From Clostridia bacterium (lineage in GTDB: Bacteria; Bacillota; Clostridia; Oscillospirales; CAG-272): a DNA stretch of 52,229 bases. Shown one piece after another: positions 1 to 52,229 of the stretch. The stretch lies in the NCBI GenBank assembly GCA_017467105.1, contig JAFTSU010000022.1, positions 1-52,229 of the forward strand. The letters are read 5' to 3'. A model generated the notes under the pieces. The model was not told the DNA's origin and ran no database searches. It worked only from the letters and a program-made list of their open reading frames with translations. The first letter of the stretch is position 1; each line of letters opens with the position of its first letter. The position numbers and the translations under genes are program-made.

Positions 1-46
1 AACCAAGAAAATGGTTGTTGCGTGCAAAGGGTGTAAGTTCAAACAT
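1..46 (-). CDS. Small heat-shock protein Hsp20 family, N-terminal fragment
   Basis: Only the first 15 codons lie in the window; the gene continues beyond base 1. The peptide begins MFELTPFARNNHFLG, matching the usual start of clostridial Hsp20/alpha-crystallin chaperones (MFGLTPF-R type). These ATP-independent holdases bind unfolding proteins in the cytoplasm. A perfect AAGGAGG (55-61, minus strand) sits 8 bases before the ATG. The CIRCE operator upstream on the same transcription unit agrees with a heat-shock gene. The assignment rests on 15 residues plus context. Confidence 0.75.
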   Translation of the reverse strand, partial: MFELTPFARNNHFLG

Positions 47-55
47 AACAGAATC

Positions 56-131
56 CTCCTTATAGATTTGTAAGTGTATTATTTGTTGAAAGGAGCATTT
101 TTATTCGAGATCCAGGCGCCATTCGGATCTC
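56..131 (-). promoter_or_regulatory. hsp20 5' leader with possible SD-sequestering fold
   Basis: Read on the minus strand, the leader has a GAGATCC/GGATCTC hairpin (107-113 with 125-131). After it comes a CTCCTT element (90-95) exactly complementary to the AAGGAG of the Shine-Dalgarno site (56-61), with about 28 A/T-rich bases between. Such pairing could hide the ribosome binding site at low temperature, as RNA thermometers do for other small heat-shock genes. It is only a 6-bp helix, so this is a suggestion. Confidence 0.3.
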
Positions 132-203
132 TTCCTTTCACGATTATATTGTAAACCTAAATTGTTTCATAATTGTTACGAAAAAATGTCATAATTGTAA
201 ATA

Positions 204-230
204 TTAGCACTCTAATGTGCAGAGTGCTAA
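204..230. promoter_or_regulatory. CIRCE element (HrcA operator)
   Basis: TTAGCACTC-N9-GAGTGCTAA, a perfect match to the CIRCE consensus bound by the heat-shock repressor HrcA. It lies about 160 bases upstream of the hsp20 start and about 135 bases before the disrupted gene on the other strand. Control of hsp20 is the natural reading. A TATAAT (minus strand, 144-149) lies between CIRCE and hsp20, but no good -35 was found for it, so the promoter is not fixed. The rest of the 49-365 gap shows nothing else. Confidence 0.93.
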
Positions 231-365
231 TAATGGCGAAGCCAAAATGAACAACAAACTTCTCAAGAAGCAAAATTGTTAGCAAAATAATGCCACATAT
301 GCTAAAAATAAGCGACTATATAATTATTTATTCTGCTTACGTAAACCTCTTCTTACACGATTGAT

Positions 366-1210
366 ATGACGTTCAAAGTCACCGTCGTCAATAAGTTCAG
401 TGAGAACGTATTGCATAAAGGTAGGAACGGTGCAGGAATGGGATCCGCCTATGACCAGATACCATCATACCGCAGGACCGAATACCGATATTTACACCAC
501 CAAGATAAACCGTGATGGAGATTTCGTAACCACCAAGGAGACGCGACTGGGCGGTAGCGTTGAGGACCGTTGGGGCTCACACGCATCATCCGGATCGTCG
601 CTTCTGGACGGAATATCCAATTTCTACTCTAAGCTTATAGTCTATACTCTGATCCCCTGTATGTATTTGATGGCCGGTGGAACGTTTATTTTCTGGGTAC
701 TCCCTTACATTGTATTTATGCTGGTGCGCGACGCTAACGCCAAGGCGCATAACAGTAAGGTTCCAATCGAGCTGCAGCGAGCATACCGCCGCTGCAGCAA
801 ACTCTACGACGAGGCGCCTATATCCCATAGCGATAAGGCGGGCTATCTTATAAGCTAAAAAAGCAGAACAAACCAACAGCTTCGTCGCTCATTACAAGAA
901 GCCTGACGAGGATGATTTCCTTCCATACTTCTATACTCGCAAAAATAACGTTTCGTATATGGTTGTTGAGTACAAGAGGGCGAATAACAAGAACTTCGGC
1001 ACTGCGTTTGTTCTTGTGGAAAACGGAAAGGAGCTGGAAAAGCGCCTCGTTGTAGGCAACGGCTTTATCCCAACGGAGCCTCAGAATTGGCTGACAGAAT
1101 GGAATGAAGCAGGTGTCAGCGCGGAGGTTCTGGACAAGCTTCCGAAGTATGAGGAAAAAACGAAGAAGATCATGAATAGCTCAAGTAGAAATTCAGAGAT
1201 CGTAGGTTAA
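366..1210 (+). pseudogene. Frameshifted gene for an unrecognised membrane-anchored protein
   Basis: Three consecutive reading frames look like parts of one protein. Frame 3 starts at ATG 366 (MTFKVTVVNKFSENV...). It passes near 475-490 into the frame running to 858 (DIYTTKINRDGDFV..., with a hydrophobic stretch around 640-730). That frame ends at a stop right where the third frame opens (854 onward, AKKAEQTNSFVAHY...) and continues to the stop at 1208-1210. At least two frameshifts would restore a protein of about 280 residues. No family is recognised. There is no clear Shine-Dalgarno before 366. Either this is a decaying gene or the consensus has indel errors; a strong terminator follows immediately. 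Confidence 0.6.
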
Positions 1211-1229
1211 ACACCTAGCTTAATTCATA

Positions 1230-1260
1230 AAAAAACGGGGCGAAGCGTCCCGATTTTTTT
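1230..1260 (+). terminator. Rho-independent terminator
   Basis: GC-rich stem 1236-1252 (CGGGGCG paired with CGTCCCG around a three-base loop), followed by seven T residues. It ends the disrupted gene and insulates the rhamnosidase promoter. Confidence 0.9.
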
Positions 1261-1297
1261 ATGCGGTAAAATGGAGCCCAATATTTTTGTTTTCTCG

Positions 1298-1326
1298 TTG
1301 ACAAGCATTTCTCTTTATGCTATAAT
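1298..1326 (+). promoter_or_regulatory. Sigma-A promoter of the GH78 gene
   Basis: Perfect TTGACA (1298-1303), 17-base spacer, perfect TATAAT (1321-1326) with an extended -10 TGC. The coding start is 30 bases downstream of the -10. No operator palindrome was noticed. Confidence 0.9.
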
Positions 1327-1355
1327 GAGTCAAAACAAATTAAAGCGAGGTCGTT

Positions 1356-3365
1356 ATGGAGCATAATTTTTACGGAAAATGGATAACCGACGGTGAGTTT
1401 GCCGCGCTTGAGCCAAGAAACGTTTTTCACAAGCAGTTGGATATAGTAGATCTGCCCTGCGATCAGCACAGAAACCGTCATATTTTGTTCAGACGGATAT
1501 TTACAATAGATAAAAAGCCCACAGAAGCACAGGTCTATATCACTGCTGACGACTACTATAAGCTGTACGTCAACGGCAAATTCGTCTGCCAGGGGCCTGC
1601 TCCCTCATATCACTTCAACTACAATTACAACACGGTGGATATTACCGAGTATCTCTCCGAGGGGGAGAATACCGTAGCGGTACACACTCTCTATCAAGGA
1701 CTGATAAACCGAGTATGGCAAAGCGGTGACAACAGACACGGACTGCTGATGGATATCATTGCGGATGGAGAGTGCGTTCTGAAGAGTGATGAGTCCTTCA
1801 AAACGGCTGTTCATTCCGGATATGAGGAGATGGGTGTGGTAGGATATCAGACGCAGTTTATGGAAAGATATGACAGTCGCTGCCGTGAGGTAGATTTCCA
1901 GCTTCCCACCTTTGATGACTCGTATTGGGCGTATGCTGTAGAAAAGGCGGCTCCCGACTATACAACAGCTCCGCAAAAGAGCTATATGCTGGAGTTTGAA
2001 AGGCGAGACCCGGTCAAATCGGAGTGTCTTGGAGCCTCTAAAATATACGATTTCGGATCGACATACGTAGGATATATCGTGGCACGGGTACGGGGTAAAG
2101 CGGGAGATAAGATCATTCTGCGTTGCGGGCAGGAGCTTCTCGACGACGGACACGTGCGCTATGAGCTGAGAGCGAATTGCGTCTACGAGGAGGAGTGGAT
2201 ACTCGCCGACGGTGAGTCGGTGCTTGATTGGTTTGATTATAAATCCTTCAGATATATTGAACTCATACTTCCTGATGCCGTCACGGTGGATGAGCTATAT
2301 ATGAGCGTTCGCCACTATCCATTTACACTTCGCTCCCCTCTTAGCGAGAAGTATTCGTCAGACCCGGATCTCAAAAAAATATGGGAGCTTTGTGTTAACA
2401 CGCAGAAATACGGCGTGCAAGAGGTCATTCAGGACTGTATGGAACGCGAGAAGGGCTTCTACCTGGGAGACGGATGCTACACAGCCCTTACGAACATGCT
2501 GCTCACGCGTGACGATACTATGGTGAGAAAGCTTATAAACGACGCGTTCTCCACCGATTTCATAACCGACACTCTCGTGACGTGCATGGACTGCTCATTT
2601 ATGCAGGAGATAGCGGAATATCCCTTGATGCTCGTGCTGCTTGTTCTTTGGCACTACAGATTCACCAAAGATGTGGAATATCTCCGCGATAATTACAAAA
2701 AGACCGTCAAGCTCCTTGAGGCATATAGAAAAAGCTATGAAAAGAACGGACTTCTGCGCGATCTTGACAAGTGGTGCGTGGTAGAATGGCCCAAGAATTT
2801 TCAACACGGGTACGCCGTTGATATTAACGAGGGCAAGATCTGCCATGAAGCCCACGTTTCAATAAACGCCTACTACATAGAAGCAATCAAGACGGCAAAC
2901 AAAATGGCGATGGCGCTCGGAGAGGCGGAATACAGAGATATTACACCCTTGTATTCAAGCTTCTTGAACACATTCTATAACTCCGAGAAGCATCTTTTCC
3001 GAGACGGTGAATTTACCGATCATATAAGCTTAGTCGGCAACAGCTTTGTTCTGGCATTTGAGCTATATCCAGATAATGAGTGCCGTGACGAGATCATAAA
3101 TCTATACCGTGAGCACACCGTTCATTCTCTCTCTATGTTCTGCACCTTCCCCGTTCTTATGGGACTTATGAAGTGCGACAGAGATGATCTGATCCTTGAA
3201 GCTCTGAAGGATGACGGTGCGTGGCTCAGAACTCTGCGTGAGGACGGAACGACTACCTTCGAGGGGTGGGGCAGAGACTCAAAGTGGAACACGTCTCTCT
3301 TCCATATGACAATGTCATACGCCGCTACGTTTATGATCGACGGAGTTAAGCCTATATTCATTTAG
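1356..3365 (+). CDS. GH78-type alpha-L-rhamnosidase-like glycosidase
   Basis: The 669-residue protein has the GH78 layout: N-terminal beta-sandwich modules with lectin-like features (ITADDYYKLYVNGKFV, about 60-80), then an (alpha/alpha)6 barrel. GH78 enzymes hydrolyse terminal alpha-L-rhamnose by inversion. The family's D-C-x-x-R-x-E active-site block appears as DCMERE (D360, E365), and a late conserved glutamate lies in TTFEGWG (E636), where GH78 carries its general base. There is no signal peptide, so the enzyme should act in the cytosol on imported oligosaccharides or glycosides. GAGG precedes the ATG by seven bases. It is a single-gene unit with its own promoter and terminator. Rhamnose specificity is not shown by sequence alone. 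Confidence 0.8.
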   Translation: MEHNFYGKWITDGEFAALEPRNVFHKQLDIVDLPCDQHRNRHILFRRIFTIDKKPTEAQVYITADDYYKLYVNGKFVCQGPAPSYHFNYNYNTVDITEYLSEGENTVAVHTLYQGLINRVWQSGDNRHGLLMDIIADGECVLKSDESFKTAVHSGYEEMGVVGYQTQFMERYDSRCREVDFQLPTFDDSYWAYAVEKAAPDYTTAPQKSYMLEFERRDPVKSECLGASKIYDFGSTYVGYIVARVRGKAGDKIILRCGQELLDDGHVRYELRANCVYEEEWILADGESVLDWFDYKSFRYIELILPDAVTVDELYMSVRHYPFTLRSPLSEKYSSDPDLKKIWELCVNTQKYGVQEVIQDCMEREKGFYLGDGCYTALTNMLLTRDDTMVRKLINDAFSTDFITDTLVTCMDCSFMQEIAEYPLMLVLLVLWHYRFTKDVEYLRDNYKKTVKLLEAYRKSYEKNGLLRDLDKWCVVEWPKNFQHGYAVDINEGKICHEAHVSINAYYIEAIKTANKMAMALGEAEYRDITPLYSSFLNTFYNSEKHLFRDGEFTDHISLVGNSFVLAFELYPDNECRDEIINLYREHTVHSLSMFCTFPVLMGLMKCDRDDLILEALKDDGAWLRTLREDGTTTFEGWGRDSKWNTSLFHMTMSYAATFMIDGVKPIFI

Positions 3366-3395
3366 TAAAAGCAGATCATAAAGCAATATAATAGC

Positions 3396-3445
3396 AAAAA
3401 AATCAACACGGGTGGAGCTTATACTCCAAACGTGTTGATTTTTCT
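3396..3445. terminator. Bidirectional terminator between convergent genes
   Basis: A 12-base stem (3399-3410 with 3431-3442, AATCAACACG/CGTGTTGATT core) is flanked by A-run and T-run on both sides. It can stop both the GH78 gene and the fusion gene read from the other strand. Confidence 0.85.
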
Positions 3446-3511
3446 ATAAGTATTTATATGGGAAAACAAAGCTTAAGAGATGAATTATTCATCATTTCCT
3501 TTTTAGCTTAT

Positions 3512-6196
3512 TTAAATTTTGCTCTTGAAATAGCTAATCATTACTTCAAGGTTATCAAGCTCCAGCTTCTGCTCATACTCATCAATATACGAGTACTTCC
3601 CCGACAGATATTCGTCGCGTATACGCTCCGCCTCGCTGAGTATCAGTAAAGAGTCAAGAGCTCTTCCGTCCCCGAGAAGCCTATCCACGTTATTTACGTA
3701 AATATTATCAAGCGTCTTTTGGGAAACGGATATGGGAGTAAATGGATCAAAGCCCGATTGATTTACCTTCACGTCAGGCGAATACTCCAGCATAGCTCTT
3801 ACCAATCTGTATCTTCCGCCGGTCTGCTCGTATATACCTTTGAGCTGCTCTTCCGACGACTCCTCAAATCTGTTATAGGTGTCTGTACCGAAATACAGTC
3901 TGTCAGAGTATTTCTCAACAAAATCGCGCCACTCATCAGGCTTTTTCGTAAACGAATCGAAGGTAGCGGCTCCGGGTGTGAAGTCAAACGAAAAATTCTT
4001 CCATCTTTCGAATGCTCTCTTGCATCTCTCGATATCATCGGATATGTATCCGAAATGAGCGACGCAAAGCTTCATATTAGGAAATCTGTCAAGAACATCC
4101 TCAAGCTCTCCCCATATGCTGTCGAAGGACGGGAACGTACCGTCACCGTACCACCAGCCGCGAGCGATCGCTGTCGGAGTCATGGTTTCCCTTGGGCCCC
4201 AATACTTCCTAGGATCACACATATGTATTTTGAGAGGCATTCCCTTCTTTTCAATAAACGAGTACATCTTATCAAAGACGGGATCGGAGAGAGATCTGCC
4301 AAGATCTCTTCTGTATGCAGGCTTGCCTTCAAGCATCTTGTAGCCGTCCACACCCATTCTATACAGCTTCTCCACTTGGTCAAAGTAATAATCCGGATCA
4401 TCCAGACCTCCGGGTAGAAGCGCATTACCGTACACGTACACACGACGGTTTTCATCCGCAAATAATGATTTAAGATAGAGAGATTTCAGGTTGCATACGG
4501 GATCGTAAAGTCTATGTCCGCTGTCATGCAGTGTCTGAACAGTCACGCTTCTCCACTCAAAATAATCAAAAAGACGGTTCATGATTTCTACCGTTTCCGA
4601 TAACCTTATGGGATATACGGGATGAAAATGCGTTTCGTTGATCCTATATTCCTTAAAGCCGTTTATCTCTCTGCTTGTCATAACTCTTCTCCTCACTTCT
4701 TTTCGCGCTACACCCATATTTTTTCCATTTGCGTTACCGACGTACTCCGCAAATATCGCTTCGCCGTTCTTTTTAAATTCGAGAGTAATACCATCCTCTG
4801 AAAACTCAAATCTCATAATGAGAGTACCGTACATCGTGTCACTTACGTCGGATACGATGACAAGCTCATTCTCCCTCGGGAAGCTGCCGGTCACAAGCGC
4901 ACGCAGCTCTCTGTTCGCAGGAACGGTTATAGTCATAGAATAATAGTAGGTCTCCGGGAAGGTGGTGTCGAGGTATTCGCCGTATCCGAATCGAAGCACC
5001 CTCTCTCTACCGTCGCGGACGTAACTGAGAATTCCGTGATCGGTGCAAAAATCAAAGCGAAGAGAGGTAATACCCATAGGATTATCTGAGATTTCGTAAC
5101 ACGCCCCGCCTATAACGCTCTCAATAGGCGAATGAGATGCTCCCTGCGAGCGCTCGATTTTCAACGCGGATACCGCTTCTTTAAGTCTATAATAACTCTC
5201 CCCCTCGGGAAGAGGCGAATCGCCTATACTTTTATAGAGCATAGCTGCGCCGTCGTATATCGTCTGAAGGTAATCCGGAGTGTTCGAGTGGCAGATGAAG
5301 AGAAAGTTCTTTTCGGGGAAGCAGAATGCGCACTGACCAAGCATTCCGTGCATACCGAAGCCATAGGGCTCTCCCCATATCTGATAACCGTAGCCGAAGC
5401 CGGAAGCAGACCTTCCCTCTACCTTCGGAGTAGCCACCAGGGCAGACGTTGCCTTCTCCATATAATCTCTAGGCAACAGCTGCTCACCGCACATATAGCC
5501 TCTATTCAAAAGCAGCTCACCTATCCTGGCAAAATCACGCATAGTGCAAAGCACGCCGCTGGATGCCCAGGCGATACCCTCCGGTGAGTTCACACATTCA
5601 ATATCCCTCGAAACTCCGATTTTATCAAACACGGGTCTGAGATATTCAATAAAGTTCTGTCCTGTCAGCTTGTAGGAAAGCGCGCCAAGCATATATGATG
5701 CGTGGGAGTTGTACTTAAAGCTTTTCTTCTGCTCAGGATCTATCATAACGCCGGAAAAGAAATTGTCTATCCAGCTTTCCTTCACAACTATGTCGTTGGT
5801 CACGGAAGATCCCTCCATACCGTAGACATAGGGACTTGAGGACAGTGGAAGGGTCATCATAAGAGCCTCCTCAACAGTCACTCGCTGCAGCTCCGGATGA
5901 CAATCCTTATGCTCAGGAAAATACTTGACCAACGGATCGGTAACGTTCACAAGACCCTCTCCTACGAGTCTGCCAACAGCCAAAGCGGCTATCGTTTTGG
6001 AGCAGGAATAAAGACGCTTTTTATCACTTTCGTTAAACGGCGCGTAATACGCCTCGGTTATGATCTTTCCGTCCTTTATCAGCATAAAGGAATGAAGATT
6101 GTAGCCCGTCTCCTTGATATACTTTATAAAATCAAGAATTCTTTCCGACGAAAGTCCTACGGATTCAGGACTGCAATAAACATTGTTTCCGTTCAT
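3512..6196 (-). CDS. Serine hydrolase (class C beta-lactamase fold) fused to an amidohydrolase
   Basis: This 894-residue protein combines two catalytic modules. Residues about 1-330 are a class C beta-lactamase/DD-peptidase/esterase fold: S64-C-S-K67 is the SxxK nucleophile motif, and Y162-N-S occupies the Tyr motif. A beta-rich linker domain (about 350-490) follows. Residues about 515-890 are a metal-dependent amidohydrolase (ACMSD/TIM-barrel type). They carry HFH (H523, H525), a strand-5 histidine H658 in KIHM, H714 in CVAHFG, and D772 in FGTDTY, so all expected ligands are present. There is no signal peptide. TGAGG precedes ATG 6196. The gene lies downstream of the Gfo/Idh/MocA gene on the same strand. 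The combined reaction, perhaps ester or amide cleavage of a modified sugar, is unknown. The frame is continuous, so fusion by frameshift error is unlikely. Confidence 0.85.
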   Translation of the reverse strand: MNGNNVYCSPESVGLSSERILDFIKYIKETGYNLHSFMLIKDGKIITEAYYAPFNESDKKRLYSCSKTIAALAVGRLVGEGLVNVTDPLVKYFPEHKDCHPELQRVTVEEALMMTLPLSSSPYVYGMEGSSVTNDIVVKESWIDNFFSGVMIDPEQKKSFKYNSHASYMLGALSYKLTGQNFIEYLRPVFDKIGVSRDIECVNSPEGIAWASSGVLCTMRDFARIGELLLNRGYMCGEQLLPRDYMEKATSALVATPKVEGRSASGFGYGYQIWGEPYGFGMHGMLGQCAFCFPEKNFLFICHSNTPDYLQTIYDGAAMLYKSIGDSPLPEGESYYRLKEAVSALKIERSQGASHSPIESVIGGACYEISDNPMGITSLRFDFCTDHGILSYVRDGRERVLRFGYGEYLDTTFPETYYYSMTITVPANRELRALVTGSFPRENELVIVSDVSDTMYGTLIMRFEFSEDGITLEFKKNGEAIFAEYVGNANGKNMGVARKEVRRRVMTSREINGFKEYRINETHFHPVYPIRLSETVEIMNRLFDYFEWRSVTVQTLHDSGHRLYDPVCNLKSLYLKSLFADENRRVYVYGNALLPGGLDDPDYYFDQVEKLYRMGVDGYKMLEGKPAYRRDLGRSLSDPVFDKMYSFIEKKGMPLKIHMCDPRKYWGPRETMTPTAIARGWWYGDGTFPSFDSIWGELEDVLDRFPNMKLCVAHFGYISDDIERCKRAFERWKNFSFDFTPGAATFDSFTKKPDEWRDFVEKYSDRLYFGTDTYNRFEESSEEQLKGIYEQTGGRYRLVRAMLEYSPDVKVNQSGFDPFTPISVSQKTLDNIYVNNVDRLLGDGRALDSLLILSEAERIRDEYLSGKYSYIDEYEQKLELDNLEVMISYFKSKI

Positions 6197-6264
6197 AATA
6201 ACCTCATTTTTATTTACACGGGTGGTGGCTAATTAAAAAACAGCCTTCGAGTTTGCTTTTTAAA

Positions 6265-6303
6265 ACCCCTGTGAGCTACCGAAAAAGCAGAAATCACAGG
6301 GGT
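6265..6303 (-). terminator. Hairpin terminator/attenuator between oxidoreductase and fusion gene
   Basis: Perfect 10-bp stem ACCCCTGTGA/TCACAGGGGT (6265-6274 with 6294-6303), followed on the minus strand by TTTT. It lies just after the oxidoreductase stop. No convincing promoter for the fusion gene was found between it and 6196, so it may act as a partial attenuator. Confidence 0.75.
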
Positions 6304-6308
6304 AATAA

Positions 6309-7526
6309 TTATCGAAGAGTATCGAGGGCAGATGCAATATCGTAAACTCTGCCTGTTTTAATGCTTTCGTTCGCGCCGATACCGATCATAGCGGATGCAA
6401 CGCCCGCAAAGCTGTCCGCCGCCTGTCCGAGAGGATCGGGCTGAGGATCGCCAAACATCATCTCACGAAGCTTTACGTCTCCGCCGCCGTGGGCACCCTC
6501 TGCTCTGGGGAAAGTGATCTTCTCAACCTCGTTCTCGCGAAGAAGAAGCTCGATCTCGTAATCCTGCTTTTCCTCTCCGTCCTTACCGAAGTGATGACAG
6601 ATAATCATACCCTTTTCACCGATAAGGGTCATATTGTAGCCCTCTTTCATAGCAAAGAGTGTGAGAGTATACGTCAGTAGCGTACCCTTTTTATACAACA
6701 CGGATACCGACATATTATCATAAATATCAGTTTCGGGGCGGTGAGCGCAGCGGTCACGGATATAACCGTCCTCGTGCTCAGCGTCGAAGTAAAGCGCCTT
6801 GTCCATAGGCGCGGACTGTGACTTATAGCTTTCGCACTCTGCGGTTTTATCGCACTGTGAGCAACGGAAGCCAAGGCATCTTTCGGGATTTCCGTAGAAG
6901 GACTTAAGACCCATAGCCGAAACACTTACTGGCTCATCCTCAAGAAGCCAGTTGATAACATCAAAGTGGTGTGTGCTCTTATGAAGGAGCATGCCCTGAG
7001 ACACCTCCATCATACCGTGCCAGCGCTTGAAGTAGTCGCCGCCGTGCCAACGGTTGAGTATGTACTCGTAATTTATAGAATGAATCTTACCTATCACGCC
7101 GGAGCGAACGAGCTCCTTAAGCTTCGCAAAGTAAGGCATAAAGCGGCAGTTGAAGGTGACGTAAACCTTTTTTCCGCTTTCCTTCTCGGCTTTTCTGATA
7201 GCAAGACAATTTTCATAGGTATTGGTGAGAGGCTTTTCGCAATATACGTCACATCCGTATCTGAGAGTACGAATAACGTAATCTGCGTGGGTATTGTCTG
7301 TGGTTGCAACTATTACACCGTCAGGCTTCTCGGTCTGCATCATCTGATCGTAGTCCGAATAGATAGTCAGTCCGTCCCCTACTTCCTTGCGGAAGACCTC
7401 ACAGCGAGTTCGGTTCGGATCGTATATGGCAATAAATTCAAGGGTTTTTCCTCTCATACCCTCAAGTCCTCGCACGAACATACTGAGGCATCTATGGCTT
7501 GCGCCTACAATAGCAAATCTTTTCAT
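6309..7526 (-). CDS. Gfo/Idh/MocA family oxidoreductase
   Basis: The 405-residue protein has an N-terminal Rossmann fold (FAIVGASHR, atypical for the glycine-rich loop), the family signature E97-K98-P99 in CEKPL, and the C-terminal (alpha/beta) domain with HKSTHHFD near 182-189. Members use NAD(P) to oxidise or reduce sugars, inositols and their derivatives. An unusual cysteine cluster, C217-x4-C222-x2-C225-x5-C231 with C260 nearby, sits inside the substrate domain and may bind a metal. GGAGG precedes the ATG. The gene is divergent from an AraC regulator and upstream of the fusion hydrolase, pointing to one sugar-derivative pathway. The substrate cannot be read from the sequence. Confidence 0.9.
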   Translation of the reverse strand: MKRFAIVGASHRCLSMFVRGLEGMRGKTLEFIAIYDPNRTRCEVFRKEVGDGLTIYSDYDQMMQTEKPDGVIVATTDNTHADYVIRTLRYGCDVYCEKPLTNTYENCLAIRKAEKESGKKVYVTFNCRFMPYFAKLKELVRSGVIGKIHSINYEYILNRWHGGDYFKRWHGMMEVSQGMLLHKSTHHFDVINWLLEDEPVSVSAMGLKSFYGNPERCLGFRCSQCDKTAECESYKSQSAPMDKALYFDAEHEDGYIRDRCAHRPETDIYDNMSVSVLYKKGTLLTYTLTLFAMKEGYNMTLIGEKGMIICHHFGKDGEEKQDYEIELLLRENEVEKITFPRAEGAHGGGDVKLREMMFGDPQPDPLGQAADSFAGVASAMIGIGANESIKTGRVYDIASALDTLR

Positions 7527-7567
7527 TCGTTAGTCCTCCGGAATTTGCAACATTTTTAAAAAACATA

Positions 7568-7596
7568 TTGAATTATACAAAAAAATCTGGTAAAAT
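7568..7596 (+). promoter_or_regulatory. Promoter of the AraC gene
   Basis: TTGAAT (7568-7573), 17-base spacer, TAAAAT (7591-7596). Transcription would begin near 7603, almost at the ATG (7606). A TATAAT on the minus strand (7572-7577) probably serves the oxidoreductase, so the divergent promoters overlap. Confidence 0.6.
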
Positions 7597-7605
7597 GTGA
7601 TTGTT

Positions 7606-8460
7606 ATGAAAAGCAAGATATTCAAACAATACAACGTAGTTGGTGATGATTTATGCTATCACCACACTGTAACCGAGGCATCCGGCAAGGAGTATTATCA
7701 CGGACCGGAGGCACATCAGCAGTTTGAGGTACACTTTCTTCTTGGGGGAGAGGTATCCTACATCATTGACGGAGATACCTACGACGTTAAGGAAGGAGAT
7801 ATGATTTTCGTCGCACCGAACGAGATCCACGCCCTAGTGATAGGCGGAGACAAGCCCTATGAAAGAGTGGTACTGCTGTTTAATATGGATATTCTGCATC
7901 AGATGATGGTGGAGCTCGACGCCACTCTTGGCGCGTTCAGCTACGACGGTAAAAACCGTTTTCATCTGATAGGGAGAGCAGACGTAAAAAAATACGGTCT
8001 GGACAAGCTGCTGCTATCTATAATAAACGAGGAGGGGGTAGAGAGTCACAAGAAGCTGGGAATAATCTCAAGGCTTCTGCGCTTCATAATCGCCATTGAT
8101 AACGTAATTAAGGATAGCAAGGATAACTTCGCAACGCCGACCGCGAGCGACCGTCTCGTCGCATCGTTAACGGAATACGTGGACGAGCATATCAGTGAGC
8201 CTATAAGGCTGGATAAGCTGGCAGAGGTGCTGTACGTAAGTAAATCGACCCTATGTCACAGATTTTCTTCCCTTATGAATATGACTGTAAATCAGTATAT
8301 TATAGCGAAAAAAATGTATCGGGCGGCAGAGCTGCTACGCGAGGGCAAGTCAGCGCAAGCCACCGCGGAGGCAGTAGGCTACGATAACTACACCTCGTTT
8401 TTCTACAACTATAAACGGATCATGGGGACCTCTCCTACCTCAAGCGGCAACGGAGATTAA
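7606..8460 (+). CDS. AraC-family transcriptional regulator
   Basis: This 284-residue protein has an N-terminal cupin-like ligand-binding half (YHGPEAHQQFEVHFLL...GDMIFVAPNEIHAL, about 25-95) and a C-terminal double helix-turn-helix (about 185-280, KLAEVLYVSKSTLCHRFS and ATAEAVGYDNYTSFFYNYKR). Such proteins usually activate sugar genes. The likely target is the divergent oxidoreductase/fusion operon. ATG 7606 is chosen over GTG 7597 because GTG 7597 directly abuts the -10 and would precede the predicted transcription start. No Shine-Dalgarno is visible for either, suggesting a leaderless transcript. Confidence 0.92.
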   Translation: MKSKIFKQYNVVGDDLCYHHTVTEASGKEYYHGPEAHQQFEVHFLLGGEVSYIIDGDTYDVKEGDMIFVAPNEIHALVIGGDKPYERVVLLFNMDILHQMMVELDATLGAFSYDGKNRFHLIGRADVKKYGLDKLLLSIINEEGVESHKKLGIISRLLRFIIAIDNVIKDSKDNFATPTASDRLVASLTEYVDEHISEPIRLDKLAEVLYVSKSTLCHRFSSLMNMTVNQYIIAKKMYRAAELLREGKSAQATAEAVGYDNYTSFFYNYKRIMGTSPTSSGNGD

Positions 8461-8475
8461 AGCGAATCACAACCG

Positions 8476-8563
8476 GCTTTTACTCGTCGTGAAAGGCGCA
8501 AAAGCTTGACACGCCCAATGCCTAGTACGCTTTTGAGGTTTTACATACGACGAGGTAAAAAGC
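8476..8563 (+). ncRNA. Candidate structured RNA, unassigned
   Basis: This non-coding stretch can form a long two-part hairpin. The outer arm (8476-8490) pairs with 8547-8563, interrupted only by one-base bulges. The inner arm CAAAAGC (8499-8505) pairs with GCTTTTG (8529-8535). GGCG (8495-8498) could also pair with CGCC (8512-8515). A strong terminator follows 34 bases later. It may be a small RNA or a 3' UTR structure of the AraC mRNA. It matches no RNA family I recognise, and no own promoter is evident. Confidence 0.35.
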
Positions 8564-8596
8564 GCCTCGCGTCCGTCTTAAGACAATCAGGCTATC

Positions 8597-8635
8597 ATCC
8601 GCGCCCACACCAAGTGGGCGCGGATCTGCCTTTTT
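8597..8635 (+). terminator. Rho-independent terminator
   Basis: Perfect 12-bp GC-rich stem (8597-8608 with 8614-8625) with a five-base loop and TTTTT at 8631-8635. It ends the AraC unit, including the candidate structured RNA. Confidence 0.9.
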
Positions 8636-8657
8636 AAAGAGATGATTCCAAATAAAG

Positions 8658-8677
8658 CGGTGATAAAACCATCACCG
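8658..8677 (-). terminator. Terminator of the nag operon
   Basis: CGGTGAT (8658-8664) pairs with ATCACCG (8671-8677). On the minus strand the stem is followed by CTTTATTT, shortly after the nagB stop. Confidence 0.6.
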
Positions 8678-8688
8678 TTGCTATACGC

Positions 8689-9441
8689 TTATGCGAACTT
8701 TGCAAGAACCTCTGCAGGAGTAAGGGATGCGGAATCCTTATCGCAGTATACGGTAACGTCCTTGTGCTCCTTCATAAGAGTAGCGGGAACGTCAACGGTC
8801 TTATCGCAGGTGAGAGTATCAACGATAGCCTGAGCCTTTACCTTGTAGGGTACTACGCTGATGATGGTCTCACAATCCATGATCTTAGAGCAGGTCATAG
8901 AGATAGCGTACTTGAAGGCTGCGTCCTCGTTTTCAAACCAACCCTCGTGGAGCTGCTGCTGAATGCAGGTGTCGGAGAGCTTAACTACCTTGTAGCATCT
9001 CTGATCGTCAAAATCTGCGGGAGGATCGTTGAATGCGATGTGACCGTTCTCACCGATACCGATCATACCGAGATCGATCTTGCGCTCGTTGAGAGCCGCG
9101 CTGACCTCTGCGATGGTCTTTTCGGGATCCTCGCTGCCGTTGATGAGGTGGTACTTACCGGGATTAACCTTGTTGATAAAGCGCTCGAGAAGGTACTTCT
9201 TGAAGCTTGCGGGATGATCCTCGGAAATGCCCACGTACTCGTCGAGATGGAACATCTCAACCTTAGACCAATCAACGTCCTCCTTAACGAAGCTATCGAA
9301 GAACGTAAACTGAGATGCGCCGGTGGAGAGAAGAAGTCTGGCACTTCCCTTCTCCTTGATGGTTGCGTTCAGCTTAGCTGCTGCCTGCTTAGCTGCTGCT
9401 GCGCCAAGCTGCTCTGCGGTTTCAAATACTTTGACTTTCAT
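8689..9441 (-). CDS. nagB: Glucosamine-6-phosphate deaminase
   Basis: NagB converts glucosamine 6-phosphate to fructose 6-phosphate and ammonia in the cytosol. The 250-residue protein has the sugar-phosphate isomerase/deaminase fold with LLLSTGASQ (37-44), the base-containing block FHLDEYVG (D67, E68), and the active-site loop GIGENGHIAFNDPP (128-141, H134). Where classical NagB has Glu after the loop Asn (HIAFNEP), this protein has D139, a conservative change. The start codon overlaps the nagA stop (ATGA), showing translational coupling. The neighbourhood makes NagB much more likely than 6-phosphogluconolactonase. Confidence 0.92.
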   Translation of the reverse strand: MKVKVFETAEQLGAAAAKQAAAKLNATIKEKGSARLLLSTGASQFTFFDSFVKEDVDWSKVEMFHLDEYVGISEDHPASFKKYLLERFINKVNPGKYHLINGSEDPEKTIAEVSAALNERKIDLGMIGIGENGHIAFNDPPADFDDQRCYKVVKLSDTCIQQQLHEGWFENEDAAFKYAISMTCSKIMDCETIISVVPYKVKAQAIVDTLTCDKTVDVPATLMKEHKDVTVYCDKDSASLTPAEVLAKFA

Positions 9442-10592
9442 TTTGTTTCACCTTTCAAATAAATTTTATTTATATTAAAGTCCTTATCCATTATTACAAA
9501 GTCTGCTCGCAGACCTACCTCTATCCTGCCACGGTCAGAGTATCCCATAACCCTGGCGGGAGTAGCAGATATCATACGCGAGATCTCAGGGAGAGAAACG
9601 CCCACAAGAGAGCGAACTGTACGGAACAGTCTGTCTGTTGTAGCGATGCTGCCGGCGAACGACTGTCTGTCGGGAAGCTTGGCAACTCCGTCCTCAATTA
9701 TGGCGAGAGTTCCGCCTACCAGCTTACCGAGCATCATAGTTTCTCCGTCCTTGGAGCCCGCGCCTCTGGTGGAGTCGGTCACAAGGCAGATCCTGTCAGC
9801 GCCCTTACACTTATATACAAGCTTCAGAATTCCGGCAGGAAGATGCTTGCCGTCCGCTATGGTCTCTACGGTAAGTCTATCGTCGAAGAGCGAGCCCTCA
9901 ACACAGCCGGCCTCTCTGTACGCGTTCTTACGGACTACTCCTCTCATACCTGAATAGAGATGCGTGACGAGAGTGTATCCGTTATCCGCCGCCTCTACGG
10001 TAGTATCGAAGTCCGCGTCCGTATGACCGATGGCTGCGATCATTCCAAGCTCGACTGCCACCCTACCCGTGTCAAATTTTTCATCGATTTCCGGCGCTAA
10101 GCTTATTCTTTCGATAAATGGATATTTGCTCTTCAGCGCCTTCAGCTTCTCACTGCTCGGCTTCTCCATCTGATCAGTTGACTGAGCGCCGCACTGCATA
10201 GGAGAGAACCAGGGCCCCTCCAGATGAACGCCGTGAAGAGTCAGTCTGTCTTCACCAAGGGCAGCGAAATTATCAAGGGAATGCTCTATAGATTCCCAGG
10301 TATCAGTAAGAGTTGTGGCTACCAGAGTGGTAGTACCGTGGGAAAGATGAAACTCGGATATCTTACGCATCTCATCAGGGGATGCATCCATAAAGTCGTA
10401 GCCACCGCCGCCGTGACAGTGAATATCTACGAATCCGGCAAGCAGGTAATTGCCCGAGGCATCGAAAACCTCGTCTGCCGGTTGGTCCGCCTCACCCACG
10501 TAGGTGATTACTCCGTCCTCAAACACCACGCAGCCGCCGTCGAGCACTCTGTCACTCAGCACTACCTTAGCGTTTATAATCTTTTTCTTCAT
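9438..10592 (-). CDS. nagA: N-acetylglucosamine-6-phosphate deacetylase
   Basis: NagA removes acetate from GlcNAc 6-phosphate to feed NagB. The 384-residue amidohydrolase shows the expected ligands: HCH (H58, H60), E125 in VHLEGPWF, H190 in AAIGHTDADF, H211 in VTHLYSGM, and the catalytic D273 in LVTDSTRGAG. The length is normal for the family. GAGGAG precedes the ATG. It is the middle gene of an SGNH esterase-nagA-nagB operon, with a 30-bp gap upstream and a 4-bp overlap downstream. Confidence 0.95.
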   Translation of the reverse strand: MKKKIINAKVVLSDRVLDGGCVVFEDGVITYVGEADQPADEVFDASGNYLLAGFVDIHCHGGGGYDFMDASPDEMRKISEFHLSHGTTTLVATTLTDTWESIEHSLDNFAALGEDRLTLHGVHLEGPWFSPMQCGAQSTDQMEKPSSEKLKALKSKYPFIERISLAPEIDEKFDTGRVAVELGMIAAIGHTDADFDTTVEAADNGYTLVTHLYSGMRGVVRKNAYREAGCVEGSLFDDRLTVETIADGKHLPAGILKLVYKCKGADRICLVTDSTRGAGSKDGETMMLGKLVGGTLAIIEDGVAKLPDRQSFAGSIATTDRLFRTVRSLVGVSLPEISRMISATPARVMGYSDRGRIEVGLRADFVIMDKDFNINKIYLKGETK

Positions 10593-10622
10593 TGCTTCTC
10601 CTCTGTACCGACCGCGCCACCG

Positions 10623-11336
10623 TCAAAGTGACGAGATCCAGTTATATATCTGATTTGATATCATATCATAGCCTATCTCTGTCAGATGCTGTCCATCCCT
10701 GTAGGCGCTTCCTGCGTCAACGTTGCCCCGAATATCAAGATCCGGACGGTAGTAGGCGGTCAACGAGGGATTTATGGGCGAGCCCTCCCAAAGATCTATG
10801 TACGGTATGCCCCATTTCTTGCATATCTCGATCGCTCTGAGAAAATAGAAGCGTCGGTGATATCTGGGACCGTATCCGATTTTCGGCGTGCCCATCTTGG
10901 GAGCTACTATATAACCGATCTTCGCCTGCGGATAGTAGTTGATAGCTTTATAGAACAGGCTTTCAAGAGCGCCCGTAAAGGTGGTATCGTCGTAATTTCC
11001 GCTATAGTCGGAAAGGTCGTACGTGCCGAGACGCAGAGACTCTATACCCAGCAGATCCGCGTCGTTTGTTCCGCCCTCAAAAATGAGATAGTCAACGGTT
11101 GGATGCTCCGCGTGTATTTTATCGATGCATCTTGAGACCCAGTGGCGCGCCGCGCCGGTTGACTCCGCGTACATCTCCGCGGTGATGGTGCCTCCGCCTA
11201 CGGAGTAATTATACCATCGCATATTGCCTCGGTTTCCGACTCTGGCTGCCCAGCCCCGCTTATCAGGAGGCAGCTCGCTGGTATCGCTACATATGCTGTC
11301 GCCGTCGAATATGATAATTTTGCCATTCAAATCCAT
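10623..11336 (-). CDS. SGNH/GDSL-type hydrolase
   Basis: The 237-residue protein has the SGNH blocks: I FDGDSICSD (nucleophile S14), III EGGTNDADL (Asn), and V DGQHLTEIGY (Asp-His pair). Relatives are esterases, lipases or carbohydrate O-acetyl esterases. ATG 11336 is chosen because GGAGGT lies five bases upstream; longer in-frame starts have no such site. It lacks a signal peptide, so it is likely cytosolic. Being first in an operon with nagA and nagB, it may deacetylate or de-esterify amino-sugar derivatives; this is inference. An extended TATAAT (minus, 11377-11382) lies about 40 bases upstream with a poor -35. Confidence 0.85.
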   Translation of the reverse strand: MDLNGKIIIFDGDSICSDTSELPPDKRGWAARVGNRGNMRWYNYSVGGGTITAEMYAESTGAARHWVSRCIDKIHAEHPTVDYLIFEGGTNDADLLGIESLRLGTYDLSDYSGNYDDTTFTGALESLFYKAINYYPQAKIGYIVAPKMGTPKIGYGPRYHRRFYFLRAIEICKKWGIPYIDLWEGSPINPSLTAYYRPDLDIRGNVDAGSAYRDGQHLTEIGYDMISNQIYNWISSL

Positions 11337-11702
11337 ACCTACCTCCATTTTTAAAAGCGAAGTAGCTTTCGATACCATTATATCATATATACGCTTCACA
11401 TCATATAATACATCTTGCAAATATCCTCAAAAACATTTAATATCTTGCAGTTTTTGACCCCCAAAAACCGTTGTTTTCCCTTTAGCATAACATTTTGGGG
11501 CGCAACAACACTCTCACAATTAAACGCCAAAAAACAGAGTGCAAAGCATAAAATCAACATAAGCTTTAACCGAAAACCGAAAGGGAGCGGGACAAATTTA
11601 ATTTTCGTCCCGCTCCCTTTATAGAAAAGCATCTGCCAAGCGCCCGAGATGGCGCGATGTATTATGTAATATGAACCGTTGATTCACTTAACAGCAAGCT
11701 GT
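11337..11702. other. Intergenic region with one strong hairpin
   Basis: Contains the -10 of the SGNH operon (11377-11382, minus strand) and a perfect 14-bp hairpin (see 11580-11620). The remainder, 11400-11579, codes for nothing convincing; short frames there have no ribosome binding site. Confidence 0.5.
11580..11620. terminator. Terminator-like hairpin downstream of the PHP gene
   Basis: Perfect AAAGGGAGCGGGAC/GTCCCGCTCCCTTT stem with an A/T-rich loop of about 13 bases. It lies about 83 bases past the PHP stop on the minus strand. The T-tract on either side is short, so termination is likely but not certain. Confidence 0.6.
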
Positions 11703-12506
11703 TTATTTAATGCTGACAGGCTTGAAGACTCCGTTATCAAAAACATGAATGCTGTCGTAGCCTGCGTTTACCGCGCACTTCAGCGCTAAGTCAAATGAGC
11801 TGTCAAGGTTTTCCTTAGCGTGAGAATCGCTATTTATAACAATCTTCACATCTAAAGCGCGAAGCTCGGATAGAAGTGGCATCGCGGGGTACGGCTCTGT
11901 TCCGTAGCCACGGGAAATGGCACCCGTGTTAATTTCAAACACCGAACAGTACCGCGCAGTCTCGCGGAGAGCTTCCGTGGCGACACGTAAATATTCATCA
12001 CTATGCTCGGGCACTATGCCGAATTTCGTAATTACGTCAAAATGACCTATAACGGATGGGCGTGTCAAATAAGCATGTTCCACGACGGATGCGTAATAGC
12101 TACGGACCATATCCATAACGTTGCCTCCGAAGCCATCACTTATGCACTCCCTCTGTATCGTTGCCATATGATCCACAGCGTAGTACTTACCCTTTGCCTT
12201 AACGTAATGCACGGAGGCGATAATATAATCGAAGCCGTAATCCGCCCTATCGGAGTAATAATCCTGCTCTATACCCGCATAGATGGGGAGCGTGTCACAA
12301 AATTCCGACTTCAAGGCGAAGATCTCGGTCAGATATCTGTCGTAATCCCGAGGCATCATACAGTAGCTCTCGTCACAGGCGGTATAGCTGTGATCGGAAA
12401 AACCAAGTGAAAGCATTTCCTTGGATATAGCGCACTCTACGTTCTCCCTCAGTGTGTTCACCCCGTCAGAAAAAACGCTGTGCGCGTGTAGGTTTGAAAA
12501 ACGCAT
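11703..12506 (-). CDS. PHP-domain phosphoesterase, HisK/HisJ histidinol-phosphatase type
   Basis: The 267-residue PHP protein starts with the metal motif HAHSVFSDG (NLHAHS), has GFSDHSYT near 36-42, a glutamate in YAGIEQDYY, ASVHYVK, IGHFDVITKFG, and ends with the INSDSHAK motif. These histidines and aspartates bind the trinuclear metal site of PHP phosphatases such as histidinol-phosphatase. No other his genes are nearby, so the substrate could be another small phosphate ester. AGAGGTG precedes the ATG. Confidence 0.85.
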   Translation of the reverse strand: MRFSNLHAHSVFSDGVNTLRENVECAISKEMLSLGFSDHSYTACDESYCMMPRDYDRYLTEIFALKSEFCDTLPIYAGIEQDYYSDRADYGFDYIIASVHYVKAKGKYYAVDHMATIQRECISDGFGGNVMDMVRSYYASVVEHAYLTRPSVIGHFDVITKFGIVPEHSDEYLRVATEALRETARYCSVFEINTGAISRGYGTEPYPAMPLLSELRALDVKIVINSDSHAKENLDSSFDLALKCAVNAGYDSIHVFDNGVFKPVSIK

Positions 12507-12530
12507 AACGCACCTCTCTTTCTCGTCAGT

Positions 12531-12559
12531 ATTATATCAGTAAAACAAAATATTGTCAA
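12531..12559 (-). promoter_or_regulatory. Promoter of the PHP gene
   Basis: On the minus strand: TTGACA (12554-12559), 17 bases, TATAAT (12531-12536) with extended TGA. The start codon is 25 bases downstream. Confidence 0.9.
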
Positions 12560-12596
12560 GAGAAAATGGATAAGGCACTTTTTTATCCCTTGACTA

Positions 12597-12625
12597 TTGT
12601 ATTTAGCGGTAGAATGTGCTAGAAT
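12597..12625 (+). promoter_or_regulatory. Promoter of the nitroreductase gene
   Basis: TTGTAT (12597-12602), 17 bases, TAGAAT (12620-12625) with extended TGC. An upstream TTGACT (12590) is badly spaced and was not used. Confidence 0.7.
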
Positions 12626-12658
12626 ATTATCTGTAAAACAAACAGAACGGAGAAGAAA

Positions 12659-13180
12659 ATGAACGAGATATTGAAGGCTATAGAGGAGCGCAGAAGCGTT
12701 AGGCGTTATAAGAATGAGACTCCCTCAGAGGAGCTTATAGATCAGGTTATAGAGGCAGGCCTGAACGCTGCCAGCGGAAGAAATCTGCAGGGCGCGATAA
12801 TACTTGCCGTGACTAATAAGGAAATACGTGACAGGCTCTCCGCAGACAATGCGGCTGTAATGGGTGCCTCCTCAGATCCGTTTTACGGCGCGCCGGCTGT
12901 GCTGGTAGTCCTGGCGGACAGATCGGTCAGAACGTCGGTTTACGACGGCTCGCTCGTGGCAGGTAATATTATGCTGGCGGCTCACTCGCTCGGTCTCGGC
13001 TGCTGCTGGATACATCGGGCGAAAGAGGTGTTTGATATGCCCGTGTGGCGCGAATATCTCCGCTCTCTCGGAATTGAGGGTGAATACGAGGGCGTAGCCA
13101 ATATGATACTCGGATACCCGGACGGCAGCTACCCCGACCCTAAGCCCAGGCTTCCAGGAAGATCGGTAAAGGTAAAGTAA
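12659..13180 (+). CDS. Nitroreductase family flavoprotein
   Basis: The 173-residue protein has the FMN-binding nitroreductase start RRSVRRYKNETPSEEL and the NAASGRNLQG block (37-46), then LGLGCCWIHRAKE, as in the small NfsA/FrxA-like group. These NAD(P)H enzymes act as homodimers on nitro compounds, quinones or flavins. GGAG lies seven bases before ATG. It is transcribed divergently from the PHP gene. The physiological substrate is not evident. Confidence 0.92.
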   Translation: MNEILKAIEERRSVRRYKNETPSEELIDQVIEAGLNAASGRNLQGAIILAVTNKEIRDRLSADNAAVMGASSDPFYGAPAVLVVLADRSVRTSVYDGSLVAGNIMLAAHSLGLGCCWIHRAKEVFDMPVWREYLRSLGIEGEYEGVANMILGYPDGSYPDPKPRLPGRSVKVK

Positions 13181-13314
13181 TATCTTTTAGAAAACAAAGA
13201 AATCGACAGAAAACGCATATACGTGCAGTCATAATTCTATCATTTTGCTCCATTTGGTAGAGTTTATATAAGAATTTATAACGTGCCGCACCTATATGCA
13301 AGGCAAGGAAATAA

Positions 13315-14049
13315 ATGAAAGAAAAGAAGAAGCTCAAGCCGCAAACGGTAATAAATCTAGTCGCCCTTTTTGTAATAATCGCCCTTGTCATTTTTATAAC
13401 GGTCAGGTATTTTGATACCTTCAAATCCTTAGGCACTGACGAGGGGCTGGAAATATTCGTAAATGAAATACAGTCTACAGGTATATTCGGCGCGCTCATA
13501 CTTATACTGGTACAGACTCTGCAGGTGGTGGTAGCGTTCATTCCCGGTGAGTTCGTGGAGCTTGGAGCCGGAGTTATGTTCGGACCGTGGCTGGGACTTC
13601 TGCTCTGTCTCATAGGTCTGAATCTCGGTACTGCGCTGATCTTCCTTTTTGTCAGATGGTTTGGCAAGGCGTTCGTTCAGGATAACGTTAGAGAGCGCGA
13701 ATTTGAACGGCTCAAATTTTTAAACAATCCAAGGCGCGCTCTTATCATTATGTTCTTCATATTCATAATCCCGGGAATTCCAAAGGACATTCTGATATAT
13801 CCCGTTCCGCTCACCAAGGTGAAGTTGCATCACTTTATGATAGTTTCTACGATCGCCCGTATCCCCACCGTCATAACATCTACTATCACCGGCTCAGCCG
13901 TGATCGAGAATAATTATACGTTGGCTATAATTCTTACTGTGGCTTCCGTAATTCTCGCGGCGCTCGGCATACTCTTTAACAAGAGAATATGCGACCTGCT
14001 TGACAGAAAATTCCCCCAAAGCGCACAGGACTGCGCAACTGAAAAATAA
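13315..14049 (+). CDS. TVP38/TMEM64 (VTT domain) membrane protein
   Basis: This 244-residue integral membrane protein starts with a basic segment and a helix (about 11-31). The VTT/SNARE-associated core follows: PGEFVELGAGVMFG, GLNLGTALIFLFVRWFGK and FFIFIIPGIPKDIL. The last of these is the family's re-entrant glycine-proline motif. Relatives of the DedA superfamily are thought to scramble or transport lipids in the cytoplasmic membrane. AAGGAA precedes the ATG. It probably belongs to a unit of its own after the nitroreductase. Confidence 0.9.
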   Translation: MKEKKKLKPQTVINLVALFVIIALVIFITVRYFDTFKSLGTDEGLEIFVNEIQSTGIFGALILILVQTLQVVVAFIPGEFVELGAGVMFGPWLGLLLCLIGLNLGTALIFLFVRWFGKAFVQDNVREREFERLKFLNNPRRALIIMFFIFIIPGIPKDILIYPVPLTKVKLHHFMIVSTIARIPTVITSTITGSAVIENNYTLAIILTVASVILAALGILFNKRICDLLDRKFPQSAQDCATEK

Positions 14050-14055
14050 AAAAAG

Positions 14056-14119
14056 ACGCGCTCCCGACCTGCACGTTATCCGTCAAGGACAGCGTATAAG
14101 CCGGGGGCGTGTTTATTTT
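14056..14119. terminator. Bidirectional terminator
   Basis: An 11-bp stem with wobble pairs (14056-14066 with 14102-14112) carries a long loop. A-run and T-run on both sides let it serve both the VTT gene and the cyclophilin gene. Confidence 0.75.
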
Positions 14120-14129
14120 CGAATAAAAA

Positions 14130-14822
14130 TTAAAGCTTCTCCACCTTGATGGAAAGGATGCGAGGCTGATCGCTCTCGGGAAGAATAACGTCCTTGGTCC
14201 TTCCCTCGCAAAGCTTGTCTATAACCTCAATACCTGATGTAACTCTGCCAAACGCGGCGTACAATCCGTCAAGGGATTCGCGGGAATCCTGATGGACGAT
14301 GAAGAACTGGCTTGACGCAGAATCATAGCTTTTGGATCTTGCCATGGATATAGTTCCGCGTACGTGCTTTATATCGTTCCATACTCCGTTTGACTTGAAC
14401 TCACCCTTGATAGTCTCCGAGCTTCCTCCGCTGCCGTCACCGTCAGGGTCACCGCCCTGAGCCATAAAGCCCTCGACGATTCTGTGGAAGGTCAATCCGT
14501 CGTAGAAGCCCTCGGAGGCAAGCTTTGCAAAGTTCGCAACCGTGATGGGAGCCTCGTCGCCGTAAAGCTCAAGCTCCACCGTGCCGTAGTCCTCTATAAT
14601 GATCGTAGCCTTGTGAGTGGCTCTGAAGCCAAACCAACCGGACGTATATCCGACTACTCCGAGAATCACCGATGCTATAAGCAATACCGCTATCGCGGGT
14701 ATAGCTATCGACCGAGCAAGTCTCTTGCGCTTCTCTGCCGCCAGTGCCTTCTCCCTCTCAAGTCTTGCCGCCTCGCGCTTCTCTGTCTGATAATTGCTGT
14801 TTCTTCTTTTACTCTTCGCCAT
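14130..14822 (-). CDS. Membrane-anchored cyclophilin-type peptidyl-prolyl isomerase
   Basis: The 230-residue protein has a highly charged N-terminus (1-37), one membrane segment (about 38-62) and a cyclophilin domain (about 72-229). Motifs seen are TFHRIVEGFMAQGGD (111-125, including H113 and R114), SQFFIVHQD (171-179) and LDGLYAAFGRV. With positive residues inside, the domain should face outward and assist folding of secreted proteins by proline isomerisation. The start is supported by AAGGTG upstream of ATG 14822. Confidence 0.92.
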   Translation of the reverse strand: MAKSKRRNSNYQTEKREAARLEREKALAAEKRKRLARSIAIPAIAVLLIASVILGVVGYTSGWFGFRATHKATIIIEDYGTVELELYGDEAPITVANFAKLASEGFYDGLTFHRIVEGFMAQGGDPDGDGSGGSSETIKGEFKSNGVWNDIKHVRGTISMARSKSYDSASSQFFIVHQDSRESLDGLYAAFGRVTSGIEVIDKLCEGRTKDVILPESDQPRILSIKVEKL

Positions 14823-14901
14823 TTTTTACACCTTCTGTTCGTATATTGACCTGTGAAATTACGTCCGCAGCCGTATAACCGGGCGCTGTATGGAGATAAT
14901 A

Positions 14902-15144
14902 TTATCTTATCTCCTGCTCCAGCTCCCTGAACTCCTCGGTATTAAAGAACTCGTATAGGCTGACGTTAAGTCCGTCGCACAGCATCTTAAGCGTTACTAT
15001 ACCGGGATTTACACTCTTGCCGTAAAGGATATTCTTGATTGTAGATGGTGCGACCGCCGACTCCATTGCCAACTTGTGAATTGAGATCTTCCTCATTTCG
15101 CATAACGCCATAAGCCTGTTTCTCACTGCTACATATGTTTCCAT
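14902..15144 (-). CDS. Small XRE-family DNA-binding protein
   Basis: The 80-residue protein is essentially one Cro/C1-type helix-turn-helix: IHKLAMESAVAPSTIKNILYG, with TLKMLCDGLNVSLYEFF closing the domain. There is no effector domain. It is divergent from the microprotein and membrane-protein genes. An inverted repeat in the shared intergenic region is a plausible binding site, suggesting local control. Its Shine-Dalgarno is weak (GGTG). Confidence 0.9.
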   Translation of the reverse strand: METYVAVRNRLMALCEMRKISIHKLAMESAVAPSTIKNILYGKSVNPGIVTLKMLCDGLNVSLYEFFNTEEFRELEQEIR

Positions 15145-15202
15145 ATTACAACACCGTCCAACCGTAATAATACACGTACAGAATTATTATAGCGTTTTTT
15201 AC

Positions 15203-15231
15203 TTGACAAAACGGGCTATATATGATACAAT
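15203..15231 (+). promoter_or_regulatory. Promoter of the microprotein gene
   Basis: TTGACA (15203-15208), 17 bases, TACAAT (15226-15231), extended TGA. The candidate XRE operator overlaps it. Confidence 0.85.
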
Positions 15232-15248
15232 TGGTCTATAAATAGCCC
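15213..15248. promoter_or_regulatory. Candidate operator: repeated GGGCTAT half-sites
   Basis: GGGCTAT (15213-15219) lies in the promoter spacer. GGTCTAT-A-ATAGCCC (15234-15248), an inverted pair with one mismatch, lies just after the -10. The placement would block RNA polymerase. The divergent XRE gene is the obvious candidate regulator. Confidence 0.45.
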
Positions 15249-15325
15249 AAAATTTGTTAATTTTTTCAAATTTGGCAAAAACCGGTTATTTGAATATAAT
15301 AAGGACTGGGCGCGGAGGTAAGGTT

Positions 15326-15409
15326 ATGTGGCAATTTATACTGGGACTTGTAGTTGGCGGATGTGTAAGCTTTGTGATATTCTGTATATTAGCCGTAAAC
15401 CGAGGATGA
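15326..15409 (+). CDS. 27-residue membrane microprotein, DUF3789-like
   Basis: ATG 15326 is preceded by GGAGG with good spacing and by a strong promoter. It encodes MWQFILGLVVGGCVSFVIFC followed by ILAVNRG: a single transmembrane helix with small glycine residues. This closely resembles the very short DUF3789-type proteins of Clostridia and their phages (MW-F-LGL--G pattern). The function is unknown. Confidence 0.65.
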   Translation: MWQFILGLVVGGCVSFVIFCILAVNRG

Positions 15410-15429
15410 CAAAACGCAACGATAGTCTA

Positions 15430-15458
15430 TTGACAAAAGACGGATTTTATTATATAAT
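15430..15458 (+). promoter_or_regulatory. Promoter of the membrane protein gene
   Basis: TTGACA (15430-15435), 17 bases, TATAAT (15453-15458). The start codon at 15503 is 44 bases downstream. Confidence 0.92.
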
Positions 15459-15502
15459 ATTTGCAGGCATATGCCGGTCAAATACAAAAAGTGAGGTGTA
15501 TC

Positions 15503-16072
15503 ATGGCAAGACTATTTAGCAAAACTCAATCCGCAAATCCACCCTCTGAGCGCGATCTGTTAAACAACAAATATCAAAGCGCAAGATCAGTATTTCTATT
15601 AGTGGTCGCGCTGACTGTCGTTAATATGGTCATGGCGGTTGTCGGTGAAGATACGTATTTTCTCTTCTCAATTTTTATCCCTTATTTCCTGACCTTCCTT
15701 GGCGCGATGCTGTGCGGCAAAATGCCGGAGGAATATTACGTCGGTGAGAATGCGATCGAGCCATATGAAAGCTCCGGTATAATGTGGGTCTTGGTTGCGA
15801 TCTCAGCCATTATAGTTATCGCGGCAGCGGTGCTGTGGCTCATATCCAAGAAGCCAAGCACCATAAAAATGATCGTAATGCTCGCATTCTTCGCCTTGGA
15901 CACAGTGCTTATGCTTCTGATCTCAGGAATTGACCTCACGATGATACTCGATTACGTTATGCACGCATACATAATCTACGCGCTCATCACGGGCATTTCG
16001 GCGGCAGCTAAGCTTAAAGCGCTGCCACAAGAGTCACCCGTAGCTCCGGATGACAGCTTCATAGCACCCTAA
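15503..16072 (+). CDS. Multi-pass membrane protein of unknown function
   Basis: This 189-residue protein has no family I recognise. It has a polar N-terminus (1-26) and at least four or five hydrophobic helices: about 27-45, 51-70, 93-115, 122-141 and 147-165. A short acidic-polar tail follows. ATG 15503 is chosen over an in-frame ATG at 15461 because GAGGTG lies just upstream and the promoter start point falls after 15461. It stands alone between promoter and terminator. Confidence 0.8.
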   Translation: MARLFSKTQSANPPSERDLLNNKYQSARSVFLLVVALTVVNMVMAVVGEDTYFLFSIFIPYFLTFLGAMLCGKMPEEYYVGENAIEPYESSGIMWVLVAISAIIVIAAAVLWLISKKPSTIKMIVMLAFFALDTVLMLLISGIDLTMILDYVMHAYIIYALITGISAAAKLKALPQESPVAPDDSFIAP

Positions 16073-16086
16073 AACAACTAATAAAC

Positions 16087-16135
16087 GTGCCATAGCATTA
16101 GACTCATACGAGCAATGCTATGGCACTCTATTTTT
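16087..16135 (+). terminator. Rho-independent terminator
   Basis: Perfect 13-bp stem (16087-16099 with 16114-16126, GTGCCATAGCATT arm) followed by TCTATTTTT. Confidence 0.9.
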
Positions 16136-16352
16136 GATTTTACCATATTTTTTTACAGGTGTCAATGCCTTATTCAATATTTGTCAGCGATTGGTTAATA
16201 AATTTACCTTATGTACATATTCATTAATTATTTGTGGGTTTTTTTGAAAAAACTGTTTATTTTTCACAAATTATATGCTATAATATAAATGGAGATGAAA
16301 CTCATCTTCAAAACGAAGAAAGGAATTCTCCGAATGGAGAGACGGTAACCTT

Positions 16353-16874
16353 ATGAAAATCACGATTTACGGCAAGCAAATGTCAGTCAGAGAAAGTCTG
16401 AAGCTGGCGATCGAAAAGAAGCTTTCGAAATTCGATAAGTTCTTTGGCGCGGAGGCAGAGGCGTTCGTAACCTGCAAGGTACGCAAGGGGGACAAGATCA
16501 TCGAGATTACCGTAAATCACGGAGGCTCTACATTCAGATGCGAGGCGGAATCCGATACCTTCATCACCGCGCTTGACAGAGCGGTGGAGGGTCTTGAAAG
16601 ACAGATACGTAAGAACAAGACCAGAGTCGAGAAGATGATGAAGAAGGATGCGTTCGTTCTGGATATAGGAGACGACGACGAATATGACGAGGAGGAGGAT
16701 TTCTCGATCAGAGTGAAGACCTTCCCCTTCAAGCCCATGACACCCGAGGAGGCTATTCTGCAGATGAATCTGATCGGGCACTCCTTCTACGCGTTTACGG
16801 ATTCCGATAGCGGAAGCGTGTGCGTTGTTTATAAGAGAAAGGAAGGCTCGTACGGTATGATCGTACCGGAATAA
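16353..16874 (+). CDS. hpf: Ribosome hibernation promoting factor, long form
   Basis: The 173-residue protein has the N-terminal S30AE/RaiA domain (KITIYGKQMSVRESLKLAIEKKLSKF, 2-27) that blocks the ribosomal decoding centre. An acidic linker (about 105-118) and the conserved C-terminal dimerisation domain follow (VKTFPFKPMTPEEAILQMNL...GHSFYAFTDSDSG). Long HPF forms 100S ribosome dimers in stationary phase. An extended -10 TATAAT (16279-16284) lies upstream. GGAGA, the likely ribosome site (16336-16340), is 12 bases from the ATG and inside a small TCTCC-GAAT-GGAGA hairpin, which may lower translation. Confidence 0.95.
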   Translation: MKITIYGKQMSVRESLKLAIEKKLSKFDKFFGAEAEAFVTCKVRKGDKIIEITVNHGGSTFRCEAESDTFITALDRAVEGLERQIRKNKTRVEKMMKKDAFVLDIGDDDEYDEEEDFSIRVKTFPFKPMTPEEAILQMNLIGHSFYAFTDSDSGSVCVVYKRKEGSYGMIVPE

Positions 16875-16931
16875 CAGAATTTGCTCCTAAAACAACCGTT
16901 TTAGTAAATAAAAATTAACATTTTAACACAA

Positions 16932-16963
16932 AAACCCCGTGGCACTCAGGTGTCACGGGGTTT
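16932..16963. terminator. Bidirectional terminator
   Basis: Stem AAACCCCGTG (16932-16941) with CACGGGGTTT (16954-16963). A/T runs on both sides serve hpf and the convergent phosphoesterase gene. Confidence 0.88.
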
Positions 16964-17023
16964 AATTATTTCTATCGGTTTTGTTGTTTAATTACACTAT
17001 TTTTGCGCGGACGGAACGGCGGG

Positions 17024-18175
17024 TCAGGTATCGATCTCACGGTTCTCAAGAGCCGCAAGGCCCTCTCTGAACGCTCTCGCCGCCACAAGCCTTGACTCCT
17101 CGTCATCACCCTCAAGCATAGGAAGAAGCTGACGAAAGATCTCGCCCTTGACCGACATATCACGCTTCAGATACTCTGTGCCGTAAAGAGGCAAGGTCTT
17201 ATCCACTACCTCAAAGGAATAGAGACCGAAAGCGTCGCTGCCAAGGTTCTTCGGCACTATAAATCTGGGATCGATATAACCAACAAGCTCTACGCGAAGC
17301 GCGGTCTCGGAGCCGTACTTCTTCTCACTAACGAGACGGCTGATGCGAGTAATTATCTCGTTGTTCGTATCTACGCCTGTGATATCCATAGTCTCACTCT
17401 TGAAGACCACCTGACCGAAGCTCATATATTTCGCGTCGATGGAAAGCTCGCCGCCGTTATACTTGATAGAAACCAGCTTTGCTCCGCCGATGCCGGGATT
17501 ATCAAATCCAATTGACTCAAGAGCTCCGCTGTAGCCGTACATAGAATCCTCAAGACCTACGAACTCGCCTCCCTCGTGTCTGGAGCCAAATGCGTAATAG
17601 TCCGCGCCAAAGCGCTTGATATCGCTGACCGAAACGGGACAAACGTCGGAATTAAGATTGCCGTCCACGTCTGCGTAACCGCAAACTATATTTATCTTGG
17701 AAATATCGTCAACTTGCTTGTCGTAGAGTGGATTCTCCTTCAGCTCGGGTTTAAGAAACGCCCAGCCATAGACCGTGACCTTATCGTCATCAAAATCGAA
17801 TCTGGATAAGCTCTCAGAGCTGAATATATGACAGTTAGCGGGGAGTCTGCCGGACGCGTATATAGGATTGTTCTCGTAGCAATCACTTCTGCCGGGAGCG
17901 ATTATGAAGTGAGTATCGGGACAATTACGGAACTCACGAACGAGAAGCTCAACGGTATTATTGGTAGCATACTCCGCATCAAACAGATCGCCGCTGATCA
18001 GCACGTAATTGATACCGCTGCCGCGAACGTACTCCATCATCTTCATAAACGATGCCCTGAGTCCGCGACGGCGCTCGTCGCTTTTCTCGGGAGAAAGGCC
18101 TACGTAGGGGGTATCCAGATGGATATCTCCGCAATGAAGGAATTTAAGTTGTGATGCCTGCTTTCTGTCGCCCAT
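17024..18175 (-). CDS. SbcD/YhaO-like metallophosphoesterase with degenerate active site
   Basis: This 383-residue protein has the DNA-repair exonuclease (SbcD/Mre11/YhaO) layout. It keeps D17-x-H19 (GDIHLD) and GDLFD (D63, D66). Where the family needs G-N-H-D/E it has G95-R-S-D98. The next histidine region reads NIVCGYAD with no histidine, and the last motif GHxH is G197-S-R-H200. Several metal ligands are therefore missing, and nuclease activity is doubtful. ATG 18175 is used because GGAGA lies nearby upstream. No SbcC/YhaN ATPase gene adjoins. It may be a structural or binding protein, or act on a different substrate. Confidence 0.8.
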   Translation of the reverse strand: MGDRKQASQLKFLHCGDIHLDTPYVGLSPEKSDERRRGLRASFMKMMEYVRGSGINYVLISGDLFDAEYATNNTVELLVREFRNCPDTHFIIAPGRSDCYENNPIYASGRLPANCHIFSSESLSRFDFDDDKVTVYGWAFLKPELKENPLYDKQVDDISKINIVCGYADVDGNLNSDVCPVSVSDIKRFGADYYAFGSRHEGGEFVGLEDSMYGYSGALESIGFDNPGIGGAKLVSIKYNGGELSIDAKYMSFGQVVFKSETMDITGVDTNNEIITRISRLVSEKKYGSETALRVELVGYIDPRFIVPKNLGSDAFGLYSFEVVDKTLPLYGTEYLKRDMSVKGEIFRQLLPMLEGDDEESRLVAARAFREGLAALENREIDT

Positions 18176-18400
18176 AATATCTCCATTCTGCCAAAAGGCA
18201 CTGTGATTTATATATTGACCGGGCAAAACAGGAGGTTCGCCATCCCGTGCCCAGAGCTTTGCCTATTATATTATAGCATCACAAACTCATATTTGCAATA
18301 TTTTTAGCAAAAAAACTTGTAAAATGTCTTGCAATACACTAAAAAATGTGATACAATATTAGTAAATAAATCAAGGCAGAAAAACTACAGGAGAAACGGT

Positions 18401-19915
18401 ATGTTAAATCTTGCGGTAAGAAATACAGCAAAGCTGATCAGAGAAAAGTCCAAAAGCGAAAATATAAGGCTCGGACGCCTTTTCACAAAGAAGGAGAACG
18501 CCAGACTTATGGCGAGCATGCTTAAACTCGACAGCTCCAAGACCGTGTACACTATTCTTTGCCCGGGCGCAGGTACAGGAATCCTCGCTGCTGCGGCTAT
18601 TGAGGAGATATGCAAAAAATATTCCGCTTGTAAGCAGATCTTCGTAACCTGCTACGAGAATGACGAGACCTTTATTCCTATGCTCAAGGATAACTTGGAG
18701 CGCATCAGAAAAAAGTGCCGTCACGACTATAACGTCAAGCTCTACGTAACTGTTTATGAGGAAAACTATCTCACCGAATCCAGAAATCACTATACGGTAT
18801 CCTTCTTCAGTGAGAAGATCGAGGACAAGTTTGACATCGTTATATGCAACCCGCCCACAGATCTCATAGATAAGGGATCGGATGAGGCTCTGGCAGTTGG
18901 CGGAGTTACGCAGCTTAAGATAAGCGCGGCATTCCTATTTGCAAAGCTTGCAGCCAAGCATCTTGAGGAGGACGGTCAGCTTGTTATAGTGCTTCCTACC
19001 CTGTTTGCCAGCGCTTCGCAGCTGACGTCTATCAGAAAGGAAATGGCGGCGTCTTTGGCTCTGGAGTCTATCCATCTCTTCGTTGGAAAGCGCAAGAATG
19101 AGAAGAGAGCAACGCCTCTCAAGAAAAACATAATACTCGCGTACGGAAAGTGCAAGCAGCCCTCTACCATATCCATAACCACAACAACGGAAAGCGGCAA
19201 GGAGCTTACCGCTCTGCCTCCGCTCGACTACAGCTTCGTTGTGGATAAGGAGGACGGCTCCCTCACTCTACCCAAGAGCCTTGAGGATACCAAGATCGTT
19301 AAGTACATCTCCGAATTTCCTGAGACCCTGTCGGGTCTCGGACTGAAGATGTCGACCGGTCTGATCATCGACTCCAAGTGCGAGGGTCTGCTCTTCACCG
19401 AGCCGATCAAGGGCTCTGTTCCCCTGCTCCGTCCCTCAGCTATCGTTGGCGGTCAGATCAGCTTCCCAAGACCCGTTAAGCGCCAATACATCGCGCCTAT
19501 CAATCCCAGCCTTATCCAGAAGAACAAGAATATGGTCATCATCAAGCGCGTTCCCGCCAAGAGTGACGAGAGATTTGTCAACTCGGCGATCTATATGGCG
19601 GCACAGCTTCCGTCCTACAGATACATCTCGACCCACAACAAGATCAATTTCATTGACACCAAGGATAAGAACTCCGAGATCTGTCCCCGCCTTGCGTTCG
19701 GTCTGTTTGCGCTTCTCAATTCCACGATCTACGACAGATATATTTCCATCGTATCGAAATCAAAGCAGATCAACTCCAAGGAGATGAAGAATCTTCCTCT
19801 TCCTCCCAGAAATATTATCGAAAACATCGGCATGCGTCTGATGGCTATCAGACAGACTTCTGTAGCTGCATGTGACCAAATTGTAAATCCTACTTTACAT
19901 ATCATTGAAAAATAA
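18401..19915 (+). CDS. Orphan N6-adenine DNA methyltransferase, BsuBI/PstI/Eco57I-like
   Basis: The 504-residue protein has the AdoMet motif I CPGAGTG (54-60) and the catalytic motif IV as NPPT (150-153) instead of NPPY/F. An expected C-terminal target-recognition region follows (SGLGLKMSTGLI...GLFALLNSTIYDRYISIVSKSKQINSKEMKNLPLP), which resembles BsuBI/PstI-type enzymes. These methylate adenine in a short site. The aromatic residue of motif IV normally stacks on the flipped adenine, so its replacement by Thr may alter or abolish activity. No endonuclease gene adjoins. ATG 18401 has AGGAG eight bases upstream; a longer frame starts at 18329 without one. Confidence 0.85.
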   Translation: MLNLAVRNTAKLIREKSKSENIRLGRLFTKKENARLMASMLKLDSSKTVYTILCPGAGTGILAAAAIEEICKKYSACKQIFVTCYENDETFIPMLKDNLERIRKKCRHDYNVKLYVTVYEENYLTESRNHYTVSFFSEKIEDKFDIVICNPPTDLIDKGSDEALAVGGVTQLKISAAFLFAKLAAKHLEEDGQLVIVLPTLFASASQLTSIRKEMAASLALESIHLFVGKRKNEKRATPLKKNIILAYGKCKQPSTISITTTTESGKELTALPPLDYSFVVDKEDGSLTLPKSLEDTKIVKYISEFPETLSGLGLKMSTGLIIDSKCEGLLFTEPIKGSVPLLRPSAIVGGQISFPRPVKRQYIAPINPSLIQKNKNMVIIKRVPAKSDERFVNSAIYMAAQLPSYRYISTHNKINFIDTKDKNSEICPRLAFGLFALLNSTIYDRYISIVSKSKQINSKEMKNLPLPPRNIIENIGMRLMAIRQTSVAACDQIVNPTLHIIEK

Positions 19916-19931
19916 TCATTTATGATATGTT

Positions 19932-19963
19932 AAAAGCCTGCGGTTATCCCGCAGGCTTTTTTG
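19932..19963 (+). terminator. Rho-independent terminator
   Basis: Perfect 12-bp stem AAAAGCCTGCGG/CCGCAGGCTTTT with a five-base loop, then TT. The following 19964-20173 holds nothing recognisable. Confidence 0.93.
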
Positions 19964-20173
19964 TTGATCGAAGTAAAGTTAACAGACGTATATCCGGAAA
20001 ATTAAGAATGGGCAAAAAGCTTTGTCCGGCGGTGAAACAAAAAAAACGGAAAAGACGACGTGGAGACTGAAGCTGGCAAAAAAGAGAATTGCGTGAAAGT
20101 CAGCCTTACCGTCCGCGCCAAAGACTTACTTATACTACTACTACGCAAATATTAAATATATTATATATTTTAC

Positions 20174-20202
20174 TTGACTTTTACGCTACGTAGATGTATA
20201 AT
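20174..20202 (+). promoter_or_regulatory. Promoter of the tandem serine-hydrolase genes
   Basis: TTGACT (20174-20179), 17 bases, TATAAT (20197-20202). The start codon follows 47 bases later. Confidence 0.88.
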
Positions 20203-20249
20203 CGTAATTAAACACGGCAAACGCCGAAAACAAAAAACAGGAGAACACT

Positions 20250-21740
20250 ATGTTTGAGAAGATTACTCCGGAGATGGCCGGTATAAGCTCTGCCAAGGTG
20301 ACACGTCTTATTGAGAAGCTGAATCAGCGCTCGTTGCCTATGCACAGCGTTCTGATGATGAAGGGCGATAAGCTCTTCTGTGAGTATTATTGGTCGCCCT
20401 TCAACAAGGACACCTGCCACAGAATGTATTCGCAGACCAAGAGCTACACATCGGTTGCGATAGGACTTCTTGAGGAGGAGGGAAAGCTTGATCTTGACGC
20501 TAAGATCTGCGATCTTTTTCGCGATAAAATTGACACGCCCCCCTGTGAAGAGTTCAGGGAGCAAACCGTCAGAGAGATGCTTACGATGACAACTGCATCC
20601 GATCCTGCAAGGTGGTTCGATACCGATTACGACGACAGAACGCGTATGTATATGAACGTGAATCGCTCATCCTGCAAGCATATTCCCGGAACTGTATGGG
20701 AGTACGACAGCGCAGGCTCTCAGGTTCTCTCCAGCCTTGTCGAGAGGCTCTCGGGAATGAGCACCTTCGACTATCTTAACGAAAAGATTTTCAAGCATCT
20801 CGGAACCTTCAAAACCGCAAGAATGCTGAAGACAAGAAACGGAGACAGCTGGGGAGATTCAGCGCTCTACTGCACCCCGAGAGATATGGTATCCTTCGCA
20901 AGATTCGTAATGAATTACGGTACGTTCGAGGGAAAGCGCCTTATGAATGAGAAGTATCTCAAACTGGCTACCAGCAAGGTGGTTGATAATATTGAGTTCG
21001 AAAATCCCGTATTCCGTCACGGTTACGGATATCAGATCTGGCGCACCGAGGGCGAGGGCTTCGCCTTTAACGGAATGGGTTCTCAATACACAATTTGTCT
21101 GCCGGAAAAGGACCTTATATTCTGCTGCAACGCAGATACTCAAGGTATGGCAATGGACAGCGACGTCATCCTCGGCTATTTCTTCGATCTGATCGTTGAT
21201 GAGCTTAGTCCCATTCCTCTTCCGGAGGATAAAGCTGCACAAGAAAAGCTGGAGGCTATAACGAGAGACCTGAAGCTTTACTCGCTGACAGGAAAAAAGG
21301 ACTCTCCTATGAGAGCAGAGATCAACGGCGCAAAATACATATGCAGGCATAATCCTATGGGGTGGCGTGAATTTTCATTCAGCTTTGATAAGGACGGCAA
21401 GAGCGGCACACTCCGCTACGTAAACGGTCAGGGCGAGAAGGAGCTACCCTTCGGAATCTGTTACAACGCATTCGGCAAATTCCCACAGCTCGGCTATTCC
21501 GACGAATACGGCGGCGTGAGGACCACGGACGGCTCAATGTACGACGCGGCAGTATCAGCAGCATGGCTCCAGAACAACAAGCTTGGTATAAAGGTCCAGA
21601 TAATCGACAAGTATCTCGGAAACGCTCTATTCATATTCGGATTCAAGGGTGATCTTGTTACGGTGCGGATGTCAAAGACCGCAGAGGACTTTCTTGACGA
21701 GTATCAGGGCGATCTTATAGGAAGACGCGCAACCGTCTGA
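20250..21740 (+). CDS. Serine hydrolase, class C beta-lactamase fold (copy 1 of a tandem pair)
   Basis: The 496-residue protein has an N-terminal catalytic domain (about 1-330): S61-Q-T-K64 is the SxxK nucleophile motif and Y152-D-S holds the Tyr position. The C-terminal beta-rich part (about 350-490) probably limits or shapes substrate access, as in EstB/D-aminopeptidase relatives. There is no signal peptide, so it should be cytosolic, unlike secreted lactamases or PBPs. AGGAG precedes ATG. It forms an operon with a close paralogue 55 bases downstream. Likely activities are esterase, amidase or peptidase on small molecules; the substrate is unknown. Confidence 0.88.
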   Translation: MFEKITPEMAGISSAKVTRLIEKLNQRSLPMHSVLMMKGDKLFCEYYWSPFNKDTCHRMYSQTKSYTSVAIGLLEEEGKLDLDAKICDLFRDKIDTPPCEEFREQTVREMLTMTTASDPARWFDTDYDDRTRMYMNVNRSSCKHIPGTVWEYDSAGSQVLSSLVERLSGMSTFDYLNEKIFKHLGTFKTARMLKTRNGDSWGDSALYCTPRDMVSFARFVMNYGTFEGKRLMNEKYLKLATSKVVDNIEFENPVFRHGYGYQIWRTEGEGFAFNGMGSQYTICLPEKDLIFCCNADTQGMAMDSDVILGYFFDLIVDELSPIPLPEDKAAQEKLEAITRDLKLYSLTGKKDSPMRAEINGAKYICRHNPMGWREFSFSFDKDGKSGTLRYVNGQGEKELPFGICYNAFGKFPQLGYSDEYGGVRTTDGSMYDAAVSAAWLQNNKLGIKVQIIDKYLGNALFIFGFKGDLVTVRMSKTAEDFLDEYQGDLIGRRATV

Positions 21741-21795
21741 AAATGGTAAAAAACAAAGATCAATAATGCAAAAACGTCAAAAAAGAGGTATATTT

Positions 21796-23295
21796 ATGTT
21801 TGAAAGAATAAGACCCGAAGAGGCAGGCATATCCTCGAAAACCGTTCAGAAGTTTTTAGAAAAGATCCACCAGAGAGGAGCGGTCATGCACTCTCTTCTG
21901 CTCGTCCGTGACGGAAAAATATTCGCGGAGCATTACTGGGCACCGTACGATCAGGACAGTCTGCACAGAATGTACTCCCAGACAAAGAGCTACGTCGCAA
22001 TGGGCATAGGTCTTCTGGTCGACGAGGGAAAGCTAAATCTGGACGATAAGATAGCAGATCATTTCAGAGATAAGATCAAAGGCGAAATACCCACCGAGGT
22101 AGAGGAGCTTACTGTCAGAAATATGCTGACGATGACCACTGCCGGAAACGTTGCCAACTGGTTCAGGGAAAAGGTACACGACAGAACCGAGTTTTACTTC
22201 ACGGAGAGAACCAATCTCAGATCTCAAGGAACAATATGGCAGTATGACAGCGCAGGATCTCAGGTTCTTGGCGCGCTCGTTGAGAGACTTTCCGGTATGA
22301 AGCTGCTCGACTATCTGAAGGAAAAGATGTTCAATAAGATGGGCACGTTCAAAAACGCGCGTATTCTTATGATTCCTAACGGAGACAGCTGGGGAGACTC
22401 CGCACTCTACTGTACCGCCAGAGATATGGCATCCGGCGGTCAGCTGCTTTTGCAGGGAGGTAAATGGAACGGTGAGCAGCTGCTAAGCGAGCAATTTGTT
22501 AAGGATGCAACCTCTCCCTTGGTATGCAATCAGGAAAACTTTATGCCCCATGCGTTGAACTACGCAGGCTACGGCTATCAGATATGGGGCGCGCCCGGCG
22601 GCTTCGCCTTCGTCGGTATGGGAGATCAGCTCACCATATGCATACCGGACAAGAAATTTATGTTTGTCTGCACCGCGGATCATCAGGTAGCAATCGGCGC
22701 AGGCACTCAAGGCAGTATGAGGACCGTGCTGGTTAACGCTCTCTACGATTTCATTATCGATAATCTTGCCGACGCCCCTCTTGAAAGAGATGACGAGGCA
22801 TATGCCGGCTACGTGAATTACACGTCGAATCTGAAGCTGAGAGCAAGCGTAGGCAGTGAGGACTCTCCTCTGCGCGAGAAGATAAACGGAGTAGTTTACG
22901 AGTGTGAGAAAAATCAAATGGGTATCACGTCCTTCTCCTTTGTTTTCAAGGATAAAACGGAGGGCGAGTTCAGATACAGAAACGCCCAGGGAGACAAGGT
23001 CATTCCCTTTGGTGTTAACCATAATGTATTCGGCAAATTCCCTCAACTGGGATATTCGAGTGAAATGGGCGTTCTGGAAACCAACGACGGATTTATGTAT
23101 AACGACGCTGTTTCTCTCGCCTGGAGAGACGATAATAAGCTGATAGTGGACGTTAAGATCATCGACAAGTATCTTGGCTCGGCGAGCTTCTTCTTCGGTT
23201 TCAGCGGTGACAGAGCAGCCGCAAACTTCACAAAAGCAGCAGAGGCGTTCCTTGAGGAGTATAGCGGTACTCTTTACGCAACAGCAAAAAAATAG
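21796..23295 (+). CDS. Serine hydrolase, class C beta-lactamase fold (copy 2 of a tandem pair)
   Basis: The 499-residue paralogue of the preceding gene is colinear from MFERIRPEEAGISS to the end. S61-Q-T-K64 is identical in position, and WQYDSAGSQVLG carries the Tyr. ATG 21796 is supported by AGAGGT upstream; an in-frame ATG at 21766 is less well placed. The two copies probably arose by duplication and then diverged mainly in loops, which suggests related but different substrates. No secretion signal. A strong terminator closes the operon. Confidence 0.88.
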   Translation: MFERIRPEEAGISSKTVQKFLEKIHQRGAVMHSLLLVRDGKIFAEHYWAPYDQDSLHRMYSQTKSYVAMGIGLLVDEGKLNLDDKIADHFRDKIKGEIPTEVEELTVRNMLTMTTAGNVANWFREKVHDRTEFYFTERTNLRSQGTIWQYDSAGSQVLGALVERLSGMKLLDYLKEKMFNKMGTFKNARILMIPNGDSWGDSALYCTARDMASGGQLLLQGGKWNGEQLLSEQFVKDATSPLVCNQENFMPHALNYAGYGYQIWGAPGGFAFVGMGDQLTICIPDKKFMFVCTADHQVAIGAGTQGSMRTVLVNALYDFIIDNLADAPLERDDEAYAGYVNYTSNLKLRASVGSEDSPLREKINGVVYECEKNQMGITSFSFVFKDKTEGEFRYRNAQGDKVIPFGVNHNVFGKFPQLGYSSEMGVLETNDGFMYNDAVSLAWRDDNKLIVDVKIIDKYLGSASFFFGFSGDRAAANFTKAAEAFLEEYSGTLYATAKK

Positions 23296-23333
23296 TCTGT
23301 ATTTAACAAAGTATTTCAGTAATTTCCACATAA

Positions 23334-23378
23334 AAAGCCGAAAATGCAATGTAATGTTTGCATTTTCGGCTTTATTTT
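23334..23378 (+). terminator. Rho-independent terminator
   Basis: Perfect 16-bp stem (23334-23349 with 23358-23373, AAAGCCGAAAATGCAA arm) followed by ATTTTT. Confidence 0.92.
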
Positions 23379-23579
23379 TCTTTTTTGACCAATCATTATT
23401 AAAATACAATAAAAACAAATACGTATTATTGTTACACAGAATATTCCTAGCCAAGACGATATCAAAGCGCTTTCTATTTTTGATAGTCTCGGGTAAGAGC
23501 GAAAAAATTTACAAATTTCTTCAAAATTTGGCAAAATAACTATATTTTTTATTTTTTCCCATCTTTTTTGTGATATTAC

Positions 23580-23608
23580 TTGACAATTGTAAACTTATGT
23601 GCTAGAAT
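23580..23608 (+). promoter_or_regulatory. Promoter of the PC4-like gene
   Basis: TTGACA (23580-23585), 17 bases, TAGAAT (23603-23608), extended TGC. The surroundings are very A/T-rich, which suggests a strong promoter. Confidence 0.88.
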
Positions 23609-23674
23609 AGTCACAGAAATAAAATATTTTAAAAATAAAAATGTTATTTATATTAAATTAAGGAGATGTCTGAA

Positions 23675-23899
23675 ATGCCTGAGATCAAGTATGAAGTAGT
23701 TGAAAAGATCGGCATCGTTAGCGAGGGCAACAACGGTTGGAACAAAGAGCTCAACCTCATCAGCTGGAACGAGAGAGAGCCCGTTTACGATCTGCGTACA
23801 TGGTCCCCCGACCACGAGAAGATGGGCAAGGGCGTAACTATCACCGCAGCAGAGGCAAAGATTCTTCGCGATATGCTCAGCACCCTTAACCTTGACTGA
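23675..23899 (+). CDS. YdbC/PC4-family single-stranded nucleic acid binding protein
   Basis: The 74-residue protein matches the bacterial transcriptional coactivator p15 (PC4) family typified by YdbC: KYEVVEKIGIVSE, then GWNKELNLISWNEREPVYDL and RTWSPDHEKMGKGVTI, then an amphipathic helix AAEAKILRDML. Such proteins dimerise and bind single-stranded DNA through the beta-sheet. ATG 23675 is chosen because AAGGAG abuts an upstream ATG (23666) with no spacing but lies nine bases before 23675. Confidence 0.92.
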   Translation: MPEIKYEVVEKIGIVSEGNNGWNKELNLISWNEREPVYDLRTWSPDHEKMGKGVTITAAEAKILRDMLSTLNLD

Positions 23900-23905
23900 T
23901 TTTTC

Positions 23906-23957
23906 AAAAACAGCGCCGTGCTCGCCGTAGTGGCTTGCCTGGCGCTGTTTTTCTTTT
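23906..23957 (+). terminator. Rho-independent terminator
   Basis: Stem AAAAACAGCGCC (23906-23917) with GGCGCTGTTTTT (23941-23952), then CTTTTT. Confidence 0.88.
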
Positions 23958-24278
23958 TGTCTAACTTTAAAGCTGCGCATACGTTAGGTATGCTCTCCTC
24001 TGTTCATCATCTTTTTGACGCGGTTGACTGCGTATTTTTTTCTTCTATCCGTTTCTATCAATACGGTTTTTTTATTTTTCCCGGTCTGGCCCACTCATCA
24101 CCGCCATTCGCGCCCGCGCTTATTTAAGGTTAATTTAAAGTTTCTCTATTAGTATATAAGACAGTGATTGGTATAATTCCAGGGAGCAGCGCAACGCATA
24201 AAACCTCCCTTACTTTAATCACGAGCATACTATTTACTTAAGCCTAAATGGGCTTAAAATCAGTTTTTCGGAGCAAAT
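23958..24278. other. Intergenic region, promoter only
   Basis: About 320 bases without a supported gene. An extended -10, TGG-TATAAT (24172-24177), probably starts the acyltransferase operon, with no good -35. TAAGCC and GGCTTA at 24240-24256 form a small inverted repeat in the leader. Nothing else is recognised. Confidence 0.5.
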
Positions 24279-25505
24279 ATGAATAACAAAAAGAAGAAAG
24301 GTCCGGAGCGTTGGTTAAAGCCAAGGCACGCTGTTGTGAAGAAGATCCTTGTTTTCGTCCTTGGAATCTACAGCGCACTGCGATACAGGATAAGAGTCAA
24401 GCCGTTAGGTGAGAAGAACGAGAGGCAATATCTGATACTCTTCAATCATCAGACAGCCTTTGACCAATTCTTCGTTGGACTTGTTTTTAAGAGGCCGGTT
24501 TATTATCTTGCCTCTGAGGATCTTTTCTCCAACGGATTCGTATCAAGGCTCATTCGTTATCTCGTAAACCCGATCCCGATCAAAAAGCAAACGACCGATC
24601 CACGCGCAGTTATCAACTGTATACGCGTAGCAAGGGAGGGCGGAACCATTGCTCTCGCACCGGAGGGCAACCGCACGTTTTCCGGTCAGACGGTCAATAT
24701 CAAGCCATCAATTGCCCAGCTGGCAAAGCATCTACGCCTGCCTATCGCATTTGTGCGTATAGAGGGCGGATATGGCGTGCATCCCAGATGGAGTGACGTT
24801 ATCCGCGGCGGTGGAATGAGCGCCGGTGTGAGTAAAATTATAGAGCCTGACGTATTCTCCGCTATGTCGGACAAGGAGCTATATGAGCTTATATGCAAAG
24901 AGCTTTGGGTAGACGAGGCGACAGCGTACTGTGAGCATCCTCACAAAAAGCAGGCTGAGTTTCTGGAGAGAGCCATCTACTATTGCCCGGAGTGCAAGCT
25001 ATCACGCTTCGAGAGCCACGGAGACCTCATCAGCTGTCAGAAATGCGGTCTGACAGTCAGACATTTGCCATCAAAGGAGCTTGTTGGAGTTAACGGAGCT
25101 TTCCCGTATCGATTCGTCGCGGAGTGGTACAACGCGCAAAACGATTACGTAAACAGCCTGTATCCCGCAAAGCTTGACGACGGTGTTCTTATGGAGGACG
25201 AGGTAACGCTCTCGCGTGTCATACTATATAAGAAGAAAGAAAAAATATCTGCTCGCGCCACGGCGCGCCTGTATCGAGACCGCATAACGATATCGGAAAC
25301 GGACGAGGAGATCGCCGTATACCCGTTTGATAAGGTATCCTGCGGCGCGGTTCTCGGCAGAAATAAGCTGAATATCTATATAGACGGAGAGGTTTATCAG
25401 ATCAAGGGCGGAAAAAGGCTCTGCGCGCTGAAATATCTCAACCTTTTGTATAGATACAAAAATGTACAGAAAGGAAACGAGGATGCAAAATTTTTGGGAC
25501 TTTGA
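24279..25505 (+). CDS. PlsC-type acyltransferase with zinc ribbon and C-terminal extra domain
   Basis: This 408-residue protein starts with a basic stretch and one hydrophobic helix. The glycerophosphate/lysophosphatidate acyltransferase core follows: NHQTAFD gives H57-x4-D62, and LAPEGNRT (127-133) is motif III. Unusually, a zinc ribbon (C236, C239, C253, C256; CPEC...CQKC) follows, then a beta-rich C-terminal domain (about 300-400, ARLYRDRITISETDEEIAVYPFDKV) that may be PH-like. It should act at the inner membrane face in phospholipid or glycolipid acylation. CGGAG precedes ATG. Its last 23 bases overlap the next gene. Confidence 0.85.
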   Translation: MNNKKKKGPERWLKPRHAVVKKILVFVLGIYSALRYRIRVKPLGEKNERQYLILFNHQTAFDQFFVGLVFKRPVYYLASEDLFSNGFVSRLIRYLVNPIPIKKQTTDPRAVINCIRVAREGGTIALAPEGNRTFSGQTVNIKPSIAQLAKHLRLPIAFVRIEGGYGVHPRWSDVIRGGGMSAGVSKIIEPDVFSAMSDKELYELICKELWVDEATAYCEHPHKKQAEFLERAIYYCPECKLSRFESHGDLISCQKCGLTVRHLPSKELVGVNGAFPYRFVAEWYNAQNDYVNSLYPAKLDDGVLMEDEVTLSRVILYKKKEKISARATARLYRDRITISETDEEIAVYPFDKVSCGAVLGRNKLNIYIDGEVYQIKGGKRLCALKYLNLLYRYKNVQKGNEDAKFLGL

Positions 25506-26904
25506 CGCTTGGGGCACCGTAAACCTTGTGGCAGTGCTGCTGCTTGGATTGCTGGTTGCCAATATCCTGAAGAAAAACATCAAGCTACTGCAACAGGCTA
25601 TGATACCAACCTCGGTGCTTGCCGGTCTATTGCTTTTCGCGCTGTCAAACGTCTGGTCGCTTTTCGGCGGAGTGCAGCTGTTTGAAACAGATTTCTTCTC
25701 AAACAGAGGATTATCGGGTACTTATATACTTGAGATAATCACTTTCCACGCGCTTGCTCTCGGATTTATCGCCCAGACACTCGTGGAATCTCCCAGAGCA
25801 TTTACAAAAAAACGCGCAAACGAAATTTTCAATACCGGCGTTACCACAGTATCCACCTATCTCCTGCAGGGCATTCTGGGAATGGGAGTGACTATAATTG
25901 CCGCCCTGACGTTTATGCCCGATCTTCTGGAGGCATCCGGACTTATACTTCCCTTCGGATACGGTCAAGGAACGGGACAGGCGCTTAACTACGGCTCTAT
26001 CTACGAGGCGGAGCACGGATTTGTAGGTGGCAAGACCTTTGGACTTACCATAGCGGCTCTGGGCTTCCTTTCCGCAAGCATAGGCGGCGTCGTACATCTA
26101 AACATTCTTCGCCACAGAGGATACAAATTCCGCGAGGGCACAGAATCCCTAACTCCGACAGAGGCTATAGAAAACGAAAACGAGATCCCAATGAACGGAG
26201 CGATAGATAAGCTCACCGTGCAGGTCACTCTGATCGCGATCGCGTACCTTCTGACATACGGGGTGATGTACGGACTCGGACTCCTCCTGCCCGGGATGAA
26301 AGCGGTAATTTACGGCTTCAACTTCCTCTTCGGCGTGCTTATGGCGCTGGCTGTAAAGGCTGTGCTCAAGCTTCTGAAAAAGAGGGGTATAACAAAGAAG
26401 CAGTATACCAACAACTTCCTTCTGACTCATCTATCCAACCTATTCTTCGACATTATGATCGTTGCCGGCATAGCCGCTATCAGAATCTCCGTTATCAAGG
26501 ATTACTGGATAATTCTGCTGATACTCGCCGTAATAGGAATACTTTTCACATACCTCTATAATTACTACGTCTCAAAAAGGCTATTTGGCGAATACAAAGA
26601 GGAGCAATTCCTGGCGATGTACGGTATGCTTACCGGCACGGCAAGCACGGGAGTTATGCTGCTTCGAGAACTGGATCCCAAGTACGAGACCCCAGCATCC
26701 GATAATCTGGTTTATCAGAATCTGCCCGCTATCATATTCGGTTTTCCCCTTATGCTTCTTGCGACCTTGGCACCGGTAAAGCCGTATCTCACATGGTTTA
26801 TCCTACTTGGATTCTTCATAGTTATGAACGTTATACTGTGGAGAGAAAAGCTATTTGCAAGATTTGCAAAGAAAAAGAAACCAACCGATAGCACCGATAA
26901 ATAA
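25483..26904 (+). CDS. GltS-like sodium/glutamate-type carrier
   Basis: The 473-residue protein has about ten to twelve membrane helices and two GltS-type glycine-rich loops in an inverted-repeat layout: FGYGQGTGQALNYG (first half) and YGMLTGTASTGVMLL (second half). GltS proteins carry out sodium-coupled import of glutamate, but more distant members may take other carboxylates. ATG 25483 is used because AAAGGA lies seven bases before it, although the frame extends to 25462. The start lies inside the end of the acyltransferase gene, so the two are translationally coupled. Confidence 0.85.
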   Translation: MQNFWDFDAWGTVNLVAVLLLGLLVANILKKNIKLLQQAMIPTSVLAGLLLFALSNVWSLFGGVQLFETDFFSNRGLSGTYILEIITFHALALGFIAQTLVESPRAFTKKRANEIFNTGVTTVSTYLLQGILGMGVTIIAALTFMPDLLEASGLILPFGYGQGTGQALNYGSIYEAEHGFVGGKTFGLTIAALGFLSASIGGVVHLNILRHRGYKFREGTESLTPTEAIENENEIPMNGAIDKLTVQVTLIAIAYLLTYGVMYGLGLLLPGMKAVIYGFNFLFGVLMALAVKAVLKLLKKRGITKKQYTNNFLLTHLSNLFFDIMIVAGIAAIRISVIKDYWIILLILAVIGILFTYLYNYYVSKRLFGEYKEEQFLAMYGMLTGTASTGVMLLRELDPKYETPASDNLVYQNLPAIIFGFPLMLLATLAPVKPYLTWFILLGFFIVMNVILWREKLFARFAKKKKPTDSTDK

Positions 26905-26918
26905 GATTTAGTTAAACA

Positions 26919-26962
26919 AAAACAGCATATTTGCAAATAATTATTTGCAAATATGCTGTTTT
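26919..26962. terminator. Perfect 22-base inverted repeat, bidirectional terminator
   Basis: Arms 26919-26940 and 26941-26962 are exactly complementary with no spacer, flanked by A and T runs. It lies between the convergent GltS- and YeiH-type genes. Confidence 0.85.
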
Positions 26963-27075
26963 ATTATTGTGGCGTGTGTATTAAGTAATAGGTTTTTATT
27001 AATTAGTTTATTTACAGCTCATCCGACCGCTAACCATAATTTTGAGAATCAAATTTACATTTGTACGCTTCGTTC

Positions 27076-28101
27076 TTACATAAGACCCATACACCAGATA
27101 ACGCCAAGCGCCGTTAACGTAACCAGAGTATCAATGGTTATTCCGTAAAGCATAGGTCTGAGACCCGCCTTTCTAAAGTCCGCGATGCTGGTATTAAGAC
27201 CGATAGCTGCCAGGGCTGATACCATAAGGAATTTACTCGCGCCCTTGATAATTCCGGATGCCCAAGCAGGAATAAAGCCAACGCTGTTGAGTATGGCAAG
27301 AAGCAAAAATCCCCCTATGAACCAAGGAATTATCTTGATAAGATTGACTCTTTTTCCGCCGCCCTCCTGCTCCATCTCTCTCTTCTTCATACGGGTTCCA
27401 ACGTAAGCGAATACCAGAACAGTCGGTATGATCGCTATCGTGCGCGTCAGCTTGACCATCGTGGCAAAATCGCCCGCTATCTCGGAAAAGGCATAGCCGG
27501 AGGCAACGACGCTGGCAGTATCGTTCACCGACGTACCCGCCCATATACCGTACGCTATGTCCGTCATACCGAGTAGCTTGCCCATGATTGGATACAGAGC
27601 TACCATAACCATATCGAAGATAAACGTAGACGACATTGCAAAGGCAATATCCTTGTCGTCAGCGTCAATGACAGGTGCGATCGCCGCTACCGCGGAGCCG
27701 CCGCAAATTCCCGTTCCTGCCGAGATAAGATTACCAAGCTTCCAATTGATGCGGAAAATCTTACGTACTAAAAATCCGCCGCCAAAGCACATAGCAAAGG
27801 TGAATATCATCACGAAAAACGTCATTTTCCCCACTGACATGATCGTATTGACTGACAGGGACGCTCCAAGAAGTATAATAGCGACCTTAAGTATTTTTTT
27901 AGACGTAAACTTTAATGCGGGCTTCATCCACGCGGGATGGAAAAAGCTGTTTATTATAGTACCCATAAACAGCGCGATAATCGATGCGCCCAAAATACCT
28001 CCGGGTATCAGCTTTTCAATTAATACGGACACACCCGCCACAGCGAAGCAGATAGCTACGCCGAGAGCAAACAATCCGCGTTCCTTCACCTTAGAATTCA
28101 T
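27076..28101 (-). CDS. YeiH-family (UPF0324) membrane protein, putative exporter
   Basis: The 341-residue protein has about ten membrane helices. Family motifs are GGILGASIIALFMGTIIN, KVAIILLGASLS, SAGTGICGGSAVAAIAPVI, WAGTSVNDTASVVASG and SALAAIGLNTS. YeiH-type proteins are described as putative sulfate or organosulfonate exporters; transport in this one is inferred. ATG 28101 is selected because AGGAG lies seven bases upstream; the 48 codons further upstream look non-coding. It stands alone, without nearby sulfur genes. Confidence 0.88.
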   Translation of the reverse strand: MNSKVKERGLFALGVAICFAVAGVSVLIEKLIPGGILGASIIALFMGTIINSFFHPAWMKPALKFTSKKILKVAIILLGASLSVNTIMSVGKMTFFVMIFTFAMCFGGGFLVRKIFRINWKLGNLISAGTGICGGSAVAAIAPVIDADDKDIAFAMSSTFIFDMVMVALYPIMGKLLGMTDIAYGIWAGTSVNDTASVVASGYAFSEIAGDFATMVKLTRTIAIIPTVLVFAYVGTRMKKREMEQEGGGKRVNLIKIIPWFIGGFLLLAILNSVGFIPAWASGIIKGASKFLMVSALAAIGLNTSIADFRKAGLRPMLYGITIDTLVTLTALGVIWCMGLM

Positions 28102-28179
28102 AACGTCACTCCTGAAGCTAAATTTAACACACATAGTTATAGCACAAAAAAGCCCCCGTGTCAAGTGATGAACAGGACA

Positions 28180-28213
28180 AAACCCGCTGATAAAAGATAA
28201 CGGTAACGGGTTT
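28180..28213 (-). terminator. Terminator of the third serine hydrolase gene
   Basis: On the minus strand AACCCG pairs with CGGGTT around a 20-base loop, followed by TTGT; about ten bases after the stop codon. The stem is short. Confidence 0.55.
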
Positions 28214-28223
28214 TTGCGGTCAT

Positions 28224-30077
28224 TCATCTTCCAAAGCCAAAGCATATAGCGCGTATTATTTTTTCCGTCCTTCCCACCTCCAAGATACGCTTCTCCTCCT
28301 GCTCTATGAGATCGGCAAGCTCAGCGTTATCCGCATCGTAGCAACACATAGTCGGCGAGAAGATATTTTTAAGCTTATACTCCATGAATCGCTCTCCTCC
28401 TCCACGTCTGATCAGATCAACCGCAAACGACGTGACACCCTTTTTCCCGGGAATACGCGATATAATATCGGTGACTACCTCGCCGTCCGGCATCTCGCAG
28501 AAGCTCACCAGAGCGCTCCCGTCGTCCTGCTCTTCAAGTCTAATCATACGTGTGTTCGGCAGCTCCGGAAATACCAGCTCCAGCTTGTATTCTATCCTTC
28601 CGGATTTACCGAGATATGCCTCTCCCATAGCCTTAACGATATATCTTTCGCCTCTGAAATCCAATACCGTTTCACTATAACCGTACAGACCTATCTCAAA
28701 GGTGTATACGCATCCGCCCTCGGTAACGCTCATAATAAGGCTTTCACCCACTCGCTCTAAGGTGATCCTCTCTATCCCCGCCGAAAAATTATTCTGCATA
28801 CCGCATACGATGAACGGCAGAAGGCTGACGTTGTTTTTCGGCAGGACAAGAGTGCGAAGCATACCGTTCCACCTTATATCAAAAGCTTCCTTGCTGCGAA
28901 GCCTCAGCAGGTAGGCAAGTCCTCGCTTTCTTCTGAGCGGTCTTACCCACCTTCGACTGTCAAAGAACCGCCCTTCAAGCTCCCGCTTCACTCGCTCCTT
29001 ATTCCGCGACGGCAGATCTCTTATTTCCGCTCCCAAATACTTGCGAAGTATATCCAAAGACGCGCTGACCTGGAAAAGCTCGTTGTTGCCCGAGGTTATC
29101 ACGGCGACTATATTATTCCTCGGGCATATCCAAACGTTCTGACCTAACATACCGTTAAAGAGTATCTCGTTACTCGATCTGCCTACCCACATCTGATACG
29201 CGTAATTAAAATCACCGTTTGACATTGGAGACAGGGCGTGGGGACGAACGGATGCGGATATCCACTCCTCGGACAGTATCCGTTTCCCCTCGAACGCTCC
29301 GCCCGAAAGAACCATATATCCGAGCTTTGCCCAGGACTCAGCGGATAAATACAGCCCCCAACCGCCCTTTTCTACGCCCTCGGGGCCCTTCTCCCAAAAA
29401 TAGTTCGTAATATGAAGAGGACTAAACAGCCGTCTTTCAACCAATGAGATAAACGGCTCGCCGCTGACTCTCTCGCATATCACCGAAAGCATATAAGAAT
29501 TCATGCTGTTATAGCGAAAATCTGTTCCGGGTGAGAAACGGAGATAGGAGGAGAAAAACGCTTCCGTCCATTTCGTTTCCGTAACAGACCCAAGCTCCGA
29601 AAAGGATATTCCGCTCTGCATAGATAAAAGATGCTCCACGGTAATACCCGGAAATCTCCGATCCTTATAAGGTATCTCGGGAAAAAGGTCAACCAGCCTA
29701 TCTGAGAGCGAAAGCAGACCGTCGTCAAAGAGAAGTCCCACCGCCATACCCGTAACCGTCTTGGACATTGAATGAGAAAGATGAAATGTACCCGTGCTGT
29801 AGCCCTTTCGGGAGCATTCGGATATAACCTCGCCATCCTTCAAAACAAGAAGAGTATGTATGTTCGCCCGACTCTCATGCTCAAGCTCTGAGAGCATATT
29901 GTATATTCTCGATGAGGAAATGCCGTGAAGGTCAGCGGACGAGCGTTTGAAATACCTCTCTTCTTCTCCGGATACCTCGGTCTTCTGCGGATAATACGGT
30001 ACTACAGAGGGGTCATCTGCTCCGTTTGTAAAAAGTGAAAAAAAGAGATCCACCGATCTTTTCTGCCATTTATCCAT
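28224..30077 (-). CDS. Serine hydrolase, class C beta-lactamase fold, extended form
   Basis: The 617-residue protein has a 45-residue N-terminal extension, the catalytic domain with S103-M-S-K106 and Y189-N-S, then a long beta-rich C-terminal region (about 380-610). Like its paralogues it has no recognisable signal peptide; the N-terminus (MDKWQKRSVDLFFSLF) is amphipathic and might associate with the membrane. AGGAGG precedes ATG. It stands alone under its own promoter. The Lys/Arg-rich segment near 370-400 is unlike the other copies. Substrate unknown. Confidence 0.85.
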   Translation of the reverse strand: MDKWQKRSVDLFFSLFTNGADDPSVVPYYPQKTEVSGEEERYFKRSSADLHGISSSRIYNMLSELEHESRANIHTLLVLKDGEVISECSRKGYSTGTFHLSHSMSKTVTGMAVGLLFDDGLLSLSDRLVDLFPEIPYKDRRFPGITVEHLLSMQSGISFSELGSVTETKWTEAFFSSYLRFSPGTDFRYNSMNSYMLSVICERVSGEPFISLVERRLFSPLHITNYFWEKGPEGVEKGGWGLYLSAESWAKLGYMVLSGGAFEGKRILSEEWISASVRPHALSPMSNGDFNYAYQMWVGRSSNEILFNGMLGQNVWICPRNNIVAVITSGNNELFQVSASLDILRKYLGAEIRDLPSRNKERVKRELEGRFFDSRRWVRPLRRKRGLAYLLRLRSKEAFDIRWNGMLRTLVLPKNNVSLLPFIVCGMQNNFSAGIERITLERVGESLIMSVTEGGCVYTFEIGLYGYSETVLDFRGERYIVKAMGEAYLGKSGRIEYKLELVFPELPNTRMIRLEEQDDGSALVSFCEMPDGEVVTDIISRIPGKKGVTSFAVDLIRRGGGERFMEYKLKNIFSPTMCCYDADNAELADLIEQEEKRILEVGRTEKIIRAICFGFGR

Positions 30078-30102
30078 AATACCCTCCTGTTCTTACTCTA
30101 AT

Positions 30103-30131
30103 ATTTTATCAGCAATAGCTCAATAAATCAA
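30103..30131 (-). promoter_or_regulatory. Promoter of the extended serine hydrolase gene
   Basis: Minus strand TTGATT (30126-30131), 17 bases, TAAAAT (30103-30108), extended TGA. Confidence 0.75.
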
Positions 30132-30156
30132 CTCCTCTTCTATAACAAAATAATGG

Positions 30157-30203
30157 AAAAACCGACACACCCGGAGTAGTACACCCCGAAATCTGTCGGT
30201 TTT
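30157..30203 (-). terminator. Terminator of the ArsP_2-type permease gene
   Basis: Stem AAAACCGACA/TGTCGGTTTT with a long loop; on the minus strand it is followed by TTTTT. It lies about 140 bases after the permease stop. The stretch 30204-30341 between holds nothing else. Confidence 0.8.
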
Positions 30204-30341
30204 CATAGAAAATTGTAAACAATTATTAGAAATTATCCATTTTTTACGATTAATAACAGTATTTACATATCAAACAATAAACTCTAATCATATACGAAAA
30301 ATCCGTGCAATAGAGATGCACGTCGGGATCGAAAGGAAATA

Positions 30342-31238
30342 TCATATCTTGACGATCAAGTCTCCGAGAGGACCGAACACACAGGCAAAGGCAAGAAGGA
30401 TAAGCACAATCAAAACGTTCTCCTTCACACGTTTATTAACCCTGAAAAGAACCAGAAGTCCAACACCCGCTCCGGTGAACAGTCCCGACATCATAGTGCC
30501 GGCGGAAATAATACCCTCAGTACAAAGAGTGGAGAGAATAACGGAGGATGCGCAATTTGGAATAAGGCCTATAAGAGCCGCAAACAGATATCCGAGAAAT
30601 GGCGAAAAGCTGAATAATGAGGAGAGTGTCTCCTCTCCAACGAAAAATACCGCCGCGTTAATGAGAACGGTCGCCAGAAAAACAAATAAGGATATGGTGA
30701 CGGTATGATGGACGGCAGAATAAAGTATGCCCTTCTCACAATGGCACTCGTCGTTCTCGCACAGCTCGTCTATATTTATCTCCCTGCCATCCCTGTGCAT
30801 GAGCCTCAGAACAAGATCCACCGAAAAGCCGCAAAGCACGCCGACAGCAGTTTTATATAATACGATAACTGCAACTGTAGCGGGAGGTATGCTTCCGCCG
30901 ATCAGTATAGGTATCATCTCGTCCGAGGTGGAAAGAAAAACCGCTATAAGCGTACCGAGAGTGACAACACCGCCGGTATAAAGATTTGACGCAGCAGCCG
31001 AAAAGCCGCACTGAGGAGCCGCGCCAAGCACTCCGCCGATCAGAGGGCCGAAGCCACCTGCCTTATGCATAAAGCTCATAACCTTACCGTTAGCTCTATG
31101 CTCTATAAATTCCATTAGAATATATGTGAGAAATAAAAAGGGCAAAAGCTTAAGAGTGTCGGTAAGTCCGTGGAGGATAACCTCACAGAAAAACTCCCAT
31201 ACCACTCCCCCTGTCCCGTGTGAATGTAAGAGAGTCAT
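30342..31238 (-). CDS. ArsP_2-type (DUF2899) putative heavy-metal/manganese permease
   Basis: The 298-residue polytopic membrane protein has two matching cysteine motifs in related halves, GAAPQCGFSAAASN and GLIPNCASSVILS, as in the ArsP_2 ten-helix putative metal exporters. A hydrophilic central loop carries ENDECHCEKG, possibly metal-binding, and the N-terminus has LHSHG. Metal or metalloid efflux is inferred from the family. ATG 31238 is used because AAAGGA lies upstream; the longer frame has no such site. Confidence 0.8.
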   Translation of the reverse strand: MTLLHSHGTGGVVWEFFCEVILHGLTDTLKLLPFLFLTYILMEFIEHRANGKVMSFMHKAGGFGPLIGGVLGAAPQCGFSAAASNLYTGGVVTLGTLIAVFLSTSDEMIPILIGGSIPPATVAVIVLYKTAVGVLCGFSVDLVLRLMHRDGREINIDELCENDECHCEKGILYSAVHHTVTISLFVFLATVLINAAVFFVGEETLSSLFSFSPFLGYLFAALIGLIPNCASSVILSTLCTEGIISAGTMMSGLFTGAGVGLLVLFRVNKRVKENVLIVLILLAFACVFGPLGDLIVKI

Positions 31239-31267
31239 CGTACGTTCCTTTGTTTTTTTGTAATAAA

Positions 31268-31296
31268 ATAATATAACTTTTTCGTCCATATGTCAA
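31268..31296 (-). promoter_or_regulatory. Promoter of the ArsP_2-type gene
   Basis: Minus strand TTGACA (31291-31296), 17 bases, TATTAT (31268-31273). Confidence 0.85.
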
Positions 31297-31493
31297 GAGC
31301 TTTATCAAAATTTGCCATTTTCTGTTTTTGGTGCAACAATATCAAGCTCCGCTAAGCGCACTTCAAGATAGGCGCAGAATAACCGCTGTCTTATTGGAAA
31401 TAATAATCGATGCATAAAAGATAAGGCTGCTCTACAGCTTTAGCTTTAGCACCAAAAGAAAGACCGACCTATGATAATAAATGGAGAACTAAT

Positions 31494-31925
31494 ATGAACA
31501 ATGATACCGTAAAGCTGCTGCGCGAATGTAACGCAGGTATAAAGATGGGAACAAACGCCTTCAAAAAGGTGCTTCCGCGTGTCAAAAGCAACGGGATGAA
31601 AAGAGAGATAGAGAGCTGTAACACTCTGCACTGTCAGTTGGGAGACCGAGCTCACGAAATGCTGAAGGATATCGGAGCGGATACAAAGCCTCCTCACGCT
31701 ATAGCCAGCGCTATGAGCGACGTGAAGATATCGATGCAGCTTATGATGAACGAAAGCGACGCCCAGGTAGCCAGACTTATGACAGACGGCTGTAATATGG
31801 GTATAAAATCCCTGTCTCACTATATGAACGAATACAAAAACGCAAGCAGCGGCGCAAGAGAGCTGGCTGACGAGCTGATAAGCTCGGAGGATAAGCTGGC
31901 AGTAAAGCTTCGCCAATACCTTTGA
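31494..31925 (+). CDS. DUF2383-like four-helix bundle protein
   Basis: The 143-residue all-helical protein resembles the ferritin-like DUF2383 group: TVKLLRECNAGIKMGTNAF, then IESCNTLHCQLGDRAHEML, VKISMQLMMNESDAQVARLM and CNMGIKSLSHYMNEY. Four amphipathic helices are clear. Several His, Glu and Cys residues could bind metal, but the classic ferritin ligand pattern is incomplete. GGAG lies nine bases before ATG. It is divergent from the metal-permease gene, which is suggestive but unproven. Confidence 0.65.
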   Translation: MNNDTVKLLRECNAGIKMGTNAFKKVLPRVKSNGMKREIESCNTLHCQLGDRAHEMLKDIGADTKPPHAIASAMSDVKISMQLMMNESDAQVARLMTDGCNMGIKSLSHYMNEYKNASSGARELADELISSEDKLAVKLRQYL

Positions 31926-31932
31926 TGAGCTC

Positions 31933-31965
31933 AAGGGAGCTTCGCCACTGAGTGAGGCTCCCTTT
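31933..31965 (+). terminator. Terminator-like hairpin
   Basis: AAGGGAGC (31933-31940) pairs with GCTCCCTT (31957-31964). The T-tract is weak. Confidence 0.6.
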
Positions 31966-32055
31966 GTAATTGCAAATCCGCCGAAGTGGTTAAGCTATGC
32001 GCCGCCGTTAACGAGCTTATCCGTCATCCATATTATTCCAATGAAGAAATCTCTC

Positions 32056-32084
32056 TTGACAAAAATACGTAAATATTGTAATAT
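32056..32084 (+). promoter_or_regulatory. Promoter of the CvpA-like gene
   Basis: TTGACA (32056-32061), 17 bases, TAATAT (32079-32084). Confidence 0.82.
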
Positions 32085-32120
32085 ATGTATACAAAGAAAA
32101 ATATTAGCTATGGAGGAAAT

Positions 32121-33686
32121 ATGAATATACAAGAATTCTTTAACTGGATGTTCTCCGCTAAAAGCGAGGCGGCGTATCTCGCTATGACGTTGACCGGCTT
32201 GCTTATCTTCGCGGCTGTCGTAGAAATGATGAACGGCTTCAGAAGATGTGCACCCCGCCAGCTTCTGCACGCGATACTCTCCTTTGTCAGCGTGGTGATA
32301 GCATTCATTACAACCAAGGCTCTTATCATGGAAATGCACGCATTCTTTGAGAGCTCCTCACTCATCGAATTACTTGATGCAGTAGAAAAATACATACCGG
32401 GGCTGAAGATCGGCGATGACGTTCATACGCTTCTTGCGGGAATGGATCCGAGGCTTGAGGAGATGCTTCTCACTCTTCCTGCGGCTACAATCATAGCTCC
32501 TATCGTGTTTGCGGTACTGTACGCTTTGGCAAATCTGATTTTAAAGATCGTCTTCTGGATCGTATCAAAGCTGATTCCCGCTATGCCGGGCATCACATCT
32601 CGCGTCATAGGAATGATGATCGGCTTAGCCGAGGGACTTCTTATTACCGCAATACTTTATCTTCCCCTCGTTGCCGCAACGGAGGCACTTGAAAATACGG
32701 TAACAGTTATCGACGATTCAAACGAAGCAGGCGAGGATTTGCACGCTCTTTATAACGACTATTTCGGTCCTATAAACGATTCCCCCGTTTTTAATCTGAC
32801 ACGCGCTATAGGCGGTGAGTGGATGATGAACGAATTCTGCACCGTAGATCTCGGAGACGGGGAGATGGATATGAGAGATGAGCTTACCACCACCGCGGTG
32901 ATCATAGGAGACCTTATATCTCTGAAGGATGCGGATTGGGATTCGATCAACGAGGAAGATAAATCGACGATCAACCATCTCATTTCCACTATCGACTCAT
33001 CCGGATACTATTCCGAGATATTCTCCGGAATTTTCAGATCTATGTCTGAGCTTATAGACAACCCCGCAGCCGAGGAGGGTGATCTTCTGGCGGCGCTGGT
33101 TGACGATATGCTCGTTATCCTCTCTACGAGCGAGAAGGATACAGTCGGAGAGGATCTCGGTACGTTCAAGGATCTCTACTTCATTCTTTCCGACGAGGGT
33201 GTGCTCGAGGCCTTTGATAATGGCTCAGACTCTCAGAATATGCTGAGCATTCTGACACGTATCGATCCGGAAACGGAAACAACGGTTATATCCAAGCTTA
33301 TCGAGGTTGTAAAGAGCAATCAACGTACCTCGCCCCTTCTGACAACTCTTACGAAGCTCTCAGTTACCATTATGGCAGAGAGCATGGGACTTGGCGAGGA
33401 TGCCGAGGAGCTCTACGAGGATATAAAGACAGGTGTAAACGACATTCTGGCTATCGACCCTGAGAGCTATTCCGATCCTGCGGAGTATGAGGCTGCCGTG
33501 GGCGATTCTATCGAGACTACCCTGGCAGAGCAAGGCATCGAGCTTGAGCGTGAGGTGATCGACGAGATGGCATCCGCCGCTGCGGATATATGCCGCGAGA
33601 ACGATATTGAGGAGCTGACTGACGAGCAGATCAGTGATATTCTCCTTAAGTATTACGACGGAGTAATCGCTCTTCCCACCCCGTAA
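32121..33686 (+). CDS. CvpA-like membrane protein with long acidic C-terminal domain
   Basis: The 521-residue protein starts with a membrane part (1-190). It has helices near 15-35, 45-65, 115-145 and 155-190, and the segment LKIVFWIVSKLIPAMPGITSRVIGMMIGLAEGLLI resembles the last helices of CvpA/colicin-V production proteins. Residues 195-521 form an acidic helical domain with many Asp and Glu, unfamiliar to me. ATG 32121 has GGAGG upstream; an in-frame ATG at 32085 overlaps the promoter. The function is unknown; CvpA relatives affect the cell envelope. Confidence 0.65.
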   Translation: MNIQEFFNWMFSAKSEAAYLAMTLTGLLIFAAVVEMMNGFRRCAPRQLLHAILSFVSVVIAFITTKALIMEMHAFFESSSLIELLDAVEKYIPGLKIGDDVHTLLAGMDPRLEEMLLTLPAATIIAPIVFAVLYALANLILKIVFWIVSKLIPAMPGITSRVIGMMIGLAEGLLITAILYLPLVAATEALENTVTVIDDSNEAGEDLHALYNDYFGPINDSPVFNLTRAIGGEWMMNEFCTVDLGDGEMDMRDELTTTAVIIGDLISLKDADWDSINEEDKSTINHLISTIDSSGYYSEIFSGIFRSMSELIDNPAAEEGDLLAALVDDMLVILSTSEKDTVGEDLGTFKDLYFILSDEGVLEAFDNGSDSQNMLSILTRIDPETETTVISKLIEVVKSNQRTSPLLTTLTKLSVTIMAESMGLGEDAEELYEDIKTGVNDILAIDPESYSDPAEYEAAVGDSIETTLAEQGIELEREVIDEMASAAADICRENDIEELTDEQISDILLKYYDGVIALPTP

Positions 33687-33730
33687 ATTAAGTTTTTTGC
33701 AAACATTAATTTACTTTTAATATACAAAAT

Positions 33731-33795
33731 ACCGTGCTGCGATGCGAGTTATCATTAAACGGTAACGCGCATTAGCAGTACGGTGTTTTCTCATT
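33731..33795 (+). terminator. Terminator of the CvpA-like gene
   Basis: A long imperfect stem joins ACCGTGCTGC (33731-33740) and GCAGTACGGT (33775-33784), followed by GTTTTCTCATTTT. Confidence 0.7.
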
Positions 33796-33857
33796 TTAAA
33801 GATTTTCGACATATCTCTTTCGTAGCAGTTATCTAATCGAGCAACCAACGCAAAGCC

Positions 33858-33886
33858 AAAGCGGTCCAAAAAATCGGACCGCTTTT
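33858..33886. terminator. Terminator next to the acyl-CoA synthetase stop
   Basis: Perfect 10-bp stem AAAGCGGTCC/GGACCGCTTT (33858-33867 with 33876-33885). It lies five bases past the synthetase stop on the minus strand; the T-tracts are short. Confidence 0.7.
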
Positions 33887-33890
33887 ATGA

Positions 33891-35600
33891 TCAATCAATA
33901 GTCATATCTATCTTTCTGCGGAGTATCTTCCTCAGCGTATTCTTCGGGAATTCCTCTTCCCTTACCTTGAGAAGACCTATCTTCTTATAGGGAACCGCAG
34001 TCTTGTTGTAGTCGTTTACGAAGCCCTGGAAGTATGCCTTGAAATCGGTAATACCCATAGACTCGAGAAGAGTCTTGTCGGGATAGATCTCCGCAACTAT
34101 GGTGTTATAGGCATCGCCGCGTCTGGATTTACCCTCGTAGACCACGATATCAACGATACCGGTGGTAGCTGACAGAGCGTCCTCAATCTCCTCGGGATAT
34201 ACGTTCTTACCGTTGGAGAGAATGATCAGATTCTTGAGTCTGCCCGTAATATAGAGAACTCTGGTTCCGCCGTCACGGATCTCAAGCTTACCGTAGTCTC
34301 CGGTTTTGAAATAACCGTCAGAGGTAAACGCCTCCTCGTTAGCCTTATCATCCTTGTAGTAGCCGAGCATAACGTTAGGACCCTTTACCTGTATCTCGCC
34401 CTCGCCGTCCTCATTTGGATCGTCTATACGAGCGTCAACAATAGGAAGAACGGGACCAACGCTCTTTGGGATAATGTAGTGGTTATGGTTAACCGCAAGA
34501 ATAGGTGCGCATTCGGTAATACCGTAGCCGTTCAGCACCTTTACGCCGATGGCGTCAAAGAGATCAGCCATATCCTGATTGAGAGGCGCGCCGCCGGAGA
34601 TGATCATATTAAGCTCGCCGCCGAAGTTTGCGAGTATCATCTTTCTAAAGAGACCGTCAAAGGGCTTAAGTCCTATCTTATGGCACGCTCTGTTAATGCT
34701 CATAAGCACGTTGACAAGCCCTGCGGTAAACTTACCCTTGTCTGCAATGCCCTTGAGAATTCTGCGATAGAAGGTCTCTACGTAAAGAGGTACTGCAACA
34801 AGGTGACCGGGCTTATGCTCCTGCAGCTCCTTGAGGATATACTTAACGCCGGAGGAGATATATACGTCACATCCTATGCTGTTCTGACCGAAAATAGAAA
34901 CGCTGGAGCCGTAGGTGTGGTGAGGAGGAAGCACGTTCATACATCTGACAGAAAAGTCAATGAACGGAATTACGTCTGCAAGATCCGACATAAAGTTACG
35001 CTGGGAGAGCATAACGCCCTTGCCCTTGCCGGTCGTACCGGACGTGAACACAAGCAAGGACATCTTGTTCTCGTCGATAGTATTGTCGAAATACAAGGAG
35101 CTGTCCTCGCTAAACTTCTGCGAGCCTGAGCTTACCCAGCTATCAAGATTCTCACCGTTACCGCCGATCAGAAGGGGAGCGTCAATACCGAGAGCTTCTG
35201 TAATCTCATTTCCTTTAGCTGCGATCTCGTAATCGCAGATAACGAAATCAACGTCACCTGTCTTGACCGTTTCGATGAGCTCCTCAGCGCTCCAATCCTT
35301 ATCGAGAGGAATAAGAACCGCGTCGGAAGCCAGGGTTGCGTAGTAGGTAAGTATCCAGCCGTATGAATGCTTACCGATAAGAGCAACGTGCTTACCCTTA
35401 AGACCGCGGGAGAGCATCTCCGTTGTAAGTCCGCGGATATGATCACGTAAGAGGTCATAGTTTACTATAACCATCTCCTTGTCGTGAGGATTGTTACGGT
35501 AGCGGTACGCGGGCTTGCCGGAGAAGGTCTCGCCTATATACTCAACCATATCTCTTATATTCTGAAATTCTTTCTTTTCACGAAGAGCTCTGTCTTTCAT
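33891..35600 (-). CDS. AMP-forming acyl-CoA synthetase (long-chain fatty acid-CoA ligase type)
   Basis: The 569-residue ANL-family enzyme has the phosphate-binding loop LLVFTSGTTGKGKGVMLSQ, the motif LNGYGITECAP, GYFKTGDYGKL (adenylate Asp) and a C-terminal lid with hinge ITGRLKNLIILSNGKNVYPEEIED and the region before the late Lys (FPKNTLRKILRRK). It activates a carboxylic acid to an acyl-AMP and then acyl-CoA; chain length cannot be told. GAGGTG lies six bases before ATG 35600, which is preferred over GTG 35609. A palindrome at the promoter suggests a repressor. Confidence 0.93.
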   Translation of the reverse strand: MKDRALREKKEFQNIRDMVEYIGETFSGKPAYRYRNNPHDKEMVIVNYDLLRDHIRGLTTEMLSRGLKGKHVALIGKHSYGWILTYYATLASDAVLIPLDKDWSAEELIETVKTGDVDFVICDYEIAAKGNEITEALGIDAPLLIGGNGENLDSWVSSGSQKFSEDSSLYFDNTIDENKMSLLVFTSGTTGKGKGVMLSQRNFMSDLADVIPFIDFSVRCMNVLPPHHTYGSSVSIFGQNSIGCDVYISSGVKYILKELQEHKPGHLVAVPLYVETFYRRILKGIADKGKFTAGLVNVLMSINRACHKIGLKPFDGLFRKMILANFGGELNMIISGGAPLNQDMADLFDAIGVKVLNGYGITECAPILAVNHNHYIIPKSVGPVLPIVDARIDDPNEDGEGEIQVKGPNVMLGYYKDDKANEEAFTSDGYFKTGDYGKLEIRDGGTRVLYITGRLKNLIILSNGKNVYPEEIEDALSATTGIVDIVVYEGKSRRGDAYNTIVAEIYPDKTLLESMGITDFKAYFQGFVNDYNKTAVPYKKIGLLKVREEEFPKNTLRKILRRKIDMTID

Positions 35601-35677
35601 AATTATCACCTCAAGTTAATGAATAAATGAACATCTTAGTGTGTAATGTATCGAAAAATAATGCACATTTGCAAAAT

Positions 35678-35694
35678 TGTTGGTGACACCAACA
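35678..35694. promoter_or_regulatory. 17-bp palindrome, candidate repressor site
   Basis: TGTTGGTG-A-CACCAACA is a perfect palindrome lying just downstream of the -10 of the acyl-CoA synthetase promoter, at the expected transcription start. The size and position fit a TetR- or GntR-like dimer. No regulator gene is adjacent. Confidence 0.7.
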
Positions 35695-35699
35695 TTTAA

Positions 35700-35728
35700 A
35701 TTTTACCATAAGTGATATATTTTGTCAA
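35700..35728 (-). promoter_or_regulatory. Promoter of the acyl-CoA synthetase gene
   Basis: Minus strand TTGACA (35723-35728), 17 bases, TAAAAT (35700-35705). Confidence 0.88.
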
Positions 35729-35760
35729 TACCTTGGCACGTTTATGTACGTTTGTACGCT

Positions 35761-35817
35761 AAAAAGCGGGCTTTTATCACAAAAAACTTTGTTTTTTACT
35801 CATTTTGACCGCTTTTT
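35761..35817 (-). terminator. Terminator of tadA
   Basis: AAAAAGCGG (35761-35769) can pair with CCGCTTTTT (35809-35817), with an inner AAAAAAC/GTTTTTT stem (35781-35797). The outer arm overlaps the last tadA codons. Confidence 0.65.
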
Positions 35818-36279
35818 CCTGAAATAATCGGAAAGCTTGGCGGAGCATTCGTCACGGAGAACTCCTCCCTCCACTTCAGGAATATGATTAAACGGGATCT
35901 TGGATAGGTCAACGAGAGATCCCAGCGCACCGAAGCGAAGATCGCAAGCGCCGTAAACCACGCGTGGTATTCGGGCGTTAATGATAGCTCCAGCGCACAT
36001 AGCGCACGGCTCTAATGTAACGTACAGAGTAGCCTTATGAAGTCTCCAGCCTCCGAGGGCGCGGCACGCATCCTCTATAGCGAGTATTTCCGCGTGATGA
36101 GTAGCCATACGCGAGCTCTCACGGTTATTAAAGCCTCTGCCAACTATCCTGCCATCCCATACAACGACAGCCCCGATAGGTACCTCGTCAAGCTCCATAG
36201 CCTTGTCCGCGAGAGCGAGAGCCTCGCGCATATATTCCGTGTCAGAGAGTATTGTACTCTCCTCTTTTTTTATTTCCAT
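35800..36279 (-). CDS. tadA: tRNA-specific adenosine deaminase
   Basis: TadA converts A34 of tRNA-Arg(ACG) to inosine. The 159-residue protein has the zinc-deaminase motifs H62-A-E64 (THHAEILAIEDACR) and P91-C92-A-M-C95, with VPIGAVVV and the family-typical N-terminal EYMREALALADKAMELDE. ATG 36279 is set by GGAG upstream; the 27 codons before it are unlikely to be translated. It lies downstream of the CPBP protease gene on the same strand, about 100 bases away. Confidence 0.95.
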   Translation of the reverse strand: MEIKKEESTILSDTEYMREALALADKAMELDEVPIGAVVVWDGRIVGRGFNNRESSRMATHHAEILAIEDACRALGGWRLHKATLYVTLEPCAMCAGAIINARIPRVVYGACDLRFGALGSLVDLSKIPFNHIPEVEGGVLRDECSAKLSDYFRKKRSK

Positions 36280-36379
36280 ATTTATTCTCCAACATACAAA
36301 TAAACCGGCGTTTAGTAAAGCGTGACGTGTCCTCAATAGATAGTACGAGAGGCGTATCACGTTTTGCAGATAATAATAC

Positions 36380-37192
36380 TTATCCTAAAAAGACGCTAGC
36401 GCCGAGAAACGCCGCAGGGATAATAAAAGCCAGAGGTGTAACGTTAAATCCGTACGCCTCGTCCGCAGAAAAAACATACTTGATTTTTTCTTTAATTCCT
36501 TTACAAGTTATAAAGAAAGTTGCTATAGAAAGGGCTAAAAGTAAACAAACGGTTACAAATAAGCCGATTTTTCCTATATTCAGATGTCCGTACATTATCC
36601 AGATAAGTGATAAAAGATTATTTATCAAATGAATGATAAGTGACGGAAGCAGGCTGTCCGTGGCAAGATCCACCGCCATAAAAATTACACCTGCAATAAA
36701 AGCGTAGAACAGCTGAAACGGACTGAAGTGAGCCAAGGCAAAGCAAATTGATGACAGTATAACGGTGACTCTCTTGTTTCTCTCTCCTAAGAGCCGCATC
36801 GGAAGATATCTGAAAAGCAGCTCCTCTGTGAGTGCAGGCACTATCGCAAAGCTAATAGCGGCCGAGGCAAATGAGTCTCCCACATTTACGCTGTCCGTTT
36901 TTCCCGTTGCCTCAAATATCAGGTAAGACGTGAGCAAGGATGCTCCGGCGATAACGATAACAGACGGCGCTAAGGTAAGCGCAAGAGTGGTGGCAACAGA
37001 CCGTTTAGGCGTGATAAGAGGAAGTATATCAAGGTTCTCTTCTCTGTCCGAAAGGATAACATAAATCACCGGAGCAATAAACGCCAAGACGTACACAACG
37101 TCCGAGATCACACCGTCCAATGCCGCCGATGCCATAAAAAACAACAAGAATATTAAATAAGCCGCGGTCAGCCGCTTAACATTTGCTCTCAT
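36380..37192 (-). CDS. CPBP-family intramembrane metalloprotease (CAAX protease-like)
   Basis: This 270-residue polytopic membrane protein has the Rce1/CPBP signature E123-E124-L-L-F-R128, then FALAHFSP (H155) and HLINNLLS, all present. Bacterial members are linked to immunity against self-made peptides or to signalling; here the role is unknown. ATG 37192 has AGGAG upstream and lies inside the last codons of RNase R (17-bp overlap), so translation is coupled. A longer in-frame start would overlap rnr deeply and was rejected. Confidence 0.9.
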   Translation of the reverse strand: MRANVKRLTAAYLIFLLFFMASAALDGVISDVVYVLAFIAPVIYVILSDREENLDILPLITPKRSVATTLALTLAPSVIVIAGASLLTSYLIFEATGKTDSVNVGDSFASAAISFAIVPALTEELLFRYLPMRLLGERNKRVTVILSSICFALAHFSPFQLFYAFIAGVIFMAVDLATDSLLPSLIIHLINNLLSLIWIMYGHLNIGKIGLFVTVCLLLALSIATFFITCKGIKEKIKYVFSADEAYGFNVTPLAFIIPAAFLGASVFLG

Positions 37193-39302
37193 AGGCCTCT
37201 CCTTCGCTTGAAGAAATAGAGAATCGAATCTTACCTCTTTGTATATCACATTCCTCCACGGTGACCCGTACGGGCTCGCCAAGACGATACACCTTATCCC
37301 GTGATACGAGAGATACGTTCTTCTCGTCATAGAAGAAATGGCCCGGCATATCAGACATTGGTATAAGGCCTTCGCAGGTGTTGGGAAGTGTAACGAAAAG
37401 TCCGTATTGAGATACCGAGCTTACCCTGCCCAAGAAGCATTCGCCCTCAAATCGAGACATATACAGCGCCTTATAAAGATCCTCTATTCTCCGCTCCGCC
37501 GATATGGCGCGAAGCTCTCCCTCGGTTGCGGCAGCGGCTGCTCTTCGGGAATATCCCTCATACTGCTTTGCGGGCTTATCCTCGAATACCGCTCGCCTTA
37601 TTATTCTGTGGGTCGCGAGATCGGAAAGACGTCTGATCGGCGAGGTGAAATGGCAGTAATTCTCTGTTCCGAGACCAAAGTGAGAGCCGTGAGTCTCGGA
37701 ATACTTTGCCTTCGACATAGCTCTGAGAAGAGTGTACGATACACTTTCGTAAATACCCTTTTCACGAGCTGCCGAAAGAAGCTCGCATAGCTTATTTGAG
37801 TCACAGCTGTCTGCCGATATATACGTGGTATCAAAGCCGAGATTGTGGGCAAACGTGATGAAATCCGCGAGCTTGTCCTCGCCGGGCGGCTCGTGAACTC
37901 TGTATACGCACGGTATACCTCTTTCTCTGAGATAAGTAGCGACCGCCTCATTTGCGGTGAGCATAAACTGCTCGATAATGCGCTCGGATTTACCTCTTTC
38001 CCGGGATTTAATTTCACACGGGTCGCCTCTATCATCCAAAACGATGACCGCCTCTGCCTCGTCAAAATCTATAGCGCCGCGAGCCTTATGCTTTGATAAG
38101 AGCACATCATATAGCTCTTCCATAACGCGAAGCGAGGGCAGAGCGTCTCCGTATTTTTCAAGAAGTGCGGGATCAGCTTCACCAGCCAGCACCGAGTTGA
38201 TCTCGGAGTAGACTCCGCGAACGCGAGAGCGGACAACGGTGGGCTCCAGCCTCAGGGATAAAATCTCGCCTGTCCTGTCAAGGTCTACCGTCGCGCTGAT
38301 AGCGTATTTATCCTCTCCGGCGTTAAGTGAGCAGGCGCCGTTCGAGAGCGCTTCAGGAAGCATAGGCACCACCTTGTCAGTAAAGTATACGCTGGTGCCT
38401 CTCTTCATAACGCACCTGTCGAGTGCGGTTTTTTCCTTAACGTAGTATGATACGTCCGCAATATGAACGCCTAACGTGTATATGTCATCGTGCTCTGCAA
38501 CGGAGACTGCATCGTCAAGATCCTTCGCGTCCGCGCCATCCATCGTGAATATAAATTCATCACGTTTATCCACTCTGTTTTCCGTGTTGATTGGCACCCG
38601 TGCAGCGTTTTCCGCCTCCAAAAGCTCTTCATCTGTGAAGGGAACTGTTATATCGCACTCTGCGAGGATCGCCTCGTAATTCGCCTCTCTCGACTCAGCA
38701 GGCCCAAAGCTGCGAAGCACCGTGCAGCTGATGTACCCACCTTCACGGGAAAGCCTTGCCTCCACCTTGTCACCGATCTCAAACTCTGCGCCGCCCATTA
38801 TAGCGGGGTTAGGATGTACCCGTCCGCCGTCCACAATAAGCACAAGCTCCCTGTATCTTCTTCTGCCGTGGCGAGAATATATTTCCTCGACCTCTCCGAC
38901 TACGGTCCGCCTGCCATATTCAACGATTTTGCGAACACGTCCCTCTGTTTTTTCTTCTCCGTCGTGCGAAAAATACTTATGGTAGACTATCTCAACAAGG
39001 TCTCCGTCTATAGCCATTCCTTCTTTGCCCTGGGGAATAAATACGTCAAGTCCGTCAAGGCTTACGAAGCCAAAGCCGGATCTGGTGGCTGAGTAAACTC
39101 CTCTGTCCTTTATCTCGTCACCTCTTGCCTTACTTGACGTTCTGCCCCGTCTACCAAGGTCAACTGTGTCGTGTATTTTAACGTTTCCGATATCAGTTCC
39201 GCTCTCTCTGACCGCCCTTAAAAGCTCAGCGCGAGCCGCATCCTTCGATCTGCGCTTGTGAGTGGATCTGGATGTGAATTTCTTAAAATCCTTATTCTTC
39301 AT
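37176..39302 (-). CDS. rnr: Ribonuclease R
   Basis: This 708-residue 3'-to-5' exoribonuclease degrades structured RNA. A basic, HTH-like start (1-35) is followed by cold-shock domains (GFGFVSLDGLDVFIPQ, about 76-91), the RNB catalytic domain with the aspartate set D255, D261, D263, D264 (spacing as in RNase II), and a C-terminal S1 domain (about 620-700, GRVSSVSQYGLFVTLPNTCEGL). AAAGGA precedes the ATG. In many Bacillota rnr follows secG and precedes smpB. Here a heparinase-like gene lies between secG and rnr, and a CPBP protease follows. Confidence 0.95.
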   Translation of the reverse strand: MKNKDFKKFTSRSTHKRRSKDAARAELLRAVRESGTDIGNVKIHDTVDLGRRGRTSSKARGDEIKDRGVYSATRSGFGFVSLDGLDVFIPQGKEGMAIDGDLVEIVYHKYFSHDGEEKTEGRVRKIVEYGRRTVVGEVEEIYSRHGRRRYRELVLIVDGGRVHPNPAIMGGAEFEIGDKVEARLSREGGYISCTVLRSFGPAESREANYEAILAECDITVPFTDEELLEAENAARVPINTENRVDKRDEFIFTMDGADAKDLDDAVSVAEHDDIYTLGVHIADVSYYVKEKTALDRCVMKRGTSVYFTDKVVPMLPEALSNGACSLNAGEDKYAISATVDLDRTGEILSLRLEPTVVRSRVRGVYSEINSVLAGEADPALLEKYGDALPSLRVMEELYDVLLSKHKARGAIDFDEAEAVIVLDDRGDPCEIKSRERGKSERIIEQFMLTANEAVATYLRERGIPCVYRVHEPPGEDKLADFITFAHNLGFDTTYISADSCDSNKLCELLSAAREKGIYESVSYTLLRAMSKAKYSETHGSHFGLGTENYCHFTSPIRRLSDLATHRIIRRAVFEDKPAKQYEGYSRRAAAAATEGELRAISAERRIEDLYKALYMSRFEGECFLGRVSSVSQYGLFVTLPNTCEGLIPMSDMPGHFFYDEKNVSLVSRDKVYRLGEPVRVTVEECDIQRGKIRFSISSSEGEAYESKC

Positions 39303-39459
39303 TCTGTTCCTTTAACAATTATTTTCTCTACTCTTAACCCAAACTCAATATATTCTTTCGCTTTGCGCGCCCGACATTTTTCACTCAGCGCCGGTTTATC
39401 AATTTATATTTTTCCAAAAAAGCTCTCGGATAATTCCTTCACTGCAGATAACTCTTATC

Positions 39460-41148
39460 TCATATCCTCTTTATCCAGAGCTTGAAGCTCTTCGCTCCGG
39501 CGGAAAGAACAAAATCAATAAGATAGCATCCTCCAAGATACGTCGTCCTCTTTGTCACCCTCACCTCAGAAGCTCCATCACTATATCCGACCATAGCCCC
39601 GTCAACCAGCAGAGTGCCGTCATACAGCTGCGGCTCAGTGAAGGTAACGAATCGCTCCGTGATCGGCAGATCCTTTTTCAGCTGAAAGCTATCCGTCAGT
39701 GTGACTTTAGCCTCGGTCAATTCAAAGCGGCGCCTCAACGATACAACGTCAGGATTACCGTAAGCTCCGGCTATATCCAAGGTAAATAAGCTGTCGGTTG
39801 CCACCACGTCTCTCGCTTTGTAGCACTCTCCGGGAAGCTGTCCTTTGCCGTCTATTATCGGTAAAGAGTGGCTTGAGGACGATGGCTCAAAGGACAAATA
39901 TCTTTTGTCTCCAAAATAATCCGCAGTATACCTTCCCTTTCCGACGTCCGCAAATATTTGTCGACCGTCATACGCAACAATAAAACTGCCTATATCATTG
40001 TGATTATGAGGTTCATTATTGTGTCCTCCCTTGGCTGCGAAGGATATTTGACTACTTTTATTTACATACCACTGGCTTTTCTCCGCATAGAAGTATCCGA
40101 ATTCGTTTTTCTCGTCATCTGTTTTTCCGTATGGTTTTTCGGTCCACAAAACGCTTCTGAGCATATACGCGAACCGATCGCTTTGCGAATTATCGATACA
40201 GTATTTATCGCCGGGCATCGTAACGGAGCCGGAATATTTATCTCTGAGATAATGAACTATTCCACGTGAGAGCGAAGCGGTCAGTGACGCATCCGAAAAG
40301 CTGGCAACCACGTTACCCGTAAGCATTACCTTCGACGGAAACGCCGCTATCCTTTTGACGTCGTCCCGCGCAAAATAATCCTCTCTCTCCTCAGTATAAT
40401 CATACAGCATATCAGCGTAAACGGTGAAATAGCCGAATCCGAAGTCCCAATAGTTAAGTCCCTCTACGCACATGCCCTCGCCGAGAAATCCGGATATATA
40501 AAACTCCATAGCAGAGTCTATTCTCGGCTTCAGATCGGCAAGCTTCTCCGGGCAAAGCAGCATCGCAATACAACCAATACATCCGCCGCAGATGGCAGAC
40601 CAATTGTTCGTGCTGGTTTCCCACCACCACTTGTCAGCATTTGCTATAGTGGCGTCAACTGTGCGCCTCTTCGTTTCCGAAAGCAAGAGATTACTGATCA
40701 CGCCATCCATCCGACCGGAAAGAAGCACGTAAATTTCAGCAAGAGAAAAGCCGGTCTGCGCCGCAAAAAGATCAACAATGTACGGCTCATGCGAGCCGTG
40801 ACCGTGAGCGTAAACGTGAGCGGGGAGGCACCAGGTATATTCGTTGCATACGCAGAAGATGGCATCCTGAAGCTTTGAAAAATACTTGTCTTCATCGGGA
40901 TATATCAGCGAAAGCATGGCGGAGACGTTAAGTATCCTGCGCCGTTCAAAATAAGGCCTTTCGTAAACTTCACGGTCGCCTTCGGTGAAAAACAAGGTAT
41001 ATTTGCTGTACGGCAGATCGGGAAAATCCCTATTTTCACAAAGCTCGTCCCATACCGACATAAGATTCGCTATAAACGGTTTATAGTATTCTTCCTCCCT
41101 GACTTTATTCCAAAAGGACGGATCAGATGCCTTGTTAAGCAAATTCAT
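39460..41148 (-). CDS. Heparinase II/III-family protein, putative polysaccharide lyase
   Basis: The 562-residue protein has an N-terminal (alpha/alpha) toroid (about 1-335, with STNNWSAICGGCIG and EGLNYWDFGFGYF) and a C-terminal beta domain starting with KGGHNNEPHNHNDIGSF (about 373-389), the clearest heparinase II/III signature. These lyases cleave uronate-containing polysaccharides such as heparan sulfate or alginate. It lacks a signal peptide, so it would act on imported oligosaccharides. ATG 41148 is preferred to TTG 41157 because AAAGG would abut TTG. A tiny frame precedes it. It lies between secG and rnr. Confidence 0.85.
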   Translation of the reverse strand: MNLLNKASDPSFWNKVREEEYYKPFIANLMSVWDELCENRDFPDLPYSKYTLFFTEGDREVYERPYFERRRILNVSAMLSLIYPDEDKYFSKLQDAIFCVCNEYTWCLPAHVYAHGHGSHEPYIVDLFAAQTGFSLAEIYVLLSGRMDGVISNLLLSETKRRTVDATIANADKWWWETSTNNWSAICGGCIGCIAMLLCPEKLADLKPRIDSAMEFYISGFLGEGMCVEGLNYWDFGFGYFTVYADMLYDYTEEREDYFARDDVKRIAAFPSKVMLTGNVVASFSDASLTASLSRGIVHYLRDKYSGSVTMPGDKYCIDNSQSDRFAYMLRSVLWTEKPYGKTDDEKNEFGYFYAEKSQWYVNKSSQISFAAKGGHNNEPHNHNDIGSFIVAYDGRQIFADVGKGRYTADYFGDKRYLSFEPSSSSHSLPIIDGKGQLPGECYKARDVVATDSLFTLDIAGAYGNPDVVSLRRRFELTEAKVTLTDSFQLKKDLPITERFVTFTEPQLYDGTLLVDGAMVGYSDGASEVRVTKRTTYLGGCYLIDFVLSAGAKSFKLWIKRI

Positions 41149-41153
41149 ATTTT

Positions 41154-41195
41154 TCAACCTTTCGTTACTTCAATTGATGTTATTTTACTCATCAT
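41154..41195 (-). CDS. Possible 13-residue leader peptide before the heparinase gene
   Basis: MMSKITSIEVTKG starts five bases after GAGGTG and stops six bases before the heparinase ATG. Spacing and ribosome site suit a coupled leader peptide. It could be chance. Confidence 0.25.
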   Translation of the reverse strand: MMSKITSIEVTKG

Positions 41196-41258
41196 TTCAA
41201 CACCTCGGTAATAACAATCCGCGCCTTTACGTCTGATCAAGACTCAAATTGCCTCCGA

Positions 41259-41274
41259 CGTCGGAATTCCGACG
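41259..41274. promoter_or_regulatory. 16-bp perfect palindrome
   Basis: CGTCGGAATTCCGACG lies between the secG terminator and the heparinase gene. It is a candidate operator for the lyase gene; no clear promoter was found beside it. Confidence 0.35.
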
Positions 41275-41305
41275 CTTTATTTCAGTATTACAGCTTAAAA
41301 TCAAA

Positions 41306-41325
41306 GGGCTGCCGTGCGGCAGCCC
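41306..41325 (-). terminator. Terminator of secG
   Basis: GGGCTGCC (41306-41313) pairs with GGCAGCCC (41318-41325), then TTTGATTTT on the minus strand. Confidence 0.85.
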
Positions 41326-41333
41326 CTCTATGA

Positions 41334-41660
41334 TTATTTACCGATCTTATCTACTATGTCAGAATAGTTATTGAGGTACTCGTTAGTCCAATCCTCAAGG
41401 CTGAAGCCCTGGGAGTAATCAGGCTGAATAATATAAACAACCAGAACCGCAACTGCAAATACTATGCTGGCGATAACAGTCCACTTAAAGAGTGTTCTGT
41501 CGGTGTGGGAGGACTTATCCTTGCCGTAGAAGGTCTCGGAGCCGCCGGCGATAGTACCGGAAAGACCGTCCTCGTTGCTCTTCTGAAGAAGAACAGCTGC
41601 TATAATCACGAAAGCGGCAATAATAAGAACCGCTATGAGAATGTACTCTAAAACTACCAT
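41334..41660 (-). CDS. secG: Preprotein translocase subunit SecG
   Basis: The 108-residue protein has two membrane helices (about 3-25 and 59-79) and the SecG loop between them: LLQKSNEDGLSGTIAGGSETFYG. It is an auxiliary part of the SecYEG channel that eases SecA-driven export. The C-terminal acidic tail (85-108) is longer than in the shortest forms. The start is 41660, with AAAGG about ten bases upstream. It has its own promoter and terminator. Confidence 0.95.
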   Translation of the reverse strand: MVVLEYILIAVLIIAAFVIIAAVLLQKSNEDGLSGTIAGGSETFYGKDKSSHTDRTLFKWTVIASIVFAVAVLVVYIIQPDYSQGFSLEDWTNEYLNNYSDIVDKIGK

Positions 41661-41724
41661 TTCAAGAACCTTTCACTTTATTACTCCATGCCAAAATAAA
41701 GGCATAGGACGATTAGCATACACT

Positions 41725-41753
41725 ATTTTAACACAAACAAATCAAAAATGCAA
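41725..41753 (-). promoter_or_regulatory. Promoter of secG
   Basis: Minus strand TTGCAT (41748-41753), 17 bases, TAAAAT (41725-41730). Confidence 0.75.
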
Positions 41754-41825
41754 GTGTTTTTTTTATCTTTTTTTCTTTTTTCAAAAAATGGACTCTTCAG
41801 ATGTGTTTAAGTTATTTTTTTATAC

Positions 41826-41837
41826 AAAACGCGTTTT
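41826..41837. promoter_or_regulatory. AAAACGCGTTTT palindrome upstream of the paralogue array
   Basis: This 12-bp perfect palindrome with a central CG pair sits about 30 bases before the TATAAT (41868-41873) of the array promoter. The form resembles LacI-family operators. The promoter has no clear -35, as expected for an activated promoter. Confidence 0.45.
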
Positions 41838-41914
41838 ATTTTATACACTTTATTTATTATTTTAAGCTATAATCAAATTGATCCACTGTTTTTTCATGAC
41901 TTTTCGGAGGTATT

Positions 41915-43864
41915 ATGCTTACAATTAACAAGCTTATATCAAATCCGGTTGTAGATTACGCCGCGGAGGAGCTGAGAAAATATCTCAGAATGATGATGCC
42001 GGAGCGCGGCGACGTAAAAATCAATTACGATCCCGACGCTAGCTGTGGCTTTCGTCTCGGACTGATGCAGGACGCGGGGCTCGATATTTCCGACGCGCAG
42101 GACCCCGAGCTTGACGACCTGATTTATATTGATTGTGACACCGATGGCGGTATGATCGCGGGAGATAACCCCAGAAGCGTGCTTATAGCGGTATACGAGT
42201 ATCTGAGACAAAACGGTTGCGAATGGCCGATGCCGGGCGTTGACGGCGAGCTTATTCCAATGCAGGACATCGTGCCCGTCAAGCTCCGCCACAAGCCCTC
42301 TATGAGATACCGCGGAAGCTGCCAGGAAGGAGCGCCAGGTCAGCATACTCTGAACACCTTCTTCGAGTGGATGCCAAAGGTGGGATTCAACACTTTTATG
42401 ATACAGTTTAGAATTCCGAAGGAGTTCTACGACAGATACTATAACCGTCTCTACTACAAAACGCCAAGGCCGAAGGCGCCACTTTCACTCACACAGATGC
42501 AGCAATGGAGCGCGCTGACTGAATGCGAAATGCAGAAGCGCGGAATTATGATTCATTGGGGTGGTCACGGTTGGACAAACGACCCCTTTGGAGTGGATTC
42601 TCTCCTGGCTTGGAGAGTATTGGATAACAGTATCATTCCGGAGGATTACAGGGAATTCTTCGCCCTTCGTAACGGAGTGCGCGGATTTTACAACGGCAGA
42701 CCTGCCAACACGCAGTTCTGTATGTCGAACGCAAGAGCGAGAGAGCTGTTTGTAAATTACGTAGTGGAATACGCAAAAAAGCACACCGGTATAGACTATC
42801 TACACATCTGGCTGGGTGATGCCAACGGCAATCACTGCGAGTGCGAGCATTGCTACGAGCGCACCGTATCCGATTGGTATATGATACTTCTGAACGAGGT
42901 AGATGCGGAACTCAGCGCGGCGGGGCTGACGACGAAGATAGTGTTCATCGCCTACGAGGACACGACCTGGGCACCGGTCACGGAGAAAATCAATAATCCG
43001 GAGCGCTTCACGTTGATGATTGCGCCTATATCACGGGATTACGATAAGACTCTCGGCGACCCTGATCCCTCAATAGTCAAGGTGCCGTTTGTCAGAAACA
43101 AGATGAGAATGACTCAGTCGCTCGAGGAATACTTTATGTACTTCGACGATTGGAAGAAAATCTGGCACGGCTCAAACGTATGCTTCGAGTACCATTTCTG
43201 GAGAAACTACTTTCATGATCTATCCGGTCAGGTGCTGGCGAAGAGAATATACGAGGACACCCGCGCGTATAAAGAAAACGGCATAGCCGGTATCATTCAA
43301 TGCGGAGCGCAGCGCTCATTCTTCCCTAACGGATACCCGATGTATCTATCTGCAAGAGTGCAGTATGATATAAATCTTCCTCTTGACAAAATTCTGGAGA
43401 ATTATTACACCGCGGCATACGGTGAAGCTTGGGAGCAATTCAGAGACACCTTAAGGAAGCTCTCCGATGCGGTCCCCTACGCGTATATTTCCGCGCAACA
43501 CGCGGAAAAGAGAAAAAATACGTACTATGATCCCACTATGGTACCTCGCATAGAGAAGCTGAAGGATATAACTAAGGAGCTGAGAGCGCTGATAAAGGAC
43601 AACTACAACTCCGATTACCGTGTGAGAACGGTATCCGTCAGACTTCTGGAGGTTTACTGCGAATACGTAGACCGTTTCTCCGATATGCTGAAGCGGCTTG
43701 CTATGGGCGAGGAATGCGACGCGGAGCATGACAGAATAATCGAGCTGCTTGTAAAATGGGAGGACGAATATGAAACGTACTTTGACATTTGCATTGCGGA
43801 CAGCGCTCTGTCTACCATCAAACGCACCTCGGATAAAATCAAAAGTCTGAATATCTCAAATTAA
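41915..43864 (+). CDS. DUF4838/GH163-like protein, array copy 1 (divergent, second Glu missing)
   Basis: This 649-residue protein has an N-terminal alpha/beta domain (about 1-110, YAAEELRKYLRMMMP and MIAGDNPRSVLIAVYEYLRQNG) like those preceding many glycosidases. A TIM-barrel-like middle follows with CECEHC (C308, C310, C313), then a helical C-terminus. This is the DUF4838 pattern; part of that family is GH163 endo-beta-N-acetylglucosaminidase. E138 (CQEGA) is kept, but where the other copies have Glu (IIEDGSQRSFFPTG) this one has Q462 (IIQCGAQRSFFPNG). It may be inactive or altered. No signal peptide. CGGAGG precedes ATG. Confidence 0.75.
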   Translation: MLTINKLISNPVVDYAAEELRKYLRMMMPERGDVKINYDPDASCGFRLGLMQDAGLDISDAQDPELDDLIYIDCDTDGGMIAGDNPRSVLIAVYEYLRQNGCEWPMPGVDGELIPMQDIVPVKLRHKPSMRYRGSCQEGAPGQHTLNTFFEWMPKVGFNTFMIQFRIPKEFYDRYYNRLYYKTPRPKAPLSLTQMQQWSALTECEMQKRGIMIHWGGHGWTNDPFGVDSLLAWRVLDNSIIPEDYREFFALRNGVRGFYNGRPANTQFCMSNARARELFVNYVVEYAKKHTGIDYLHIWLGDANGNHCECEHCYERTVSDWYMILLNEVDAELSAAGLTTKIVFIAYEDTTWAPVTEKINNPERFTLMIAPISRDYDKTLGDPDPSIVKVPFVRNKMRMTQSLEEYFMYFDDWKKIWHGSNVCFEYHFWRNYFHDLSGQVLAKRIYEDTRAYKENGIAGIIQCGAQRSFFPNGYPMYLSARVQYDINLPLDKILENYYTAAYGEAWEQFRDTLRKLSDAVPYAYISAQHAEKRKNTYYDPTMVPRIEKLKDITKELRALIKDNYNSDYRVRTVSVRLLEVYCEYVDRFSDMLKRLAMGEECDAEHDRIIELLVKWEDEYETYFDICIADSALSTIKRTSDKIKSLNISN

Positions 43865-43926
43865 CGGTACAATGTCAAAAGCAAACGCCCGAACCCCATC
43901 AATTAACCACAAGAAAGGCAAACAAA

Positions 43927-45891
43927 ATGATGAAAATCAACAAACTCATATCGGTAAGCGCTGTAGACTACGCGGCAGAGGAATTAAAGAAATATCTCAG
44001 AATGATGATGCCCGAGGGCGGAGATATTTCTATAGCATACGACCCAAGTGCAACCGACGGCTTCCGTCTCGGTCTTATGCAGGATTTCGGTCTTGACGTA
44101 TCTGACGCAGAAGATACCGAGCTTGACGATATTCTGTACATAGATTGCGACACGGATGGGGGCATAATTGCCGGAGACAACCCGAGATCAGTGCTGATCT
44201 CCGTTTACGAGTACCTTCGTCAGAACGGCTGCCGCTGGCTATTCCCCGGCGTTGACGGCGAGTATATACCTATGCAGGATATCGCGCCGGTTAGGTACCG
44301 CCACAAGCCGACTATGCGCTACCGTGGATGGTGTAACGAGGGCGCTGAATATCAGCAATGTATGCTGGACGCGATAGACTTTGTTCCCAAGGTCGGTATG
44401 AACACCTTTATGATCGAGTTCAGAATTCCCACATCCTACTATCTGCGCCACTACAACCACACTCACAACACGGAAAATCGAAAGCCGGAGCCGGTAAGCT
44501 TCAACACCATACTCCAGTGGAAAAGGCAGTGCGAGGTCGAGGTGGCAAAGCGCGGTCTGCAGCTTCACGATATTGGTCACGGCTGGAATGCGGATGCCTT
44601 TGGTATAGACTCCTCGTTACGCGCAAACGATGGCAAAAACGACGCGGCTCTGACCGACGAGCAGCGCAAATATCTCCCTCTCATAAACGGCAAGCGAGGA
44701 CTTCGCGGAGACACCCCGAACTACACTCAGTTCTGCATGGGTGACGACGAAGCAAGAGCAAAGGTCGTGAAATACGTTTGCGATTATGCGGAAAAACACA
44801 AGGGCTCCGACTATCTGCACGTTTGGCTCGGCGATGCGGTAAACTCCCACTGCGAGTGTGAAAAGTGCGTAAAGCGCACTCCCACAGACTTCTACATTAT
44901 GATGCTGAACGCCATAGACGAGGAGCTGACACGCAGAAGTCTTAACACACGTATAGTGTTTATTTTCTACACGGATACGGTCTACCCGCCCGAAACGGAA
45001 AGAATTATCAACCAGGAAAGATTCACCATGCTCTTCGCTCCGATAGGCAGAAAATATACCGAAACGGAGCCTGAGGTAACGGAAGAATATACGATACCCC
45101 CCTACGTCAGAAACGAATTTGAAATGCCGAACAACCTCCCGCACACATTCACCTATTACAATAAGTGGAGAGAATGGTGGCGCGGCTCAGCTGTAGCATA
45201 CGAGTATCACTTCTGGCGTCACCAGTACTACGACGTTGGCGGCTTGGAGATCGCAAAGCGCGTGAATGAGGACGTACGAGCTTATATGGCGCGCGACATC
45301 AACGGAATAATTGAGGACGGCTCGCAGCGCTCCTTCTTCCCCACGGGTTACCCCTTCTATTGCTACGCGAGATCTATGTACGATATGTCGCTTACCGCAG
45401 AGGAGATAGCGGAGGATTACTTCTCTCACGCATTCGGTGAGAGATGGCGCGAGTTCTACGATTACTTAAAGCGTCTCGGAGATGCCTTCGACTTCGGATA
45501 TATGGAAGGTGAGAAGAGCGCTAACAATGCCGTTGGAGCAAGATACAATCCCGCTCATGCGGAGAGAATTGCCAAGGTGAGAGAAATAACCAAAGAAGGC
45601 AGAGCTCTCATAAAGGAGTGCTACAACTCCGATTACAGAGTACAGACAAGAGCTGTCAGAATACTTGAGATGCACGCAGACTATGCGGATTTGCTGTCCG
45701 ATGCGGTCAGAGAAAAGGCTCTCGGAAACGACGAGCGCGCAAACGAGCTTTATAACAGATTCAGAATTGAGATAGGAAAGAGAGAGGCGGAATTTGAGAC
45801 CTGCTACGATCATCCCCTTATATTCTATTCCTTCAGTCCCTTCTTTGCATCAAAGAGTAATACCGAGGCTATTATTACGCTTGGAAACTAA
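43927..45891 (+). CDS. DUF4838/GH163-like protein, array copy 2
   Basis: This 654-residue copy keeps both candidate acids: E138 (CNEGAEYQ) and E463 (IIEDGSQRSFFPTG), with C309-E-C-E-K-C314 between them. Conserved aromatic blocks include YEYHFWRHQYYDVGG. The protein is cytosolic by absence of a leader. ATG 43927 or 43930 could be used; AAAGG lies nine to twelve bases upstream. It is 62 bases after copy 1 in the same direction. Two stretches (44122-44196 and 44221-44288) are identical in DNA to copy 4, and 44023-44084 is identical to copy 5. Confidence 0.78.
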   Translation: MMKINKLISVSAVDYAAEELKKYLRMMMPEGGDISIAYDPSATDGFRLGLMQDFGLDVSDAEDTELDDILYIDCDTDGGIIAGDNPRSVLISVYEYLRQNGCRWLFPGVDGEYIPMQDIAPVRYRHKPTMRYRGWCNEGAEYQQCMLDAIDFVPKVGMNTFMIEFRIPTSYYLRHYNHTHNTENRKPEPVSFNTILQWKRQCEVEVAKRGLQLHDIGHGWNADAFGIDSSLRANDGKNDAALTDEQRKYLPLINGKRGLRGDTPNYTQFCMGDDEARAKVVKYVCDYAEKHKGSDYLHVWLGDAVNSHCECEKCVKRTPTDFYIMMLNAIDEELTRRSLNTRIVFIFYTDTVYPPETERIINQERFTMLFAPIGRKYTETEPEVTEEYTIPPYVRNEFEMPNNLPHTFTYYNKWREWWRGSAVAYEYHFWRHQYYDVGGLEIAKRVNEDVRAYMARDINGIIEDGSQRSFFPTGYPFYCYARSMYDMSLTAEEIAEDYFSHAFGERWREFYDYLKRLGDAFDFGYMEGEKSANNAVGARYNPAHAERIAKVREITKEGRALIKECYNSDYRVQTRAVRILEMHADYADLLSDAVREKALGNDERANELYNRFRIEIGKREAEFETCYDHPLIFYSFSPFFASKSNTEAIITLGN

Positions 45892-45944
45892 ATTCAAAGC
45901 AAAACAGTACAAACGAATTCAGCTATATTTTGGAGCATGCTAAA

Positions 45945-47906
45945 ATGATAATTAACAAGATAACATCAAGCAGCGTGATCGACTACGCCGCCGAGGAGCT
46001 TAAAAAGTATTTGCGTATGATGATGCCCGAGGGTGGGGATATATCCATCTCCTACGACACGAAGGCAAAGGACGGCTTCCGTCTCGGTCTTATGCAGGAT
46101 TTCGGTCTTGACGTGTCGGACGCAGAAAATACCGAACTTGACGACATTTTATATATAGACTGCGACGAGAAGGGCGGTATCATCGCCGGTGATAACCCCC
46201 GCTCCGTGCTCCTCACGGTATACGAATATTTAAGACAGAACGGCTGCAGATGGCTGATGCCGGGTGTGGACGGAGAGTTTATTCCGATGCAGAATATCAA
46301 GCCGGTAAAATACCGTCATAAGCCCTCTATGCGCTATCGCGGATTCTGTAACGAGGGCGCGGAATTCCAGCAGTGTATGCTGGACGCAATAGAGTTTATT
46401 CCAAAGCTTGGAATGAACGTTTTTATGCTGGAGTTTAAGGTGCCGAGAGTTTACTACGACTGGTATTACAACCATGCGCAGAACACAGAAAACTATCCGA
46501 AAGAATCGGTAAGTGTCCGTCAGATATTACAGTGGAAAAGGCAGTGCGAGGCAGAAATTGCAAAGCGCGGTTTACAATTTCACGATATTGGACACGGATT
46601 TACTATGGATGCCTTTGGCATCGACTCGTCCTGGAGAGCATATGACGGCATAGATTATAACGAGCGCCTTACCGATGAGCAAAGGGATGCCGTAGCTATG
46701 ATTAACGGCGAAAGAAAGCTGTATAACAACACTCCAAACTGGACCAATTTCTGTATGTCTAAGGAGTGGGCACAGGATAAATTTACAGAATACGTTGCGG
46801 ACTATGCGGAAAACCACAAGGGCTCCGACTATCTGCACGTGTGGCTTGCAGACGGCACAAACAATCACTGCGAGTGTGAGGAATGTCAGAGGAAGACTCC
46901 GTCCGACTGGTACATGCTGCTTATGAACAAGGTGGATCGGGAGCTGACTCGCAGAAATCTCAAAACCCGAATCGTGTTTATCGCGTACGTTGATACGTCC
47001 TGGGCTCCGAAAGAATTGATGATAGAAAATCAGGACAGGTTCACTCTTATGCTGGCTCCGATTACCCGGAGCTACACCGAAACGTTGCCTGCTTGGGGAG
47101 TTAAGGCCGTTACAAAGCCTTACGTAAGAAACAAAAACAAGATGCCAAAGGATCTTGAGGAATATCTCGCTTACTTCGCGGATTGGAAAAAATCCGGCTG
47201 GAAGGGCGCTAATATTTGCTATGAGTATCACTTCTGGCGTCATCAGTACTACGATATTTCCGGTATTGAGATTTCGAAGCTGATAGTAGACGATGTGCGT
47301 ACCTATCTCGAATACGGCATCAACGGAATTATCGAGGACGGCTCGCAGCGCTCATTCTTCCCCACCGGTCTTGCTTTCTACACCTACGCGAGAAGTATGT
47401 ACGATGCAACCCTTACGGCAGACGAGATCGCGGAGGATTATTTCGCTACCGCGTTCGGCGAGGATTGGAAGCTCTTCTACGATTATCTGAAAGAGCTGGA
47501 GAGCAGAATGAAATATCGCTTCTGCCAAGGCACGATGTCTGCTAACCGCGAGGTTTCGGCGTTCTATAATCCCGAAGAAGCGAAAATACTCGCTACAGTA
47601 CCGGAGGTGGTAAGCCGTGGCAGAGAGCTTATCAAATCACACTACAACTCCGATTATCGCGTCAGAACCGTATCCGCAAGGCTTCTGGAACATCACGCGG
47701 ACTTCGCGGAAATCCACGCGGCAGCGCTCAGAGAAAAGGCTCTCGGCAACGACGAGGGCGCAAAGGAGCTCGGCCTGAAGCTGCGAATAGAGTTTGGAAA
47801 GCGAGAGCCTCTGATCCGGACTTACTTCGATCAATACGAGTGCTTTATGTACTTGAATCATACCATATATAATTCCAAGACCAATACTGCGGCTATAACC
47901 GTATGA
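45945..47906 (+). CDS. DUF4838/GH163-like protein, array copy 3
   Basis: This 653-residue copy has E137 (CNEGAEFQ) and E464 (IIEDGSQ) and the CECEEC cluster. It is closest by eye to copy 4: both have DWKKSGWKGAN or DWKKAGWKGAN and the NTPNWTNFCMS segment. ATG 45945 has GGAG nine bases upstream; a TTG at 45930 is in frame but lacks a ribosome site. The gap from copy 2 is 53 bases and to copy 4 only 21, indicating one operon. No secretion signal. Confidence 0.78.
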   Translation: MIINKITSSSVIDYAAEELKKYLRMMMPEGGDISISYDTKAKDGFRLGLMQDFGLDVSDAENTELDDILYIDCDEKGGIIAGDNPRSVLLTVYEYLRQNGCRWLMPGVDGEFIPMQNIKPVKYRHKPSMRYRGFCNEGAEFQQCMLDAIEFIPKLGMNVFMLEFKVPRVYYDWYYNHAQNTENYPKESVSVRQILQWKRQCEAEIAKRGLQFHDIGHGFTMDAFGIDSSWRAYDGIDYNERLTDEQRDAVAMINGERKLYNNTPNWTNFCMSKEWAQDKFTEYVADYAENHKGSDYLHVWLADGTNNHCECEECQRKTPSDWYMLLMNKVDRELTRRNLKTRIVFIAYVDTSWAPKELMIENQDRFTLMLAPITRSYTETLPAWGVKAVTKPYVRNKNKMPKDLEEYLAYFADWKKSGWKGANICYEYHFWRHQYYDISGIEISKLIVDDVRTYLEYGINGIIEDGSQRSFFPTGLAFYTYARSMYDATLTADEIAEDYFATAFGEDWKLFYDYLKELESRMKYRFCQGTMSANREVSAFYNPEEAKILATVPEVVSRGRELIKSHYNSDYRVRTVSARLLEHHADFAEIHAAALREKALGNDEGAKELGLKLRIEFGKREPLIRTYFDQYECFMYLNHTIYNSKTNTAAITV

Positions 47907-47927
47907 CCGGTGTCAAAAGGAGAAGCA

Positions 47928-49907
47928 ATGCTGAAGATTAACAAAATAACCCCCTGCAGTCCCATAGATTACGCCGCGGAGGAACTGAAGAAATATCTGC
48001 GTATGATGATGCCCGAAGCTGGAGATGTAAAGATCGCCTACGCGCCTGATGCTACGGACGGCTTCCGCCTCGGACTTATGCAGGATTTCGGTCTTGACGT
48101 GTCGGACGCAGAAGATACCGAACTTGACGATATTCTGTACATAGATTGCGACACGGATGGGGGCATAATTGCCGGAGACAACCCGAGATCAGTGCTGCTC
48201 TCCGTTTACGAGTATCTCCGCCAGAACGGCTGCCGCTGGCTATTCCCCGGCGTTGACGGCGAGTATATACCTATGCAGGATATCGCGCCTGTTAAGTACC
48301 GCCACGCACCCACCTCTCGCTATCGCGGCTTCTGCAATGAGGGCGCGGAGTACCAGCAATGTATGCTGGATGCAATTGATTTCATACCCAAGGTCGGAAT
48401 GAACGTCTTTATGCTGGAGTTCAGAGTACCTAAGGGCTACTACGGCTCCTATTACACTCACAGAGCTAACGTGGAAACCCGAAATCCCGAGCCCGTCAGC
48501 AACCGTCAGATACTTCAATGGAAAAGGCAGTGCGAGGCTGAGATCGCAAAGCGCGGACTACAGTTCCACGATATCGGACACGGCTGGACCATGGACCCGT
48601 TTGGCATTGACTCCTCTTGGAGAGGATCTGATCCCATCGACCACAACACCGAGCTTACCGAGGAGCAGAAATCCTATATAGCGCTTCTCAACGGCGAGAG
48701 AAAGCTTATGCGCAACACTCCAAACTGGACCAACTTCTGTATGTCCCGCCCCGACGCGCAGGAGAAGTTCGTCAAGTACGTAGCAGACTATGCGGAAAAG
48801 CACTCAAACGCGGATTACTTCCACGTATGGCTCGGTGATCTTCACAACAACCATTGCGAATGCGAGGGCTGTCAGAAAAAATCCCCATCAGACTGGTATA
48901 TGCTTCTGATGAATATGCTGGACGAGGAGCTGACGGCAAGAGCTCTTGACACCCGTATCGTATTTATCGTTTACGTCGATACCTCCTGGGCTCCGAGCGA
49001 GGAGATGATCAAAAACCAGAAGAGATTCTCTATGCTCTTCGCTCCTATAACCCGAGACTACACTATGACCTTACCCGAATGGGGAGTAAAGGCGCAGACC
49101 GTGCCATACGTCAGAAACAAGCTGAGGCTTCCAAAGGATCTTGAGGAATATCTTGCGTACTTTGCCGATTGGAAGAAGGCTGGATGGAAGGGAGCAAACC
49201 TCTCCTACGAATATCACTTCTGGCGGCATCAGCATCTGGATATGACGGGAATAGAGATATCTAAGGTTATTAACAACGACGTACGCACCTATAATGAGTA
49301 CGGAATTAACGGCATTATCGAGGACGGATCACAGCGTTCCTTCTTCCCCACGGGTCTCCCCTTCTACACATACGCAAGATCTCTGTACGATGACAGTCTG
49401 AGCGCGAAAGAGATCTCAGAGGAATACCTCTCTTGCGCATTCGGCGAGGATTGGAAGGATTTCTACGAGTATCTTCTCGAGCTTGAGTCGAAAATAAAGT
49501 ATCGCTACCTTCAGGGCAAGCTGTCGGAGAATAGGAATGCCTCTCCCTTCTACTCACCAAAAACGGCAGATCTGATCTCAACCGTCGGCGAGACTCTGGA
49601 AAAGGGACGGCGGCTGATAGACAGCCACTACAACTCCAACTACCGTGTGAGAACGGTATCTGTAAGACTGCTGGAGCATCACCTGGATTACACTCGTATG
49701 CTGGCGGATGCGCTCTATGAGAAGGCTCTCGGCAATGACGATGCAGCAGACGAAAAATTCGAGAGCATGCGCGTGGAGTTTGGAAAAAGGGAGTGCGATA
49801 TACAGGCGTACTTTGACCATTGTCAATGCTTCACGTATTTGAAAAACGATATATTCGATAAAAAAACAATTAAACAAGAAATATCTATTGTCAGCGAGAT
49901 TATTTGA
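47928..49907 (+). CDS. DUF4838/GH163-like protein, array copy 4
   Basis: At 659 residues this is the longest copy, with a slightly longer C-terminus (KNDIFDKKTIKQEISIVSEII). Candidate acids are E138 and E465, and the cysteine cluster is CECEGC. AAAGGAG lies just before ATG 47928; an in-frame GTG at 47910 is less likely. Next to its neighbours it is spaced by 21 and 13 bases. Parts of its first third are identical in DNA to copy 2 while the middle follows copy 3, suggesting recombination between copies. Confidence 0.78.
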   Translation: MLKINKITPCSPIDYAAEELKKYLRMMMPEAGDVKIAYAPDATDGFRLGLMQDFGLDVSDAEDTELDDILYIDCDTDGGIIAGDNPRSVLLSVYEYLRQNGCRWLFPGVDGEYIPMQDIAPVKYRHAPTSRYRGFCNEGAEYQQCMLDAIDFIPKVGMNVFMLEFRVPKGYYGSYYTHRANVETRNPEPVSNRQILQWKRQCEAEIAKRGLQFHDIGHGWTMDPFGIDSSWRGSDPIDHNTELTEEQKSYIALLNGERKLMRNTPNWTNFCMSRPDAQEKFVKYVADYAEKHSNADYFHVWLGDLHNNHCECEGCQKKSPSDWYMLLMNMLDEELTARALDTRIVFIVYVDTSWAPSEEMIKNQKRFSMLFAPITRDYTMTLPEWGVKAQTVPYVRNKLRLPKDLEEYLAYFADWKKAGWKGANLSYEYHFWRHQHLDMTGIEISKVINNDVRTYNEYGINGIIEDGSQRSFFPTGLPFYTYARSLYDDSLSAKEISEEYLSCAFGEDWKDFYEYLLELESKIKYRYLQGKLSENRNASPFYSPKTADLISTVGETLEKGRRLIDSHYNSNYRVRTVSVRLLEHHLDYTRMLADALYEKALGNDDAADEKFESMRVEFGKRECDIQAYFDHCQCFTYLKNDIFDKKTIKQEISIVSEII

Positions 49908-49920
49908 GAGGAGAACAACA

Positions 49921-51882
49921 ATGATTAAAATCAACAAGATCACGTCAAACACCACGGTGGATTTCGCAGCTGAGGAGCTCAAGAAATACCTAAGAATGAT
50001 GATGCCCGAGGGTGGGGATATTTCTATAGCATACGACCCAAGTGCAACCGACGGCTTCCGTCTCGGTCTTATGCAGGACTTTGGACTTGACGTGTCGGAT
50101 GCAGAGGAGCCCGAGCTTGACGATATTCTCTACATAGATTGCGACACCGAGGGCGGTATAATCGCAGGCTCAAACTACCGTTCGGTGCTGCTCACCGTAT
50201 ACGAGTATCTCCGTCAGAATGGTTGCCGCTGGCTTATGCCCGGTGTTGACGGCGAGTTTATTCCCATGCAGGATATTGTAGCCGTAAAGTATCGCTTCAA
50301 GCCCTCCTGCCGTTACAGAGGACAGTGCAACGAGGGCGCGGAGTTCCAGGCTGATATGCTGGAGACCATCGACTTCACACCCAAGATCGGTATGAACGTC
50401 TATATGCTTGAGTTCCGCGTTCCCACCCCTTATTACAAGAGCTACTACAATCACATATACAACACCGAAAACCGCAATCCCGAGCCTCTCTCCGACAGGC
50501 AGGTTCTCCAGTGGAAGAGACAGTGTGAGGCTGAAATTGCAAAGCGCGGTTTACAATTCCACGATATTGGACACGGATTTACAATTGATCCCTTCGGCAT
50601 CGATTCTGCAAACGCTTGGTCAAAGGTCGACGAATCTGTAGTGCCCGAGGAGTCGCGCGATTTCCTTGCAATGCTAAACGGTGAGAGAAAGCTTTACCGC
50701 GGTCAGCCCATCAACACGAATTTCTGTATGTCAAACCCCAAGGCGCGTAAAAAGGTTGCTGATTACGTTGCAAGCTACGCTGAAGGTCACTCCAACATAG
50801 ACTACCTGCACGTTTGGCTTGCCGATGCGTATAACAACCACTGCGAGTGTGACGAGTGCAGAAAGAAGACTCCCTCCGACTGGTATATGGTTCTGATGAA
50901 CGATATTGACGATGCTCTTTCGGCAAAGGGTCTTAACACCCGTATCGTTTTCATCGTTTACGTTGATACCACATGGCCTCCCGTTACCGAGAGGATCAAG
51001 AACCCTGAAAGATTCGCTATTCTTTTAGCTCCCATCTCCCGTAGCTATCTTATGACTCTGCCCGAGGGCGGAGTTACCTCAAAGCCCAAGCCCTTCGTGC
51101 TTAACAAGCTAACTCTTCCGGGATCTCTTGAGGAGTATCTTGCGTACTTTGCAGAGTGGAAAAAGTTCTGGCGCGGCGCGGCGTTCTCCTACGAGTATCA
51201 CTTCTGGTGGCATCAGTGCTGCGATCTTGGCGGCATCGAGCTTTCGCGCAGAATAAACGAGGACGTAAGAGTATATAAGGAGCATGCCGTGAACGGCGTT
51301 GTTGAGGATGGCTCTCAGCGCTCATTCTTCCCCACAGGTCTTGCGTTCTATACCTATGGAAGAAGCCTCTTTGATACCTCCCTTACCGCCGAGGAAATCG
51401 CGGAGGATTACTTCTCGCACGCATTTGGCAAGGATTGGAAAAGGTTCTACGATTATCTTGAAAAGGTAGGTAAAATATTTAACGTAAGCTATCTCGAGGG
51501 CGCGAACAGCTCAAACGTAAACGTATCTGTCTTCTACAACCCGGAGTACGCAAAGAGCCTTGACGCTTTGGACGGCGTTCTCGCGGAGGGTCGCGCTCTT
51601 ATAGAGAGCCACTACAACTCCGATTACAGAGTAAGAACGGTATCCGTCAGACTCCTTGAGTATCATCAGGAGCTGTGTATGAAGCTGGCAGAGGTTCTTA
51701 AGCTTAAGGCTGTTGGTGACGACAAGGGAGCGTCCGAGAAGTTTGCCGAGCTTCGTATATCATTCGGCAAGCACGAGTGCGAGATAGAAACCTTCTACGA
51801 TCACTCCCTCTACTTCAGCCGCTACAACAGAATGATCAACGTGTTCGAATCGAAGCTCGAAAACGCAATAACCGAGATATAA
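49921..51882 (+). CDS. DUF4838/GH163-like protein, array copy 5
   Basis: This 653-residue copy has E138 and E462 (VVEDGSQ), with CECDEC. Between about 213 and 265 it resembles copy 1 rather than 2-4 (PE-R-F-A-NG-R---G-P-NT-FCMSN pattern). Other stretches match copy 2 (50017-50078, identical DNA) or copy 3. GGAG precedes ATG 49921, 13 bases after the stop of copy 4. A strong hairpin without a T-tract follows, then copy 6. Confidence 0.78.
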   Translation: MIKINKITSNTTVDFAAEELKKYLRMMMPEGGDISIAYDPSATDGFRLGLMQDFGLDVSDAEEPELDDILYIDCDTEGGIIAGSNYRSVLLTVYEYLRQNGCRWLMPGVDGEFIPMQDIVAVKYRFKPSCRYRGQCNEGAEFQADMLETIDFTPKIGMNVYMLEFRVPTPYYKSYYNHIYNTENRNPEPLSDRQVLQWKRQCEAEIAKRGLQFHDIGHGFTIDPFGIDSANAWSKVDESVVPEESRDFLAMLNGERKLYRGQPINTNFCMSNPKARKKVADYVASYAEGHSNIDYLHVWLADAYNNHCECDECRKKTPSDWYMVLMNDIDDALSAKGLNTRIVFIVYVDTTWPPVTERIKNPERFAILLAPISRSYLMTLPEGGVTSKPKPFVLNKLTLPGSLEEYLAYFAEWKKFWRGAAFSYEYHFWWHQCCDLGGIELSRRINEDVRVYKEHAVNGVVEDGSQRSFFPTGLAFYTYGRSLFDTSLTAEEIAEDYFSHAFGKDWKRFYDYLEKVGKIFNVSYLEGANSSNVNVSVFYNPEYAKSLDALDGVLAEGRALIESHYNSDYRVRTVSVRLLEYHQELCMKLAEVLKLKAVGDDKGASEKFAELRISFGKHECEIETFYDHSLYFSRYNRMINVFESKLENAITEI

Positions 51883-51889
51883 ACCTATT

Positions 51890-51911
51890 CCGAGGCGGAA
51901 ATCCGCCTCGG
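51890..51911 (+). terminator. Strong hairpin between array copies 5 and 6
   Basis: CCGAGGCGGA (51890-51899) pairs with TCCGCCTCGG (51902-51911) around a two-base gap; the innermost pairs must open to form a loop. No U-tract follows, so it is better seen as an mRNA-stabilising or attenuating structure than a full terminator. Confidence 0.5.
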
Positions 51912-52031
51912 ACACGATAAAACAGATGACCTCAGTGCGCTGTTTGCTGCGTAATCGATGATAACATTATATTAGCTTCAAACGTCTCAAGGACCTTTAA
52001 CCAAGATGCGAAATAGAAAGGATACTCGAAT

Positions 52032-52229
52032 ATGTTGAAAATACGCAAAATCACTTCCGCCTCTCCTATAGATTATGCGGCAGAGGAGTTAAAGAAATAT
52101 CTCAGAATGATGATGCCCGAGGGCGGAGATATATCCATCAGCTACGATCCGGAGGCAAAGGACGGCTTCAGACTTGGACTTATGCAGGACTTCGGTCTTG
52201 ACGTATCTGACGCAGAAGATACCGAGCTT
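52032..52229 (+). CDS. DUF4838/GH163-like protein, array copy 6, N-terminal fragment
   Basis: Sixty-six codons are visible (MLKIRKITSASPIDYAAEEL, then the KKYLRMMMPEGGD block) before the window ends. The end of this fragment is identical in DNA to copy 2 over its last stretch (LDVSDAEDTEL). AAAGGA lies about ten bases before ATG 52032. The 149-base gap from copy 5 is the largest in the array, so copy 6 might have its own control. The candidate active-site residues lie outside the window. Confidence 0.78.
   Translation, partial: MLKIRKITSASPIDYAAEELKKYLRMMMPEGGDISISYDPEAKDGFRLGLMQDFGLDVSDAEDTEL

Follow-up and report, generated by a model that had tools for sequence, protein, structure and literature searches.

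Why would a gut clostridium carry, side by side, a row of genes for one kind of glycosidase, and what would so many related enzymes do inside the cell? The locus that raises this question lies at the end of the window, by which we mean the whole stretch of DNA analysed (52,229 bases). In the metagenome-assembled genome from which it comes, here G000 (1.68 Mb, 29 contigs, 56.6% complete), the window makes up contig C12. With moderate confidence, we regard the locus as a transcription unit of seven genes for putative cytosolic glycosidases of the DUF4838 family (GH163-like), which would act on imported N-acetylhexosamine oligosaccharides and whose N-terminal domain (N-domain) has been homogenised between copies.

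The array and its continuation

Positions 41915-52229 of the forward strand hold five complete paralogues (649-659 aa), head to tail, followed by the start of a sixth (Table 1), which confirms the claim of the initial annotation that at least six tandem paralogues of about 650 residues lie on one strand. The frames are not chance, as judged by their length and mutual identity. Protein identity is 49-71% over the 10 pairs of complete window copies and 47-71% over the 21 pairs that include copies 6 and 7; copies 3 and 4 are 71% identical. Four of the five intergenic gaps (62, 53, 21, 13, and 149 bases) fall in the range of 13-62 bases first described as typical, the last being longer. A purine-rich, Shine-Dalgarno-like sequence, judged by eye, precedes the starts. 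A promoter inside the array was considered and rejected, the scan of 41600-52229 having found 16 promoter-like sites against a shuffle mean of 12.5 (sd 3.2), which is not above chance. The genes may well be read as a single transcript.

The last 44 bases of the window are identical to the first 44 bases of contig C8. Since copy 2 agrees with this tract at 43 of 44 positions as well, the overlap by itself does not prove that C12 and C8 join. C8 carries the rest of a copy, then the complete copy 7 and then a hairpin of 15 pairs with a T run (-25 kcal/mol, z -5.2 vs shuffles). Terminator-like sites on C8 are at chance level (2 found vs 2.3 expected); the one that follows copy 7, though, is much more stably folded than its shuffled versions. 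Beyond its last copy, C8 continues with DUF4317, AraC, and GH3, the same genes that follow the last copy of the secG-bordered array at locus L044 of another genome, and the array therefore most likely comprises seven genes. Thus, extending the array to count its copies, as had been proposed, adds the remainder of copy 6 and copy 7 and probably brings the number to seven; further copies between the two contigs are possible. Three singletons, on C3, C13, and C18, raise the subfamily to ten genes in this incomplete genome, which also has one canonical DUF4838 gene on C10.

Table 1. Coordinates of the array, its left border, and other genes of the window
Feature	Position	Strand	Description
copy 1	41915..43864	+	DUF4838 protein, 649 aa; PF16126 52.1 bits; GGAGG before ATG
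copy 2	43927..45891	+	654 aa; codons 1-125 share exact DNA tracts with copies 3, 4, 5, and 6
copy 3	45945..47906	+	653 aa, ATG start; mechanical ORF opens at TTG 45930; sister of copy 4
copy 4	47928..49907	+	659 aa; sister of copy 3 in whole-protein tree; N-domain DNA nearest copy 6
copy 5	49921..51882	+	653 aa; PF16126 45.3 bits; pairs with third copy of L043
copy 6 start	52032..52229	+	66 codons, cut by contig end; remainder probably G000 C8:3-1799
AT-rich leader	41661..41914	+	between divergent secG-like gene and copy 1; putative, likely promoter region
secG-like gene	41334..41660	-	left border of array site
heparinase II/III-C-like gene	39460..41157	-	PF07940 28 bits (cut-off 24); between rnr and secG
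PF00144 protein	3515..6196	-	beta-lactamase family; also has amidohydrolase match
PF00144 protein	20250..21737	+	beta-lactamase family; adjacent to next
PF00144 protein	21766..23292	+	beta-lactamase family
PF00144 protein	28224..30077	-	beta-lactamase family; fourth in window
Eco57I/N6-methylase-like protein	18329..19912	+	
alpha-L-rhamnosidase-like protein	1356..3362	+	PF17389

Family, cellular location, and conserved residues

The proposed membership of DUF4838 (Pfam PF16126, curated cut-off 26.6 bits) is borne out. As single sequences, copies 1 and 5 score above the cut-off and copies 2, 3, and 4 do not; in a genome search, seven of the ten subfamily genes of G000 pass, the same three copies lying below. 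Among 62 diverse members, 57 match PF16126 at E <= 0.001, and a profile-profile comparison of the 62 with 17 canonical DUF4838 proteins of the order gives 99.8% and an E of 2.3e-29 over 457 columns. On this profile-level evidence, the array proteins, including copies 2-4, belong to DUF4838. The subfamily set holds 120 proteins (123 collected, three contained ones dropped); the canonical set consists of 30 ORFs from the same order, taken as the longest ORF in each case and with unverified starts, of which 17 were chosen for alignment. DUF4838 occurs at E <= 1e-10 in 46 of 147 genomes of the order.

The assignment to GH163 rests on a literature label: PMC9870897 gives a DUF4838 protein that name. 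The earlier wording was too strong, and we call the array proteins GH163-like. If the label holds generally, the GH163 endo-beta-N-acetylglucosaminidase of Bacteroides thetaiotaomicron has the same Pfam domain. In the review PMC10154615, Bacteroides GH163 is described as acting at the surface, where it frees LacNAc antennae, and the B. thetaiotaomicron enzyme is placed at the cell surface, whereas the array proteins have no secretion signals and occur in tandem arrays. Among solved structures, profile comparison gave no match beyond the distant GH67 alpha-glucuronidases (PDB 1k9d and others), at E 8e-4 with the A2 profile, the best value for the array subfamily, and E 0.008 with the A1 profile. 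This likeness covers pieces of the N-domain and of the barrel end, with the catalytic core unaligned; a full-length match to GH67 or GH115 that includes the core was not found. Neither family is among the three matched by the 62 members, and copy 5 reaches Glyco_hydro_67C at E 0.011, below cut-off. The canonical DUF4838 profile reaches GH67, GH115, and GH84 O-GlcNAcase (E about 1e-4), mostly through its N-terminal domain.

With the canonical DUF4838 proteins of the same order, the array proteins have in common an N-terminal alpha/beta domain, a barrel with an Asp followed by CxCxxC, an invariant upstream Cys and, for the most part, the lack of a secretion signal. They differ in having, between residue 130 and the CxCxxC region, stretches that the canonical proteins lack, in a highly conserved KYLRMMM-type segment of the N-domain, and in that copies 2-4 have no single-sequence Pfam match.

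A hydropathy scan over residues 1-35 of the 116 members that are 600 aa or longer detected a hydrophobic N-terminus in none of them, and by the same measure no signal peptide or lipobox of a secreted or surface glycosidase was found among them. The six window starts, extended upstream to the previous stop, still gave no hydrophobic N-terminus, and the absence of a signal peptide noted in the initial annotation therefore holds. Judged by hydropathy, the array proteins are cytosolic, as is common in the order: 28 of the 30 canonical ORFs also lack a hydrophobic N-terminus (starts unverified; L132 is perhaps in the wrong frame). The suggestion that a cytosolic multi-copy set would be unusual was too strong in view of this comparison and of the finding that genomes of other genera reach up to 13-14 DUF4838 matches, some of them paired.

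As first described, E138, CxCxxC, and the SFFP block (here RSFFP) are present in 5/5 complete window copies. The C8 copies keep E138 and CxCxxC, the block there reading RVYFP and RSYFP. Across the ten G000 copies, the 27 conserved residues checked are intact, with T at 138 in the C18 copy as the sole exception. E138 was rejected as a family-wide catalytic residue: it is kept in 113 of 120 subfamily members, and the stretch around it has no equivalent in canonical DUF4838. C269, D302, C308, C310, and C313 (copy 5 numbering for the cysteines) occur in 120/120 members, and their profile-aligned canonical counterparts C223, D256, C261, C263, and C266 are invariant in 17/17 sequences. CxCxxC is present at 29 of 30 canonical loci, L132, which may be read in the wrong frame, being the one without it. 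C269, C308, C310, and C313 likely form a four-cysteine metal site. That CxCxxC, the upstream Cys, and the preceding Asp define the family is our reading, not a statement of Pfam.

Copy number and uneven divergence of the paralogues

A conserved block of tadA-like, unnamed, rnr-like, and secG-like genes (tadA, rnr, and secG being names read from sequence by us, not from a family search) borders the array on the left, and recurs at L044 and L045 and in genome G014; L043 shows only secG and what follows. The same block without an array is found in G022 and G074, and the secG of G012 was seen by protein search alone. Beside secG stand probably seven copies in G000, four in L043, three in L044, one in L045, at least one in G014 (contig end), and none in G012, G022, and G074, members of the genus without any subfamily copy, where a 470-aa protein, perhaps a transporter, takes the place of the array. 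Only the left border is common to all. DUF4317 lies on the right in G000, L044, and L043 (after a fucosidase), whereas L045 and the three array-free sites have other right-hand genes. The heparinase II/III-C-like gene between rnr and secG is absent from this position in L044, L045, G014, G022, G012, and G074 (the corresponding stretch of L043 is outside view). Tandem gain and loss appears to be the best explanation for these differences in copy number beside secG.

The subfamily is present at E <= 1e-50 in 21 of 69 genomes of the genus, own included, and at E <= 1e-60 in 24 of 391 genomes drawn from the class, a survey in which at most three candidates per genome were scored and copy numbers are thus lower bounds. 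Two of the 20 genomes reached via named loci hold 12 and 13 matches (E <= 0.001, a few weak). One or two in-frame TAA codons interrupt G049:C7:42415-44358, G045:C6:15833-17755, and G044:C21:32428-34389, possibly decayed members or assembly errors.

In a tree of 42 chosen rows, copy 7 clusters with the final copies of L043 and G001, copy 5 pairs with the third L043 copy (fork 99/94), and copy 2 joins the first L044 copy. Copies 3 and 4 form a sister pair (100/100). The tandem arrays of L108 (1995-13972, six copies), L071 (7943-13997, three), and L074 (10001-16228, three) each form a single clade within those rows, which suggests separate amplifications. Synonymous divergence of the barrel and C-terminal parts is near saturation among paralogues (pS 0.69-0.83); the paralogues are therefore old and, being also under purifying selection, probably not redundant.

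The N-domain departs from this pattern. Exact DNA tracts of 44-75 bases in the N-domain connect copy 2 to each of copies 3-6, and also copies 4 and 6 to each other, against longest tracts of 12-26 bases outside it; for copies 2 and 4, the values are 75 bases and, in the rest of the pair, 19. The nearest DNA neighbour lies within the same genome for 13/20 N-domains, 6/20 barrels, and 7/20 C-termini. Over 14 array copies from three genomes, the ratio of within- to between-genome distance is 0.848 for codons 26-125 (9 of 5000 label shuffles as low), and 1.028 (barrel) and 1.011 elsewhere; at third codon positions, it is 0.835 (1 of 5000) for the same codons and 1.012 for the barrel. The L108 array has no synonymous homogenisation of the N-domain (pS 0.67 and 0.68). 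Contigs break inside the N-domain in G000 and in G014, where the first base of both C27 and C35 already belongs to a copy. Codons 26-125 resemble one another more closely inside a genome than across genomes, which suggests domain-limited gene conversion.

The same signal could instead reflect strong shared constraint together with the codon preference of the genome and no conversion at all, which we consider rather unlikely. The N-domain is indeed the most conserved part of the protein (mean top-residue frequency 0.736 vs 0.611 for the barrel, 120 members), and its pN is low between genomes too, at 0.132 vs 0.282 in non-orthologous pairs of the G000 and L043 arrays (pS 0.72 and 0.73); constraint therefore contributes. 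However, the ratio of N-domain to barrel pN is 0.59-1.16 in eight pairs of best-matching copies across species (0.127 and 0.125 for copy 7 and L043 copy 4) but 0.31-0.67 in seven arrays or pairs within genomes (0.133 vs 0.290 in G000; 0.100 vs 0.278 in L043), which weakens the view that the N-domain is merely more constrained. The confinement of the third-position excess to codons 26-125 and the length of the exact tracts also speak against it. Gene conversion acting together with constraint is the simplest reading of the pattern, and homogenisation may have arisen from the higher starting identity of the N-domain alone. Were the copies instead to do the same job, the array raising the amount of enzyme and the sequences drifting slowly, then the tandem arrangement, the copy-number change beside secG, and the homogenised N-domain would all be expected. 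We hold this dosage effect to be quite improbable, as copies 3 and 4, the most similar pair of the array, already differ at 26% of their barrel residues, the synonymous sites of the gene bodies are near saturation, and three of the seven copies (2, 5, and 7) have their tree partners in other species and not among their array neighbours, so that the differences have been kept for long.

Tandem gene families under segmental gene conversion have one segment homogenised while others diverge. The array resembles them in its one uniform segment and divergent remainder, and differs in that the segment is one domain of a bacterial glycosidase array; the literature matches listed contain no report of domain-limited conversion in bacterial glycoside hydrolases. 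A homogenised N-terminus is compatible with the hetero-oligomer first imagined, although simpler explanations exist. A constant/variable repertoire, in which continual gene conversion keeps the N-domain interchangeable because every copy has to dock on a common partner or on the others in mixed oligomers, while the barrels diversify into a cytosolic set of matched glycosidases and the composition of the locus becomes species-specific, strikes us as a bolder and rather unlikely extension.

Gene neighbourhood and putative substrate

The family member on C13 lies in the order Gfo/Idh, xylose-isomerase-like, DUF4838, PIG-L, Gfo/Idh, weak NagB match, PfkB, class II ketose-bisphosphate aldolase, and GH20C, which we read as a putative amino-sugar operon; the NagB-like protein scores 38 bits against a cut-off of 237 and has no Pfam match. 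A similar cluster at L042 comprises Gfo/Idh, two copies, PIG-L, and NagB-like, with no kinase, aldolase, or GH20C in view. Copy 1 of the array, whose nearest relative within G000 is the C13 copy, forms a clade with that copy and both L042 copies (support 100/100), which ties one array member to the amino-sugar context. The copy on C18 adjoins a GH3 gene whose best NCBIfam match is beta-N-acetylhexosaminidase (127 bits, below the cut-off of 207), and in which what we take to be the KHFPG motif is altered.

PIG-L and ceramidase are N-deacylases, and the context therefore fits N-acylated sugars. Within 3 kb of a family copy lie 5 of 14 PIG-L genes (0.28 expected, ten genomes) and 11 of 25 ceramidase-like genes (0.5 expected, 18 genomes), the latter becoming 11 of 52 (1.37 expected) with 27 rows of G050 included; as the genomes were partly picked for adjacency already seen, these figures are no clean test. 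The expectations are a rough length calculation, and weak or fragment family matches were omitted. The ceramidase count draws on 54 rows in 18 genomes, of which 25 were used, the 27 G050 rows and the second fragments G051:C102:3218-3418 and G239:C134:7507-7689 being left out. A short ceramidase-like protein, possibly a sugar N-deacylase, is the commonest labelled family among the nearest same-strand neighbours, at 12 loci (L065, L078, L087, L090, L093, L101, L103, L104, L105, L106, L117, and L120). G050 (2.1 Mb), which holds the six-copy L108 array, has 27 matches to the neutral ceramidase N-terminal family (E <= 0.001), several clustered, and 0/27 within 3 kb of a DUF4838 copy.

The array's own neighbours (secG, heparinase-II/III-like, DUF4317, AraC, GH3, and in L043 also fucosidase) include no amino-sugar genes. 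Furthermore, 74 of the 87 runs consist of one gene, beside neighbours of various kinds, and one substrate class for all members is thus unsupported. Of 112 unlabelled neighbours, 81 were within length limits and 61 were scanned, the best 25 of 92 families being considered. Gene context suggests a cytosolic breakdown of N-acetylhexosamine oligosaccharides, and the idea in the initial annotation that imported oligosaccharides are the substrate agrees with the context of one close relative, that on C13.

Alternatively, the enzymes could be cytosolic glycosidases that attack uronic-acid or plant-cell-wall oligosaccharides, for instance alpha-glucuronidases like those of GH67/GH115, the C13 context being one specialisation of many; this is possible, though we doubt it. 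Here belong the GH67 structures as best matches, the reach of the canonical profile to GH67 and GH115, the heparinase II/III-like gene adjoining the array, GH115 as at least 1 of the 61 scanned neighbours, and the plant-rich gut of the hosts, which, where named, are all ruminants (goat, deer, yak, sheep, buffalo, and cattle). However, the shared match consists of the N-terminal domain and a short stretch at the barrel end, O-GlcNAcases share that domain too, and amino-sugar genes recur beside close relatives. In the amino-sugar reading that we prefer, N-acetylhexosamine-containing oligosaccharides would be taken up, and the paralogues would each cleave, in the cytosol, a different one of several related linkages or decorations. 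Enzymes encoded next to the C13 family member would then deacetylate, deaminate, phosphorylate, and split the amino sugar so released. Gene conversion would be the simplest means by which the N-domain is homogenised from copy to copy while the barrels stay distinct.

The array is a real and unusually long set from an understudied but known glycosidase family, an unusual variant that is cytosolic, as is common in the order. What our comparison suggests as new is the variation in copy number beside secG (0, 1, 3, 4, and 7), the age of the paralogues, and the domain-limited homogenisation. DUF4838 is common in these gut bacteria yet almost unstudied, and the domain is rarely named in the literature searched. 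If the proposed substrate is true, seven aligned paralogues, together with the partly orthologous arrays of three and four copies, would map specificity onto sequence. The domain-limited homogenisation, in turn, provides a testable case of an enzyme family in which one domain is uniform and the catalytic part variable.
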